Shown: in pieces, positions 1 to 53,398 of the stretch
How the letters are laid out: each line of letters begins with the position of its first letter
Numbering within the stretch: the first letter of the stretch is position 1
Virus record (IMG/VR): IMGVR_UViG_3300021079_000008
Span: 1 to 53,398 of that record
DNA from: a virus
Length of the DNA: 53,398 nucleotides
Strand: one strand, 5' to 3'
Notes under the pieces: generated by a model
The model's database searches: none
Told to the model about the DNA's origin: nothing
Seen by the model: only the letters and a program-made list of their open reading frames with translations
Program-made: the position numbers and the translations under genes

Positions 1-68
1 CCATCAGGTCCTCTACTAAGATCAAATCTTTCTTTGTGTGTAATGGGCAATATTAATTTTGTGCTCAT
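1..68 (-). CDS. 5' end of a leftward gene cut by the window edge
   Basis: On the minus strand an ATG at 66-68 opens a frame of 22 complete codons with no stop before the edge. It begins MSTKLILPITHKERFDLSRG. It lies 48 bases downstream of the next minus-strand gene, in the same orientation and with the tight spacing of this block. I do not recognise the product from so short a piece. It could also be a chance frame, since 22 codons is weak evidence. The direction and spacing favour a real gene continuing to the left. Confidence 0.45.
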   Translation of the reverse strand, partial: MSTKLILPITHKERFDLSRGPD

Positions 69-116
69 AAAATAATTCATCTAGTTATATGTCTAGCAAC
101 ATTTAAGGGGAAATTT

Positions 117-467
117 TTATTTATTATATTGTCTATCTTCTGCATATTCTACATCAACACACCATTGTTCTAATGCTGGTATTGCAGGATAAGAATAAAC
201 ATCCCACCACTCACTACCATCATATTCTCCTCTTTCCATCCATACACCATCTTCACACCAAATAATACCAAATAGATTTTGACCACCATATCCAGCATCA
301 TAATTGAAATCTAAGCTGTTAATAAACTTTTGATATTCATCTTCTGTATATTTAGGTTTTAAATTAAAGGTGGATTTATTATCATCCCAAGAATCTCCAC
401 AAGCAATTGTAGCACAAATTACCTTAAATCCAATAATCCTTTTTAAGAATTCTTCTTTTGCGTTCAT
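117..467 (-). CDS. Small acidic phage protein of unknown function
   Basis: About 116 residues from the preferred start at 467 (MNAKEEFLKRI). An upstream in-frame ATG at 506 would add 13 residues, but the A/T-rich stretch just before 467 looks like a normal leader of this phage, and related small proteins as I recall them begin near the MNAKEEF segment. The C-terminal half is rich in aromatic and acidic residues, with a GYGGQ-(x3)-GIIW-(x9)-RGEYDGSEWW core. That core looks like a compact conserved alpha/beta fold seen in small crAss-like phage ORFs. There is no signal peptide or membrane segment. It probably belongs to the leftward early block. Function is unknown. Confidence 0.7.
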   Translation of the reverse strand: MNAKEEFLKRIIGFKVICATIACGDSWDDNKSTFNLKPKYTEDEYQKFINSLDFNYDAGYGGQNLFGIIWCEDGVWMERGEYDGSEWWDVYSYPAIPALEQWCVDVEYAEDRQYNK

Positions 468-568
468 AACGATTAGTTTTAATTGTGAGCTTCTATTATC
501 AATCATGAATTGAATGTCAGCCTCTATAGCTGAAACAGAAGAGAGCTTGTTAAAGCCCTTTACATAAA

Positions 569-790
569 TTATCCTTCATTGTAATAATAAGGAGTGATAG
601 CCAAAACATTTCTATAAACTTTATAATCTCCATCAACATACAACTTAATCTCTTCTTTACCACTAGGAATAACATATTTATTATCTGCATCCACTACAAT
701 ACTATCTTTACTATACATAGATGCTTCTGGATAGATGGATGAATCTATTTGATTAGCATTGAAAATGATTCTAAATGTTGTGCTGCTCAT
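569..790 (-). CDS. Small hypothetical protein
   Basis: 73 residues, minus strand, ending in TAA, in line with the 117-467 gene with about 100 bases between them. The sequence alternates short beta-like stretches (TFRIIFNANQI, EIKLYVDGDYKVYRNVLAI), suggesting a small beta-rich protein. There are no cysteines, no membrane segment and no recognised motif. It is the first gene of the leftward block after the non-coding region at 791-1197, so it may be an early gene. I found no convincing TTTG/TAnnTTTG promoter directly upstream on the minus strand. I do not recognise the family. Confidence 0.55.
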   Translation of the reverse strand: MSSTTFRIIFNANQIDSSIYPEASMYSKDSIVVDADNKYVIPSGKEEIKLYVDGDYKVYRNVLAITPYYYNEG

Positions 791-1197
791 AATATATCTT
801 TGTCTGTTATAAAGGAGACAATACCTCTTTAATGCTATATGTATGTGTGTTATACAGCATATTTTGAATGTTGTTAATTATTGCTCGTATGTCCAAAGGG
901 TGTTCACACCACCTCATTCAATCACTCAGATCTATTTGATAATCAATGAGTTATGAAGGATTTCTCTCATTAATATATAAATAATTCATATATGTTTATA
1001 CACCCTTACACATTACATATATATTATATACTACTAACGTATAAACTTTTAAATTCCCGGGTTTAAATTATTTCTCATTTTGCATAACTGACACATTATC
1101 AATCTATTAACACCAATATCTGCGTCTATGCCACATACAACAATTCCCATTTCCCACCCTAATGTAACAATATTACCCACCCATATATATATAATAA
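791..1197. other. Non-coding AT-rich intergenic region
   Basis: About 400 bases with no open frame I would call a gene. It is very AT-rich with runs of TA (around 1020-1030 and 1181-1192) and contains the imperfect palindrome at 1048-1067. It lies between the leftward small genes and the terminator of the isolated 136-aa gene. Such a region at the switch of gene direction is a natural place for early promoters, operators or a replication origin. I see no iterons, and no promoter matching both boxes on the minus strand, so any such role is inference. Confidence 0.6.
1048..1067. repeat. 20-bp imperfect palindrome centred on CCCGGG
   Basis: TTTAAATTCCCGGGTTTAAA: the outer six positions pair perfectly as TTTAAA/TTTAAA. 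The centre pairs with two G-T mismatches and has a GC-rich core that stands out in an AT-rich region. Two-fold symmetry of this size fits a dimeric regulator site. It could also be part of an origin, or chance. Confidence 0.35.
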
Positions 1198-1233
1198 AAG
1201 AGCACACACCGTAATGAAACGATGTGTACTCTT
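1198..1233 (-). terminator. Intrinsic terminator of the 136-aa gene
   Basis: Read on the minus strand, a 14-bp stem (AAGAGTACACATCG with CGGTGTGTGCTCTT, including G-T pairs) has an 8-base loop and is followed by a T-rich run (TTATTAT). It starts 7 bases after the TAA at 1241-1243. The other strand lacks a T run, so it mainly stops leftward transcription. It makes the 136-aa gene a self-contained transcription unit. Confidence 0.85.
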
Positions 1234-1240
1234 TGATTGA

Positions 1241-1651
1241 TTATGGTGCTAACAGTTCGTTTAACAGGCTGTCTGTAACAGGTGCTGTAGCAAGATGTTC
1301 GTAACGCTTAATCTTTGCTTTGTGTTCTGCTCTACGTTCTGTTTGTTGGAAGCTAACGAAGCTATCAAACGCTAATGTGTCAACTGTTGCAGTGGTCTCT
1401 TCGCCATTACTGTCAACTGTGATAACCTCACGTGAACCTTGTGTAAGTTTAACGCTATCAACATTACCGTTGTTGAATGCAGCCACAAATGGACTATCAT
1501 TATCAACCGCAAACACTTTGCCGTCATACTTAAAACGTGAGAAGGTTTTACCGTCTTTACCTTTCTGTGTAGTAGCCTTGTATTTATTATTAGTATCAAT
1601 AATACTAATTTCGTCTACAAGGGTGTCTGTTAATTTAATTGGCTGTGCCAT
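1241..1651 (-). CDS. Isolated, probably highly expressed 136-aa protein, candidate virion accessory protein
   Basis: 136 residues, MAQPIKLTDTLV at the N-terminus, ATG at 1651 preceded by an A/T-rich leader. The middle looks beta-rich (repeated short strands with VDSNGEE turns). The C-terminal third is helical and charged (TERRAEHKAKIKRYEHL) and ends in LLNELLAP. Nearly the same eight residues occur near the N-terminus of the scaffold-like protein (LLNDLLAP, residues 28-35). The base and codon composition is visibly more GC-rich than the small genes around it and resembles the major capsid gene, which suggests strong expression. It has its own promoter candidate, a structured leader and a strong terminator. 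I do not recognise the family. A head-decoration or packaged accessory protein is my inference; a highly expressed early regulator is the alternative. Confidence 0.75.
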   Translation of the reverse strand: MAQPIKLTDTLVDEISIIDTNNKYKATTQKGKDGKTFSRFKYDGKVFAVDNDSPFVAAFNNGNVDSVKLTQGSREVITVDSNGEETTATVDTLAFDSFVSFQQTERRAEHKAKIKRYEHLATAPVTDSLLNELLAP

Positions 1652-1800
1652 ATGATTTGATTACAGTATTTAACGTGCCTGAAAACACGAATGATGATTA
1701 ATAACAGGTGGGAATAGCCCCAACTGTCTAAACTCTACGAGGGGTCTTGGGATGGAGTAACCTCCTCTCCCATAGATAGAATGATGGGGGGTATTTAAAA
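1652..1800 (-). promoter_or_regulatory. Structured 5' leader of the 136-aa gene
   Basis: About 150 bases between the promoter candidate and the start codon carry three successive inverted repeats: CGTG/CACG (1674-1689), CAGGTGGG/CCCAACTG (1705-1726, one mismatch) and TGGGA-TGGAG/CTCC-TC-TCCCA (1748-1773). They are the most GC-rich part of an otherwise AT-rich region. A structured leader could stabilise the mRNA or bind a regulator. I recognise no known riboswitch class. Confidence 0.4.
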
Positions 1801-1808
1801 AAAAATTT

Positions 1809-1839
1809 TAAATGTAAGGGGTTGATAATGAAAGACATA
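1809..1839 (-). promoter_or_regulatory. Candidate Bacteroidota-type promoter for the 136-aa gene
   Basis: On the minus strand TATG (one mismatch to TTTG), a 19-bp spacer and TACATTTA (one mismatch to TAnnTTTG). Transcription would start near 1800. Each box has a mismatch, so this is weaker than the rightward promoters. Confidence 0.4.
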
Positions 1840-1882
1840 CATTATGTTAGCCCGTTTTATTCTACATCTATAGGAAAATAAA

Positions 1883-1915
1883 TTTGGATGGTATTATAAA
1901 AGGGGTATATCTTTG
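1883..1915 (+). promoter_or_regulatory. Rightward Bacteroidota-type promoter, distal
   Basis: TTTG at 1883-1886, a 21-bp spacer, TATCTTTG at 1908-1915: full matches to both boxes. It would give a leader of about 150 bases before the first plus-strand gene. Confidence 0.65.
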
Positions 1916-2031
1916 GGGTAGGATGGGTGGGGAAGGATATATAAGCTTTTAAATGTTCCTCTATATAAATGTTATGTGGGTATTGAAAAGGAAATTTAAT
2001 GCATAATATAGCAATAATTTAAATATTTGTA

Positions 2032-2062
2032 TTTGTTAATGTAAAAAGATGTCTTATCTTTG
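2032..2062 (+). promoter_or_regulatory. Rightward Bacteroidota-type promoter, proximal
   Basis: TTTG at 2032-2035, exactly 19 bases, then TATCTTTG at 2055-2062. This is a perfect match to the Bacteroidota sigma consensus, with a -7 box identical to the upstream promoter. Transcription would start around 2067-2070, just before the ATG at 2075. This also excludes the TTG at 2060 as a start codon, because it lies inside the -7 box. Confidence 0.8.
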
Positions 2063-2074
2063 TTAAAATTAAAT

Positions 2075-2434
2075 ATGGAAATGTCTTCTAAAACAGTTAT
2101 TGTACAGACCCTTAAACAGCAATTGGGTGATGAATACGCTATAGGTGAGAAGTATTATTCTGTTCTCTCGTCTATTAATAATTTGAAATTGACACAGAGG
2201 GAGATTCAGCTTGTAGCTTTTACAGCGATTAAAGGGAATATTTCTTATGCTAATATAAGGGAAGAGTTTTGTAAGAAGTATAACACCTCCTCTCCAACAA
2301 TTAACAATATCATTTCTAAGTTGAAGAAGATCAATGTGTTAGTGAAGGATGGTACAAAGGTGAAGGTGAACAGTCTTATTATTCTGGATTTCAACAAGGA
2401 TGTCACATTAGAAATTAAGTTGATACATGGATAA
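2075..2434 (+). CDS. Winged-helix DNA-binding protein, candidate regulator of the rightward operon
   Basis: About 119 residues starting at ATG 2075 (MEMSSKTVIVQTL); ATG 2081 is an equally possible start two codons on. Residues roughly 45-90 look like a helix-turn-helix with wing (LTQREIQLVAF, then a second and third helix with TSSPTINNIISKLKK). The sequence then turns into short strands typical of a wing (VLVKDGTKVKVNSLI). It is the first gene behind two tandem promoters and overlaps the following HU-like gene by 8 bases, so it is translated with it. A transcription regulator of the structural operon is the natural role. The exact family is unknown to me. Confidence 0.7.
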   Translation: MEMSSKTVIVQTLKQQLGDEYAIGEKYYSVLSSINNLKLTQREIQLVAFTAIKGNISYANIREEFCKKYNTSSPTINNIISKLKKINVLVKDGTKVKVNSLIILDFNKDVTLEIKLIHG

Positions 2435-2840
2435 GCCAATAAGCCTTTCAGTTAAGGATTATATTATTAGAAAGATGGCTGTCAAAATGATGGTGGGAGA
2501 GAAGATGTTAGATGCTGTTATAATGCATCAGTTCAGTTCTGCTAATGAAGCGTTAAGAACAAATATGAGTGTTGAGGTGGCAGGGTTTGGGAAATTCCTT
2601 TTTAATATAAAGAAGGCACATAAGAAGATGGATAAGATGCTATCACAGAAGAGGGTTTTTGAAAACATTCTTCTAAGACCCGACCTTACAGAACAGAAGC
2701 AACATTCGACACAGGTGAAACTAAATAACATCCTTTTATGTATAGAAACATTAAAACCAAAATTAGATGAATTTCAAACAGATATACGAGGGATGGAGGA
2801 ACAACTTGATTCCCCCAGCTCATCTGAAGGAGCTGATTGA
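2427..2840 (+). CDS. HU/IHF-like DNA-binding protein with extended C-terminus
   Basis: 137 residues. Residues about 10-75 fit the HU/IHF fold. Two helices (DYIIRKMAVKMMVGEKMLDAVI) are followed by FSSANEALRTNMSVEVAGFGKF and a basic arm (NIKKAHKKM), the GFGxF turn being the family signature. The last 60 residues are an added helical tail (KLNNILLCIETLKPKL) ending in an acidic, Ser-rich stretch. HU/IHF proteins bend DNA. Paired IHF-like genes are a known feature of crAss-like phages, and a second copy lies at 20748-21224. It overlaps its upstream neighbour by 8 bases and the following gene by 74 bases. Confidence 0.75.
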   Translation: MDKPISLSVKDYIIRKMAVKMMVGEKMLDAVIMHQFSSANEALRTNMSVEVAGFGKFLFNIKKAHKKMDKMLSQKRVFENILLRPDLTEQKQHSTQVKLNNILLCIETLKPKLDEFQTDIRGMEEQLDSPSSSEGAD

Positions 2841-3066
2841 AAAGACAGCTCAAGAACGTATTAACATATGTTTAACTTGTCCGAGGTATTCAGCTAATGC
2901 AAAGAAGAAAGGATATGAAACAATTAGACCAGACATTCATTGTGTAGAATGTGGATGTACCTTGGCAGCTAAAACAAAATGTCTATCGTGTGAATGTCCC
3001 TTAAAGAAATGGGAAGCTCAATTGACACAAGAACAAGAACAACAATTAACAAATGGAGAACGATAA
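2767..3066 (+). CDS. Zinc-ribbon protein
   Basis: 99 residues. The N-terminal helix (MNFKQIYEGWRNNLIPP) is followed by a cluster of cysteines: CLTC, then HCVECGC, then CLSCEC. These could bind one or two zinc ions. The last residues are Gln/Glu-rich. The gene starts inside the end of the HU-like gene in another frame, 74 bases before that gene's stop, and overlaps the next gene by 14 bases. Similar short 'EGWRNN..PP' zinc-ribbon proteins occur next to packaging genes in crAss-like phages, as I recall. Whether it binds nucleic acid or a protein cannot be told from the sequence. Confidence 0.75.
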   Translation: MNFKQIYEGWRNNLIPPAHLKELIEKTAQERINICLTCPRYSANAKKKGYETIRPDIHCVECGCTLAAKTKCLSCECPLKKWEAQLTQEQEQQLTNGER

Positions 3067-3289
3067 TAATTATGATGTACGACTTATGAAGATTCCTTTA
3101 CACAATCTTCTAGATATGCTCCATGCCATATATAATAAAGGTGTGGATTATATTGACATATTAGGAGTGAATAATGTGGAACAAGATACATTAACTATTA
3201 CATATTCAAAAGACTATCTGGCAAAAGAGGAAGATAAACAAGATCCTCCTGCAGATCTATCAGACGAAAACTTAAACCAATTTATATGA
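3053..3289 (+). CDS. Small acidic hypothetical protein
   Basis: 78 residues. It starts at an ATG within the last codons of the zinc-ribbon gene and ends in a TGA that overlaps the ATG of the next small gene (ATGA). The first 55 residues look like a small alpha/beta domain (LMKIPLHNLLDMLHAIYNKGVDYIDILG cut by strands). The C-terminus is acidic and probably disordered (KEEDKQDPPADLSDE). No known motif. Coupled translation with its neighbours suggests a role in the same step, perhaps packaging or regulation. Confidence 0.65.
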   Translation: MENDNNYDVRLMKIPLHNLLDMLHAIYNKGVDYIDILGVNNVEQDTLTITYSKDYLAKEEDKQDPPADLSDENLNQFI

Positions 3290-3465
3290 ACCCATCAGTA
3301 GAAGCCTGGATTGTAATTGAGAAACTGGCTGCATTATGTGCTACACCAAATGTAAATGAAGATGTATTACTAGCTGCCAATGAACAGATTGCAGAATTAT
3401 TAAAGAATGTAATAACACCTAATCTAGCAAAGCTTAAGGCACAAGGCTCTGGCTTAATAATTTAA
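3286..3465 (+). CDS. Very small helical protein (59 aa)
   Basis: A 59-residue frame starting at an ATG that overlaps the previous stop by four bases (ATGA) and ending 5 bases before the next ATG. It fills the only gap in an otherwise gapless operon, which is the main reason to call it. The product (MNPSVEAWIVIEKLAALCA at the start) looks like two amphipathic helices, with no zinc or membrane motif. Function unknown. Confidence 0.65.
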   Translation: MNPSVEAWIVIEKLAALCATPNVNEDVLLAANEQIAELLKNVITPNLAKLKAQGSGLII

Positions 3466-3470
3466 TACAC

Positions 3471-3755
3471 ATGAGCAGACAACCAAACAACTACAATAAG
3501 ATTCTTCACCTCCTACAAGAACTACATATATGCTATCCTACATATAATATGGGTAGACATCTATCTACAATATTGGATGAATATGGAAACATATGGGGGA
3601 TTACAGATAAGGAATTAGCCTTTGCCTTAGAGAAATATAAAGCAAAGCTTGACATGGATATTCCTCATACAGATGATTCTGAATTGGAAAACATCATTAG
3701 GGAAGGGATGGATTTAGATAATATTTTAAAAGAAGAAGAAGATGGGGACTATTAA
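3471..3755 (+). CDS. Conserved-looking small protein of the pre-terminase cluster
   Basis: 94 residues. The core contains HLLQELHICYPTYNMGRHL followed by TILDEYGNIWGITDKELAFAL and an acidic helical tail ending in EEEDGDY. The well-spaced aromatic and Gly positions suggest a folded, conserved domain rather than a chance frame. I believe similar sequences occur before the terminase in other crAss-like phages but cannot name a function. It overlaps the next gene by 14 bases. Confidence 0.65.
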   Translation: MSRQPNNYNKILHLLQELHICYPTYNMGRHLSTILDEYGNIWGITDKELAFALEKYKAKLDMDIPHTDDSELENIIREGMDLDNILKEEEDGDY

Positions 3756-4044
3756 AAAAGTAGAAATTATTGGAGGTATAGTTTTTGAAACTGATCCTAA
3801 TGACATACCACCTTGTAATCCAGATAATAGTTGTGATATTATACAGGAGTTTATTGGAGAAAAGGAATACTCTTATGATGAATATCTCAGAGTGAAGAGA
3901 GATTGTATAAGAGAGATAGGAAATATTGAAGATACTATAGAAGCTCATGCATCTAAAATTAGAGAGAGTATAAGTTATATTACAGAACTTAAGTATAAGA
4001 TGGATGAAGCTTTTAAAAAATACAAGTCATCATGGCAGCAATAA
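3742..4044 (+). CDS. Small hypothetical protein with helical C-terminus
   Basis: 100 residues, overlapping both neighbours by 13-14 bases. The N-terminal part (KKVEIIGGIVFETDPNDIPPC) looks like two strands with a Cys-containing loop. From about residue 35 onward it is predicted helical and charged, consistent with a coiled coil (DCIREIGNIEDTIEAHASKI). No known family. The position directly before the putative small terminase makes a packaging-related role possible, but this is inference only. Confidence 0.6.
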   Translation: MGTIKKVEIIGGIVFETDPNDIPPCNPDNSCDIIQEFIGEKEYSYDEYLRVKRDCIREIGNIEDTIEAHASKIRESISYITELKYKMDEAFKKYKSSWQQ

Positions 4045-4364
4045 AGAAAGCTACATATATTAATACAGAACTCGATTGGGCTGAAGAACAATTAACATCC
4101 TGGAGAGCATATGTGACAGCTAATCAGCTTCATGAGCTTAAGGATAGGATTGAATGGAAGCCTACATCAAAAGGAGGAATGCTTCCTATGGTGATAGCTA
4201 GTATTGAGGCACAAGGCAAGTTTGTACAGGAAACAATGAAGAACTATCTTGCCCTATTAGAGGTGGTGGATAAACTTAGAAGGATAGAGGAATCGAAGAT
4301 TGAGGTGAGAGGTAATGGAGGACTGTCAGGAATGGCAGAAGACTTCATCAAGAACAGAAAATAA
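4032..4364 (+). CDS. Candidate small terminase subunit
   Basis: 110 residues, mostly helical, with a basic N-terminus, a long central helix and a C-terminal Gly-rich basic tail (RGNGGLSGMAEDF). Its stop overlaps the ATG of the large terminase (TAATG), the usual position and coupling of a small terminase gene. It contains the segment ELKDRIEWKPTSKGGMLPMV, which resembles conserved sequences upstream of the terminase in related phages. I see no clear helix-turn-helix, so the call rests on context, size and helicity. A general packaging accessory protein is the alternative. Confidence 0.45.
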   Translation: MAAIKKATYINTELDWAEEQLTSWRAYVTANQLHELKDRIEWKPTSKGGMLPMVIASIEAQGKFVQETMKNYLALLEVVDKLRRIEESKIEVRGNGGLSGMAEDFIKNRK

Positions 4365-6388
4365 TGAACGAACTACAGAGTATAGATTATAAAGACTGGT
4401 TTATGAATCAGGGTAGGATTCCTGATAAGGAGTCCTCTGAATATAAATCATTCTTTGATTTTCATAAGGAGCTATGTTTAAATGGAGCTATGATGAATGG
4501 GGTTTATATTAACCCCTTTCTCTATTGGCATTTAAACATCTGGCATACAGAGGTGGATGTGATTGATGAGAGAGGAAGGATTGCACAGAAATATGCCAAT
4601 CCTTTGCTTCGTGATAATGAGTGGATTGTAACTAATGAAATAGACAGAGCTCAACAGGATAAAAAAGGACTTGTAATATTAGGTATACGAAGGTTTGCTA
4701 AGAGTGTTATTGAAGCTTCTTATATAGGATGGGGAGCTACATTTGATGAGAACTCTCAGAACATTATTGCTGGACTAAATGCTCCAGATATAAAACTGAT
4801 TACAGATAAGCTTGATAAGGGACTTAACTTTGTTCCTGAATATTGGAGGTGGCAAAGGATTGAGGATAATTGGAAGAACCAAGTAACCCTTGGAGTTAAA
4901 ACAAAAGCAGGAGAACGTATTCCATTCTCTCAGATCCTTATTAGGAACTTAGATGAAGGTAATAACGAAGAAGCTATTGCTGGTACAAAACCACGTAAAT
5001 TAATTATAGATGAGATTGGTAAAGGAAGTTTCCTTAGAGGTTTTCAAGCCTCTGTTCCAGGTTTTACAACACCATATGGATGGGGTTGTTCTCCTATCCT
5101 TACAGGTACTGGAGGTGATATGAAGAAATTTATGGATGCTAAGTCCTTGATGTTTGACGTAGATAATTTCAACTTCCTTACATATAATAATGAGAAAGAT
5201 GATAAACGTATTCATGGCTTATTTATTTCGAATAAATATCGCATGGAGGCTAAAGAGGAAAGTACATTAGGAGCTTTCTTAAATGAACCTCTAACAAGTG
5301 ATCTGCATAATGTAAAGATGTTAGTGTCTAATGAGGAGAAAGCAATGAAGATTACAAATGACAATTTAGAAAGATTAAAGAAAGCAGGAGATAGAATTGC
5401 CTATTTAAAGGAGAAGATGTATTATCCTCAGGAAGTGGATGATATATTCCTTAATGAGGATACAAATATATTTGATATTGAGTCTGCTAAACGTCAGAAG
5501 ACCAGACTATTAAACCAAGAAAGAACTGGTATTCCTGTAATATTATTTAATGATGAAGGAAAGATTGGACATGAGTTTACAGATAAACAACCCATTACAA
5601 ACTTCCCTCTAAAGAATAGTGATCTAAAGGATGCCCCTGTTGTTATATATGAATTCCCTATAGAGAATCCTACATATGGATTATATGTAGCTGGAGTGGA
5701 TCCTTATAGACAAGGAAAGGCAGCATATAGTTCTTCTCTAGGAGCTGTATATGTGTATAAAAGAATGCATGATATTACAGGTGAGAAATATCAGGATATG
5801 TTCGTAGCTTCGTATGTAGCTCGTCCTGATAAAAAAGAAACATGGGAAGAACAAGCTCGTCTACTTATTAAATATTATAACGCCAGAACGTTATGTGAGA
5901 ATGATGATATATCATTTATTGAATATATGAAAGCCAAAGGGGATGCTCATTATTTAGAGAAGCAACCTCAATGGCTTATGGAGATTGTACCTAACACCAC
6001 TGTTAAACGTGAATATGGTGTACATAGGAGTTCTCAGAAAATAATCGACTATCTTCACAATTGCTTGAAGAAGTATATGGATGAAATTATATATACAGAG
6101 AAAGACGATGATGGTAAAATAATAAAAGAGGTTACAGGTGTAAGTAAGATGTTTGATCCTTTACTCCTTGAAGAACTAATACAATACAATGACCAAGGTA
6201 ACTTTGACCGTATTGTAGCAGCAGAACTAGCTATTGCTCAAGCACTTAAGATGGATCCTATAATGGGAAGAGTTGGTGGATCAGGTGATGAAAGAGTAAA
6301 GTCAATGTTTGCAAAGAAACAAAAGAATCAATTATTCACTGACTCTAGAGGATTATTTAATACTAAAAAAAGAAAATTGTTTACATAA
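4364..6388 (+). CDS. terL: Terminase large subunit
   Basis: 674 residues. This is the motor and nuclease that cuts concatemeric DNA and pumps it through the portal. A Walker A motif GIRRFAKS (residues 107-114) and a Walker B LIIDE (213-217, E217 the likely catalytic glutamate) define the N-terminal ATPase. The C-terminal nuclease half shows GVDPYRQG (metal-binding D446), CENDD, and FDRIVAAE (D615), the three acidic clusters of the RNase H-like terminase nuclease. The length is normal for the crAss-like family. It overlaps the putative small subunit upstream and the portal downstream by one base (TAATG), indicating translational coupling of the packaging genes. Confidence 0.93.
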   Translation: MNELQSIDYKDWFMNQGRIPDKESSEYKSFFDFHKELCLNGAMMNGVYINPFLYWHLNIWHTEVDVIDERGRIAQKYANPLLRDNEWIVTNEIDRAQQDKKGLVILGIRRFAKSVIEASYIGWGATFDENSQNIIAGLNAPDIKLITDKLDKGLNFVPEYWRWQRIEDNWKNQVTLGVKTKAGERIPFSQILIRNLDEGNNEEAIAGTKPRKLIIDEIGKGSFLRGFQASVPGFTTPYGWGCSPILTGTGGDMKKFMDAKSLMFDVDNFNFLTYNNEKDDKRIHGLFISNKYRMEAKEESTLGAFLNEPLTSDLHNVKMLVSNEEKAMKITNDNLERLKKAGDRIAYLKEKMYYPQEVDDIFLNEDTNIFDIESAKRQKTRLLNQERTGIPVILFNDEGKIGHEFTDKQPITNFPLKNSDLKDAPVVIYEFPIENPTYGLYVAGVDPYRQGKAAYSSSLGAVYVYKRMHDITGEKYQDMFVASYVARPDKKETWEEQARLLIKYYNARTLCENDDISFIEYMKAKGDAHYLEKQPQWLMEIVPNTTVKREYGVHRSSQKIIDYLHNCLKKYMDEIIYTEKDDDGKIIKEVTGVSKMFDPLLLEELIQYNDQGNFDRIVAAELAIAQALKMDPIMGRVGGSGDERVKSMFAKKQKNQLFTDSRGLFNTKKRKLFT

Positions 6389-8967
6389 TGGCAATTATAA
6401 GATATACAAAAGATGCTACAATACGCTATGCGTATTTGAATATATTCCCTGACCAGTTTAAAACTGATAAGGAAAAGCAAGACGAAAGTTGGGTTAAGAA
6501 TACAATGGACTATTTTGCAAATAAAGCTTATGCTGAATATGTAAAGAATAGAGATACATTTGTAAAGAACTATGATTTGGTAAAAGGTATTCTTAGAATG
6601 GAAGACTTCTATCAGGAACCTCAAGTTAAAAGTTTTACAGATATGTTAACTGCTGACTTACAGCTTCCTGCATACGTAAAACACTATTCTATTATTACAA
6701 CACCTATTAATGAACTGATTGGTGAAATCAGCAAGCGTCCTGATACCTTTAGGGTTAAGGCATTTGATGATGATAGTAAGTCTGACGAGTTACAATTTAA
6801 GACAGAGATTCTTCAGAAATATGTAATGGAAACAGCTAAGAAAAAAATTCTGGAAAAGGCTGCTATACAAGGAGAAGAATTAAGTGATGAACAAGTACAA
6901 CAGCTTACAATGCAGGATGTACAAGATGAGATTGAAGACTACACCTCTGCTGCTGAAAAATGGGCTAACCATATTCTAACATGTCAAAAGGCTGAGTTTA
7001 ATTTGAAGGAAAAGAGTGAAGATGCCTTTCGTGATGTGTTAATCACTGCTAGAGAATTCTATCATATATATGAGGACAACTCTAAACTTGGATTCAATGT
7101 AGAGGTGGCTAATCCAAAAAACACTTGGTTCCTTACAACTCCAGATAGAAAATATATATCTGATCCTACAGGTAGGGCTCAAGGAGCATATGCTGCAGGA
7201 ACAGTTCAGGTGATGGAACTCTCTGAGATTATTGAAACCTTCCCTGATTTAACAAAGGATGAGATAGACCATTTAAGATCTTCTCTCCAGGATTATGGAT
7301 TGATTAATGTAAGAGAATCCAATCTTGGAAATCCTAATGCAACTCCAGGTATTGATTCAGTACAATATGATACATATGATCCTTTAGTCCTTCAGACTAG
7401 AATGATTATTGAATCTGAGATGAAGGAGAATAACGATGGACTTAAGGATTTCCTTGGTCTTACATCTAATGTATCTTCCTTTGGATATAAATATGTAGTG
7501 GTGAGAGGGTATTGGATATCTAAGAAGAAAATTGGTAAACTCATATATCTAGATGAGATGGGTAATGAACAATCTCTTCTTGTAGATGAAGGATATAAGT
7601 CAGGAACAATTCCTACACAACAGTCTATAGAATGGGGATGGATTAATCAATGGTATCAAGGAACTAAGATTGGACCAGATATCTATCATATTAAACCTTA
7701 CAACCTCCTGAACTATTGTCCTATTATAGGACTCACTCATGAGGTGAAGAATACAGAGGCTAAGAGTCTTGTAGATTTAATGAAGCCTTTTCAGGTATTA
7801 TATAATGTATGTATGAATCAGCTTTACAAACTCCTTGAGAAAGAAGTGGGTAAGGTATATTTAACATCTATTAGACATATACCTATTCCTAAAGATGGAG
7901 ATGCACAAGATGCTCTGGATGTTTGGGAAATGGAAGCTCGTAATAGAGGGGTGATGTTTATAGATGACTCTCCAGAGAATCTAAAAAGTCCTAGTTCATT
8001 TAATCAGTTTAGAGACATTGACCTTACACGTACACAAGAAATACAATCTCGTTATCAACTTGCTATACAATTAAAGAACGAGTGTTGGGAACTAATAGGT
8101 ATGTCTAGGCAAAGATTGGGATCAGTGTCTGCTAGTGAAACAGCTACAGGTACTAATACAGCTATTCAACAATCCTATTCTCAAACAGAACCTTTATTTG
8201 TAGCACATGAATATGTAATGGGACAACTCTATCAAGCAATCATTGATGCAGCCTTATATATTGAAAGCAACAAACCTCAATCAACCATTTCCTACATTAC
8301 ATCTGAAGGAGAAGCAGCCTTTGTTCAAATCAATGGTGATGATTTAAAGTTCAGGGACTTAAAAGTGTTTCTCACCAATAGACCTGAAGATACTCAAATG
8401 TTTAATGAGATTCGTCAACTTGCACAACCTCTTATGCAGAACGGTGGTTCATTGTACGATGTTATTGAATTATATAGTAATAAGTCTATGAGATCAATGA
8501 AGAAGGTGTTTAAGGTGTTGAAAGAGAAACAAGATGATATGCAGGAAAGACAACAGAAGATGCAAGAGCAACAACAGCAAGCTCAAGAACAACAAGCTCA
8601 AGAGCAAATGCAACAAGCTCAAGTACAACACGAACAACAATTGGCTCATGATGATTATCAAAAAGATTTGGATAGGATTAATAAGAAAGAGATTGCTATA
8701 ATTGCAGCAGAATCTAAAGGTCCTCTCCCAGATGTTAATCAGAATACTGTACCTGATGCATTGGAAATCAGCAAGTTATCTCATGAACAAACTAAAGCTG
8801 CCAAGGATTATGAATTAAAACTTGCTGACATACAGTCAAAGAATAAACAAGCATCTGATAAGATGGCAATAGAAAGAGAGAAGCTTCAAGTGGCTAGAGA
8901 AAACCAAGCAAACGATTTAGCTGTTGCGAAAGAGAATGCGAAAGGAAGAGCTAAAAAATCTAAATAA
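6388..8967 (+). CDS. Portal protein
   Basis: 859 residues. It forms the dodecameric channel at the capsid vertex through which terminase packages DNA and to which the tail rings attach. It is recognised by position after terL, large size and crAss-like portal sequence such as the stretch around SMRSMKKVFKVLKE. The last 150 residues are extremely Gln-rich and predicted coiled coil (EKQDDMQERQQKMQEQQQQ and onward), then basic to the end (KGRAKKSK). This matches the helical barrel and crown of large portals. It begins at the ATG overlapping the terL stop. The SPFH gene follows 6 bases after its stop. Confidence 0.9.
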   Translation: MAIIRYTKDATIRYAYLNIFPDQFKTDKEKQDESWVKNTMDYFANKAYAEYVKNRDTFVKNYDLVKGILRMEDFYQEPQVKSFTDMLTADLQLPAYVKHYSIITTPINELIGEISKRPDTFRVKAFDDDSKSDELQFKTEILQKYVMETAKKKILEKAAIQGEELSDEQVQQLTMQDVQDEIEDYTSAAEKWANHILTCQKAEFNLKEKSEDAFRDVLITAREFYHIYEDNSKLGFNVEVANPKNTWFLTTPDRKYISDPTGRAQGAYAAGTVQVMELSEIIETFPDLTKDEIDHLRSSLQDYGLINVRESNLGNPNATPGIDSVQYDTYDPLVLQTRMIIESEMKENNDGLKDFLGLTSNVSSFGYKYVVVRGYWISKKKIGKLIYLDEMGNEQSLLVDEGYKSGTIPTQQSIEWGWINQWYQGTKIGPDIYHIKPYNLLNYCPIIGLTHEVKNTEAKSLVDLMKPFQVLYNVCMNQLYKLLEKEVGKVYLTSIRHIPIPKDGDAQDALDVWEMEARNRGVMFIDDSPENLKSPSSFNQFRDIDLTRTQEIQSRYQLAIQLKNECWELIGMSRQRLGSVSASETATGTNTAIQQSYSQTEPLFVAHEYVMGQLYQAIIDAALYIESNKPQSTISYITSEGEAAFVQINGDDLKFRDLKVFLTNRPEDTQMFNEIRQLAQPLMQNGGSLYDVIELYSNKSMRSMKKVFKVLKEKQDDMQERQQKMQEQQQQAQEQQAQEQMQQAQVQHEQQLAHDDYQKDLDRINKKEIAIIAAESKGPLPDVNQNTVPDALEISKLSHEQTKAAKDYELKLADIQSKNKQASDKMAIEREKLQVARENQANDLAVAKENAKGRAKKSK

Positions 8968-8973
8968 TTCTAT

Positions 8974-9492
8974 ATGGAAAGTTTAATTAGACTATTTGAG
9001 TGGATAGGTAATTTATGGAGAGACTATCTCTCTCCATTTATTATTCTTAGGTGTTATGAGGTGGGTGTTCTATTAAGAATGGGACATTATAGGAGAAACT
9101 TAAAGGTGGGATTAAATTGGAAATTTCCTTTTATAGACGAGGTGCACACTACTATTTGTACAGTGGACACCTTCCATGTTTCTCCTATTGATATTACAAC
9201 AATTGATAATAAGCAAGTTAGCGTTGAGCCTATTGTTAAGTTTGATATAATGGATGGTAAGAAATATCTAGTTGATATGAATGAAGCTGCTAGTAACCTA
9301 CATGATGTTTCACGTGGAATCATAGCAGACTATTTAAGTGATTGTGAATGGGAGGCAATTAAGAAAAAGTCTACTCTCACTGCTATCAAGAATGCCTTGA
9401 AAAAGGAATGTGATGATATGGGAATCAATATCTATAAGGTGTATTTTGGTAGAATTGTCACTACTAAAGTGTACACAGTGTTCAAAGAATAA
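8974..9492 (+). CDS. SPFH (band 7/prohibitin-like) domain protein
   Basis: 172 residues. The sequence follows the SPFH pattern: an N-terminal hydrophobic/amphipathic segment (YLSPFIILRCYEVGVLLRMG), then GLNWKFPFID, then a strand TVDTFHVSPIDITTIDNK, and a helix with LHDVSRGIIADYLSD. Cellular SPFH proteins (stomatin, prohibitin, HflK/HflC) sit on membranes as ring oligomers and modulate proteases or microdomains. Here the protein is short and lacks the long C-terminal coiled coil. It lies between portal and scaffold genes, so it is co-transcribed with virion assembly genes. A role in shielding from host FtsH or in assembly at the membrane is speculation. It is followed by a promoter for the next gene. 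Confidence 0.75.
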   Translation: MESLIRLFEWIGNLWRDYLSPFIILRCYEVGVLLRMGHYRRNLKVGLNWKFPFIDEVHTTICTVDTFHVSPIDITTIDNKQVSVEPIVKFDIMDGKKYLVDMNEAASNLHDVSRGIIADYLSDCEWEAIKKKSTLTAIKNALKKECDDMGINIYKVYFGRIVTTKVYTVFKE

Positions 9493-9564
9493 ACGAAATT
9501 AATTAGAGTAAAAAACATTAATGCTATATTATTCAGAAAAATCATGTATATAGTATTACATCTC

Positions 9565-9595
9565 TTTGTTATGAATATAATATAATATACTTTTA
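9565..9595 (+). promoter_or_regulatory. Bacteroidota-type promoter before scaffold and capsid genes
   Basis: TTTG at 9565-9568, a 19-bp spacer, TACTTTTA at 9588-9595 (one mismatch). The transcript would begin about 9601-9605, at the AACCAAATAAA leader that recurs before the 12597 gene. It sits in the 133-base gap between the SPFH gene and the scaffold-like gene. Confidence 0.65.
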
Positions 9596-9625
9596 CATTG
9601 AAAACCAAATAAATATAACTACATT

Positions 9626-10870
9626 ATGGCTGAAAATTTTGATACCCCTTCAATGGGAAACTTTAGTATTGAGAATACTATGGAAATGGGAATGGGAAAC
9701 GCTGAACTTCTTAATGATCTTTTAGCTCCAGAAACCTCTACTTCAGGTCCTGACGATATTGAAGTGATTAAACCTGAGACCGATCCTCCTCCTGCTAAGA
9801 AACAACCTGCTGCTAAAACTGTAGGAGAAACTATGGCTGATGGTAAAATTCCTAAGGAAGAAGCACCAGATACATCATTAACAGATTTCTTAGAAGATGG
9901 TAAGGAAGAAGATGGTGAAGAAGAAGAGACTGCTCCTAAGAAGACTGTAAAAGCTTCTGAAGAAACAGAAGAGGTTGAAACAGAAGAAGTTAGTAGATTT
10001 ACTGCTCTCTCTAATGACCTATTTAAACTAGGTGTATTTTCTAAAGAGGATGGAGAAGAAGATGTACCCATCTCCACTCCCGAAGAATTCCTTGAAAGGT
10101 TTCAAGCTGAAAAGAAGAAAGGAGCTATTGAGGTAGTGAATAACTTCATTGGACAGTTTGGAGAAGATTATCAACAAGCATTTGATGCCATATTTGTAAA
10201 AGGAGCTGATCCTAAAGAATATTTCGGTACATATAATAATATAATAAAGTTCTCTGAATTAGATCTTTCTACTGAAAGCAATCAAATTTCAGTAATTAAA
10301 CAAGCTCTCACAGATCAAGGTTTTGAACCAGAAGATGTTGAGAGTGAAGTCGAAAGACTAAAGAACTATGGTGATTTAGAAAGCGTAGCAACCAAACACC
10401 ATAAGGTATTGGTTAAAAAGGAAGCAGCTAAATTACAATATTTAGAACAACAAGCTGAACAGCAATTGCAACAAAAGCAATCTATTAAGCAACAATACAT
10501 ACAGAATGTCCAAACAGTTTTGCAAGATAAACTGAAGGCAAAAGAGTTTGATGGTATTCCTATTAACCCCAAACTAGCATCTGAACTACAAGATTTCCTG
10601 CTGGTAGATAAGTACAAAACAGCTTCTGGTGAAACCATCACCGATTTTGATCGTACTATTCTGGAGTTAAAGAGACCTGAAAACCATGAACTTAAGGTGA
10701 AGGTTGGTCTTCTACTCAAGATCTTGGAAAAAGATCCAACCCTGTCTACAATTCAAAAAAGCGGAATCAGTAAGAAATCAGATCAACTGTTTAGTGAGGT
10801 GGCAAGACAAGTAACCAAAAGTGGTGCAAAGTCTTCCTCTTCACAAAAAGCATCTTCATGGTTTCAATAA
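9626..10870 (+). CDS. Acidic scaffold-like protein upstream of the major capsid protein
   Basis: 414 residues, position and composition of a capsid scaffold. Residues 1-130 are low-complexity, strongly acidic and Pro/Thr/Glu-rich (for example EDGKEEDGEEEETAPKK). The middle is helical. Residues about 265-300 are Gln-rich coiled coil (LQYLEQQAEQQLQQKQSIKQ), and the C-terminus is Ser/Lys-rich and ends SSWFQ. It contains LLNDLLAP at residues 28-35, almost identical to the C-terminus of the 136-aa protein at 1241-1651. It is the first gene after a promoter and lies 30 bases before the capsid gene. Scaffold function is inferred from context; a portal- or capsid-associated structural protein is the alternative. 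Confidence 0.7.
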   Translation: MAENFDTPSMGNFSIENTMEMGMGNAELLNDLLAPETSTSGPDDIEVIKPETDPPPAKKQPAAKTVGETMADGKIPKEEAPDTSLTDFLEDGKEEDGEEEETAPKKTVKASEETEEVETEEVSRFTALSNDLFKLGVFSKEDGEEDVPISTPEEFLERFQAEKKKGAIEVVNNFIGQFGEDYQQAFDAIFVKGADPKEYFGTYNNIIKFSELDLSTESNQISVIKQALTDQGFEPEDVESEVERLKNYGDLESVATKHHKVLVKKEAAKLQYLEQQAEQQLQQKQSIKQQYIQNVQTVLQDKLKAKEFDGIPINPKLASELQDFLLVDKYKTASGETITDFDRTILELKRPENHELKVKVGLLLKILEKDPTLSTIQKSGISKKSDQLFSEVARQVTKSGAKSSSSQKASSWFQ

Positions 10871-10900
10871 CTTTAAATAATAATTTAAAAGAATAACAAA

Positions 10901-12454
10901 ATGGCAATTCAAACACTCCCAGGATTAACTGGTTTTACGTACGCAAGGGTAGCTTCTATGGACAAACGTGCTGTAGGAAAACTCACCGACTCTAATCACT
11001 TGGAGTCTTTTCACTCCACAGAACCTGCTGACTATGATAAGAAAATCATCAGTCTGTACACTCAGAGTTCTTTGTATAGTAATGATTTCTTGGACATGAT
11101 CAACAAGAGCACACCTTATTACATTGATAATAATAGTGATGCTTGGAAATGGCAAGTTCAGGTTCCTTACAAATTCCCTAAGATCATTGACATTCCAGAC
11201 AGCACTGCTGCTTTGAACAAACCTGGTATTGATGGACAAGAGTTTGCTCTTGTTTTAGATACTAATGAGTTCTCTAAGAATGCTATTGTTTCTGTAGGTT
11301 CTCGTCAATATGGTCCTCGTTTCTACGTGGTTAAAGATCCTGCTCCTTGGAACATGGGTTTCTTGTATCTGTTCACTTTGGTAACTGATAATCCCACTGT
11401 AGATTTCGTAACTTCTACCTTCTTACAAACAGGTATTGAAATGGAATTGGTTGATGCTGCTATCGGTGAATTCGATCAGGATCTGTTAGGTCTTCCTCGT
11501 TTGGGTGAGCAAATCACAATGTTTGAATCTTTGGGTTCTGCATATGGTTATGAGCACAAAATCACCGAATGGGCTGATGATAAAATGATGAGGGATGCTT
11601 CAGGCAAACCTTTAGATATCTTGGTATATGCTCCACAACGTAGGAACCAATTACCTTTAACTCGTAATGATGTTAAATGGGAACCGTTCATTGAGTTTTG
11701 GATGCGTAAATCAATGCTTGAACTGAAAGTTAAACGTATGATCTGGAGCAAACCAGGTACAGTTAAAACTAATGGTTCTAAGCAAGAACTGAAACGTACA
11801 TCTGCTGGTGTTTATCACAGGATGCGTAACAATGGTAACTTGGTACAATACAATCGTGGTGAATTCACTGCTAACTTAATCCGTTCAGTATTTGGAGATC
11901 TGTTCTATCGTAGGGTAGATGTTAAAGATCGTAGGGTTAAAATGTATACCAATGAAGCTGGGTTTGACGTATTCCAACAAGCTTTAAAGAATGACGCTTT
12001 AAACAGTGGTCTTACTTTCATGGCTGATAGCGGAAATCGTTACATGCAAGGAGAAGGTCAACACATCACTTACAACTTTGCATTCGATGCAATGGTTACA
12101 CGTGAGACAGGTCGTGTTGAACTGATTCACTTGAAAGAACTTGATCTGCCACAATCTAACTTAGAATTTGGTCAGAACAAGAAATCTACTCCTGTATTCA
12201 TGGTGTTTGATGTTAGTCCTATGAGCGATGGTTCTATGGTTAATAACATTCGTGAAGTGAGGATGAAAGGTGCTCCTTCTATGACTTGGGGATATATTGA
12301 TGGAACTCGTCACCACTTAGGCTTTGCTAAGTCTCAAGGTATGAGCTCTGCTAACAAATTCCCTGGATATGAAATTTGGATGAAAGACCGTTGTGATGTA
12401 TTTATCGAAGATCTGTCTCGTACAGTATTGATCGAAGAGATTCCACAATTCTAA
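10901..12454 (+). CDS. Major capsid protein (crAss-like, HK97 fold)
   Basis: 517 residues. The sequence matches the highly conserved crAss-like capsid protein as I know it: GFTYARVASMDKRAVGK near the N-terminus, NSDAWKWQVQVPYKFPKIID, FYVVKDPAPWNMGFLYLFTL, and KRTSAGVYHRMRNNGNLVQY. It builds the icosahedral shell. Codon use is visibly more GC-rich and uniform than the average gene here (many CGT, GGT, AAC codons), as expected for the most abundant virion protein. The start is unambiguous, with an A-rich leader and no Shine-Dalgarno. A stable hairpin follows 10 bases after the stop. Confidence 0.95.
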   Translation: MAIQTLPGLTGFTYARVASMDKRAVGKLTDSNHLESFHSTEPADYDKKIISLYTQSSLYSNDFLDMINKSTPYYIDNNSDAWKWQVQVPYKFPKIIDIPDSTAALNKPGIDGQEFALVLDTNEFSKNAIVSVGSRQYGPRFYVVKDPAPWNMGFLYLFTLVTDNPTVDFVTSTFLQTGIEMELVDAAIGEFDQDLLGLPRLGEQITMFESLGSAYGYEHKITEWADDKMMRDASGKPLDILVYAPQRRNQLPLTRNDVKWEPFIEFWMRKSMLELKVKRMIWSKPGTVKTNGSKQELKRTSAGVYHRMRNNGNLVQYNRGEFTANLIRSVFGDLFYRRVDVKDRRVKMYTNEAGFDVFQQALKNDALNSGLTFMADSGNRYMQGEGQHITYNFAFDAMVTRETGRVELIHLKELDLPQSNLEFGQNKKSTPVFMVFDVSPMSDGSMVNNIREVRMKGAPSMTWGYIDGTRHHLGFAKSQGMSSANKFPGYEIWMKDRCDVFIEDLSRTVLIEEIPQF

Positions 12455-12464
12455 TATTCCTTCC

Positions 12465-12566
12465 GAGAAGAATTACCCCCTAGCCTTCAAAGCTAGGGGA
12501 GTCTTCTCACACAGAGTGATGGATTGATTAAATGTCAGTTGCATCTCCTTCGATGGAAACACTCTG
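12465..12566 (+). promoter_or_regulatory. Two adjacent hairpins after the capsid gene
   Basis: The first hairpin: GAGAAGA (12465-12471) pairs with TCTTCTC (12502-12508), and within it CCCCTAGC (12477-12484) pairs with GCTAGGGG (12492-12499) around a 7-base loop. It has no T run, so it is unlikely to be a classical terminator. The second: CAGAGTG (12512-12518) pairs with CACTCTG (12560-12566) around a long loop. They fill the 142-base gap between capsid and next gene. They could protect the capsid mRNA from exonucleases, mark a processing site, or attenuate transcription downstream. Confidence 0.6.
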
Positions 12567-12596
12567 CAAATTAAAACCAAATAAAACAACTACATT

Positions 12597-13565
12597 ATGG
12601 GCAAGATAGGCAAAATCTCTACATTAAAAAAAGAGTATAACAATTCTCAATTGCAGACAATGCAAGGAGGATTATCAATGAAAGGTATGACAAGGATTCC
12701 TGGTACAGGAGTTTTTAAATATCCATATAAGGAACTTGATGGTCAGTATAGAACAGGACTAGATCCTCTAGCTGCATATATTCGCAGAATACAAGATCCT
12801 TTAGAACAAGAGATGGAGATTGAACGTGTAACAGCACTTAAACTTAAATTAGAGGGTGCATTAGGTGATATTGATTTAAGTCCTCGTTCTAAATTCTGGA
12901 ACTATGGATTGTCTACATCCACTGATGATGTAATGCATGTTCAGCCAGTTAAACTAATGGATGGTGATAATTATTATGATTTAAACCAATCCTTTCAAGA
13001 ACTAGCTTTCTCTTGGTTGCGTGTTCATCCAACAATTGCTTCTAGCTATCAAGCATGGGAGCGTGGTGAATATCCTGCTGATACTCAGTTCTATGTAGCT
13101 GATGATGAGATTGAAAATGCAGTGCTGTTCAAAAAGAAACAACTTATTAATAAGTCTATTGTTAAGTTTGACTCTATGACTCCTGATAAGAAGAAAAAAG
13201 TAGCTAGGTTATTAGGACTTCCTGTAACAGATAATACTAAAGAAGCAGTGGTGTATAATTTAGTTGATAATGTACTGAAACAAACCGAATTCAAGAATGG
13301 CAAATATCAAGGACTGAATCCTGTAGAGGTATTCAATAGATTTGCAGATATGAAGGAAAACTTGCTCCATATTAAAGATTTAGTTAAACAAGCTGTCACC
13401 CATTCTGTATATCGTCTAAAACCAAGTGGTAAGGTATATGAAGGAGAATTTGAAGTGGCAAAAGATGAAGATGACTTAATTAAATATCTTGCTGATGAAG
13501 ATCATCAAGATGAGCTCATCACATTGGAACAAAAATTAAAAACTAAAAAATTAGCTTCTGTATGA
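12597..13565 (+). CDS. Conserved structural-block protein after the capsid gene
   Basis: 322 residues, soluble, mixed helical. It contains YPYKELDGQYRTGLDPLAAY, an EMEIERVTALKLKLE helix and RSKFWNYG, a set I associate with the conserved crAss-like gene that follows the capsid gene. The middle has KFDSMTPDKKKKVARLLGLP, resembling a small helical domain. The C-terminus is rich in Lys and Asp/Glu. It overlaps the next gene by four bases (ATGA), so the two are translated together. The role is probably in capsid or connector structure, by context only. The start is preceded by the leader AAAACCAAATAAA also found before the scaffold gene. Confidence 0.75.
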   Translation: MGKIGKISTLKKEYNNSQLQTMQGGLSMKGMTRIPGTGVFKYPYKELDGQYRTGLDPLAAYIRRIQDPLEQEMEIERVTALKLKLEGALGDIDLSPRSKFWNYGLSTSTDDVMHVQPVKLMDGDNYYDLNQSFQELAFSWLRVHPTIASSYQAWERGEYPADTQFYVADDEIENAVLFKKKQLINKSIVKFDSMTPDKKKKVARLLGLPVTDNTKEAVVYNLVDNVLKQTEFKNGKYQGLNPVEVFNRFADMKENLLHIKDLVKQAVTHSVYRLKPSGKVYEGEFEVAKDEDDLIKYLADEDHQDELITLEQKLKTKKLASV

Positions 13566-14293
13566 TACCTGTAGACAGTTTATTATATAAGATAGACCAG
13601 AAACTAAATAAGCTATCAAGTAATGAACATCAGCAGATACAGTTAGAAGATAAGATATTAGCTCTTAATGAAGGACAAATAAAACTGATAAAGCAAAAAC
13701 TTGATGGCACAAGTACAAATACTGGTCTAGGGTTGGATGCTTTCAAAAAGAGATATGAGGATTTACAGAAGTTCATTGAAGCTTATGAAGATCATCCAAT
13801 GCCTCTCACATTAACAAATCCAGAACTTAATAAGTGGACTTCTTCATTAGTGGGAATTACACCAGCATACATGTTCTATGTAGATAGTTACATAACTGCT
13901 GATAAGGGAAGGTGTAAAAATAGAAAGATTTGGATCAATAGGGATTTAGCAAAACATGGTGATTTACAATTTTGTTTAAATAACGATCACTATAAACCCT
14001 CCTTTGAATACCAAGAAACTTTTAACTTTATTTCATCTGATGAAATATCAATATTTACAGATGGAACCTTTACACCAAAGTCTCTCTATCTTTCCTATAT
14101 AAGATATCCTAAATATATAGATAAGGTTGGATATGTAAAGTTTGATGGTACAGATTCAATAGACCAAGATTGTGAATTAAAGAATTACCTAGAGGATGAA
14201 TTAGTTGATTTAACAGTTCAGAATTTAGCAATGTATACCGAGAATGCTTCTGCTGTACAGTCTGCACAATTAAGGATTCAAACAAACGAATAA
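13562..14293 (+). CDS. Putative connector/tail-ring protein
   Basis: 243 residues. The N-terminal 60 residues are helical and coiled (KIDQKLNKLSSNEHQQIQLE). The rest is beta-rich with YLSYIRYPKYIDKVGYV, followed by a C-terminal helix (YLEDELVDLTVQNLAMYTEN). The arrangement of a beta domain closed by a helix, and the position between the capsid and tail genes, fit the ring or adaptor proteins between portal and tail in crAss-like phages. I cannot assign which ring. Its ATG overlaps the preceding stop. Confidence 0.65.
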   Translation: MIPVDSLLYKIDQKLNKLSSNEHQQIQLEDKILALNEGQIKLIKQKLDGTSTNTGLGLDAFKKRYEDLQKFIEAYEDHPMPLTLTNPELNKWTSSLVGITPAYMFYVDSYITADKGRCKNRKIWINRDLAKHGDLQFCLNNDHYKPSFEYQETFNFISSDEISIFTDGTFTPKSLYLSYIRYPKYIDKVGYVKFDGTDSIDQDCELKNYLEDELVDLTVQNLAMYTENASAVQSAQLRIQTNE

Positions 14294-14321
14294 GTTTTTT
14301 AACAATTAAAATAGATAAACA

Positions 14322-15470
14322 ATGTCTGATTTTTCATTAACTACGCTCTTCGTAGTTCCAGTAGGACAAGTAGCATTTCCTAGCTCTGGCTCTACGCAGA
14401 ATTTAACCGCAGGTCAGGTTGGTATTTTCGGTAACGATTATACTGCAACCAATACCCCTGGTTCTTTCCCTTATTTTTACGTTGCTCAAGGTAGGGTAAA
14501 TACCTATCTTCAAGGTTCTAAACGTTCAGACAAAATTGCTGGATGTCAAGCTGGTGCAAATTGTAAATCAAATGTTACCGAATGGTATACAGTAAAAGGT
14601 TGCCCTACAGCAGCTACCCAAATCACTGATGTTAGTGGTTGGACAGCTAAATGTGGTGATGTTGTAACTCTTACTCTTCGTGCACATTCTAGCTACATTG
14701 ACACTTTGTACTTTAATGGTTTCACTCGTAGTGTAACTGTTCAAGCTCCTTGTTGTGATTGTGGTGCAGATCCTTGTGATACTGTTGATGTAAATGCTTT
14801 GATCAATCAGTTTATTGTAAAACTGAGTGCCCATGCTCCAGGTAACAACCCTGACAACATCAGTTTTAGCACATTCTACACATTCACAAATGTAGGTGGT
14901 ACAACTTTACGTATCTCTGCAAAACCTTTGACTAAGTACGGTCAGCCTTGTGATGTTGCTGCATTTCCTTTTGAATATGACAGGATGTACTTCCGTACAT
15001 TTGTTTATTCTGGTCCTGCAACCACTGCTGATTTTATTGTAGCTGACAATTGTAATATTGTTGCTACTCCAGTAATTGTGCAAAGGGCTTCTTATCCTTT
15101 AGGAACTTCAGATGAGATTAAGCAATTAGAAAAGAATTTCTATAGCTATCAAGCTGGATACCTGAAACATCTGTATAGGATGGTTGGTTATAACGAAAAC
15201 TTTGAAAGTTGGGTAACAGATGGTACTACCTACAATACCTTCTACATCAAGTTTAACGAGTATGACAAATCTGCCTACCAGTGGGGTGATTATATCATGG
15301 AAGATAGTACAGTGATCATTGCTGTTCCACAAGCAGTTTCCGCAACTTTGAAAGCAATTTTGGAAAATGCTTTGGGTTCTGTGGCTAGTGATAATAGTTG
15401 TGTTACAACTACATCAACTACCACTACTTCTAGTACAACCACTACTACCACTACAACCCTTATACCATAA
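14322..15470 (+). CDS. Abundant virion protein with poly-threonine tail
   Basis: 382 residues. N-terminal beta-rich domain (FSLTTLFVVPVGQVAFPSSG), a CCDCGADPCD cluster around residue 150, then helical and beta segments with SYQAGYLKHLYRMVGY. It ends in a Thr/Ser tract (from residue 362) and LIP. The codon use is like that of the capsid gene, with many GGT, CGT and GCT codons, suggesting heavy expression. It is followed by a strong terminator, which also makes it the end of a high-level transcript. A head fibre, decoration or tail-surface protein is likely. A tail-tube or sheath function is less likely in a short-tailed phage. Family not certain. Confidence 0.65.
   Translation: MSDFSLTTLFVVPVGQVAFPSSGSTQNLTAGQVGIFGNDYTATNTPGSFPYFYVAQGRVNTYLQGSKRSDKIAGCQAGANCKSNVTEWYTVKGCPTAATQITDVSGWTAKCGDVVTLTLRAHSSYIDTLYFNGFTRSVTVQAPCCDCGADPCDTVDVNALINQFIVKLSAHAPGNNPDNISFSTFYTFTNVGGTTLRISAKPLTKYGQPCDVAAFPFEYDRMYFRTFVYSGPATTADFIVADNCNIVATPVIVQRASYPLGTSDEIKQLEKNFYSYQAGYLKHLYRMVGYNENFESWVTDGTTYNTFYIKFNEYDKSAYQWGDYIMEDSTVIIAVPQAVSATLKAILENALGSVASDNSCVTTTSTTTTSSTTTTTTTTLIP
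15405..15458 (+). repeat. Poly-threonine tract at the C-terminus
   Basis: Eighteen codons of Thr with a few Ser, built of ACA, ACC and ACT, ending the 382-aa protein. One of several such tracts between 15405 and 27459. The codons vary, so it is the amino acid run and not one DNA unit that is kept. Confidence 0.85.
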
Positions 15471-15500
15471 TAAGTAGAAGGAAAACAATATCATATAACC

Positions 15501-15550
15501 TATGCCAGAGGTGAGAGGATTAAAACTCAATCCTCTGGCATATTTATTTT
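15501..15550 (+). terminator. Intrinsic terminator with an alternative fold
   Basis: Perfect 11-bp stem TATGCCAGAGG/CCTCTGGCATA (15501-15511 with 15532-15542) followed by TTTATTTT. Inside it GAGGATT (15515-15521) can pair instead with AATCCTC (15529-15535), competing for the same CCTC bases. Placed 31 bases after the stop of the 382-aa gene and just before the 15558 gene. Confidence 0.85.
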
Positions 15551-15557
15551 AAACAGC

Positions 15558-16121
15558 ATGGCAGATTTAAAATTAGATATATTAGTAATTCCTACGTATA
15601 ATTCATTAACATTAGGAATTGCTGATGCATCAACTTATCCCACTTCCCCTGTTGTAAGCTCTCCCTCAATAGAAATAGCAGTTCCAGGTTTTGGAAGTGT
15701 TATCCTCCCTTTTAACATAAACGATTTCAACATCTTTAATTCTACATCTTTAGGAATAACAGCAGTGGGTGATCCACTATTGCCTCTTCCTGATGGTGTA
15801 TATCAATTGACCTATTCAGTTGCTCCTGCATATCTAAACTATGTAAATAAGACCATTATTAGAGTGGAACAACTTCAGGAAAGATTTGATAGTGCGTTTA
15901 TGAGATTGGATATGATGGAATGTGATCTTGCTATAAAAACACAACAGAAGGTTGACCTTACATCTATATATTTCTTCATACAAGGAGCAATTGCTGCTGC
16001 AAATAAATGTGCAACCGCAGAAGCTAACAAACTTTACAATCAAGCAAGTAAAATGTTAAATAACTTTATGAGAAATGGTTGTCAATGTTCTGGTAATAAT
16101 TACCTTGTAAACTTTTATTAA
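15558..16121 (+). CDS. Putative fibre-associated structural protein
   Basis: 187 residues. The N-terminal half is beta-rich and hydrophobic in alternating fashion (LDILVIPTYNSLTLGIADAS, then a second sandwich-like stretch). The C-terminal half is helical (VNKTIIRVEQLQERFDSAF and further heptads) with the Cys-containing end NGCQCSGNN. The pattern is a small beta domain mounted on a helical stalk, suggesting a surface appendage. The start lies 15 bases after the terminator stem, so its mRNA either reads through that terminator or begins at a promoter I cannot see. The gene is followed directly by the small zinc-ribbon ORF. Confidence 0.65.
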   Translation: MADLKLDILVIPTYNSLTLGIADASTYPTSPVVSSPSIEIAVPGFGSVILPFNINDFNIFNSTSLGITAVGDPLLPLPDGVYQLTYSVAPAYLNYVNKTIIRVEQLQERFDSAFMRLDMMECDLAIKTQQKVDLTSIYFFIQGAIAAANKCATAEANKLYNQASKMLNNFMRNGCQCSGNNYLVNFY

Positions 16122-16122
16122 A

Positions 16123-16272
16123 ATGGCAAAGTGTAGACAATGTGGAGCTACATTCGGATGTGGCTGTCAATTAATAGATGGACTATGTGCATATTGTCAT
16201 GGTCTTCTTAAAGGAACTAAAAAAATTAAAAATGTTATCACCCAAACTTACAGATTGCGTAAGCTGTGCTAG
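16123..16272 (+). CDS. Small Cys-rich zinc-ribbon protein (49 aa)
   Basis: A 49-residue frame starting 1 base after the previous stop (AAAATGGC leader). It reads MAKCRQCGATFGCGCQL, then CAYCHG, and ends in a basic tail (KGTKKIKN, YRLRKL). CxxC, CxC and CxxCH give a clear zinc-binding arrangement. It ends at TAG 16270-16272, the only TAG stop seen in the window; without it the frame would run seven more codons to a TGA. It overlaps the start of the next gene by 41 bases in another frame. I judge it real from its spacing and cysteine pattern. Function unknown. Confidence 0.6.
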   Translation: MAKCRQCGATFGCGCQLIDGLCAYCHGLLKGTKKIKNVITQTYRLRKLC

Positions 16273-16498
16273 TATTCCAGCACTACTTTCTGATATAGAT
16301 TGTAAGTTACTAGAGCTAGCTAATAACTTATATAATAATACTATATTCTCATTGAATCGTCAAGTTCAAGGAGCTGTAATACTTGACTTATTAAATTATA
16401 AAAGGATTCTCACTTATAAATGGTGTAATCCAGATTATGCTTGTCATTTTACAGTTAGTATGATTGCTAGTAGAGTAAAATTGTTAATTTATAAATAA
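16232..16498 (+). CDS. Conserved small structural-block protein
   Basis: 88 residues from the preferred ATG at 16232 (MLSPKLTDCVSCASIP). The same frame is open to an ATG at 16178. The extra 18 residues read as Lys/Leu-rich noise from inside the zinc-ribbon gene, and relatives I recall start at the LSPKLTDC segment. It contains DIDCKLLELANNLYNN and LLNYKRILTYKWCNPDYA, a compact helical protein with several cysteines. It precedes the collar-domain fibre by 7 bases. A small assembly or fibre accessory protein is likely by context. Confidence 0.65.
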   Translation: MLSPKLTDCVSCASIPALLSDIDCKLLELANNLYNNTIFSLNRQVQGAVILDLLNYKRILTYKWCNPDYACHFTVSMIASRVKLLIYK

Positions 16499-16505
16499 AT
16501 ATAAA

Positions 16506-17579
16506 ATGTCTTGTTCAAATTGCTTTAACGGATGTGCAGAGATCGTTTCTGATCAATGCGTTAGATATACAGGAATAGATGTTCCCATTCTTGGAATTCA
16601 AAATGGAGACAGTCTTTCCTTAGTGGAACAATCCTTGATTACCTTTCTAGTTTCTACATTAGATGGTACAGGAATCAAACCTAATATTGATCCTGCTATT
16701 ATATGTGATTTAGTTAAAAACTATTTGCCTACTTGTGGAGATATTACTATTGTAGACTTATTCAATGCTCTTATTAAAGCTGCTTGTGATTTACAAACAC
16801 AAATAGATGCAATTGATGCCACTCTACTTACATTAAATGGTGATTATACTGTAGGATGTCTTTCTGGAGTGATAGCTTCTTCTGATACACATGCTGTATT
16901 ACAGGCAGTTATTACAAAACTTTGTTTAGTGGTTGCTGATTTAGCAGCATTGACAATAGACTTACATACAAACTATGTTCTATTAGCAGACTTAGATGCT
17001 CTAATTGCTGCATATATTAATAGTATTCCTGTATCAAGTCAGTATTATACAAAGATGATTCCCTATACTGTAGTTGAGTATTATGGATCATTATCTAATT
17101 TTAATGCTACAGGTGCTGGATTAGCTGGATTAGGTTGGGATAAAATCTATTTATGTAATGGACTAAATGGTACTCCTGATAAAAGAGGACGTGTGCCTGT
17201 TGGTGCAATACAGACAGTTCCTGGAGGAGCTCTTGCTACAGCAGTGAATCCTGCCTCTTCTGCATTTAATCCTAACTATGCTGTAGGAGATGTGTCTGGT
17301 GCTAATTCTATTATACTAAATGCTACACAGATTCCTGCTCATACACATAATGCTGTAGTTACAGAGCCACCTCACCATCATACATTCCAAAATGCTGAAG
17401 GATATACAGGATCTCCAACAAGTACAATAACTGGTTCTGGTGCTAATGCTCCTGCAGCAGTTAGTACTTCAAGTACTACAACAGGAATCTCTATAGTAAA
17501 CTCTTCTACAGGCGGTGGACTTGCTCATAGTAATACTCAGCCTGTATGTGCTTGTTACTACATTATGTACATCCCATAA
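16506..17579 (+). CDS. Tail fibre with C-terminal collar (microcystin-dependent-like) domain
   Basis: 357 residues. The N-terminus is Cys-rich (MSCSNCFNGCAEIVSDQC), followed by a helical shaft-like region with DLQTQIDAIDATLLTLNG. The C-terminal 150 residues form a phage tail-collar domain: GWDKIYLCNGLNGTPDKRGR, VPVGA, then QIPAHTHNAVV (H279 and H281), EPPHHHTF, and the closing NTQPVCACYYIMYIP. The His residues probably bind a metal along the trimer axis, as in T4 short tail fibres. The protein is likely a receptor-binding or fibre-tip protein at the virion surface. The following gene starts 12 bases on, also with MSC at its N-terminus, suggesting a shared attachment mode. Confidence 0.85.
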   Translation: MSCSNCFNGCAEIVSDQCVRYTGIDVPILGIQNGDSLSLVEQSLITFLVSTLDGTGIKPNIDPAIICDLVKNYLPTCGDITIVDLFNALIKAACDLQTQIDAIDATLLTLNGDYTVGCLSGVIASSDTHAVLQAVITKLCLVVADLAALTIDLHTNYVLLADLDALIAAYINSIPVSSQYYTKMIPYTVVEYYGSLSNFNATGAGLAGLGWDKIYLCNGLNGTPDKRGRVPVGAIQTVPGGALATAVNPASSAFNPNYAVGDVSGANSIILNATQIPAHTHNAVVTEPPHHHTFQNAEGYTGSPTSTITGSGANAPAAVSTSSTTTGISIVNSSTGGGLAHSNTQPVCACYYIMYIP

Positions 17580-17590
17580 ATTAATTTAAT

Positions 17591-18322
17591 ATGTCTTGCT
17601 ACCCAGGAACACCTTGTTATAATAGTAATAATACAATATTTCCAAGAGGATGTGGAATTGATCCTTGTCATGCTCATAAGACAAATACAGATCTGACATT
17701 CTATTCAGGACCCAATCTACCATGTACAGGTATAAATACTTGCGATGATGTAACCTTATCTCTTGAAAAGATTGATTCTGTAATTTGTGATTTGATCCAT
17801 GCTGGAATAACCACCACAACCACAACAACCACTACTATAGCTCCTAATTGTGGAACATATACTGTATTTAATCCAAATCCTATAAATGCAGCTCATTTAC
17901 CATATAGTTATACTAATTGTGATTTAGTTGTCATCACTGGATACATTCTTCCTCAGGAGATACTTCCTTTCTGTGTACACAATGGATTGATTACAGCTAT
18001 TGGTTGTGTTATTACTCATGTGAGTGATGCTTGTTTTACTCCAGCCACCACTACAACAACTACCACCACCTTTTTTTGTAATCCTTGTGTAACGTATCTA
18101 TTGATTAACTTAACTGCTCAGTCACAACTTTATACATATGGAGATTGTACTGGCACTACTCATAATGATATTGTTTTGTATGGAAATGATTTAGTACAGA
18201 TATGTGTATGTATGGGAAGTATTCTATATGATCCTATTAAAATACAAGCTACCGTAATAGCTCCAGGATGTCATCCTTTAGGAAATACCACAACAACCAC
18301 CACAACAATTCCAATTCTTTAA
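17591..18322 (+). CDS. Modular tail protein with two Cys-bounded cassettes and poly-Thr linkers
   Basis: 243 residues. An N-terminal attachment segment (MSCYPGTPCYNSNN, then SGPNLPCTGINTCDDVTLSL) is followed by three Thr tracts that separate two copies of one domain. Copy A spans residues 87-148 and begins CGTYTVFNPN. Copy B spans about 166-227 and begins CVTYLLINL. Both have Y-x-Y-x-(N/D)C-like strands, an FCVHNG or ICVCMG strand and a closing Cys before the next Thr run. These look like small beta-sandwich surface domains tied together by flexible linkers. The protein is probably displayed on the tail or head and contacts the host. The same cassette appears within the muzzle protein. Confidence 0.75.
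   Translation: MSCYPGTPCYNSNNTIFPRGCGIDPCHAHKTNTDLTFYSGPNLPCTGINTCDDVTLSLEKIDSVICDLIHAGITTTTTTTTTIAPNCGTYTVFNPNPINAAHLPYSYTNCDLVVITGYILPQEILPFCVHNGLITAIGCVITHVSDACFTPATTTTTTTTFFCNPCVTYLLINLTAQSQLYTYGDCTGTTHNDIVLYGNDLVQICVCMGSILYDPIKIQATVIAPGCHPLGNTTTTTTTIPIL
17810..17836 (+). repeat. Poly-threonine linker
   Basis: Nine Thr codons (ACC, ACA, ACT mixed) between the N-terminal attachment segment and cassette A of the 243-aa tail protein. Confidence 0.85.
17849..18034 (+). repeat. Cys-bounded cassette, copy A
   Basis: Encodes about 62 residues from CGTYTVFNPN to the Cys of DACF. It shares with copies B and C the order: C-x-x-Y, strand, Y-x-C or NC, a strand with ICV/FCV, V-rich strand, terminal Cys, then a poly-Thr run. 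Sequence identity is low at the DNA level, so the copies are old or diversified. Confidence 0.6.
18047..18070 (+). repeat. Poly-threonine linker
   Basis: Eight Thr codons joining cassette A to cassette B in the 243-aa tail protein. Confidence 0.85.
18086..18271 (+). repeat. Cys-bounded cassette, copy B
   Basis: Encodes about 62 residues from CVTYLLINL to the Cys of APGCHP, with YTYGDCTG and ICVCMGS at the positions where copy A has YSYTNCD and FCVHNG. It has the same length as copy A and is followed by another Thr run (18287-18307). Confidence 0.6.
18287..18307 (+). repeat. Poly-threonine tail
   Basis: Seven Thr codons after cassette B, four codons before the stop of the 243-aa protein. The reading frame ends just after the linker, with no domain attached. 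Confidence 0.8.
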
Positions 18323-18335
18323 TAATCAATAAGTT

Positions 18336-18590
18336 ATGACAGTATTAATAACCCTAACTACAGCAGGAGCTGATACAGGACCTTTCAATTTATATTCAGA
18401 TTTAGATGGATATATATCAGCTTTTGAAACAGGAGTAGCTAAAATAGACTTAGTGGCAGGATATACATCTTATGCAGTTCCTAATGGAACCATAATTGTA
18501 AGAGTTAGTTCAGATGGTACTTGTCTAAATTATGTAGATATATCAGTAAATACTACAACCACTACCACTACCACTACGCTTCTTCCATGA
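18336..18590 (+). CDS. Single-domain protein with poly-Thr tail, paralogous to the start of the 27473 gene
   Basis: 84 residues: one beta domain followed by nine Thr and LLP. The domain (MTVLITLTTAGADTGPFNLY onward to YVDISV) aligns along its length with residues 1-70 of the 27473-28342 protein. Both share the pattern I-x-LT-x(n)-TGPFN-(x2)-S/DLDG/NLGE, a hydrophobic strand before VVA/VPN, and SxxG-(D/T)C. It is therefore a duplicated module. It lies 13 bases after the modular tail gene and is followed by a terminator. A small surface-exposed or tail-bound protein is likely; no enzymatic motif is present. Confidence 0.65.
   Translation: MTVLITLTTAGADTGPFNLYSDLDGYISAFETGVAKIDLVAGYTSYAVPNGTIIVRVSSDGTCLNYVDISVNTTTTTTTTTLLP
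18552..18578 (+). repeat. Poly-threonine tail
   Basis: Nine Thr codons (ACT, ACA, ACC, ACG) at the C-terminus of the 84-aa protein, followed by LLP and a stop. Confidence 0.85.
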
Positions 18591-18625
18591 TATTAAAAAT
18601 CCTGTTTTGTTGGTTTACAGGATAT

Positions 18626-18660
18626 CTCCCTAGAGTTTCTACTCTGGGGAGTTTTAGTTT
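18626..18660 (+). terminator. Intrinsic terminator
   Basis: 11-bp stem CTCCCTAGAGT/ACTCTGGGGAG (one T-G pair) with a TTCT loop, followed by TTTTAGTTT. An upstream second hairpin ATCCTGT/ACAGGAT (18599-18605 with 18617-18623) precedes it. It ends the fibre-gene transcript before the promoter at 18710. Confidence 0.88.
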
Positions 18661-18709
18661 ACTCTCTAATCAAGTTAGTTAAACTATATAATTAAATTAG
18701 TTAAAATAA

Positions 18710-18742
18710 TTTGGTTAATACCAAAATAATTCCCTATCTTTA
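18710..18742 (+). promoter_or_regulatory. Bacteroidota-type promoter for the metallophosphoesterase
   Basis: TTTG at 18710-18713, a 21-bp spacer, TATCTTTA at 18735-18742 (one mismatch). The start site would lie near 18750, at a TTAACCAAAT leader 20 bases before the ATG at 18770. Confidence 0.7.
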
Positions 18743-18769
18743 CAGTAATTTTAACCAAATTATACTATT

Positions 18770-20020
18770 ATGCAAAGTAATCAACACTTGTTGGAACAAC
18801 TTCAGAAGTTATTAAATTGGAAGAAGAGTAAGAAATTTATGGCTGACAAACTTGGAATTTCAGAAAATGAAATTGAAGGGTTGTTAAATGAACTAAGAAA
18901 CAAAGAACAAGTGGAAAATGATGCAGAATGTGGAAATTACATTGGTGAACTTGAAGATCAGATTTTAAGGTATGAAGAAGATATTGCAAAGGGTGTAGCA
19001 GAACTAGTGTTCAATTGTCAAGAGGAAATTAAGACTCTAGATGAATTGATAATTAAGTGTAAAATTGATACAGAGAAATGGGAAATAACTAAATATGTTC
19101 AGAACTATTGGGGAAATAAACAAAATCCTCATTGGCAAGTTAAAGCTTGGTTGGGAAAGAAGACAGCAGAACAAGTGTTCCAGGATTCATTTACCACCTT
19201 CTTAGAAGAATATGTTCCAATTGCACAAAAGGTTATTTCTCCTAAAGTTAGTTTTGATAAAGAGTTTGCTTCTCTTATAATTAATAAGCAAGATTCTCAT
19301 CTGAATAAGTTTGATATTGATGGAAATAATAACATTCCTGAAAGACTTTCCCAGATAATGTATAAAATGGAAATAATTCTAGAACAAGCTTCCCTTTCAA
19401 ATAATCTAGATAACATCACTTACATAATTGGTTCAGACGAATTTAATAGTGAGTTCACTGGAGCAACTACAAAAGGTACTCCTCAGACCAATACTCATAC
19501 CTATCATACATCTTTTGAATACATATGCAATCATGAGATATTGATGATTACATTATTGTTACAATACTCAAATAACTTAAATGTTGTTTACGTATCAGGT
19601 AATCATGATGAATATGCAGGATGGCATTTGGTAACTTGGTTACAAGCATATTTCAAGAATGAATCTAAAGTGACATTTGATGTTTCTCCTAAATATAGAA
19701 AATACATAAGCTATGGCAATTCTGCAATGATGTTCAATCATGGGGATGCTATTAAACCTGCAAAACTTGCAGCAATGTTTCCAATAGAATATAGAGAGAA
19801 TTGGTCAGCACATGAGAACTTTTACATCTTTACAGGAGATAAGCATCATGAGGTGAGTCAAGACTTTAATGGTATTAAGTTCTATCAACTTCCAGCAATA
19901 TCTAATGCTAAAGGATTATGGGAAGATAAACATGGACATGTTGGAGCAAGAGCAGAAATAACAGGATTTTTGATAGAGAAGGAAGAGGGACTAACAAATA
20001 TATTTAAACAGAGTTTATAA
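18770..20020 (+). CDS. HTH-containing calcineurin-like metallophosphoesterase
   Basis: 416 residues. Residues about 1-50 look like a helix-turn-helix (KFMADKLGISENEIEGLLNE). A helical linker is followed by a metallophosphoesterase domain with all five motif regions: KQDSHLNK (D175, H177), GSDEFNSE (D223), GNHDE (N278-E281), MFNHGD (H324, D326) and GDKHHE (D357, H359, H360). Two metal ions would be bound. The substrate could be nucleic acid (SbcD or lambda phosphatase type) or a phosphoprotein; the N-terminal DNA-binding look favours DNA. It has its own terminator upstream and promoter, inside the virion gene block, and its stop overlaps the next ATG by one base. That suggests independent timing from the fibre genes. 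Confidence 0.85.
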   Translation: MQSNQHLLEQLQKLLNWKKSKKFMADKLGISENEIEGLLNELRNKEQVENDAECGNYIGELEDQILRYEEDIAKGVAELVFNCQEEIKTLDELIIKCKIDTEKWEITKYVQNYWGNKQNPHWQVKAWLGKKTAEQVFQDSFTTFLEEYVPIAQKVISPKVSFDKEFASLIINKQDSHLNKFDIDGNNNIPERLSQIMYKMEIILEQASLSNNLDNITYIIGSDEFNSEFTGATTKGTPQTNTHTYHTSFEYICNHEILMITLLLQYSNNLNVVYVSGNHDEYAGWHLVTWLQAYFKNESKVTFDVSPKYRKYISYGNSAMMFNHGDAIKPAKLAAMFPIEYRENWSAHENFYIFTGDKHHEVSQDFNGIKFYQLPAISNAKGLWEDKHGHVGARAEITGFLIEKEEGLTNIFKQSL

Positions 20021-20748
20021 TGTCAACTTTAAGAAAATTAGTTTCAGATATACGATCAATGCATAAATTGTTATCAACAGATAATTTGATAACAGATAGA
20101 GTAATTGCATCTGAAATTAGAAATGATACACTCTTACTAGTTAAGAGAGAAACAAATCTTAGAAAGCTTTGGGCTACTAGTACTTTGTTCACTTCAATTC
20201 CTTGTTTGGAAATGGAGGAAGTTTCTATTTCTGAATGTTGTGATTATGTAGATCCTTGTACAATCGCAAGAAGTAAATATAAGATTCCTCGTATAGCTGA
20301 AGGCAATTATCAATATATTATTCAGGGTGTTTATTCAATAAACGCAATGAGTGGAACTGGTAAGAAATTAAAAGAAATAACAGTAAATAGATACATAAAT
20401 CTTCTAAAACTTCCTATTGTTAAGAAGGAAGAATATTATTGGATAATGAATGATTATCTCTATGTAACCAATCCCTTATTACAAGCTATTAGGATTTCTG
20501 CGTTTTTTGAAACAGAAATTCCTAATGATGTTATGTATCCTGAATGTGGATGTGGTGGACATGAGCCTACTCTAGAAGAGTATTGTATAAATCCTTTAGA
20601 TAAAACTTTTGCTCTTCCAGGTTATCTAGAAAAACAAGTTCTTGAACTAACATCTAAAAAACTATTAGAAACTTATTTCAGAATTAAAACTGACATGGGT
20701 GAAGATGGTGTAGATGGTCAAGCACCTAATACAAAACCAACAAATTAA
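20020..20748 (+). CDS. Tail-ring/connector structural protein
   Basis: 242 residues. A long N-terminal helix (MSTLRKLVSDIRSMHKLLST) leads into a beta domain with a CCDYVDPCTIARSKYKIPRI segment and YYWIMNDYLYVTNP. A Cys cluster (PECGCG, around residue 187) and helical C-terminus follow. I recall a conserved virion protein of this appearance and position immediately before the IHF-like and tubular genes in crAss-like phages. The final 20 residues (GEDGVDGQAPNTKP) are Gly/Asp-rich and probably disordered. It is translated with its neighbours (overlapping starts and stops). Which ring it forms is unknown. Confidence 0.7.
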   Translation: MSTLRKLVSDIRSMHKLLSTDNLITDRVIASEIRNDTLLLVKRETNLRKLWATSTLFTSIPCLEMEEVSISECCDYVDPCTIARSKYKIPRIAEGNYQYIIQGVYSINAMSGTGKKLKEITVNRYINLLKLPIVKKEEYYWIMNDYLYVTNPLLQAIRISAFFETEIPNDVMYPECGCGGHEPTLEEYCINPLDKTFALPGYLEKQVLELTSKKLLETYFRIKTDMGEDGVDGQAPNTKPTN

Positions 20749-21224
20749 TGCGTGTAAAGGTTGATTGGAGATCTTCAAGTAAAGAAAACTATATACAGTT
20801 CTGTAAGAAACATCCCTCAATAAAATTAACCTTTGATGAGTGGAGAAATATTATATATTCCTATATTGAGTCTTACAAACAATATATTCTTGAAACAGGA
20901 GAGAAGGCAAAACTTCCTTATGGATTTGGTCAGTTCTCAATTAATAAGAAAAAGAGAAGAAAGGTAAAGACAAAGGATGGTAGAGACTTTATCAATCTTC
21001 CTGTAGATTGGAAGAGAACGAAAGAAAAGGGTAAAATCATCTACAATTTTAACTACCATACAGAAGGATATTTCTTCGGATGGATGTGGTTCAAAGATAC
21101 AGCTAGGCTTAAGAACACTGATCTTTGGTATTTCAAGCCCTCACGCACCACATCTAGACTATTATCCCACTATCTAAATACCAATGAAACATACCAACAT
21201 TTGTACAACGAATGGAAAAAATAA
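20748..21224 (+). CDS. HU/IHF-like DNA-binding protein
   Basis: 158 residues. The central part fits HU/IHF: a helix ending in YKQYILETGEKAKLPYGFGQ, then the basic arm FSINKKKRRKVKTKDGRDF, which reads like the GxGxF-beta-arm of HU. The C-terminal 60 residues are aromatic-rich with GYFFGWMWFKDTARLKNTDL and are not part of canonical HU. IHF-like genes located next to tail genes are a recognised crAss-like feature. Whether it is a virion protein that compacts DNA or a replication/transcription factor cannot be read here. It lies between ring genes with overlapping boundaries. Confidence 0.7.
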   Translation: MRVKVDWRSSSKENYIQFCKKHPSIKLTFDEWRNIIYSYIESYKQYILETGEKAKLPYGFGQFSINKKKRRKVKTKDGRDFINLPVDWKRTKEKGKIIYNFNYHTEGYFFGWMWFKDTARLKNTDLWYFKPSRTTSRLLSHYLNTNETYQHLYNEWKK

Positions 21225-21229
21225 CTTAA

Positions 21230-22198
21230 ATGTCATACTATTATCAATACAATTTTACAACACCAGAGATAGTTTATTCTACTATAAAGGAAGAATTTAA
21301 AAGCTATTTTGATACTGGTGCTATTGATGACCTTATGTTTCCCACTTATGTAGATAAGTGTTTAAGGAAATTAGGAAGGTCATCTTATGTCATTTCTGAG
21401 GAACCTCTGTATATAGAAGACTTTCAAGCAAGACTTCCAGATAACTTCTTTGCTGTAAGAGAAGCTTGGATGTGTACAGAAATCCCTCAATATCCCTATC
21501 AAACTGCTAATTCATTTTATTCACAAGCTGATTCTCAAACCACTATTCAGGTTAGTCCTATGACAGTGGGTGGAGAAGTATGTTCTGTATGTAATCAATC
21601 AGGTTGTGAATGTGATTGTCTTCCTGAAATAATCCCTGCTGTGTATAAGACCAATCAACAAGCAGGAAGATCTTATAAGCAGGAATACCTACTCAAACCA
21701 GGAAACATCTCTGCAAGAAGTAATTGTGATGTTGAATATAATAATGCTTGGAGATTCCAAAATATTCCTCCTGCAATTCATGAATTTACACCAGGGGCTG
21801 CAAGCTATGACTCATTTGACATAAGAGATAATAAATTTGTTACAAATTTTAGATGTGGTATAGTTCATTTAGTTTTCTATGCTACAGAATATGATAATAG
21901 TGGAAATCAGATGATTCCTGACAATTATCGTATTAGAGAGTTTATTGAAGCATTCATTAAATATAAGATGTTTGAAACTCTGTCTAATCAAATAAACGAT
22001 GAAACATTCCAACAGATACAACAGAAGCTTGTTTATTATAAACAATTAGCAGATGAGGCATTTATTATGGCAGATATCGAAATAAAAAAACAAGACGTTC
22101 ATACTAAACAAAGAAGAATAAAGAATGACTTGAATAGAAATAATATGTATGAACTTCCAAATCGTACAAATAGGTATGGCTGGAGACGTAATAATTAA
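21230..22198 (+). CDS. Tail tubular/adaptor protein (P22 gp4-like position)
   Basis: 322 residues. It starts with a helical domain (TIKEEFKSYFDTGAIDDLMF, YVDKCLRKLG) typical of head-tail adaptors that bind under the portal. This is followed by a beta-rich middle with a Cys-rich insertion CSVCNQSGCECDC, and a C-terminal helix with repeated FETLSNQINDETFQQIQQK. The gene precedes the muzzle gene by 8 bases, which is the order of tubular (gp4-like) and stabilisation (gp10-like) proteins in crAss-like phages. The Cys-rich insertion could bind zinc. Confidence 0.7.
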   Translation: MSYYYQYNFTTPEIVYSTIKEEFKSYFDTGAIDDLMFPTYVDKCLRKLGRSSYVISEEPLYIEDFQARLPDNFFAVREAWMCTEIPQYPYQTANSFYSQADSQTTIQVSPMTVGGEVCSVCNQSGCECDCLPEIIPAVYKTNQQAGRSYKQEYLLKPGNISARSNCDVEYNNAWRFQNIPPAIHEFTPGAASYDSFDIRDNKFVTNFRCGIVHLVFYATEYDNSGNQMIPDNYRIREFIEAFIKYKMFETLSNQINDETFQQIQQKLVYYKQLADEAFIMADIEIKKQDVHTKQRRIKNDLNRNNMYELPNRTNRYGWRRNN

Positions 22199-22206
22199 TA
22201 TAGACA

Positions 22207-25200
22207 ATGGCTGATAATACACAAGCACCTCAAAGTAATGTAAAACCAGAATATAACACTGCAACAACAGGGTTAAATTTAGATCAATCTGTATCTCAGA
22301 TTCCTAAAGGTAAACTGTCGTATGCATTAAATGCTGCTGTAGAGAACTTTGATGCTAATTCTGTTAACTATCAGAATGAGTCAGGTAATGAATTGTGTTT
22401 ACAGTTTCCTACAGATTATCAACTAATTGGTAAACACCTTATTGCTGAGAAAAACAAACACATATTCTTTTTGGCTAATCCTATAACAGGGAATTCCCAA
22501 ATAGGATATATGGACAATAATGATTGTATATATAGGATTTATATTGAGGCTCCTTGTTTAAACTTCAACATTCATTATCCTATCCCAAAGATAGTACATA
22601 AAATTACAAACTGCACTACAGAAATTTATTGGACAGATGGTATTAATCCTAGACGTTATCTTGATTTAGATAATATTCCTAGAATTCTCAAACCAGGAAG
22701 CACATTGTGTGATCCAATATATTCAGATGAAGTTGATTGTAATCAATTAAAATTACAACCTAATTTTGAAATTCCTCTATTGGAGGTGACAGACATAACT
22801 AATGGTGGTGCACTATTAGCTGGTACATATCAGTTCACTATTCAATATTCTGATGCTATAGGCAATCCTTATACATCATATTATTCTGTAACAAATCCCA
22901 CTCCTATTGCTAATACACATATAATTACAACAAGTTTTAATTATGAGGTGGGTAAGTCAATAGTTTTAAACATCACCAATCTTGATATCACAGGACAGTT
23001 TCAGTATTTCAATCTAGCTGTAATTAAGACAATAAATGATATTGCCTCTGTAGAACTTATTGGTACATATTTTATAGATAGGTCTAATAGACAAATTACC
23101 TATACAGGACAAAATCAAACTCAAATCAACCTCACAATCAATGATGTATTTGAGAAATATCCTTTTTATGAAATAGCTCAAGATATCACCACTGTACAAG
23201 ACATCCTTGTGTGGGATAATCTTACATCTATAGATAGAATTAACTATCAACAGATTGCAAATGAGATATCTTTTAATTGGCAAACACATAGGATTCCTTC
23301 AACAGAAACCTATGCAGATGAATTAAATGCTACAAACCTACGTGGATATCTACGTGATGAGGTATATGCATTTGAGATAGTGTTTATGCTAAAGAATGGT
23401 AAACAGACAGATGGTTTTCATATTCCTGGTAGGGCTATTGGATATAATGAAATCTCTCAGCTTGATGTTCCTGTAACTAATCCTGATTTTATTGGAGAAC
23501 CTGATCCCATCACTAATTCAAGTCCTTATTGGAAAATATATAATACAGGCTCTGTAACAGGTTATTCTCCTGAATATATTCCAGGAGATGCTTCTTATAA
23601 AGGACCTTATCAATATGGACAGTTTGCATATTGGGAATCTATAGAAACCTATCCTTGTAATGTAGAGATATGGGGAGAACTTGCAGACCAACCTATTCGT
23701 CATCATAAGTTTCCAGATGTAAGGGTTAGTCCTATATTTGAAACACCTCTTATTACAAAGAATTCTGATGGAACCTATCGTCCTGTTATGATAGATGATG
23801 CTATTTTTCCAATGGGAGTTATGATAAATATTCAACAGATTGGTCAATTAATTGCTCAATCTAACTTAACAAACGAACAAAAGGCTAACATATCTGCATT
23901 TAAGATTGTAAGAGGAGATAGAGCTACAAATAAGTCAATTGTAGCTAAAGGTATTTTAAGAAATGTAGGTAAATACACAAGAGATAAGATAAATGATCCA
24001 GATAGTACTTATTACTATTATCCCAATTATCCCTACAATGACTTAAAAGAAGATGTATTTCTTCTTGAACAAAACAATGCATATAACTCACAATGTAATA
24101 CTTATACAGTTACAGCAACAGCAACTGGCTTTATTGAGTATACAGATTGTAATACAAACATTTTAGTTAGAAAGAATGTAGTATCGGGAGATGTATTCTC
24201 ACAATGTTCAATTACTGTTCCTGTATCAAGTGTTGCTACATCTGTATTACTATCTAGTCCTACTAATTATACTCTAACAGTAGAGGGAGTTGGTGGATGG
24301 ATTAGTTTTCAATATGCAGATTGTATAACAGGAAGTAATGTAGGTGTTATAGTTTATACAGGAGCTCCTCGAAATATTTGTGCTGCGTCTACTTATAGCA
24401 CTCCTCTTCCTAAAGTATTGTTTCAGAATCCAAATGTTACTTCCTACTCTATTGTAAATAACAGTCCTTCTATAAATATAACTTGCTATCCTGCTCCTCT
24501 TAATGGATTTGTAATAGATAATGATCCTCTTAAAGATATACGATATAGACAAATATTCAACTCTCCCGAAACATCATTTGGTAATCCTGTTTTAGGAAAT
24601 GTTCTTAAATTAGAAAGTGCTATATTTGGTGCTGGTAAGGCTCATTTTGTAGAGGTGAGAAAGAATGCTTTATATAAGCTGTTAAGTCTTGATGCTCAAC
24701 AAGATGCGATGAATTCTAGTTTTGATATAGCTAACATTACAGCTCCTTATGATGTAAATGTTCTATTTACAGCATATCAAACCTATTTACAAATATATCT
24801 TACTGGTATTCCAAGAAGGAATTATGCCTACTCATTTAACTCTATAGCCAATTATTCATATAATGCTGATATAGATAATAATCTAGGAATCAAACAAAGA
24901 GAACTAGACTACTGTCAATATCTTATACCAGGATTTCAATCTGTAGGAGAATCAATTAGTATCAATAACTATCAGAGAGAATCTTCTGTATATCTTAAAA
25001 CCATGTCTTCAAGATTTGGAAATCCTTATACAGCACTACCTTTCCCAAGTCAAACTCCTAGTTTAATCTCTTCAGGAACAAATAGTTACATCACTGACAA
25101 TTCACGATTTACTATTTCTCAAAAGAACGATTGTGCATTTCCTACTAAACAGGAAGATATAACAGTAGTTTCCTATTATGCCTCTTTGAAGAACGATTTT

Positions 25201-27471
25201 GTGAATCAGTGGGGACAGATATACTCTTATCCCACAATTGATACAGGATTTCAAAGAAATATTGAAACTAATAATATATTAATGGGACAACCTTCAATTG
25301 CTACAATCTTTGGAGGAGACACCTTTATTAATAGATTTGCTTTTAAAACTAAGATTCCTTTCTTTATTGATAATAGAGTGGGAGCTCCTGATGATAGTGA
25401 TATATTCTATGATGAGATTGGTAATGTTGGATTTCCAAAATACTGGTTCTCTTCAAGGTCTGTATTAACTAATTATAAAAATCTTGCAGCATCTCCTCAT
25501 ATCAATCTACAGAACTTCTTTTCTACAAAAGCTCATAATTTTGACTGTCCTAATAGTCAACTTCCTAAACCAAGTCCTACATCAGTTCCTCCAATAGTAA
25601 ATTCTAATAGAACCTATTATGATGGAAAGATGTATATGTTTGCCTATGGTATTCCTAATTTCTATTGTGAGTCTAGTATAAATGTTGATTTACGTCAGGC
25701 GTTTAATAATAAGGATGGTGACTTTTTCCCTAGAGTTTCCACCACTATTCCTGATGATTGGGTACAAGAAAGTTATGTATCAATAGCATTTGATAATACC
25801 TATACATATAATATTACATATAGTAAGCAGAATAAAGAGAACTTCTTTAGTCATCTTCCTACAGATTGGAAAGCTCAATTGTGTTTTACAAACTTCCCTT
25901 TCAAAGCAATCTATTCTGATGAACAGAGTAGTGATCCTAGTAACAAGGTGAATAATTGGTTGAGTTATGGTGCACTATCATATTTTGATTTTCCTCAAAA
26001 CTTTGGTAAACTTACAAGTTTAGACGGTATTCAGAACAAAGCTGTATTAGCTAGGTTTGAGAATAAATCTCTCCTATATAATACAATGCTCACTATCCAA
26101 ACTAGCAATCCACAAGCAGCCTATCTTGGCAATAGTACATTATTCAAAGCTGCCCCTCCCATTGATTTTGCTGAAACAGATTTAGGATATGTAGGAAGCC
26201 AGAATAAATTCCTTTTGAAGATTCCTCAGGGACAGATTACAATTGATGCTAAAAGAGGACAGGTATTTCTTATTGCTGGTAATCAGGCTACAGACCTATC
26301 AGGGTTTGGTTCAGGACTTAATAGATTCTTCACTGACCATTTAGCATTTGAAATTCTTAGATATTTTCCAGATGTAGATGCTGATAATAACTTTACTGGT
26401 ATAGGATTACATGGTGTATATGATTCTAAATATGATAGGGTGATTATATCTAAATTAGACTATATTCCTTTAGATAAAGATATTAAATATGATTCCCTCA
26501 CTAGAGAGTTTTATATTAACAGAACCTATCATCAAAATTCAACAATTTCTATTCCTTGTATAGAATATACAGTACGTGGTCCAGATGATCTTGGAGATTT
26601 TTCTTGTACATATTTAAACTGTGATGCAAATCCTATAACTATTCCTATTGCACCAGATGAATGTATTGTTATTTTTGCATTAGAGAATTCAATAATTACC
26701 ACTCCATTTGTAACCGTTGAATTAGGAAATACATGTGGGGGTACAACAACCACCACTACATCCACTACTTCTACACCACGTGATCCTTTAGTTGTTCGTG
26801 AAATAGTATATTTAACAGATGAGAAATATTTCTGTAATAAGTCATGGACTCTATCTTATAATGTAAACACTCAGAGTTGGATAAGTTTTCATAGCTATAT
26901 TCCTAATTTCTATATAGGTGAAAACAATTTCTTCTATTCAGGACTTAATGGTGGATGTGATTTAGAATTAATCGCTGCTACAGAGATTCCTTCTACCACC
27001 ACCACCACTACAACATTTTGTTTAGGATGTCGTCCTCCTGAACCAACAACCACCACTACCACCACCACTATTGATTGTGGGTTAGTGGGAACAGCTCTTG
27101 AAGAATTTTGTACAATAGAGGGAACAGCATTTGATATCACTCCCACTACAACAACTACAACAACAACAAGTGGACCTACAGGAACTCTTGAATTACATAT
27201 TGTTCCTGGTGGTGGAGGTACTGCTACATTCACAAATACAGATACAGCCACTCCATATTCATTATTAGCAATAGATACTTTTGCAAGTATAACTGTTCCT
27301 TTAGGAAACTATACATATGATGGATTTACAATGTTACTAACTTGTGACGATGGATATGGACAAACTTCTACCCCATCTGTTCCACAAACATTTCTATTAA
27401 CTACAACATATTCAGTATCAATAGATTGTGCTTTAACAACTACCACCACAACAACAACAGCAGCACCTTAA
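22207..27471 (+). CDS. Tail muzzle/stabilisation protein (P22 gp10-like) with inserted Cys cassettes and poly-Thr linkers
   Basis: 1754 residues. The N-terminus (TGLNLDQSVSQIPKGKLSYA and NESGNELCLQFPTDY) is the recognisable start of the crAss-like tail muzzle, which forms the distal tube that opens at infection. Conserved blocks continue, such as SPETSFGNPVLGNVLKLESA and FCNKSWTLSYNVNTQSWISF. Between them are foreign-looking segments: a Cys-bounded double domain around residues 630-760, another cassette around 1451-1510 starting CIEYTVRGPD, and five Thr tracts from residue 1513 to 1751. It ends in poly-Thr plus AAP. In relatives as I remember them, the chain continues with the segment now encoded by the next gene, so this gene may have been split. 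Confidence 0.85.
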   Translation: MADNTQAPQSNVKPEYNTATTGLNLDQSVSQIPKGKLSYALNAAVENFDANSVNYQNESGNELCLQFPTDYQLIGKHLIAEKNKHIFFLANPITGNSQIGYMDNNDCIYRIYIEAPCLNFNIHYPIPKIVHKITNCTTEIYWTDGINPRRYLDLDNIPRILKPGSTLCDPIYSDEVDCNQLKLQPNFEIPLLEVTDITNGGALLAGTYQFTIQYSDAIGNPYTSYYSVTNPTPIANTHIITTSFNYEVGKSIVLNITNLDITGQFQYFNLAVIKTINDIASVELIGTYFIDRSNRQITYTGQNQTQINLTINDVFEKYPFYEIAQDITTVQDILVWDNLTSIDRINYQQIANEISFNWQTHRIPSTETYADELNATNLRGYLRDEVYAFEIVFMLKNGKQTDGFHIPGRAIGYNEISQLDVPVTNPDFIGEPDPITNSSPYWKIYNTGSVTGYSPEYIPGDASYKGPYQYGQFAYWESIETYPCNVEIWGELADQPIRHHKFPDVRVSPIFETPLITKNSDGTYRPVMIDDAIFPMGVMINIQQIGQLIAQSNLTNEQKANISAFKIVRGDRATNKSIVAKGILRNVGKYTRDKINDPDSTYYYYPNYPYNDLKEDVFLLEQNNAYNSQCNTYTVTATATGFIEYTDCNTNILVRKNVVSGDVFSQCSITVPVSSVATSVLLSSPTNYTLTVEGVGGWISFQYADCITGSNVGVIVYTGAPRNICAASTYSTPLPKVLFQNPNVTSYSIVNNSPSINITCYPAPLNGFVIDNDPLKDIRYRQIFNSPETSFGNPVLGNVLKLESAIFGAGKAHFVEVRKNALYKLLSLDAQQDAMNSSFDIANITAPYDVNVLFTAYQTYLQIYLTGIPRRNYAYSFNSIANYSYNADIDNNLGIKQRELDYCQYLIPGFQSVGESISINNYQRESSVYLKTMSSRFGNPYTALPFPSQTPSLISSGTNSYITDNSRFTISQKNDCAFPTKQEDITVVSYYASLKNDFVNQWGQIYSYPTIDTGFQRNIETNNILMGQPSIATIFGGDTFINRFAFKTKIPFFIDNRVGAPDDSDIFYDEIGNVGFPKYWFSSRSVLTNYKNLAASPHINLQNFFSTKAHNFDCPNSQLPKPSPTSVPPIVNSNRTYYDGKMYMFAYGIPNFYCESSINVDLRQAFNNKDGDFFPRVSTTIPDDWVQESYVSIAFDNTYTYNITYSKQNKENFFSHLPTDWKAQLCFTNFPFKAIYSDEQSSDPSNKVNNWLSYGALSYFDFPQNFGKLTSLDGIQNKAVLARFENKSLLYNTMLTIQTSNPQAAYLGNSTLFKAAPPIDFAETDLGYVGSQNKFLLKIPQGQITIDAKRGQVFLIAGNQATDLSGFGSGLNRFFTDHLAFEILRYFPDVDADNNFTGIGLHGVYDSKYDRVIISKLDYIPLDKDIKYDSLTREFYINRTYHQNSTISIPCIEYTVRGPDDLGDFSCTYLNCDANPITIPIAPDECIVIFALENSIITTPFVTVELGNTCGGTTTTTTSTTSTPRDPLVVREIVYLTDEKYFCNKSWTLSYNVNTQSWISFHSYIPNFYIGENNFFYSGLNGGCDLELIAATEIPSTTTTTTTFCLGCRPPEPTTTTTTTTIDCGLVGTALEEFCTIEGTAFDITPTTTTTTTTSGPTGTLELHIVPGGGGTATFTNTDTATPYSLLAIDTFASITVPLGNYTYDGFTMLLTCDDGYGQTSTPSVPQTFLLTTTYSVSIDCALTTTTTTTTAAP
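24094..24486 (+). repeat. Cys-bounded cassette, probable double copy in the muzzle
   Basis: Residues about 630-760 of the muzzle begin CNTYTVTATATGFIEYTDCN and later repeat the theme with YTLTVEGVGGWISFQYADC and GAPRNICAAS. This matches the C-TY-(x)-Y-x-DC-(x)-IC pattern of cassettes A-C, but without a Thr linker. It interrupts what looks like conserved muzzle sequence (YPYNDLKEDVFLLEQ before, IRYRQIFNSPETSFG after). Confidence 0.5.
26557..26736 (+). repeat. Cys-bounded cassette, copy C in the muzzle
   Basis: Sixty residues from CIEYTVRGPDDLG through TYLNCDAN and ECIVIFALENSI to the Cys of GNTCGG, then a Thr/Ser tract. It is inserted just before the conserved VVREIVYLTDEKYFC block of the muzzle. 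Confidence 0.6.
26743..27459 (+). repeat. Series of five poly-threonine tracts in the muzzle C-terminal region
   Basis: Thr runs at 26743-26775 (with Ser), 26995-27015, 27046-27069, 27145-27168 and 27436-27459. They are separated by conserved muzzle sequence, short Cys-containing pieces (FCLGCRPPEP; IDCG to FCTIEG) and a beta domain beginning GPTGTLELHIVPGGG. Codons vary among ACA, ACC and ACT. Confidence 0.8.
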
Positions 27472-27472
27472 T

Positions 27473-28342
27473 ATGTCAAAAATAGTAATCATACGACTAA
27501 CAATGTCTGGTAATAGAGTTACTGGTCCATTTAATATTTCTGATAATCTAGGAGAAATTCTTGGAACAGATGTTCCTAAATCATCTCTTATATCGGGAAT
27601 AAGTTATGTTGTTGCTGATACTGCCTCTGTAATCATTGTCACATCTACAGGAGACTGTAATCTAACTAAATATATATCAATCTCTACAATAACAAAAGAA
27701 GAATTAGCAGCAATAAGATATAGACCACTCAATACTCCTTCATTATGGAGACATTTAACCAATCCTGAGATATATAATTACTTCTATGGAAACATAGAAC
27801 CTTACATAATTGAGTATCCTTTCTCATATCAATATCAGGATGAAATCCTTCAGAATGTAAAAGACTACACTAAGGCTTATAGATATTGGCAAAATGGAGA
27901 GGGTGTATTTAATTATAATGATAGAGTAGAAACAGATGATAGATGGTTTAACAAAGCTATTTTATATAATGGTCAACAGTCTACAGGTGTGTTAGAGTTA
28001 GTTCCAAAACCTCTTCATAATCTAAAGGAATACTTGAAGTATCCTTTATATAACGTTGATAGTAAGACAATTACATTTACAAAAGCTGATAACTTCTATC
28101 AATATAACACCTTCTGGAGTTTAATTAAAAGTAAGTCTCTACCTCTATTTTTAACAAGTTGTAAGAGTCTTTCTATAGATAAGCTTGTAAATCAGGCTAA
28201 TATGGATTATGGTAAGCGATCTTTTAAGAAAGATACACTGAGGGCTAAAGATTTGAAAATACGTCATATTTTAGACAATCGTTCTGATGCTCATCTTGTG
28301 AGTCAATTTACTATTGCATCATCTCAAATCTCTTATATATAA
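27473..28342 (+). CDS. Fusion-like protein: duplicated beta module plus probable muzzle C-terminal domain
   Basis: 289 residues, starting one base after the muzzle stop (TAATATG). Residues 1-70 are the beta module also found in the 84-aa protein at 18336-18590 (TGPFNISDNLGE). Residues about 85-289 contain EPYIIEYPFSYQYQDEILQN, YNGQQSTGVLELV, and KRSFKKDTLRAKDLKIRHIL, which I associate with the C-terminal part of the crAss-like muzzle. The simplest reading is that a poly-Thr/beta-module insertion split the muzzle into two genes that are translated one after the other. The stop of this gene overlaps the next start (TAATGG). Confidence 0.7.
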   Translation: MSKIVIIRLTMSGNRVTGPFNISDNLGEILGTDVPKSSLISGISYVVADTASVIIVTSTGDCNLTKYISISTITKEELAAIRYRPLNTPSLWRHLTNPEIYNYFYGNIEPYIIEYPFSYQYQDEILQNVKDYTKAYRYWQNGEGVFNYNDRVETDDRWFNKAILYNGQQSTGVLELVPKPLHNLKEYLKYPLYNVDSKTITFTKADNFYQYNTFWSLIKSKSLPLFLTSCKSLSIDKLVNQANMDYGKRSFKKDTLRAKDLKIRHILDNRSDAHLVSQFTIASSQISYI

Positions 28343-31300
28343 TGGAAAAATGGTTAGATAAATATGATGATGGTGGATATATCCAAGAGAACTATAATGA
28401 TTCTTCTGTTTCTCTACCTGAAGGATTTGTAGGAATGGGTAATAACACACAAGGTAGAAACTATTCTCCTGCGTGGGGTGGACAGTTTCAAGAAGGAGGA
28501 AATGTCTATTCCTCACAATTTAAAACAAAACCTAAATTACAACATGGAGGGACATCTGCTAACATAAGTAGCATACAGACATCTGTAGATGATGCTGAAA
28601 AATTTAGAAATGATTGGATGCAATCACCACAGTATAAAAGTATGCTAAAAACAAGTGGTAATACTACAACTTATCCTGATCTATCAGTTAAATATGTTAG
28701 AAAGCATAGTAATAAAAATTATACTTATGATATAAAAGATATTCCTAATATAAAACTAGACAATGATGATTATATAACAAATGCTCAGGTTTCTTCTGGC
28801 AGTGGAATCAATCAGATTATGAATATTAATAAAAATAGTATTAATAATTCAGATTTGAAGTATACACTTCAACATGAATTATCACATATTACTGATAGTA
28901 GAGGAATTGGAATTCCAATATCTGATATAAATAAAATATCACAATATGCAAAGCCAACAAGTGATTTTGGAAAATATGTTGCAATTCCATCAGAAACAAG
29001 AGCTAGGCTAATGAGTATAAGAGAATTTTCACAGGATAACAATATATATAATCCTATGAAAGACAAGATTACTAAAGAACAATTAGATAAGATTAAATAT
29101 GCTGGTTTAGATGATTTAAAAACAATATATTCAGATGATCAGATATTAGATTTACTTAATAGTATAAGTAAAAATGATTCACCTAGTGTTCCTAAAGCTC
29201 AGAATGGTCTTTGGACTACAAATAAAAGAGGATATGTAGATAGTGCATTAAATGCAAATAAACATCTTGATTGGGTAAAGAGATTGTATGATGCTAATCC
29301 AAAAGCTGTAATGGTTCCTGGAGAAAAATATTCTAGCACTCATCTAATGGGTGATGATAATCAAGGTTATGTATTTCCTAGTATAGTAAATATGAATGGT
29401 CAATTGGTTGATCTTGGTGATGGAGCTGAAGATTATGCTAGAGAAACTAATACAGGTATACAGTTTCCTAAAGAACAAGGTACATGGTTTGCTAGATCTA
29501 CAAATGATAAGAGTGGATATAAAATGGGAACAGGTGTATTAAAAGGAACACCTGTTATGCAGAAATATAAGTCTATTGATAAAAAAGCAATGGGTGGTAA
29601 TATTCCTGGTTCTGTAGGATTTACATACGCACGTACAGGAGCTCCTTCCAACGGTCCACATGCTAAGAAAACATTAGCTAGTGCTCAGAATGGAACAATT
29701 CATAAAAAGAAAACTCCTAATCAACAAACTACTACTCCACCCACCACTCCAGCTTATGTTCCTGCTATTGATTATTCTAAACTTGCACAGCCTCCATATA
29801 GACAAGGAGTAGATGCTACATATCGTCCACCTTCTATAAATGTACTTGATGAACAAGAAAAAATTGATGAATATGCAAGAAGCAATGTTCGTAAACAAGA
29901 ATTAAACAAAGAACAACCTCAATTAAAACAATCAAATAAATCTATTATTAAAGGAATAAATTATGGTAAAAAAATAGATCCTTATTTAAATATAATTGAA
30001 AAAGATCCACAAAGTCAAGCAAATATAAATAAAAGAAAACAATTAGAATTTGCAAGAAATTTAGCAATTGGTACATTAGCTCCTGCAGCTATTGTAGAAG
30101 GTGCTGCTGCTCTTCCTTTTATAGCTCCAGCATTAACTACTGATATTGCAGGTATATCTGGACTTACCGCAGGTAATCTTCTTAATGCAGGATTTGCTTA
30201 TGAAGGGATTAAGAATCTTCCTAATACAGGAAATTCAATAAAAAATGCTTACAATACCCCTACATGGGATAATATAGGAAATGCTGCTTTACAAACAGGA
30301 GCAACGGCATTAGATATATTTCCATTTTTACATGGAGTATCTAAAGGATTTCCTAGTGTAATGGAAGATGTTAACCAAGTTGTTAATTCTCCTACTACAA
30401 AAAATATTTTAAAAACAGCATATGATATTCCAAGAGCCGAAAGTATAAAAGAAGCAATGGGAAGAATTGGAGGTATTCCTTTAAATAAAGACATTCCAAG
30501 AATGGGAGCTCAAGATGTTAAAGCTCTTAGACAAGTTCAAGAAATAGGAAGACTTAGAGCAACTAATGTACAATATGCTGAACAAATGAAATATGGTTTA
30601 GAAAATAATCTTCCTGAAGAACATTTTCAAAAAGTATTTGGTAAATCTAGAGAAGAAGCTCAAAATTTGCTAGATACAGGATTTGGTCAACAAGTTGGCG
30701 AATCAAGTGGTACAATTAATTTACGTAGACCTTCAAGAAATTCCACCGCTAGAACAATAAATGGTTTTGAAGAAGAACAAAACATTGCTTTAGAGCAAAT
30801 GGGATTAGGAGCAGATGATATTGCTACGCAACCTTATAGATCTTATTCAGATATGGCAATTGATAGATTGAATGATTTACGTGGAAGTGATGTTGATATT
30901 GTTGGAGGAGCTACAGATGTAAATGGAAATTATATATCTAATAGTTATAGACCTGATTATGAAAATATTAATATAAGATCTCAAAGAATTCAAGATATAC
31001 TTGATGATTTCAGTAATCAATTTAATCAATTACCACCTCCTCCTGAATACCGTACTTTAACTGAACCAAGAAGAGGAAGAACATTAATTCCAGGAATGGA
31101 ACGTCCTACAATATCTTTACCTGAACAATTAAAACAAGATATTATTTCTGGAACAAATAACCTTGAAAATAAAGCTCAAAATTTTTTAATTAATAAAACA
31201 CAAAGTTATCCATATTATAGTGGAAAGATTCAAGAAAAAGTTCCAAGTCTTTATTTATCAAGATCAGGCAATTTAAAAAATGTTTCTAAAACAGTTAACT

Positions 31301-32466
31301 TTGCACCAGAAGGAATTCAATCTGGAGATGTATTTACAGGAAGTACAAACACATCACATAGTTCATATCTTCCTCAATTAAAACAAGTATTTAAATATGA
31401 TAAAGGAGCTCCTCAATTTTTTGGATATAAACCAATGAACACAAGTGGTTTTTTATCGGGATTTGATTATAGTAAAGAAGATATTGCAAAATATTTAAAT
31501 TCAGAAATTGATGAACAAATAAAAAGAGGAATTATTCCAAAAAATATACAAAGACCTTTTTTAAAAGAAAATAGTTTACTACTTCCGCATTATGGAATTA
31601 AACAATATAAACAAGGCGGAGTAATTAAAGATAATAATGGATATTGGAATCCAGATAATTGGGGGAAGACTGTAGAAATAGGTTCTCCAGATATAACAAT
31701 GCAAGGTGTAAATCAACCTCTTATAGGAATATCAGACAAAGGGGATGTTAAATACATGGAACCTGGAAAGGATTATAAATTCAAGGGTAAAAAGGTAAAG
31801 GAATATCCTGTAGCACAAAAAGGATTTTTTCAATCATTACGTGAGGATTATGAAAGAGGAAAGGCTACTAAAGATACTCAAAAATATACAGATTATTTTA
31901 ATAGTTACATAAATAGACCTATATTTGAAGGTACTAAGTTAAAGGGTGAAGACTTAGCAGTTCCTTTTATGGATTTTGTAAAACAACATCCTCAGATTAA
32001 TCCTGAAGATTTAGCCAAACTCATGTTAACACAAGGACAAACAGAAACTCATTTAGGACTTTATGGAAGAGCAGGAAAACCAGGAGAAAATAATCCATTT
32101 AATGTAAGAGAATATGATACGGGAACAAAAAAGGTATATCATTCTCCAAAGGAAGGAATTGCAGATTATCTAAATACATTAGGATCAGACTATCTTCCTT
32201 CTGCAAATTGGAATGTTAAAGAACTTATTAATAATTATGTTAATAAGAAAGGTTCAAGATATGCATCAGCATCAGACTATGAACAAAAATTAAATGATCA
32301 ATATAATTATATTAATAGAAATTATCCTATTCCTAAACAAAAGAATGGTGGAAGTACATCTGCACAAGATAGAGGACAATTGAAAAAGTTAGATCAGCTT
32401 ACAAATTTTACAAACTATAATAAACCAAAAGCCAAAAATGGTGGATGGCTAGATAAATATCAATAA
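28342..32466 (+). CDS. Cargo/ejection protein with zincin-like and peptidoglycan-hydrolase-like domains
   Basis: 1374 residues. The N-terminus (EKWLDKYDDGG and GRNYSPAWGGQFQEGG) matches the crAss-like cargo pattern. Residues about 75-285 hold a zincin-like peptidase: H178-E-L-S-H182 followed by S-E218-T as probable third ligand. A domain with STHLMGDDNQGYVFP follows (about 290-410). Residues about 570-640 are hydrophobic (LAIGTLAPAAIVEGAAALPF), a likely membrane or pore segment. Residues about 1165-1335 resemble a glucosaminidase/transglycosylase with TQGQTETHLG (E1235 likely catalytic) and ENNPFNVREYDTG. It ends GGWLDKYQ, echoing the N-terminus. It is presumably packed in the head and ejected to open the wall and membrane. 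Codon use in 28553-29200 and 29930-31620 is more AT-rich than nearby, suggesting acquired modules. Confidence 0.8.
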   Translation: MEKWLDKYDDGGYIQENYNDSSVSLPEGFVGMGNNTQGRNYSPAWGGQFQEGGNVYSSQFKTKPKLQHGGTSANISSIQTSVDDAEKFRNDWMQSPQYKSMLKTSGNTTTYPDLSVKYVRKHSNKNYTYDIKDIPNIKLDNDDYITNAQVSSGSGINQIMNINKNSINNSDLKYTLQHELSHITDSRGIGIPISDINKISQYAKPTSDFGKYVAIPSETRARLMSIREFSQDNNIYNPMKDKITKEQLDKIKYAGLDDLKTIYSDDQILDLLNSISKNDSPSVPKAQNGLWTTNKRGYVDSALNANKHLDWVKRLYDANPKAVMVPGEKYSSTHLMGDDNQGYVFPSIVNMNGQLVDLGDGAEDYARETNTGIQFPKEQGTWFARSTNDKSGYKMGTGVLKGTPVMQKYKSIDKKAMGGNIPGSVGFTYARTGAPSNGPHAKKTLASAQNGTIHKKKTPNQQTTTPPTTPAYVPAIDYSKLAQPPYRQGVDATYRPPSINVLDEQEKIDEYARSNVRKQELNKEQPQLKQSNKSIIKGINYGKKIDPYLNIIEKDPQSQANINKRKQLEFARNLAIGTLAPAAIVEGAAALPFIAPALTTDIAGISGLTAGNLLNAGFAYEGIKNLPNTGNSIKNAYNTPTWDNIGNAALQTGATALDIFPFLHGVSKGFPSVMEDVNQVVNSPTTKNILKTAYDIPRAESIKEAMGRIGGIPLNKDIPRMGAQDVKALRQVQEIGRLRATNVQYAEQMKYGLENNLPEEHFQKVFGKSREEAQNLLDTGFGQQVGESSGTINLRRPSRNSTARTINGFEEEQNIALEQMGLGADDIATQPYRSYSDMAIDRLNDLRGSDVDIVGGATDVNGNYISNSYRPDYENINIRSQRIQDILDDFSNQFNQLPPPPEYRTLTEPRRGRTLIPGMERPTISLPEQLKQDIISGTNNLENKAQNFLINKTQSYPYYSGKIQEKVPSLYLSRSGNLKNVSKTVNFAPEGIQSGDVFTGSTNTSHSSYLPQLKQVFKYDKGAPQFFGYKPMNTSGFLSGFDYSKEDIAKYLNSEIDEQIKRGIIPKNIQRPFLKENSLLLPHYGIKQYKQGGVIKDNNGYWNPDNWGKTVEIGSPDITMQGVNQPLIGISDKGDVKYMEPGKDYKFKGKKVKEYPVAQKGFFQSLREDYERGKATKDTQKYTDYFNSYINRPIFEGTKLKGEDLAVPFMDFVKQHPQINPEDLAKLMLTQGQTETHLGLYGRAGKPGENNPFNVREYDTGTKKVYHSPKEGIADYLNTLGSDYLPSANWNVKELINNYVNKKGSRYASASDYEQKLNDQYNYINRNYPIPKQKNGGSTSAQDRGQLKKLDQLTNFTNYNKPKAKNGGWLDKYQ

Positions 32467-32467
32467 T

Positions 32468-35400
32468 ATGAAAGCACAATTGCTCAAAATCGCTGGTGTT
32501 AAAACTGAAAAGGAATTTTATTCTAAATATCCTACAGAAGCTGCTTTTAAGAAAGCTCATGGAAAAGAGTTTAATAAAGCCAGACTTGGTGCAGCTATTC
32601 CTAAATCCCAAGATGGAAGAACTTTAAGAGCTGCTAATGCAGAATTTTCATGTAACGCTCATCCTAGAAGTGAACTCAGACAAGCCACTAATTCAACCAA
32701 TGGTGGAAGTGGAGATATTACAAGAGATGTAAAGAATGCCTATTGGGATAAAGTTAGTGGTGATTTTCAAGGACGAGGTTGGGATAAACCAGCTTTCAAT
32801 CAGGCATATGAGGATTCTATGAGAGTGGGTCCTCAGTTTGATAGAATGGAATATAGTAAACATTTTGATCCCACCACTGGTAAAATACTTAAAGATCCAT
32901 CTACTAGTCCTAGCGATTATAGCAATATTCTTAAATGGTATAATCAAGTTCCAGGATTTCAATTTGGACAGAGACCTACTATTCCTCAAATCCTTGAAAC
33001 TCAAGCATCTCAACCTGGAGGACTCAAGTCATATAAGAAATTAGCTAAAGCTGATTTTCCATATGAAACCCCTCCTGCAAATGTTAAAAAGAATGCTAAA
33101 GGTGGAAAGATTGTAAAAGCTACTATTGGAGATTTCATAGGAGGACAAACTATAAATACTCCTCAATTAGGATTTAAAAACTATTTAGATAGTGCAGATT
33201 ATAATCTGACAGGAATGACTGATGATATGAGAAAAGAAGAAGCCTATAAACAGGCTCAAATTAAAGCATCTCAACAGTCTTCTAAGAATTCTGGAGGTGG
33301 ACTAGGAAGTTTAGAAGGACTCTTTGGTGGTGGAGGTGCATCAGGTAGTGGTGACTCAGGTGCTGCTAAAGAAGCTATTTCTTCTCTAGGTGCTAGGAAT
33401 GGTAAGAAGATGAAGAAGGCTCAAGTTGGTCAACGTATTAATCCTAATATAGGAACAATTTCAGCAGAATCACTTACTGCACCAAAAGCAGGATTAGATC
33501 AAATGACCACCGATATAACAAATCCTTTTACTAAAAATAAATTTGACTTTGCTCAAGGTATTCCTATTGTGGGTAGTATTATTAAAGGAATAAAAGGTAT
33601 TCAGGATGAGAAGAAACAAATGCTTAAAGAAAAGCAATTTAGTGTTCTATCAGAAGTAACTGCACAAGCTGCAGGTCTTCCTACAGAATATCAAAGACAT
33701 ATATATGATAGACCAGAAGATTATATGATGCAAGGAAGCAATCCTTATGGTAATTCATACAATCCCCTATCAGCACAATTTGGTGCACAAGTGGGAGGTA
33801 ATCCTTCAGAGATACAAAATACGTATTCTCCTAATAATACATTATATTCAGATTTAGGATATGAGCCTTTAAGTGATAGTGATATTGTAAAACAATATAG
33901 AACAGGAGGACTTATTCCAAGAGCACAAGGTGGGGGTAGTTTCTTAAAAGGAGTGAATAAATTTGGTAATGCTGGTGGAATGGATATGTTAAGTCAAGGA
34001 GTTAGTGCTATTGGTGGACAGAATGCTGGTGGTGATTTAGGTGGTGATATTGGTGGAGCTATTGGTAGTGCTATTCCTATTCCAGGTGGTAAATATATTG
34101 GTCAAGCTGTAGGAATTATAGCAGGTAGATTACTTGATAAAAATCCTGGAAAGATAAAGAAATATCATCAGGAAGGAATGCAGAATATGTACAATACAGC
34201 AGGAATGAACTTTGGTAAGGGTATACAACAAGTAAATAATTCCTACATGGAAGAGGGAGGATATGTAAGTAATAACTGGAACCCTCAAGTTATTACAAAA
34301 TTTGGTGATATGGATGTAAGTGATGTTCATACATTTGCATCAGACGGAATGCAATCTCTACGTACAGGTGGACACATTAGACAAAATCAATTAGCAATGG
34401 GTGGAGAATTAAACACTCATTGGGGTGGATATGCTGAACCTATTTCTCAAAATCCTTATTTACCTAATGGTGGACAAACTGTTATGTTCAGAGGACAATC
34501 ACATTCTGAATCAGATGGACAAGGTAGAACTGGTATAGGTGTATCTTATGGTGCTAAAGATCAAGATAGTTATACAGATTATGCAGAATACGGTACAGAA
34601 GCAAATGCAGACGTTGAGGTACAGAGAGGAGAACCTGCTGTACAAACCAATGATGAAACTGGTAAACCTGCTCTAACGGTCTTTGGTGCACGTACAGTGA
34701 ACAAAGAAGCTGCTGCATATGCTGGTGTAGAATCTGGTAAAAAGTATCAAAACATTGGTAAACAAATTGCTGAGAATGATGCTAAGATAAATAAAAAGAT
34801 TAACAAAACCTCAGAACTAGTTGATAGTCATGAAGTTAAGTCACCTTTTGATAAACTATCTATGAATTCTCATAGGGCTATGCTTACAGGACTGACAGCA
34901 CAACAAAAAGCAAATGCTGATAAGACAACAAAATTGGCAGAGTTTCAAAATAATACAGACGAATTAGCAAAATCTATGGGACTTGATATTAATGAATTTG
35001 ATAAAGGTAAATTTAAAATGGCTAAAAAAGACAATACAGCTAAATTTGGTAAGAAGATTCCTATAGCACAACCTGGTAAAAGAATATTTAGATACAACTG
35101 GAGTGGAGATAGTCCTAATCCTTATCGTACAGAACAGGAATTAAGAGATTATGGAGGAGTGAATTCTGAATATAATTTTACAACTGAACAAATTCAGAAT
35201 AATATTAATCAAGGATTAATAAGTGATGTTACTAATATTCCTTATAGGTACGATGATACAAAAGCCACTACACCTGCAAATGCAAATACTCCAAGTTGGA
35301 TGACTTCTGGTTGGTTATCTCCTACCAATCAACAAACTACTCCTAGTTCTTCATTTAATATGATGCAAGGTTTAAATATACCAACTGCTAAAAAAGAAGA

Positions 35401-36247
35401 TTTAAATGTAGATAAAAAAGCTGTTGATACTTCTGATAAGACTAAAAGTGATAAAAAGAAGTTTGGAATAAAAGACTTAATGGGTATATATAATCAGGTT
35501 CTTCCATATATCAGACCTAGTGATAAAACAACATTAGATCCTTCTCAGTTATATCCTGAGATGTTGGCTTCTAGCATGAATCAACAAGAGCCTGTAGCAG
35601 GAATGCAATCCTATCAACCTATTCTAGAGGAAAACCCTTCTCCTATATCATTACAAGATCAATTGAATGAGGTGGAGAAACAATCTAGAGCAGCACAAAG
35701 ACAGATAAGTGATCCTGCAGCTTTAGCTGGTTTATATGCTAACACTTATGAGGCTAAGAATAAAGTATTGGCTGAACAGTTTAGAATGAACCAACAGCTT
35801 CCAGCTTCTGTAAGAGCTCATAATATTCAAATATTAAATGCTGCTAAAGAACAGAATTTAGCTATGTATGAGCGTCAGGCACAGAAACAAGCTATGGCAA
35901 AATCTTTAACAAAGCAACAGTCTCTCGAAATAGCCAAGTCTATTGCAGCTAAAAAGGCTCAACATGACTTAGAAAATAAAACCTTACAGGTATATGAAAA
36001 TATGTACAATTATAGATTTGGTAACAACTATGTAGCTGATAACTGGAATCCTCTGTTTCAACCTAACATTCCTACAGTTGGTACTACTACTGCTGGTAAA
36101 TCTACAGAGTTGCCCGAAGGATATGAATATATCTATAATAAATCAGGACAACCTATTGATGTAAGAAAAGCTCCTAAAAAATCTCAACTTGGTACTAAAC
36201 TGATATCTAGAAATGGTTCTATTGTAAATGCACTAAAAAATATCTAA
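32468..36247 (+). CDS. Cargo/ejection protein with glycine-zipper segment
   Basis: 1259 residues. It begins MKAQLLKIAGVKTEKEFYSK, a module I know from crAss-like cargo proteins. Residues about 518-555 are Gly-rich and hydrophobic (GGDLGGDIGGAIGSAIPIPG), a glycine-zipper segment suited to membrane insertion. The rest is helical, Gln/Lys-rich, and punctuated by short motifs such as IPRAQGGGSF, MEEGGYVSNN, AMGGELNTHW, and PIAQPGKRIF. The C-terminal 300 residues look like a long helical bundle (AARRQ and AKEQNLAMYERQAQKQ type sequence). Its start lies one base after the previous stop. The role is likely an internal head protein ejected with the DNA, forming or guiding the channel across the envelope. 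Confidence 0.75.
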   Translation: MKAQLLKIAGVKTEKEFYSKYPTEAAFKKAHGKEFNKARLGAAIPKSQDGRTLRAANAEFSCNAHPRSELRQATNSTNGGSGDITRDVKNAYWDKVSGDFQGRGWDKPAFNQAYEDSMRVGPQFDRMEYSKHFDPTTGKILKDPSTSPSDYSNILKWYNQVPGFQFGQRPTIPQILETQASQPGGLKSYKKLAKADFPYETPPANVKKNAKGGKIVKATIGDFIGGQTINTPQLGFKNYLDSADYNLTGMTDDMRKEEAYKQAQIKASQQSSKNSGGGLGSLEGLFGGGGASGSGDSGAAKEAISSLGARNGKKMKKAQVGQRINPNIGTISAESLTAPKAGLDQMTTDITNPFTKNKFDFAQGIPIVGSIIKGIKGIQDEKKQMLKEKQFSVLSEVTAQAAGLPTEYQRHIYDRPEDYMMQGSNPYGNSYNPLSAQFGAQVGGNPSEIQNTYSPNNTLYSDLGYEPLSDSDIVKQYRTGGLIPRAQGGGSFLKGVNKFGNAGGMDMLSQGVSAIGGQNAGGDLGGDIGGAIGSAIPIPGGKYIGQAVGIIAGRLLDKNPGKIKKYHQEGMQNMYNTAGMNFGKGIQQVNNSYMEEGGYVSNNWNPQVITKFGDMDVSDVHTFASDGMQSLRTGGHIRQNQLAMGGELNTHWGGYAEPISQNPYLPNGGQTVMFRGQSHSESDGQGRTGIGVSYGAKDQDSYTDYAEYGTEANADVEVQRGEPAVQTNDETGKPALTVFGARTVNKEAAAYAGVESGKKYQNIGKQIAENDAKINKKINKTSELVDSHEVKSPFDKLSMNSHRAMLTGLTAQQKANADKTTKLAEFQNNTDELAKSMGLDINEFDKGKFKMAKKDNTAKFGKKIPIAQPGKRIFRYNWSGDSPNPYRTEQELRDYGGVNSEYNFTTEQIQNNINQGLISDVTNIPYRYDDTKATTPANANTPSWMTSGWLSPTNQQTTPSSSFNMMQGLNIPTAKKEDLNVDKKAVDTSDKTKSDKKKFGIKDLMGIYNQVLPYIRPSDKTTLDPSQLYPEMLASSMNQQEPVAGMQSYQPILEENPSPISLQDQLNEVEKQSRAAQRQISDPAALAGLYANTYEAKNKVLAEQFRMNQQLPASVRAHNIQILNAAKEQNLAMYERQAQKQAMAKSLTKQQSLEIAKSIAAKKAQHDLENKTLQVYENMYNYRFGNNYVADNWNPLFQPNIPTVGTTTAGKSTELPEGYEYIYNKSGQPIDVRKAPKKSQLGTKLISRNGSIVNALKNI

Positions 36248-36287
36248 TTAATTCAATTACACCAAATTAACAAAAGACATTATATTT

Positions 36288-36319
36288 CTTGGTAATTATA
36301 ATAACTTATGTTAAATTTG
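36288..36319 (+). promoter_or_regulatory. Bacteroidota-type promoter before the last cargo and polymerase genes
   Basis: CTTG at 36288-36291 (one mismatch), a 20-bp spacer, TAAATTTG at 36312-36319, a full match to TAnnTTTG. Start near 36326, about 10 bases before the ATG at 36336, in the 88-base gap between two cargo genes. Confidence 0.65.
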
Positions 36320-36335
36320 CTAACTTAATACTACT

Positions 36336-39161
36336 ATGGCAAGTTATACTGATGCGATAACCCAATTTAATCCTTACATAGCTCAACAGCCAGTTGAAGC
36401 TATGGTGAAGGTAGGTATGGAGAAACAACAACTCTATAATGAGGGTATACAGAAAATTCAAACTGGTATAGATAATGTGGCTGGATTAGATATTATGAAA
36501 GATCCTCATAAGAAATATCTTCAATCTAAACTTGATGAACTAGGTAGTAACTTAACTAAGGTGGCAGGAGGTGATTTCTCTAATTTCCAATTAGTGAACT
36601 CTGTAGGAGGAATGACCAATCAGATTGTAAAAGATCCCATTATTCAAAATGCTGTTTCTTCCACTGCTCTAGTGAGAAAGGGAATAGCAAATATGGATGC
36701 TGCTAAAAAGGATGGAAAATCTAGTCCAAGTAATGAGTGGGTTTTCAACAATGGTGTAAATAATTGGTTGGGTGATGGAAATATTAATAGTTCATATACA
36801 GGAGATTTTAAAAACTATCTTGATTATGATAAACTTGTTGCAGAATCTCTAAAGAATGCTCATGCTGATAAGTTAGCAGAAGATGAGAATATCATAATGG
36901 GTTATGACAAACAAGGAAATGCCATAATCAATCATGACTTAATTCGTCATCAAATAAAGGAAGGACTCTCTACATCTAAAACAATGTCTATTATTAGGGA
37001 GGTTTATTCACGTCCTGATGTTAAACAACAACTTTCAATAGATGGGTTATATAAGTATAAGGACTATAGTCCTGATGATCTTATTGCAGAAAAAAGACAA
37101 TCTTTAGATTTTCAAAAAGAAGAAATATTAAACGCAAACCCACTACTTAAAGCATATTCTGTTTTATCTGATGGAGATAGAAAAATCAAAGCTGATAAAA
37201 ATCTAGAATCTAATTATCAAAGACTAATGTCATTAAATGGAGAGTTTGATAATTTTCAAAACTCTGTTCATAGTAATTTTGATGGAGCTAAAATAAATTC
37301 TTTTATAGAGGATAAGGTATTAACTAATACAAGAAATTCTGCTTGGACAAGCTTGGATACAGGAGAGACAAGGGTTAGTCCTCAATTTACCGTAAATGAA
37401 GCAAAAGCTAAATTACAATTAGCTCAAGCTACATACGCAGATGCTCATGAGTTAAAGAAATATACAATTCTTAATATAAAGTCTGAAATAGATAAACGAG
37501 AGTTTGATAAACAACAGGCATTATATAAACTTACACATGGTACTGATGCAAATGGTAATCTAATATATAAGATTGGAAAGGATTTTGTTGATCCTGAGAA
37601 AAATTCTGGAGTTGGTTCTGGAAGTTATTATAAAGATATGTCAAGTTTAGAATCTGAAAAGAATCAATTGTTTGCAGATATTACTTCTCATATAGGAGTT
37701 ACATATAATGGAAAAGAATATAAAGGAGATGATGGATTATATATTAACGATGGTGCTACAGGAAATTATAAACTTAATCCTAAATATATAGATAATACTC
37801 CAGGGGCAACTACTCTATTAAATCCTTTAGGTCAGAAAATATACGAAGCTGCAAATGCTCAAATAGCAGCAAATATACAAACTATTTCTACAAACCATTT
37901 AGATGGAACTGTTACTAAAAATTATAGAGATCTAATAAAAAAATATTGGGATAAAACTACAGTATTAGAAGCAACTAAGAAGAAAGCAGAGTTGATCGAA
38001 GCAGAGTTTAAACCTGTAATAGATAAATTAAATAACTTACCTGGATTAGAGAATAATTATGCAGTTCAACTTCCATCAAATAAAAGCATATTTACAAATG
38101 TTATGAGTGGAAAAGGATTAATGGGTTGGGGAGACTTTAATATTTCTAAATCTCAATTGGTAGATATATCATTATATTATAATGGAAAAGAAACTGTTTC
38201 TCAACAAGCTCTTGAGAGACTCAAAGCTTCACTTAATACATACGATGATGCTAATGCTAAACAGTTAATTGAAGCTATCCATATTGGAATGGTTAAAGGA
38301 AATAATAAAATCAGTATGGCTGCAAATCTTATTGATAATAATATAAAAGATAAATCTACAATAGCAGAACTAAATAAAAGAGAACTTAATTTTAGAGATG
38401 CTCAAAGACAAAATCTAGGAAATACTGTAACTCTATCTACAGATGATAATAAAATAAAAGAACCTGTTAGAACAGATTTAATTGCTGACCTTCATGTTAT
38501 GGTAGGAGATAGAAGTGGAGGAGATTATGAAACTGCACTTAAACTTTTGACTAAAAAAGCAGGAGGAGAAATAGACAATAATGAATATTCTTTTACATAT
38601 AATAATAGAACTGGAAAATGGTTTGTTTCAATATCTAACGATAATGATGGAAAAATGAAAGAAAGTGGTTCTTTTGAAGTATCTCCTGGATTTGTACAAC
38701 GTCATAATTTAAATAATGAACTTGATCCAAATATGATAAAGCTTAATGGTAGTCCTTTTGGACAATTATTAGATTTGAATCAGGGAAGTTCTACAACATC
38801 GTTTGATATTAATTCAAATGATGCTGGAGTAAGAGCTATAGAACGATCTAATATTGGTAATTTTAGTGTAGGCTATCAATTACAAAGTAGAGATAGATCT
38901 AATACTTCCTATATTCCTTATTTATATATTACTGATTCTCGTACAGGAAAAACGTATAATGGTATAGAATTAGATTGGTCAAAACTTGCAAAATTACCAG
39001 GATTGTCAAATGATGAAAAGGTATTATTGAAAAATAAACCTTCTGCGTATGAGTCTAGAAAAATTATAGATGCAATTGATAATTTTAAAACTATATTAAA
39101 TTCACAACCTAATCCAGATGCTGCGATTACGTTATTAATTGATAATTACGACAATAAATAA
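36336..39161 (+). CDS. Helical cargo protein
   Basis: 941 residues. The N-terminus (ASYTDAITQFNPYIAQQPVE and VGMEKQQLYNEGIQKIQTGI) is characteristic of a conserved crAss-like cargo protein. The rest is mostly helical with long charged segments, and I see no enzymatic motif or membrane segment. It is the first gene after its own promoter and is followed after 3 bases by the giant polymerase gene, so the two are made together. Likely role: internal virion protein packed with, or folding, the RNA polymerase. The level of sequence recognition is good at the N-terminus only. Confidence 0.78.
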   Translation: MASYTDAITQFNPYIAQQPVEAMVKVGMEKQQLYNEGIQKIQTGIDNVAGLDIMKDPHKKYLQSKLDELGSNLTKVAGGDFSNFQLVNSVGGMTNQIVKDPIIQNAVSSTALVRKGIANMDAAKKDGKSSPSNEWVFNNGVNNWLGDGNINSSYTGDFKNYLDYDKLVAESLKNAHADKLAEDENIIMGYDKQGNAIINHDLIRHQIKEGLSTSKTMSIIREVYSRPDVKQQLSIDGLYKYKDYSPDDLIAEKRQSLDFQKEEILNANPLLKAYSVLSDGDRKIKADKNLESNYQRLMSLNGEFDNFQNSVHSNFDGAKINSFIEDKVLTNTRNSAWTSLDTGETRVSPQFTVNEAKAKLQLAQATYADAHELKKYTILNIKSEIDKREFDKQQALYKLTHGTDANGNLIYKIGKDFVDPEKNSGVGSGSYYKDMSSLESEKNQLFADITSHIGVTYNGKEYKGDDGLYINDGATGNYKLNPKYIDNTPGATTLLNPLGQKIYEAANAQIAANIQTISTNHLDGTVTKNYRDLIKKYWDKTTVLEATKKKAELIEAEFKPVIDKLNNLPGLENNYAVQLPSNKSIFTNVMSGKGLMGWGDFNISKSQLVDISLYYNGKETVSQQALERLKASLNTYDDANAKQLIEAIHIGMVKGNNKISMAANLIDNNIKDKSTIAELNKRELNFRDAQRQNLGNTVTLSTDDNKIKEPVRTDLIADLHVMVGDRSGGDYETALKLLTKKAGGEIDNNEYSFTYNNRTGKWFVSISNDNDGKMKESGSFEVSPGFVQRHNLNNELDPNMIKLNGSPFGQLLDLNQGSSTTSFDINSNDAGVRAIERSNIGNFSVGYQLQSRDRSNTSYIPYLYITDSRTGKTYNGIELDWSKLAKLPGLSNDEKVLLKNKPSAYESRKIIDAIDNFKTILNSQPNPDAAITLLIDNYDNK

Positions 39162-39164
39162 ATT

Positions 39165-42100
39165 ATGCCTTTACCAGATGTAAATATATTAAAGAGTGCA
39201 AATGATGATTTTTTACAATCTAATCCTGCTCGCTTTTTCCCAGAAAATCTAGTAAGCACTTCTTCTTCAGGATTAGATGGAGGAGAACCTACTCCAAAAA
39301 GTTCTTTTCTTTCATTAACTCCTAATGAAGGAGATGGTAAAATCTATGCCAATACCCCAAACTATTATCAACCTAAGGATGTTCCTAATAGATATAAAAG
39401 ATTTGTTTTTGGAATAGATAATGAATCTGTTCAAGCAGATATTCAGTCTGGATGGGATAGAGTAGGAAATGCTGCAGCAAACTTTGGTGAGAAGATAGGA
39501 GCATATTTGGTACAAACTGCTGGATTTATTGGTGGAGCAATTCCTGCTGCAATAGGTGGAATTGTTAACTATAGTGATAAAGCTCTTGGTGGAAAAGGAG
39601 AAGTGGTTAATAAAGGAAATGCTGTTTCTCTTATGACAGATAATCTTCTTACTAATCTGGGAGAATCTATAAAAGAAAATGTACAAGAAACTAATCCTAT
39701 ATATAAAAGTGCAAAATATACACAAGGTAGTATTTGGCAAAAATTAGGAACTACATCGTGGTGGTTAGATGATGCTGTTGATAGAGCTGCTCTTACAGTA
39801 TCTATGATTATTCCAGGAATAGCTGAAGCTAGGGGAGTGGGACTATTTGGTTCTATAGCAGAAGAAGCAGGAACTATAAGAGCAACAGGATTGCTTTCTA
39901 AAGGAATACAAGAACTGGCAGATAATCCAGAACTCTATGGAAAAATAGGAAAAGCTTTAGGTAATCAAATTTATAAAACTGCTGTAGATGGTACAGTGGA
40001 TATTGGTTCTAATAGTGCTCTAGCTAATAGAGCTTTAGCATTTAAAAATACTATTCAAAAAGCACAGGCTATTGAGTTATATTCTTGGAATGTAATTGGT
40101 CAGTCTGCATTAAATGGAAAAGAAGCTCAAACCTCAATTAGGAGAGCTCTATATGATCAAAGGGAACAAGGACTTATTTCTATGTCAGATGATGAAATAG
40201 AAAAGAAGGCAGCAGAAGGTGCTGCTAAAGGTTTTTGGTATACTGCTCCTTTAGCTCTTGTGGGTTCTTTGATTGAACTTCCTCAGATATTTTCTACAGC
40301 AAAAATGGGACAGAGTGCTTTAAAAAAGTTCTTTAATCCTAATACATTAGAAGTATTGGAAAATGCAGCAAAAACTGTAAAACCTAGTTTTTATAAAATT
40401 GTACGTAATACATTATTTACAGGTCTTGAGCATGGACAGAATGAAAGTGCACAGGTAGCTATTGGTAGATATCTTGAAGAATCTATTGCTGGTACAGTTA
40501 AAGGTGGAAGAATTATTAAAGACGAACAAAATCCTTTTATAGCTATTACTAAAAACTGGGTAGATAATGTTAATGATCCTAATGGTCAGAATAACATTGC
40601 CCTTGGTACTATTCAGGGTATGTTAATGACATTACTTGGACATGGTGGAAGGGTATTAAAAGGAACATACGCTAAAGAAGATGCTCAGAATAAACGATAT
40701 ATAGAAACTATAAATAATGCATTAACAGAACGTAGATATTGGTCTACTCCTGATAACTTCATGGAAAAGGATGATAGTGGTAAAATAAAACTACATCCAA
40801 ATGGTTCTCCTGTATTTAATGAGAACAAACTTGTAAGTATGGGTATGTCATTAGTAGGTATGACTAATGCTTGGAATAAAAGAACTGAAGCTGTAAAAAA
40901 TAATGATCAGAAAGCAATTGAAGAATTGCAATATTCTTCTTTAGCAGCATTGTCTAAAAACTTTTTCGATGATCCTAATGGAATGGAATATTTAACTAAC
41001 CTGTTAAGATTTGAAACAAAGAATCAAAAATCAAATATTAATAGAGTTAATGATGTTGTTAATGGTATAGAATATACTCCTGATAGACAACTAGAAGAAA
41101 ACTTACAAAGTATTGAAAAATTAAAAAAAGCTCATGATGCTATTGAAAATAGACATGCTGGCTTTACTTCTATAGAAATAGATAATGCTGATAAGAATGA
41201 GGTAAATTTAAAAGCAGGATTTATAGAAAATCATAAACAGGCTCAATACTCTATCGCTGCAAAACAATTATTTTTAAATAATAGAATAGAGAAAAATAAT
41301 ATAGAACTTGGTTCTTTAGGAATATCTGAATTTACAGAAAATCCAACTACTCCTCAAGAAGAGAGAGCTAATGATATTATTAAAGAAAATGAAGATAATG
41401 TTAAGGAGTTAGATGAAGCAAAAGATACATATAAGTTTCTTACAGATAAGACTCAATTCAAATCTAGATTCAATACATTAAGAGATGAATATAGAAAAAC
41501 AAAACAGAGAATAGAAACTGCAAAAGATAGTGCTGCTCAGAAAGCAGTAATGACTCCTGAAGAACTTCAAGATGCAAATACAATTAAAGTAACTACTAAA
41601 AAAGGTGAGCAAAATGTTGTAATAGGAGAAGAGTACTATTTAGGAAAAGTTATTGAACATGATGTACATGGAAACGAAGTATATCGTTTTCCCAAACTTA
41701 CTATATTAGGAGAAAATCCAGATGGTACTATTCAGATTAAAGGATCTGATGGTATAGAAAGAGCTATAACCAAAGATGTTCTTCTTGACTATAAGCTTGG
41801 TAAGGTGGCAGATGTTGCAAAGAATGAGAATGCTAGTTTCTATATGAGGAACATGAATAATATTGTATGGTGGAATACAGGTAAGTCAAAACTTGGTAAG
41901 GTTCCTGGAAGACTTGTATATGATAGTGTTAAAGATAAACTCTCCTTTGTATATGTACAAAAGGGAAAGGTGAGAGAGGTTGAGATTGGTCTTGATTCAT
42001 TTGAACCTAAACAAGGATATGACGAAGGTGTATTTACATTAGGTGGGACTCTCACTAAAGAAGACAAGATTGATATTGAAAAAAGGAAATCTTCTGGTAA

Positions 42101-45100
42101 AACTATACAGGATCAATCTAATAGAAGAACTACCAGGCTTAAAATGCTTAATGATTTATTTAATGAAACAAGTGATAGATTAACCACTACAAAAACTCTA
42201 TTACAACAAAAGTATAGTGAATTTGAGAAGGTGGTAAACGATCTATTAACTCTTGAGACTAAAATTAAGAAAGGAGAACTTAGTGGTAGAAATAATTTTA
42301 AAAGTACAACTAATAAAGCAATAAAGGCTGCCAATAGACTTTCAAGAATGCAAGAACAATTACGTCTTGAAATTCAGGAATTAGAAGCAGAACAAGATAC
42401 TCTTGATAATGCTCAAGCCTATATTGCTGATATGGCTCAAAATATTGATGAACTTCCTACAGATAGTAGAGAGTTCTTGAATGAACTTAAAGATCAACAA
42501 AATCTTCTTGAAAGTTTACATTTAGAAACTGGTATTCAAATCAACTCTCTATCTAAGATTATTGATAGCACAGATGCTGCATTAGATAGTGCTATTAATA
42601 TGGTGAGAGAACTTATTAGTAAGTTTGAAAAAGCCTACCCTAAATCTCCTACAGCTATTATTGGACAAACATGGGTAGACTTTTTACAAGCTAATCCTAA
42701 TTTCTTAAAACTTAAACCTAACTTTAAAGCAGATCTTGCTATAGTTGAGGATATACTTGCACAAATAGAAGACTTAGATATTATTCCTGGAGAACGTACA
42801 GTTAAAGAACTTCGTGAACAACTTGAAGGTCTTCAAAATCAACTTAAAGATATTGAAGAAGAACTTGCTGCCAAACAATTAATTCTTGATAAGTTTGAAG
42901 GAATAGTTAAGCTTTGGGAGAAATCAAAAGAGGAAGAAACTAAAATATCTAAGAATGAAGAATTGATTAAAGCTGTATTAGGTACACTTAATCAAACAGT
43001 ACAGAATAAAGTATTTGAAAAACCTTTTCAAGCTGATTCTAAAAAAAGCAATGAGGTTGTTACTAAAGCTACCATCTTCCCAACAGAAAGATCTGAGAAT
43101 GGTGAAACTCCTGCAGAACATCATTTACGTGCAAATAGATTTGGTGCAAGATTTCCAAAACTTAAGAATAGGAGTAGTATACGTGGTGTGATTGTAACAT
43201 CCACTAATGAAGCTAAACTTATTCCTGGATTAACAGAATTCTTGAAGCAAGGTAAAACTGGTGTAGATGTTGCTACAACTATTACTTTAGTTATGGTTGA
43301 AAAGGATACAGAGGGTAATATTCATTTAGTAGATGAAAATGGTGAAAGAATCACTGATGTTAAAGATGCCTTAAATAAAGGAATCTTCCAAGTATTTCCT
43401 TTAGATATAAAGGATATGTTTAGAGAGGGTACTGAAAAATATGTAGTTGATGGATTAAGTAAACAATATGAAGATTGGAGAAAAGAACAATTAGCAGAAC
43501 CTGAAGCAATTGATTATAATATTGCTGCATCTTTTGGTATTCCTGAAACTGTTAAAAAACTTGATGAACAAGGTAATCCTTTAAAAGAAGAAGATTATAC
43601 TGCTCAAACTCCTATAACAGAAACTGGTCTTATATCTGAATCAGATCTTAAAACTGATACAAGAGTATATATTCCAACTCTAGAAGGTACTACTACTCAG
43701 GGCACAACTAGTTTTAAAAATTCTTTAGGTGCTGTATTCTTAAGAACTGCTAATGGAGATGTTCCTTTAAATAATAGAAAGCATACATCAAAAGAAGCTA
43801 GTGCTATCTATGATGCTATTTATCGTCTTTCTACAAATATTATAGCAGATGGTAATATTAAATCTGAAGAATCTCAACGTTTATTACAATTCTTAAGAAG
43901 TGTTGTATTTTGGGGATCTCCAAAAGATGGTAAGAATTCTGGATATAACTCTGTATGGTTTGATAAAATTGCAGAAGATGGTAAGTTTAAACTGTTCATG
44001 TCTGGAAAGAATACAATTGTTTCTGAATTTACTCCTACAGAATTAGAGAATAATAAGGGAAATATCCTTGCTCTTTTACAGGAAATGTATAGCAACACTA
44101 ACTCAAAACTTACAGAGTCTGATTGGAAAAAACTATATGAACAAATCATTTCTATATCTAAGGATGGTAAGATAGAAAAGAAAACATGGGAAAATTATCA
44201 AACCTATCTTCTATCTAATAAGGATGCTAATGGTAAAACTGCTAGAAAAGCTTCAGACATTCCTCTCACTACAAGAATAAGACCTCTTAAGAATGCAGAA
44301 GATGTAAATAAAAAAGGTGTATATTTCATCATCAATGATGAGGCTAATGATTCTAAGTTTGTACATCCTGAAGTTCCTAAATCAATAGTAATTACACCAG
44401 GTGCTCCAAAGGCTAACACTACAGTGGAGAAAGAAGTAGCTAAACCCACTACCATCATGACTCCTACCCAAAACTTTGTTTTAGATGGAACTACTGAAAA
44501 TACAATTACTCTTGCTGATGGAAATACAATTAGTTTTAAATATGATGATAAGCAAGTAATTGAACCAGAAGGATTACCAACAGTATCATTAACAATAAGT
44601 CCTGGTGCAAATAAAGCTCTTGTTGATAAGAAAAAAGCACAAGGAATAGATATAACAGAAGATGATGTTAAGTCTGCTTATTATGCATATATTATTAGTA
44701 AAATTAATGCTTTCAAGGAATCTATAAAAACTCCTACTCCAGAAGTTATTATAGAAACTCCTATGGAAGACAAACCTGTAGAAGCTCCTAAAAGTGCAAA
44801 TGATGTGAGTGCTTCTATAAAAAGTAAGATTGAAGAAAGAAAAAAGAATGTAAAGAAAGATGTTGACTTACGTGAGTTTGTAGATAATTTAGTTGGTCAG
44901 TTTGAAAAAGAAAACTGGACTAAGGTAGAAGCATTTATTAAGGCAACTTTTCCTAATATTCCTATATATAGAGTGAAGAATATGCTTCAGGGTGTAAATG
45001 GTTTACAGGCTTGGGGTATGTTAAAAGATGGTGCTATTTATATATATGAAAATGCTGAAGTTGGTACTGCCTATCATGAAATATTTGAAGCAGTTTGGAA

Positions 45101-48100
45101 ACTAGCTGCTCCTGCTTCTGAACAAACTGCAGTATTAAATGAATTCAAAAATAGGAAAGGTTCTTTTATTGAAAGAACAACAGGAAAATCAGTTAATTAT
45201 TCTGATGCTACCCCTAGTCAAATTAAAGAACAACTTGCTGAAGAGTTCAGAGATTTTGTACACGAAGGAAAAATTCCACCTAAACCAATAGATAGTAGAC
45301 CATATATTGTTAAACTATTTTCTGATCTAGTAAATATGATTAAAAGTCTATTTATTGGAAAAGCTGGTAGTAAAACTGAAAGACTATTTAAAGATATTAG
45401 TAAGGGAAGATATAAAACATATGTTCCCACTGAATCAACTCTATCTTATGCAAATAAAGGAATTATAGATATTAATAATGCCTATATAACAGAGAGTGCT
45501 GATTTAAGAGAAAGAGTATTCCCAGGACTTACTAATGAGAATATTCATGATATGATGCAACAGATGACGTTTGTCACCTTGAATTATGTTATGGAGGATA
45601 ATGAGAATCTATTCAATATTCAAAATATTAATAAAGAGGTTCTTTACGAAAGACTAAAAGAAAATCTTGAAGATAGAATAGTACAACAAATAGTTGCTGC
45701 TGAAGATGCCATTAAAGAAGGTAAAGATGCACAACATATTATAGATAATTCTGAAATGCTTTTCCAAAATATTGAGAATAATTGGAAGGATTTAAGAGAT
45801 AAACATGAAGAATATTTAAAAACCTATTCAATTGAATTTGATGAAAATGATGAATTAGCATTAACTGATGAGAATAAAGGATTGAATGATGTATATGGTG
45901 ATGCAGATAAGATTGATCATTTTAGAAAAGCAAACTCTGCAATAAAACTTTTATTAGCCACTCTACCAAAAGTGGATAATAAAGGAACTAGACTATTATC
46001 TTCTATAGGAGGAGTTAAACTTATTCCTATGAGTGAGGCTTATATGGCAGTGTTGAATAATATACACGATGCTGTAAATGAGGATGTTATGATTGAACGT
46101 GTTAGACAAATGGCAATTGGTGATAAAAACTATGAACGTTTATATACACGCCTTACAAAAAGTCCTTCTAAAACATCATCTATTGATTGGGATGGATTTA
46201 ATAAATATGATTTAAAACTATTAATGGCATTTTGTAAAACCTTTGATAAACAGAATCCTGATGTAAAACTTTTAAATATTCTAGCTAATGGAGATGTTCA
46301 GGTAATGGACTCTAATCTATCATCTGCAGCCAGACAAGTTAAATATGGTTTTGTTAATGATATTAGAACTGTAATTAGAGATGTAAAAAATCCTTATTTC
46401 AAATATGATAAAACAAAAGAATATATTAAAAAACTTAAAAATGGAAAAGATCCATTTGATAATATTATACTTAATGATATTCCAAGTAGAATTGCATTCT
46501 TAAAAAGTCTAGGTATTGTATTCTCTCAAGATGAGGTTACAAGAATGAGTTTATATGATGTTGAAGCCTTCAGACGTTTTAATACTGCTACATCTGGTAT
46601 ACTTTCAAGTATGAAAGCTACAGATAAGATAGCAACTATTAGTGGACAAGTACTTAGTATTGATGGACGACTTTTAACACTTGGTGAAATTAGAGCTAAG
46701 ATTGATAATCCTGAGTTTTCCAGTACATATTATGGTGTAAAAGGAGAAAGAATTCAAACTTATTTAGGAACAAATCCAAGTTCTGATTTATTTAAGACAT
46801 TAACCTCACTTAAAAATATTAACGAGCTTACTACTAATCCTAGATATTCTCAATATAGTTATCTTGCTACTGACTCTTTTGCAAAGAATTCTATAATTTT
46901 AAAGAGTATATTTGAGTCAGAAACTGGTGATAGAATTTCTCAGACTCAAAACTTAATGAAAGCTAGTTTTGCTGATGGTATGATTAATCAGAAGAATGGT
47001 AAAAGGAGAGTGTCTGCTAAAGAAACATATAAAGAACGTATCATTCAAGAAATAAATATGAACCTTGAAGGATATCATTATAATCTAGTTCCTGGAGATG
47101 CTTCTCTGGAATGGATGACTTATATGGGTATACACATCACTGAAGCTTCTTTATTGAGTGGATGGGAAGCAGTACATGACGTATTCAAAGGATATTTAAT
47201 TGATGAAATCAATCTCTCAAGAGAGAATAGAAGTATTGTTACTCCTAAGAATACCAAGAGGGATACAAAGGATCTACGTTTTCTTAAATCTATTCTAGAA
47301 GATAAATCTTCTAATAAACCTAATGAACTTCATGATAGTATAATTAAAAATCTTAAAGATAGTCCTGAAAAGATATATGAAGATAACAAGAGTAAGATAG
47401 ACAATGCAGTTGAAAAGTTTATAAAGAAAGAAACTGAATCGTTTAAAAATACATTATTTGAATATAAGGTTATATCTAAAAGTCTTGAGGGTGATGATTA
47501 TACAACTACCAACTTAAAGTTTAATAATAGTGATACTATAAGTAAAGAAGATATTGATAGAAATCTTAATGCATTAAGTACTAATTATATAATAAATAAT
47601 ATAGAACTTCATAAATTATTATATTCCGATCCCTATCAATATAGTGATGAATTGAAGCGTATTAAGAATTTTTTATCACCACGTCAGAATATGATTTATG
47701 GTTCTACTAAATTAAATGCAGCTATTAATAGAATATGGAATGATGGAATTGCAGAAGATGATATTGCTTATACAGATATGAATAGAACCTATTTTAGAAC
47801 TGCTGTAATGGAAGATGTTCTTGGTGAACAAGATCTTCCTGGATATCAGAAAGCATTATATGAAGAAACTGATGGTAGTGGAATTATTATGTTTAAATCC
47901 TATCGTAATTTCAGAATTCGTACAAGTGATTGGAATGACGCTGAAGAATCTCAATATAGATATGATATGGCTTGGGAGAAAAGATTTAAAAATATACCTC
48001 TTACAGAGAGTGATATAAATATATTAGAAAAAGGTAATCCTTCAATAAAAAGTGCATATACAGCAAAAAAACCTATTGTTGCTGGTAACAAAATGAATGG

Positions 48101-51100
48101 TAAACTTTACAATGATGTTATGCTTGATAAGTTTGCGATATATCCACTTTCTTTACGTATTCTACATGAAGTTGCAAAAAAGGATGATAAAGGTAAGGTG
48201 ATTGAAACAAATATTATGAGATTGCATAATAAAATGCAAAAAGAAAATATTGATTATGTAATATTTCAAAGTGGTAGAAAGGTGGGTGCTGAAAAAACAA
48301 ATGCTTTGTATAATCATGAAGATGGTTCATTTAATTCTAATTCTTTTGAAGGAATTACTAATGTTCCATTTGCCATTATGAGTGTACAGTCTGAAGTACC
48401 TTCTAAAGAATCATCTCTTGTATCAAGAGGTACACAGATGACTAAAGAAATTACAATGGACTTTATGGAAGCTGGTGTTCCTATTGATTTTATTGATTCT
48501 AAAGATAGTGATGAATTCTCTTCAGAAAGATATGATGAATGGTATAAACTTAATGATGAAGAAAAAGCTAAAAGATCTCCATTATATAAGGAGATAATAA
48601 ATAACCAAAATCTTCTTGAAGAAATGATAGAAGTGGGTTATCAAAATCTACTTAAAAAATTAGGTATTAAGGACTTAAATGGTAAATTTGAAATTACTGA
48701 TTATTCACAAGTTACTAAAACTCTTCGTAAAGAAATTCTAAAGAGAGAGATAAATGATAATATAGGTAAAGCTTTATCTGGATATGAAAAGGGTGATGTA
48801 GTATTTGAAGCAACTCCTGCATACCAACAAATAAGAAATATTCTTTATTCGTTAGCTGATAAAAACATTATCTCTCAGAAAATTACTGGAGGAATGTTTG
48901 TTCAGATTCCTTCTACATTATTTGAAGCAAATAGAATTAAACCTACGTTAGTTGAAACTGAAGATGGTCCAAAAAATGTTTATACCTCTGATATTCTTAA
49001 CTTCTATATAGATGAGGATGGTAAACGTACTTGTGAGATAATGATTGCTCGATGGTTTGATAGTAATAAAACAGATGAGGAATTATTACATTATTTCAAC
49101 AATACAGAAGAAGGAAAAAAACAATTAGAAGCTCTCACTACAGTAGCATTTCGTATTCCTACACAGAAACAAAACTCAATTGAAAGTATAAAGATTAAAA
49201 AGTTTCTTCCTAGAGAATTTGGAGATAATGTTATTGTTCCAGCAGCTATTGTAAAGAAAACAGGTGGTGACTTTGATATTGATAAACTTACAACATATTT
49301 AAAAAATCTGTATGTAGGTAGAGATGGATATCCTCGTCTTATTAAATTCTTAACTGATGAAAATTCTACACCAGAAGAAAGATATGTACACTGGGTTAGG
49401 GAAAATTCAAATCGTGATACAAGAAATTATATAAAGTTTCTTTCAAGAGATGCTGTACAAAATCTTAAATCTAATTTTGAAATTGAGGCAGCTAAAATTA
49501 AAGCTAAGTATCAAGCAATTAAAAAAGATAATTCACAGGATTTGTTTGATGATATGCAATCTGATATATATGAACAAAAACAGGTGCAACTAGCTGCACA
49601 GGATTCATATATGGAGGAATTATTTGATATGGGTAAGAGAGTATTCTGGAGAATGACAGATACTACAAGAGAATCTTTTTGGTCAGTAAAGAGGGATATT
49701 AGACAAAAAGGAATTAAAGGTCCTGAAGAGATTAGAAGATATCTATCTCTCGCTACAGGTATGATTCAAGATTCTACTACTGTAGAACAGGACATTGTAA
49801 AACTTGAAGGATTACAAAAGATTTATAAGGAAGAACTTAAAGTGATGGGTATCATGGAAGAAACAATTAATAAAATTGTTAAAGATGCTGTTGCTGCATT
49901 TCGTGAGAATAAAAAGGTTCTAGATTATGCTCTTAAAATAGATAAGTCTCCTGAGTTTGAAGGTCTTGGTGATATATATCAAGATGCTAAATCTCAACAA
50001 AGCTTTGAAGGAGCTGAAGAAATAGCAAATATGGATGGACTTGCAGAATTTAATGAATTTAAAACCTTCTCAAAATATAAACAAAATGTTGAGAAGTCTC
50101 TTCAGAATGCATATATAGAATCTTCTTTTAATTTGGTTTCTAGTAAAGAAAACTTTGAACAACTTACTAAGCCAAACTCTGCTGATCAAATGAAAAAACT
50201 AGCTAAAGAGATTACAAAACTTCGTGGACTAGAAGCATTTGACTACACATCTGTAGGAAATATGCTAAATAGAAACTTTATGAATAGGTTAAGAAATGCA
50301 TTTGTATCTGGTAGATATGCTATTGGTATTGCTGCTATAGCACAAACAAATCATTCTTTAAATCAACGTCAACCTATATATTTTGATTTTAGTAAAATTG
50401 ATTCATTAAATATTGAAGATGCAAAGTGGTTATCTGTGGGAAATAGACAAATTAATTTTATTAAGGAAGATGGTTCTCCTGCATATAATACTATTCTAAT
50501 AGACGGTAAAAGAGTTCCCACTCTATCAATGATTAAGACTATTAATGGACAACATATTTCTGATATTGTTGCTCAGTTTATTGATGGATATGTGGATATC
50601 TCTAAAGGACCTTGGATTATGGAATTAGGAGCAACTCCTAATGTAGCTGGTACATTCCTTGTTCTAGCAAAACTTGGTGTACCTATTGATACTATTTCAT
50701 ATTTCATGAATCAACCCATCATTCGTGACTATCTACATTCTATAGAAAGTTCAGGATATTCATATCTGTTTATGGATAGTTTTGTTAAGGATATTAAAAG
50801 TAGTGATAAATATAAAGATGGAGCTAAACAATTAGATAAGATTAACAGTATTCCAAATAATACTGAATTACGCAATTCAATCAAATCTAAAAAATTAACT
50901 CCAGAACAACAAGCAGAACAACATTTTATGCTTGATGAATTTTTAAAATATGCTAAAATGGGAGAACAACTTCTTACTGTTACCCAAGGAACCAATTTTG
51001 ATACTGCTAATCTTAATGATCCCTATCTTGTATTTAAGAAAATGGTATTACTTATGAAAGCACAACAGACAATTATTTCTTCACCTGATGATATTTTAGA

Positions 51101-53057
51101 AAATTCATTTCTTGGTAAACTTGCTAATAAGATTGGATATACTAGGAATGCTCTGGCTACAATACTTATGTCTGATCAGTCTGAAATAAGAAATGTATTA
51201 GAAGATATTCTTAGAGAGTATGTTGACATGCCTGATAGAGAGTTCGTTAGTGTATCTCAAAAGGTGGTTAGTGACTTCTTTGATTGGGCAGTTCAATTAG
51301 ATGGTAATAGAAATACATTCATAAAGAAACTATTAATAGATGATGGTAATGGTTCTGAACAAATCTCTAATTTTAAGAAAGAGATAGCTAAAGATCCTTC
51401 TCATCCTCTGTATAATAATTATGTTATAGGAAAGAACGGACTTCTTTCACCAGAAATATCTGATAAAGAGGGTGGTGTGAATAACCTTAACATGTTAAAT
51501 AAAGGAAATAAAGTATATGACCAAAATCAAATCATATACTCTTTCAGAGAAATTAGAGATTATCTAAAGGAAACTGGACAAGAGAAACTCTATAAAACTC
51601 TAGTTGGTACATCCGTTCTTCAGTCAGGTCTATCTACCTCTCGTATTTCATTTACTCAACTTCTTCCATATGAAGATTTTAAGAGTGTATATAATGATAC
51701 ATTATCAAATATTAAAAATCTATCAAATATAAACATTATGGATTTCAAGAACTTAAATGTTTTTGAAAGAAATAATTGGGCAGATAGTGATATTGTTCCA
51801 AGAGATCAAGCTCCTCCAGCTAAACTGGGTGCTATGGGACAACTTGTATATAATACAAGAATGAATTGGTTTGGAAATAAAATAAATAAGAAAGTGAGTG
51901 AGGCTATAAATAAAGGAAAGCTTCCTCCATTATTAAAAGTGGGACAATTTACAAATATAGGAAGAGGTAACTTTGTTGTATATTCGTGGGAGAATATGAG
52001 ACTTAGTAGAAAAGAGAAGACTGAAATGAAGAAGATTGGAGACTATTCATATATAAATAAAGGTTTATTTAAAAAGGTATATTATCCTGATGGAAGTCCT
52101 GTAACAACATCTTATACAGATAAAAAGACAGGTGACATTATTACATCCTATGTATATAAGATGATTAATGCCTGGGGAGATAGTTTAAAAGCTAATGAGT
52201 TTTATAATGTTCCTAAAGCTTCTGTAATTGATAATGGATTTACAAAGGTGGAAGATTCTATAACATATATAGATCATGGGCAACCTTTCGGTATCATGGA
52301 AATAAAGAACTCTCCAGAACGTAGTGATGAAATAGTGGCATCTTATTTCTCAACAGATGACACATATGATTTTGCACCTAAGGAACTACTAGAAGACTAC
52401 AGTCAGAAAACAGGACAAGCGATGGGAACAGAAACACAACCTACTCAACCATCTATTAGTGTTAAACCAGGAGTACAAGAACTATTTGATTCTAATCCTG
52501 AGTTAGCTAATCAAGTATATGAATCTTTAGGGTTTAATTTATCAAATATTAATGTTGAATTTAATAAACAAAAAAATCGTATAAGTGTTATTTTAAAAAA
52601 CGATAAAAATGAAGCTAAAATTGATATTGATGTTGAAGGAAATTATGCGCATGTTACAAATACTAATGTTTTAAAAGCGCAAGAAGGATTTGGAACATTG
52701 TCTTATATTAAATTAGCAAACGAACTTAAAAAACAAGGATTAACTCTTACATCTGATATAAATGGTCTTGATTTACTAGAAAGCGGTAAAACTCTTTGGG
52801 AATCATTAGTTAGAAAAAAATTAGCAACTTATAGTACTTCTTTAGGAAGATATATATTTACAGGACAACAAGCTCTACAACAATACTCTCAATACTTAGA
52901 ATCATTAAATAAACCTAATACTAACACTGAATCTTTGAAAACTCAAATAACTGAACTTGAACAGAAGAAGAAAACAAAAGGAATTAGTCCTTCTGAAATG
53001 GCTACTCTTAATCAATTGCAAACTGAATTAGGTAAAATTATAAAATCACAATGTTAA
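39165..53057 (+). CDS. Giant multidomain protein containing the virion RNA polymerase
   Basis: 4630 residues. Hydrophobic N-terminal segments (about 109-135, IGAYLVQTAGFIGGAIPAAI; and 356-381) are followed by a long coiled coil (about 985-1255), then a zincin-like domain with H1971-E-I-F-E1975 and AEEFRDF (E2026/E2027). The RNA polymerase region follows; its double-psi barrel carries D3369-F-D-I-D3373 (in VKKTGGDFDIDKLTTYLKN), the Mg-binding triad of crAss-like virion RNA polymerases. The last 200 residues hold a separate domain (GVQELFDSNPELANQVYE, then a GNAT-like QEGFGTLSYIKLANELKKQG) with slightly different codon use. The polymerase is thought to enter the cell with the DNA and transcribe early genes. 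Fusion of ejection, peptidase and polymerase parts in one chain makes it exceptionally large. No internal stop or frameshift is seen. Confidence 0.9.
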   Translation: MPLPDVNILKSANDDFLQSNPARFFPENLVSTSSSGLDGGEPTPKSSFLSLTPNEGDGKIYANTPNYYQPKDVPNRYKRFVFGIDNESVQADIQSGWDRVGNAAANFGEKIGAYLVQTAGFIGGAIPAAIGGIVNYSDKALGGKGEVVNKGNAVSLMTDNLLTNLGESIKENVQETNPIYKSAKYTQGSIWQKLGTTSWWLDDAVDRAALTVSMIIPGIAEARGVGLFGSIAEEAGTIRATGLLSKGIQELADNPELYGKIGKALGNQIYKTAVDGTVDIGSNSALANRALAFKNTIQKAQAIELYSWNVIGQSALNGKEAQTSIRRALYDQREQGLISMSDDEIEKKAAEGAAKGFWYTAPLALVGSLIELPQIFSTAKMGQSALKKFFNPNTLEVLENAAKTVKPSFYKIVRNTLFTGLEHGQNESAQVAIGRYLEESIAGTVKGGRIIKDEQNPFIAITKNWVDNVNDPNGQNNIALGTIQGMLMTLLGHGGRVLKGTYAKEDAQNKRYIETINNALTERRYWSTPDNFMEKDDSGKIKLHPNGSPVFNENKLVSMGMSLVGMTNAWNKRTEAVKNNDQKAIEELQYSSLAALSKNFFDDPNGMEYLTNLLRFETKNQKSNINRVNDVVNGIEYTPDRQLEENLQSIEKLKKAHDAIENRHAGFTSIEIDNADKNEVNLKAGFIENHKQAQYSIAAKQLFLNNRIEKNNIELGSLGISEFTENPTTPQEERANDIIKENEDNVKELDEAKDTYKFLTDKTQFKSRFNTLRDEYRKTKQRIETAKDSAAQKAVMTPEELQDANTIKVTTKKGEQNVVIGEEYYLGKVIEHDVHGNEVYRFPKLTILGENPDGTIQIKGSDGIERAITKDVLLDYKLGKVADVAKNENASFYMRNMNNIVWWNTGKSKLGKVPGRLVYDSVKDKLSFVYVQKGKVREVEIGLDSFEPKQGYDEGVFTLGGTLTKEDKIDIEKRKSSGKTIQDQSNRRTTRLKMLNDLFNETSDRLTTTKTLLQQKYSEFEKVVNDLLTLETKIKKGELSGRNNFKSTTNKAIKAANRLSRMQEQLRLEIQELEAEQDTLDNAQAYIADMAQNIDELPTDSREFLNELKDQQNLLESLHLETGIQINSLSKIIDSTDAALDSAINMVRELISKFEKAYPKSPTAIIGQTWVDFLQANPNFLKLKPNFKADLAIVEDILAQIEDLDIIPGERTVKELREQLEGLQNQLKDIEEELAAKQLILDKFEGIVKLWEKSKEEETKISKNEELIKAVLGTLNQTVQNKVFEKPFQADSKKSNEVVTKATIFPTERSENGETPAEHHLRANRFGARFPKLKNRSSIRGVIVTSTNEAKLIPGLTEFLKQGKTGVDVATTITLVMVEKDTEGNIHLVDENGERITDVKDALNKGIFQVFPLDIKDMFREGTEKYVVDGLSKQYEDWRKEQLAEPEAIDYNIAASFGIPETVKKLDEQGNPLKEEDYTAQTPITETGLISESDLKTDTRVYIPTLEGTTTQGTTSFKNSLGAVFLRTANGDVPLNNRKHTSKEASAIYDAIYRLSTNIIADGNIKSEESQRLLQFLRSVVFWGSPKDGKNSGYNSVWFDKIAEDGKFKLFMSGKNTIVSEFTPTELENNKGNILALLQEMYSNTNSKLTESDWKKLYEQIISISKDGKIEKKTWENYQTYLLSNKDANGKTARKASDIPLTTRIRPLKNAEDVNKKGVYFIINDEANDSKFVHPEVPKSIVITPGAPKANTTVEKEVAKPTTIMTPTQNFVLDGTTENTITLADGNTISFKYDDKQVIEPEGLPTVSLTISPGANKALVDKKKAQGIDITEDDVKSAYYAYIISKINAFKESIKTPTPEVIIETPMEDKPVEAPKSANDVSASIKSKIEERKKNVKKDVDLREFVDNLVGQFEKENWTKVEAFIKATFPNIPIYRVKNMLQGVNGLQAWGMLKDGAIYIYENAEVGTAYHEIFEAVWKLAAPASEQTAVLNEFKNRKGSFIERTTGKSVNYSDATPSQIKEQLAEEFRDFVHEGKIPPKPIDSRPYIVKLFSDLVNMIKSLFIGKAGSKTERLFKDISKGRYKTYVPTESTLSYANKGIIDINNAYITESADLRERVFPGLTNENIHDMMQQMTFVTLNYVMEDNENLFNIQNINKEVLYERLKENLEDRIVQQIVAAEDAIKEGKDAQHIIDNSEMLFQNIENNWKDLRDKHEEYLKTYSIEFDENDELALTDENKGLNDVYGDADKIDHFRKANSAIKLLLATLPKVDNKGTRLLSSIGGVKLIPMSEAYMAVLNNIHDAVNEDVMIERVRQMAIGDKNYERLYTRLTKSPSKTSSIDWDGFNKYDLKLLMAFCKTFDKQNPDVKLLNILANGDVQVMDSNLSSAARQVKYGFVNDIRTVIRDVKNPYFKYDKTKEYIKKLKNGKDPFDNIILNDIPSRIAFLKSLGIVFSQDEVTRMSLYDVEAFRRFNTATSGILSSMKATDKIATISGQVLSIDGRLLTLGEIRAKIDNPEFSSTYYGVKGERIQTYLGTNPSSDLFKTLTSLKNINELTTNPRYSQYSYLATDSFAKNSIILKSIFESETGDRISQTQNLMKASFADGMINQKNGKRRVSAKETYKERIIQEINMNLEGYHYNLVPGDASLEWMTYMGIHITEASLLSGWEAVHDVFKGYLIDEINLSRENRSIVTPKNTKRDTKDLRFLKSILEDKSSNKPNELHDSIIKNLKDSPEKIYEDNKSKIDNAVEKFIKKETESFKNTLFEYKVISKSLEGDDYTTTNLKFNNSDTISKEDIDRNLNALSTNYIINNIELHKLLYSDPYQYSDELKRIKNFLSPRQNMIYGSTKLNAAINRIWNDGIAEDDIAYTDMNRTYFRTAVMEDVLGEQDLPGYQKALYEETDGSGIIMFKSYRNFRIRTSDWNDAEESQYRYDMAWEKRFKNIPLTESDINILEKGNPSIKSAYTAKKPIVAGNKMNGKLYNDVMLDKFAIYPLSLRILHEVAKKDDKGKVIETNIMRLHNKMQKENIDYVIFQSGRKVGAEKTNALYNHEDGSFNSNSFEGITNVPFAIMSVQSEVPSKESSLVSRGTQMTKEITMDFMEAGVPIDFIDSKDSDEFSSERYDEWYKLNDEEKAKRSPLYKEIINNQNLLEEMIEVGYQNLLKKLGIKDLNGKFEITDYSQVTKTLRKEILKREINDNIGKALSGYEKGDVVFEATPAYQQIRNILYSLADKNIISQKITGGMFVQIPSTLFEANRIKPTLVETEDGPKNVYTSDILNFYIDEDGKRTCEIMIARWFDSNKTDEELLHYFNNTEEGKKQLEALTTVAFRIPTQKQNSIESIKIKKFLPREFGDNVIVPAAIVKKTGGDFDIDKLTTYLKNLYVGRDGYPRLIKFLTDENSTPEERYVHWVRENSNRDTRNYIKFLSRDAVQNLKSNFEIEAAKIKAKYQAIKKDNSQDLFDDMQSDIYEQKQVQLAAQDSYMEELFDMGKRVFWRMTDTTRESFWSVKRDIRQKGIKGPEEIRRYLSLATGMIQDSTTVEQDIVKLEGLQKIYKEELKVMGIMEETINKIVKDAVAAFRENKKVLDYALKIDKSPEFEGLGDIYQDAKSQQSFEGAEEIANMDGLAEFNEFKTFSKYKQNVEKSLQNAYIESSFNLVSSKENFEQLTKPNSADQMKKLAKEITKLRGLEAFDYTSVGNMLNRNFMNRLRNAFVSGRYAIGIAAIAQTNHSLNQRQPIYFDFSKIDSLNIEDAKWLSVGNRQINFIKEDGSPAYNTILIDGKRVPTLSMIKTINGQHISDIVAQFIDGYVDISKGPWIMELGATPNVAGTFLVLAKLGVPIDTISYFMNQPIIRDYLHSIESSGYSYLFMDSFVKDIKSSDKYKDGAKQLDKINSIPNNTELRNSIKSKKLTPEQQAEQHFMLDEFLKYAKMGEQLLTVTQGTNFDTANLNDPYLVFKKMVLLMKAQQTIISSPDDILENSFLGKLANKIGYTRNALATILMSDQSEIRNVLEDILREYVDMPDREFVSVSQKVVSDFFDWAVQLDGNRNTFIKKLLIDDGNGSEQISNFKKEIAKDPSHPLYNNYVIGKNGLLSPEISDKEGGVNNLNMLNKGNKVYDQNQIIYSFREIRDYLKETGQEKLYKTLVGTSVLQSGLSTSRISFTQLLPYEDFKSVYNDTLSNIKNLSNINIMDFKNLNVFERNNWADSDIVPRDQAPPAKLGAMGQLVYNTRMNWFGNKINKKVSEAINKGKLPPLLKVGQFTNIGRGNFVVYSWENMRLSRKEKTEMKKIGDYSYINKGLFKKVYYPDGSPVTTSYTDKKTGDIITSYVYKMINAWGDSLKANEFYNVPKASVIDNGFTKVEDSITYIDHGQPFGIMEIKNSPERSDEIVASYFSTDDTYDFAPKELLEDYSQKTGQAMGTETQPTQPSISVKPGVQELFDSNPELANQVYESLGFNLSNINVEFNKQKNRISVILKNDKNEAKIDIDVEGNYAHVTNTNVLKAQEGFGTLSYIKLANELKKQGLTLTSDINGLDLLESGKTLWESLVRKKLATYSTSLGRYIFTGQQALQQYSQYLESLNKPNTNTESLKTQITELEQKKKTKGISPSEMATLNQLQTELGKIIKSQC

Positions 53058-53058
53058 T

Positions 53059-53398
53059 ATGGCATGTCCTAATATAAACTTAGAAAGTTGGAAAGAATTA
53101 GAAGCTTCTGTAGGAATAGACAGAGCCTACTATCTATGGGATAAATACGATGGTAATGTTCCTCAAGAGGAATATGATCAAGATGTTTCTTTCCAAACAG
53201 AAGAAATGCCTGCATCTAAAGCTTCTCCTGAAACAGTGAATAAGGTGAAACAGATCCTTGAGAAAATGGGAGTTGATATTAAAGATCTTACTACATATGC
53301 CAGAGAAACAGGTCTTGATACAAAGGGTGTGAATGGTCTTGCAGATCTTACACAAAAAATTATTGCTCTAGCTGAAGGTAAGGAAGATGTGGCTATTA
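53059..53398 (+). CDS. N-terminus of another large polyvalent protein, cut by the window edge
   Basis: Open from the ATG at 53059 (one base after the previous stop) to the edge: 113 codons without a stop. It begins MACPNINLESWKELEASVGI and continues with AYYLWDKYDGNVPQEEYDQ, which resembles the opening of large polyvalent proteins in related phages. The visible end is NGLADLTQKIIALAEGKEDV, which in relatives as I recall them leads into a HExxH-like peptidase segment. That site would lie beyond the window. It probably forms, with the preceding protein, the set of ejected proteins around the virion polymerase. Confidence 0.75.
   Translation, partial: MACPNINLESWKELEASVGIDRAYYLWDKYDGNVPQEEYDQDVSFQTEEMPASKASPETVNKVKQILEKMGVDIKDLTTYARETGLDTKGVNGLADLTQKIIALAEGKEDVAI

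Follow-up and report, generated by a model that had tools for sequence, protein, structure and literature searches.

Small beta domains, among them the Ig-like and BACON accessory domains, are repeated on the surfaces of virions, where they are presumed to bind carbohydrate. Elsewhere, Thr/Pro-rich spacers that are often glycosylated lie between binding modules, as in the Pro/Thr linkers of cellulases and scaffoldins and the PTS repeats of mucins. Domain shuffling is established for the receptor-binding and tail proteins of phages, where it is recent and ongoing and affects host-contact proteins foremost (Smug et al., 2023; PMC10684548). In crAss001, the muzzle is situated at the tail tip, with an outer domain expected to contact the cell, and the length of this protein varies through insertions (PMC10172136).

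The window analyzed here is the whole 53,398-base viral record IMGVR_UViG_3300021079_000008, which sequence comparison identifies as part of a crAss-like phage genome (a fragment). In a profile search, gene 22207 (22207–27471) matched the crAss_MUZ family PF25731 with an E value of 5.7e-38 and a score of 131 bits, the family cut-off being 27. The closest relatives with names, at 28–34% identity, include crAss-like phages of Leptolyngbya, Cellulophaga, and the human gut. Scanning with a conserved muzzle block gathered 58 IMG/VR loci that are 48–74% identical over the block, and the non-redundant set comprised 47 loci, the window counted in. The same block recovered no relative in a scan of a genome collection, which thus gave no hint of a host, and a tblastn search of gene 17591 against named phages returned no match. 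The right quarter of the window is occupied by an open frame of 4,630 residues (39165–53057) that, judged by position and size, may encode a virion RNA polymerase or another crAss-like cargo protein.

In the outgroups L059, Lbo-JY46, csAssE-Sib, and phi17:2, the muzzle is one open frame that includes the C-terminal domain, and the block equivalent to residues ~1531–1580 of the window protein ('YFCNKSW...SFHSYIPNFYI') reaches this domain within a few residues, without tracts or cassettes. In the window, and in every other relative in which the C-terminal domain was found, the frame instead stops after a tail of threonine tracts and cassettes, and the C-terminal domain (27728 onward in the window) is encoded, following a GPFN domain, by the adjacent gene or one close by. 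The single chain that defines a Crassvirales muzzle is therefore represented in the window by two. The muzzle core gene (22207–27471) encodes the N-terminal chain, from which the C-terminal domain of the outgroups is absent, and a separate gene (27473–28342) encodes the second chain, in which a GPFN domain (start to ~27690) is fused to the muzzle C-terminal domain (27728–28339; positions 1589–1781 of phrog_15100). The outgroup alignment indicates that the muzzle of this clade has been divided precisely at the start of its tail of tracts and cassettes, so that the place that accumulates cassettes is also the place where the chain opened to yield a new free end. Conservation of both chains suggests that they still assemble together. 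The window contains two paralogous GPFN domains of ~66 residues with the motif GPF[ND][LI]YS (18336–18590 and 27473–27690); in the relatives, this domain heads many tract genes both up- and downstream of the muzzle, often as tandem gene copies.

A scan of the whole window located 10 Thr/Ser tracts, all in frame on the plus strand, in four start-to-stop open reading frames, and none in any other gene. A virion protein gene (14322–15470; phrog_15060) carries a single C-terminal tract of 18 residues (15405–15458) followed by LIP and the stop codon, and its orthologues (in L003, L005, L012, and others) bear C-terminal tracts as well. The tail-fiber-like gene 17591–18322 begins with a putative anchor segment (17591–17809) whose motif, YSGPNLPCTGI.TCD, is common to the tract genes of the relatives; its three tracts are a Thr9 (17810–17836), a Thr8 (18047–18070), and a C-terminal Thr7 (18287–18307) that precedes IPIL and the stop. 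The small GPFN-domain protein encoded by 18336–18590 terminates in Thr9-LLP-stop (tract 18552–18578). The remaining five tracts are in the muzzle core gene: an 11-residue Thr/Ser tract that closes a cassette (26743–26775), tail tracts 1 and 2 (26992–27015 and 27046–27069), where the variable tail begins and the outgroup chain is uninterrupted, tail tract 3, which is Thr8-Ser (27145–27171), and a Thr8 tract at the C-terminus (27436–27459) followed by AAP-stop. An 88-residue module of another kind (27172–27435) is flanked by the last two of these. A module of ~25 amino acids with the motif DC.L.GTA, in one or two copies, recurs between the Thr tracts of muzzle tails in the window (27070–27144), L012, L014, L034, and L053, and has the appearance of a second, smaller mobile unit.

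The relatives carry 489 distinct tracts in the same class of genes. Across the 47 loci, the pure-Thr runs of tract proteins include 221 of exactly seven residues, 53 of eight, and 10 of nine, with none of 10–15; in long tracts, Ser interrupts Thr. Tract-free proteins of the same loci show a normal decay (10,820, 719, 61, 1, and 0 runs of one, two, three, four, and five or more Thr, respectively), Thr accounts for 325 of the 332 homopolymers of six or more residues, and (ACN)7AC was found in none of 29 random viral contigs of 42–193 kb. Given these three controls, the Thr tracts are not explained by chance. Leu, Ile, Ala, or Val usually occupies the position immediately after the tract (+1), and Pro is located at +3 in 248 of the 489. 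The resulting decad, T7-x-x-P, is found across the 47 loci, often in tandem (dozens in L034) or just 5′ of a stop codon. Two relatives (L032:1622–3775 and L033:1259–3724) contain Thr/Ser stretches that reach 110 residues and repeat every three residues (T-S-S or T-T-S), in mixed TCN/AGY codons, as if a second type of stalk were built on triplets.

The segments between tracts cluster at 62–75 residues, and one family unites 56 of them from 26 loci, in muzzle, tail-fiber-like, and GPFN genes. The domain is ~65 residues long and contains four conserved Cys residues. Within the window, a profile built from the relatives matches copy 2 of gene 17591 (18077–18274; E = 8e-13), a double copy within the muzzle (24085–24435; E = 1.4e-7 and 0.0038), a cassette late in the muzzle (26548–26739; E = 0.0012), and copy 1 of gene 17591 (17846–18046; E = 0.007). 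Using hhalign on copies left out of alignment A2, E values of 1.7e-4 for copy 1 of gene 17591, 2e-5 for the late-muzzle cassette, and 1.5e-7 for the double copy (A2 against A3) were obtained. The two weakest copies in the window are individually marginal, and their membership rests on the context of the family. No credible match was found in Pfam for 51 cassettes (Ig and BACON models included; best E = 0.037, and each family that was hit at all was hit by a single cassette) or in PHROGs for the domain. Sequence searches of the PDB with the cassette profile, the muzzle, and the C-terminal gene yielded no match, and the muzzle of the window has no detectable sequence match among solved structures. 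An AlphaFold2 model of copy 2 of gene 17591 comprises five beta strands with a pLDDT of 92.4; its best fold match in the PDB has an E value of 0.38, and the closest predicted viral structures are uncharacterized proteins of uncultured phages (best E = 9e-4).

An earlier, sequence-only reading of this DNA had pointed out the Thr tracts at the ends of genes 14322, 17591, 18336, and 22207 and the domain copies, all of which were recovered here. The profile search among crAss-like relatives that it suggested returned 104 copies at E < 1e-3, distributed over 43 loci and different genes. Structure prediction, its second suggestion, was confident for the copy from gene 17591 (pLDDT 92) but poor for the muzzle copy (pLDDT 64), and a fold search from the latter model was disregarded; a common fold is thus supported by the sequence profile and not by structure. 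Its proposal that cassettes are inserted between conserved muzzle blocks holds for the late-muzzle cassette, which is lineage-specific: among 43 loci checked, the cassette and its tract (26548–26775) occur in the window only, and the same site has no tract in 30 loci and tracts without a cassette in nine (three of the 43 were unreadable by script). The same reading had counted a degenerate double copy at 24094–24486 among the shuffled cassettes. We rejected this assignment, as the copy at 24085–24267 occupies the same muzzle slot, free of tracts, in ~36 of the 47 loci, being missing from L059, the most divergent relative. The domain must then have at least one role in which it is not swapped.

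Comparisons of close relatives reveal replacement of domains of the kind seen in receptor-binding proteins with exchangeable domains. L038 and L055 are 92% identical, and the muzzle of the former ends in T7-S4-T7-APL-stop and that of the latter in T8-VPP-T7-cassette-T7-APL-stop, after which the matching L038 DNA resumes; as judged from this alignment, the L055 muzzle gained a cassette between tracts relative to L038. A tail gene of L028 contains a cassette that is 72% identical to this one, a match which indicates that cassettes move between genes. A second pair, L025 and L044, is 97–99% identical over 12 kb save for one tail gene, in which the two sequences part shortly before the first tract and stay different as far as the stop codon (apart from similarity of the arrays); the gene ends in a ~240-residue domain in L025 and a 61-residue cassette in L044. 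Over ~190 nt, the cassettes of L044 and L035 differ at a single position (~99% identity), in genomes that are ~85% identical to each other; the switch from dissimilar to near-identical sequence is situated inside the Thr-decad array, and the right limit is in a conserved stretch after the stop. Unrelated domains are also found 3′ of the last muzzle tract in L013 and L018. For ungapped sliding identity, in which register is lost at indels, the first ~300 nt alone were used.

All of these loci are metagenomic, and the tracts are repeats able to mislead assemblers, which raises the concern that the differences between relatives are chimaeras created at repetitive tracts during assembly. Another assembly, L073, reproduces the L044 junction (4,023 nt, one mismatch), although possibly from a related sample; the L055 junction was seen on its own contig only. 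Tract layouts are unchanged across assemblies (L005–L008, L050–L052, and L040/L041/L054), reading frames are open through every junction, and the codon-mixed tracts differ in sequence from one another. Assembly error is thus unlikely, and the chance that it produced these differences as a whole is slight. Counts of breakpoints point to the tracts as well: of the 64 unique breakpoints in the muzzle, 19 are at tracts or the stop, compared with 3.6 expected, although related pairs are counted more than once and the figure is indicative only. For unique breakpoints elsewhere in tract genes, the count is 87 of 167 (about half), with related pairs again counted repeatedly. An enrichment of alignment ends over whole loci (2.5-fold) was judged weak since many ends have other causes, and the within-gene count was used in its place. 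Annealases of the RecT, ERF, and Rad52 families were found in none of 10 long relatives.

The sequence-only reading had also envisioned that recombination at Thr tracts swaps domains and that the tracts persist through selection on the protein. The first claim stands insofar as whole cassettes are gained, lost, or replaced at tract boundaries between close relatives, with a tract-flanked cassette gained at L038/L055 and a module replaced at L025/L044, but it does not extend to the copies at 24094–24486, which are not exchanged. The second was borne out by a codon comparison of 85 orthologous tracts from 18 close pairs (578 codons). Synonymous differences number 211 there and non-synonymous ones 17, whereas ACN codons altered at random would be expected to acquire about twice as many non-synonymous as synonymous changes. 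The tracts are under strong protein-level constraint. Their length is unchanged in 65 of the 85 orthologues and differs by one codon in 16.

These codon data contradict two further explanations. Repetitive coding DNA is prone to slippage, and the one-codon length differences could be taken as its trace, in which case the tracts would be low-complexity products of replication and the segments between them would have diverged fast in place. This scenario is extremely improbable given the sharp peak at seven residues with none of 10–15, the strong purifying selection on the tracts, and a frequency of identical neighboring codons slightly below that in shuffled tracts (0.334 vs 0.357), the opposite of what slippage would leave. 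Nor does a ~99% identical cassette in a ~85% identical background reflect divergence in place, and neither do the unrelated domains that near-identical genomes have at one and the same site. Alternatively, the tracts could be maintained as DNA sites for recombination with the Thr residues as a by-product, in keeping with the enrichment of breakpoints at tracts and with the ACN backbone that any two tracts have in common. However, synonymous sites are free to diverge (they differ in 211 of 578 codons) and the amino acids are not, tract length is set in amino acids, and C-terminal tracts are kept without a following domain, all of which render this alternative very doubtful.

The tract rule, the domain family, the gain, loss, and replacement of modules bounded by tracts, the protein-level constraint, and the split muzzle are each shown by the sequence comparisons, and they are probably best explained by modular display tails on the crAss-like virion, in which small, putatively ligand-binding domains on Thr stalks are exchanged at tracts by recombination. 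In such a layout, an anchor (a fiber N-terminus, a GPFN domain, or the muzzle) would lead into a stalk, composed of T7-x-x-P decads or longer Thr/Ser repeats, and then into one or more small domains, which would mostly be the unnamed ~65-residue four-Cys beta domain and also domains of other kinds. A muzzle loop would have opened into a gene boundary in this clade, and the resulting free C-terminus would be available for display. When diverged phages infect the same cell, recombination between them may replace the part beyond a tract (the C-terminal modules), aided by shared tract or array DNA and by conserved 3′ gene ends, and the tracts would be held at seven residues or slightly more since they serve as exposed stalks. 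The exchanged domains may bind ligands of the cell surface or matrix and thereby adjust adsorption, and a change in host or mucus binding, as the earlier reading proposed, would be one possible outcome. By analogy with the placement of the crAss001 muzzle (PMC10172136), a role of the muzzle tails in attachment is likely, and the domain swaps, as read from the sequences, probably change what the phage surface can bind.

A pure linker role is a poor fit to the C-terminal tracts of 14322 and 18336, which have no domain following them. These would be accounted for if, as an alternative or an addition to display, the tracts were platforms for phage-directed O-glycosylation, acting as mucin-like stalks for shielding or decorating the virion, with the cassettes as incidental passengers or sugar-recognizing partners; Thr/Ser stretches as long as 110 residues are also consistent with this possibility. 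Family-2 glycosyltransferases are encoded by all 10 long tract-bearing crAss-like relatives and by 13 of 14 other large tract-bearing contigs, and by none of eight named tract-free crAss-like or related phages. By record size, 24 of 26 tract records of at least ~83 kb carry them, whereas the figure for large contigs drawn at random is 7 of 15 (Fisher p = 0.002), although the records in these counts are not independent. Inspection by eye places the glycosyltransferase genes of L225 and L229 beside a dTDP-sugar reductase-like and a sugar methyltransferase-like gene, finds a fucosyltransferase-like gene in the set of L227 and glycosyltransferase genes in L228, and locates several such enzymes beside sugar-nucleotide-like genes in some relatives. 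A link that had been taken as decisive (23/24 vs 0/9) was lowered to suggestive by the control of random large contigs (7/15). For smaller contigs the association is weak (p = 0.45), with the enzymes in 7 of 30 that bear tracts and in 2 of 19 random ones; the sugars may instead modify DNA or the host envelope, and a sharp optimum at seven residues is unexpected for a plain carrier of glycans. We regard glycosylation of the tracts as possible, though rather unlikely.

At least 120 viral stretches contain the pattern T7-x-x-P-T7, with the cassette domain in 28 among the matches listed; these stretches include contigs of 235 and 343 kb and other kinds of proteins. Sequence matches thus place T7-x-x-P in many unrelated environmental phages as well. 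In one unrelated phage (L134:8483–10090), a Thr7 tract terminates a protein that resembles a major capsid protein, and tandem TTTTTTTVKP decads are present in a small protein next to it. It is a speculative and somewhat doubtful extension that Thr7-x-x-Pro is a general stalk code, fixed in length, glycosylated by the phage, and mucin-like, with which many unrelated phages, from crAss-like to jumbo, would build and exchange surface modules and which in one crAss-like clade would have led to the split of the muzzle and a new terminus for display. In practical terms, Thr7-x-x-Pro provides a sequence rule for spotting exchangeable surface modules and stalks in uncultured phages, whose tail proteins are mostly unannotated. 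A hallmark protein of the Crassvirales was here divided in two so as to bear such modules, and the tract rule and the split muzzle together point to candidates for the host-attachment parts of environmental crAss-like phages.

The literature searched, with most subscription journals outside its reach, contained no description of threonine-rich or poly-threonine phage proteins, the Thr7 rule, the domain family, or the split muzzle; this evidence is limited, and the punctuated form of domain shuffling appears undescribed. Diversity-generating retroelements pair a reverse transcriptase with a variable repeat that changes at adenines, and the differences seen here are replacements of whole domains in place of such point variation. 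Relative to the linkers of cellulases, scaffoldins, and mucins, the tracts consist of a near-fixed seven-Thr unit with Pro at +3, they are located in phage virion proteins, and their sugar is only putative. The Cys-bounded domain departs from Ig-like and BACON domains in its four conserved Cys residues, with no credible match in Pfam and no confident fold match in the PDB. As in the mosaicism described by Smug et al. (PMC10684548), domains are exchanged between otherwise unrelated virion proteins, but here the exchange has a fixed Thr7-x-x-Pro punctuation, involves a Cys-bounded family unknown to Pfam and PHROGs, and has reached the muzzle core. The closest counterpart of that core, crAss001 gp44 (PMC10172136), belongs to the same family by profile (PF25731) and likewise varies in length by insertions at its exposed end. 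Whereas gp44 and the other outgroups are single chains, the muzzle of this clade is made of two, and a tail of tracts and cassettes and a GPFN domain mark the break.
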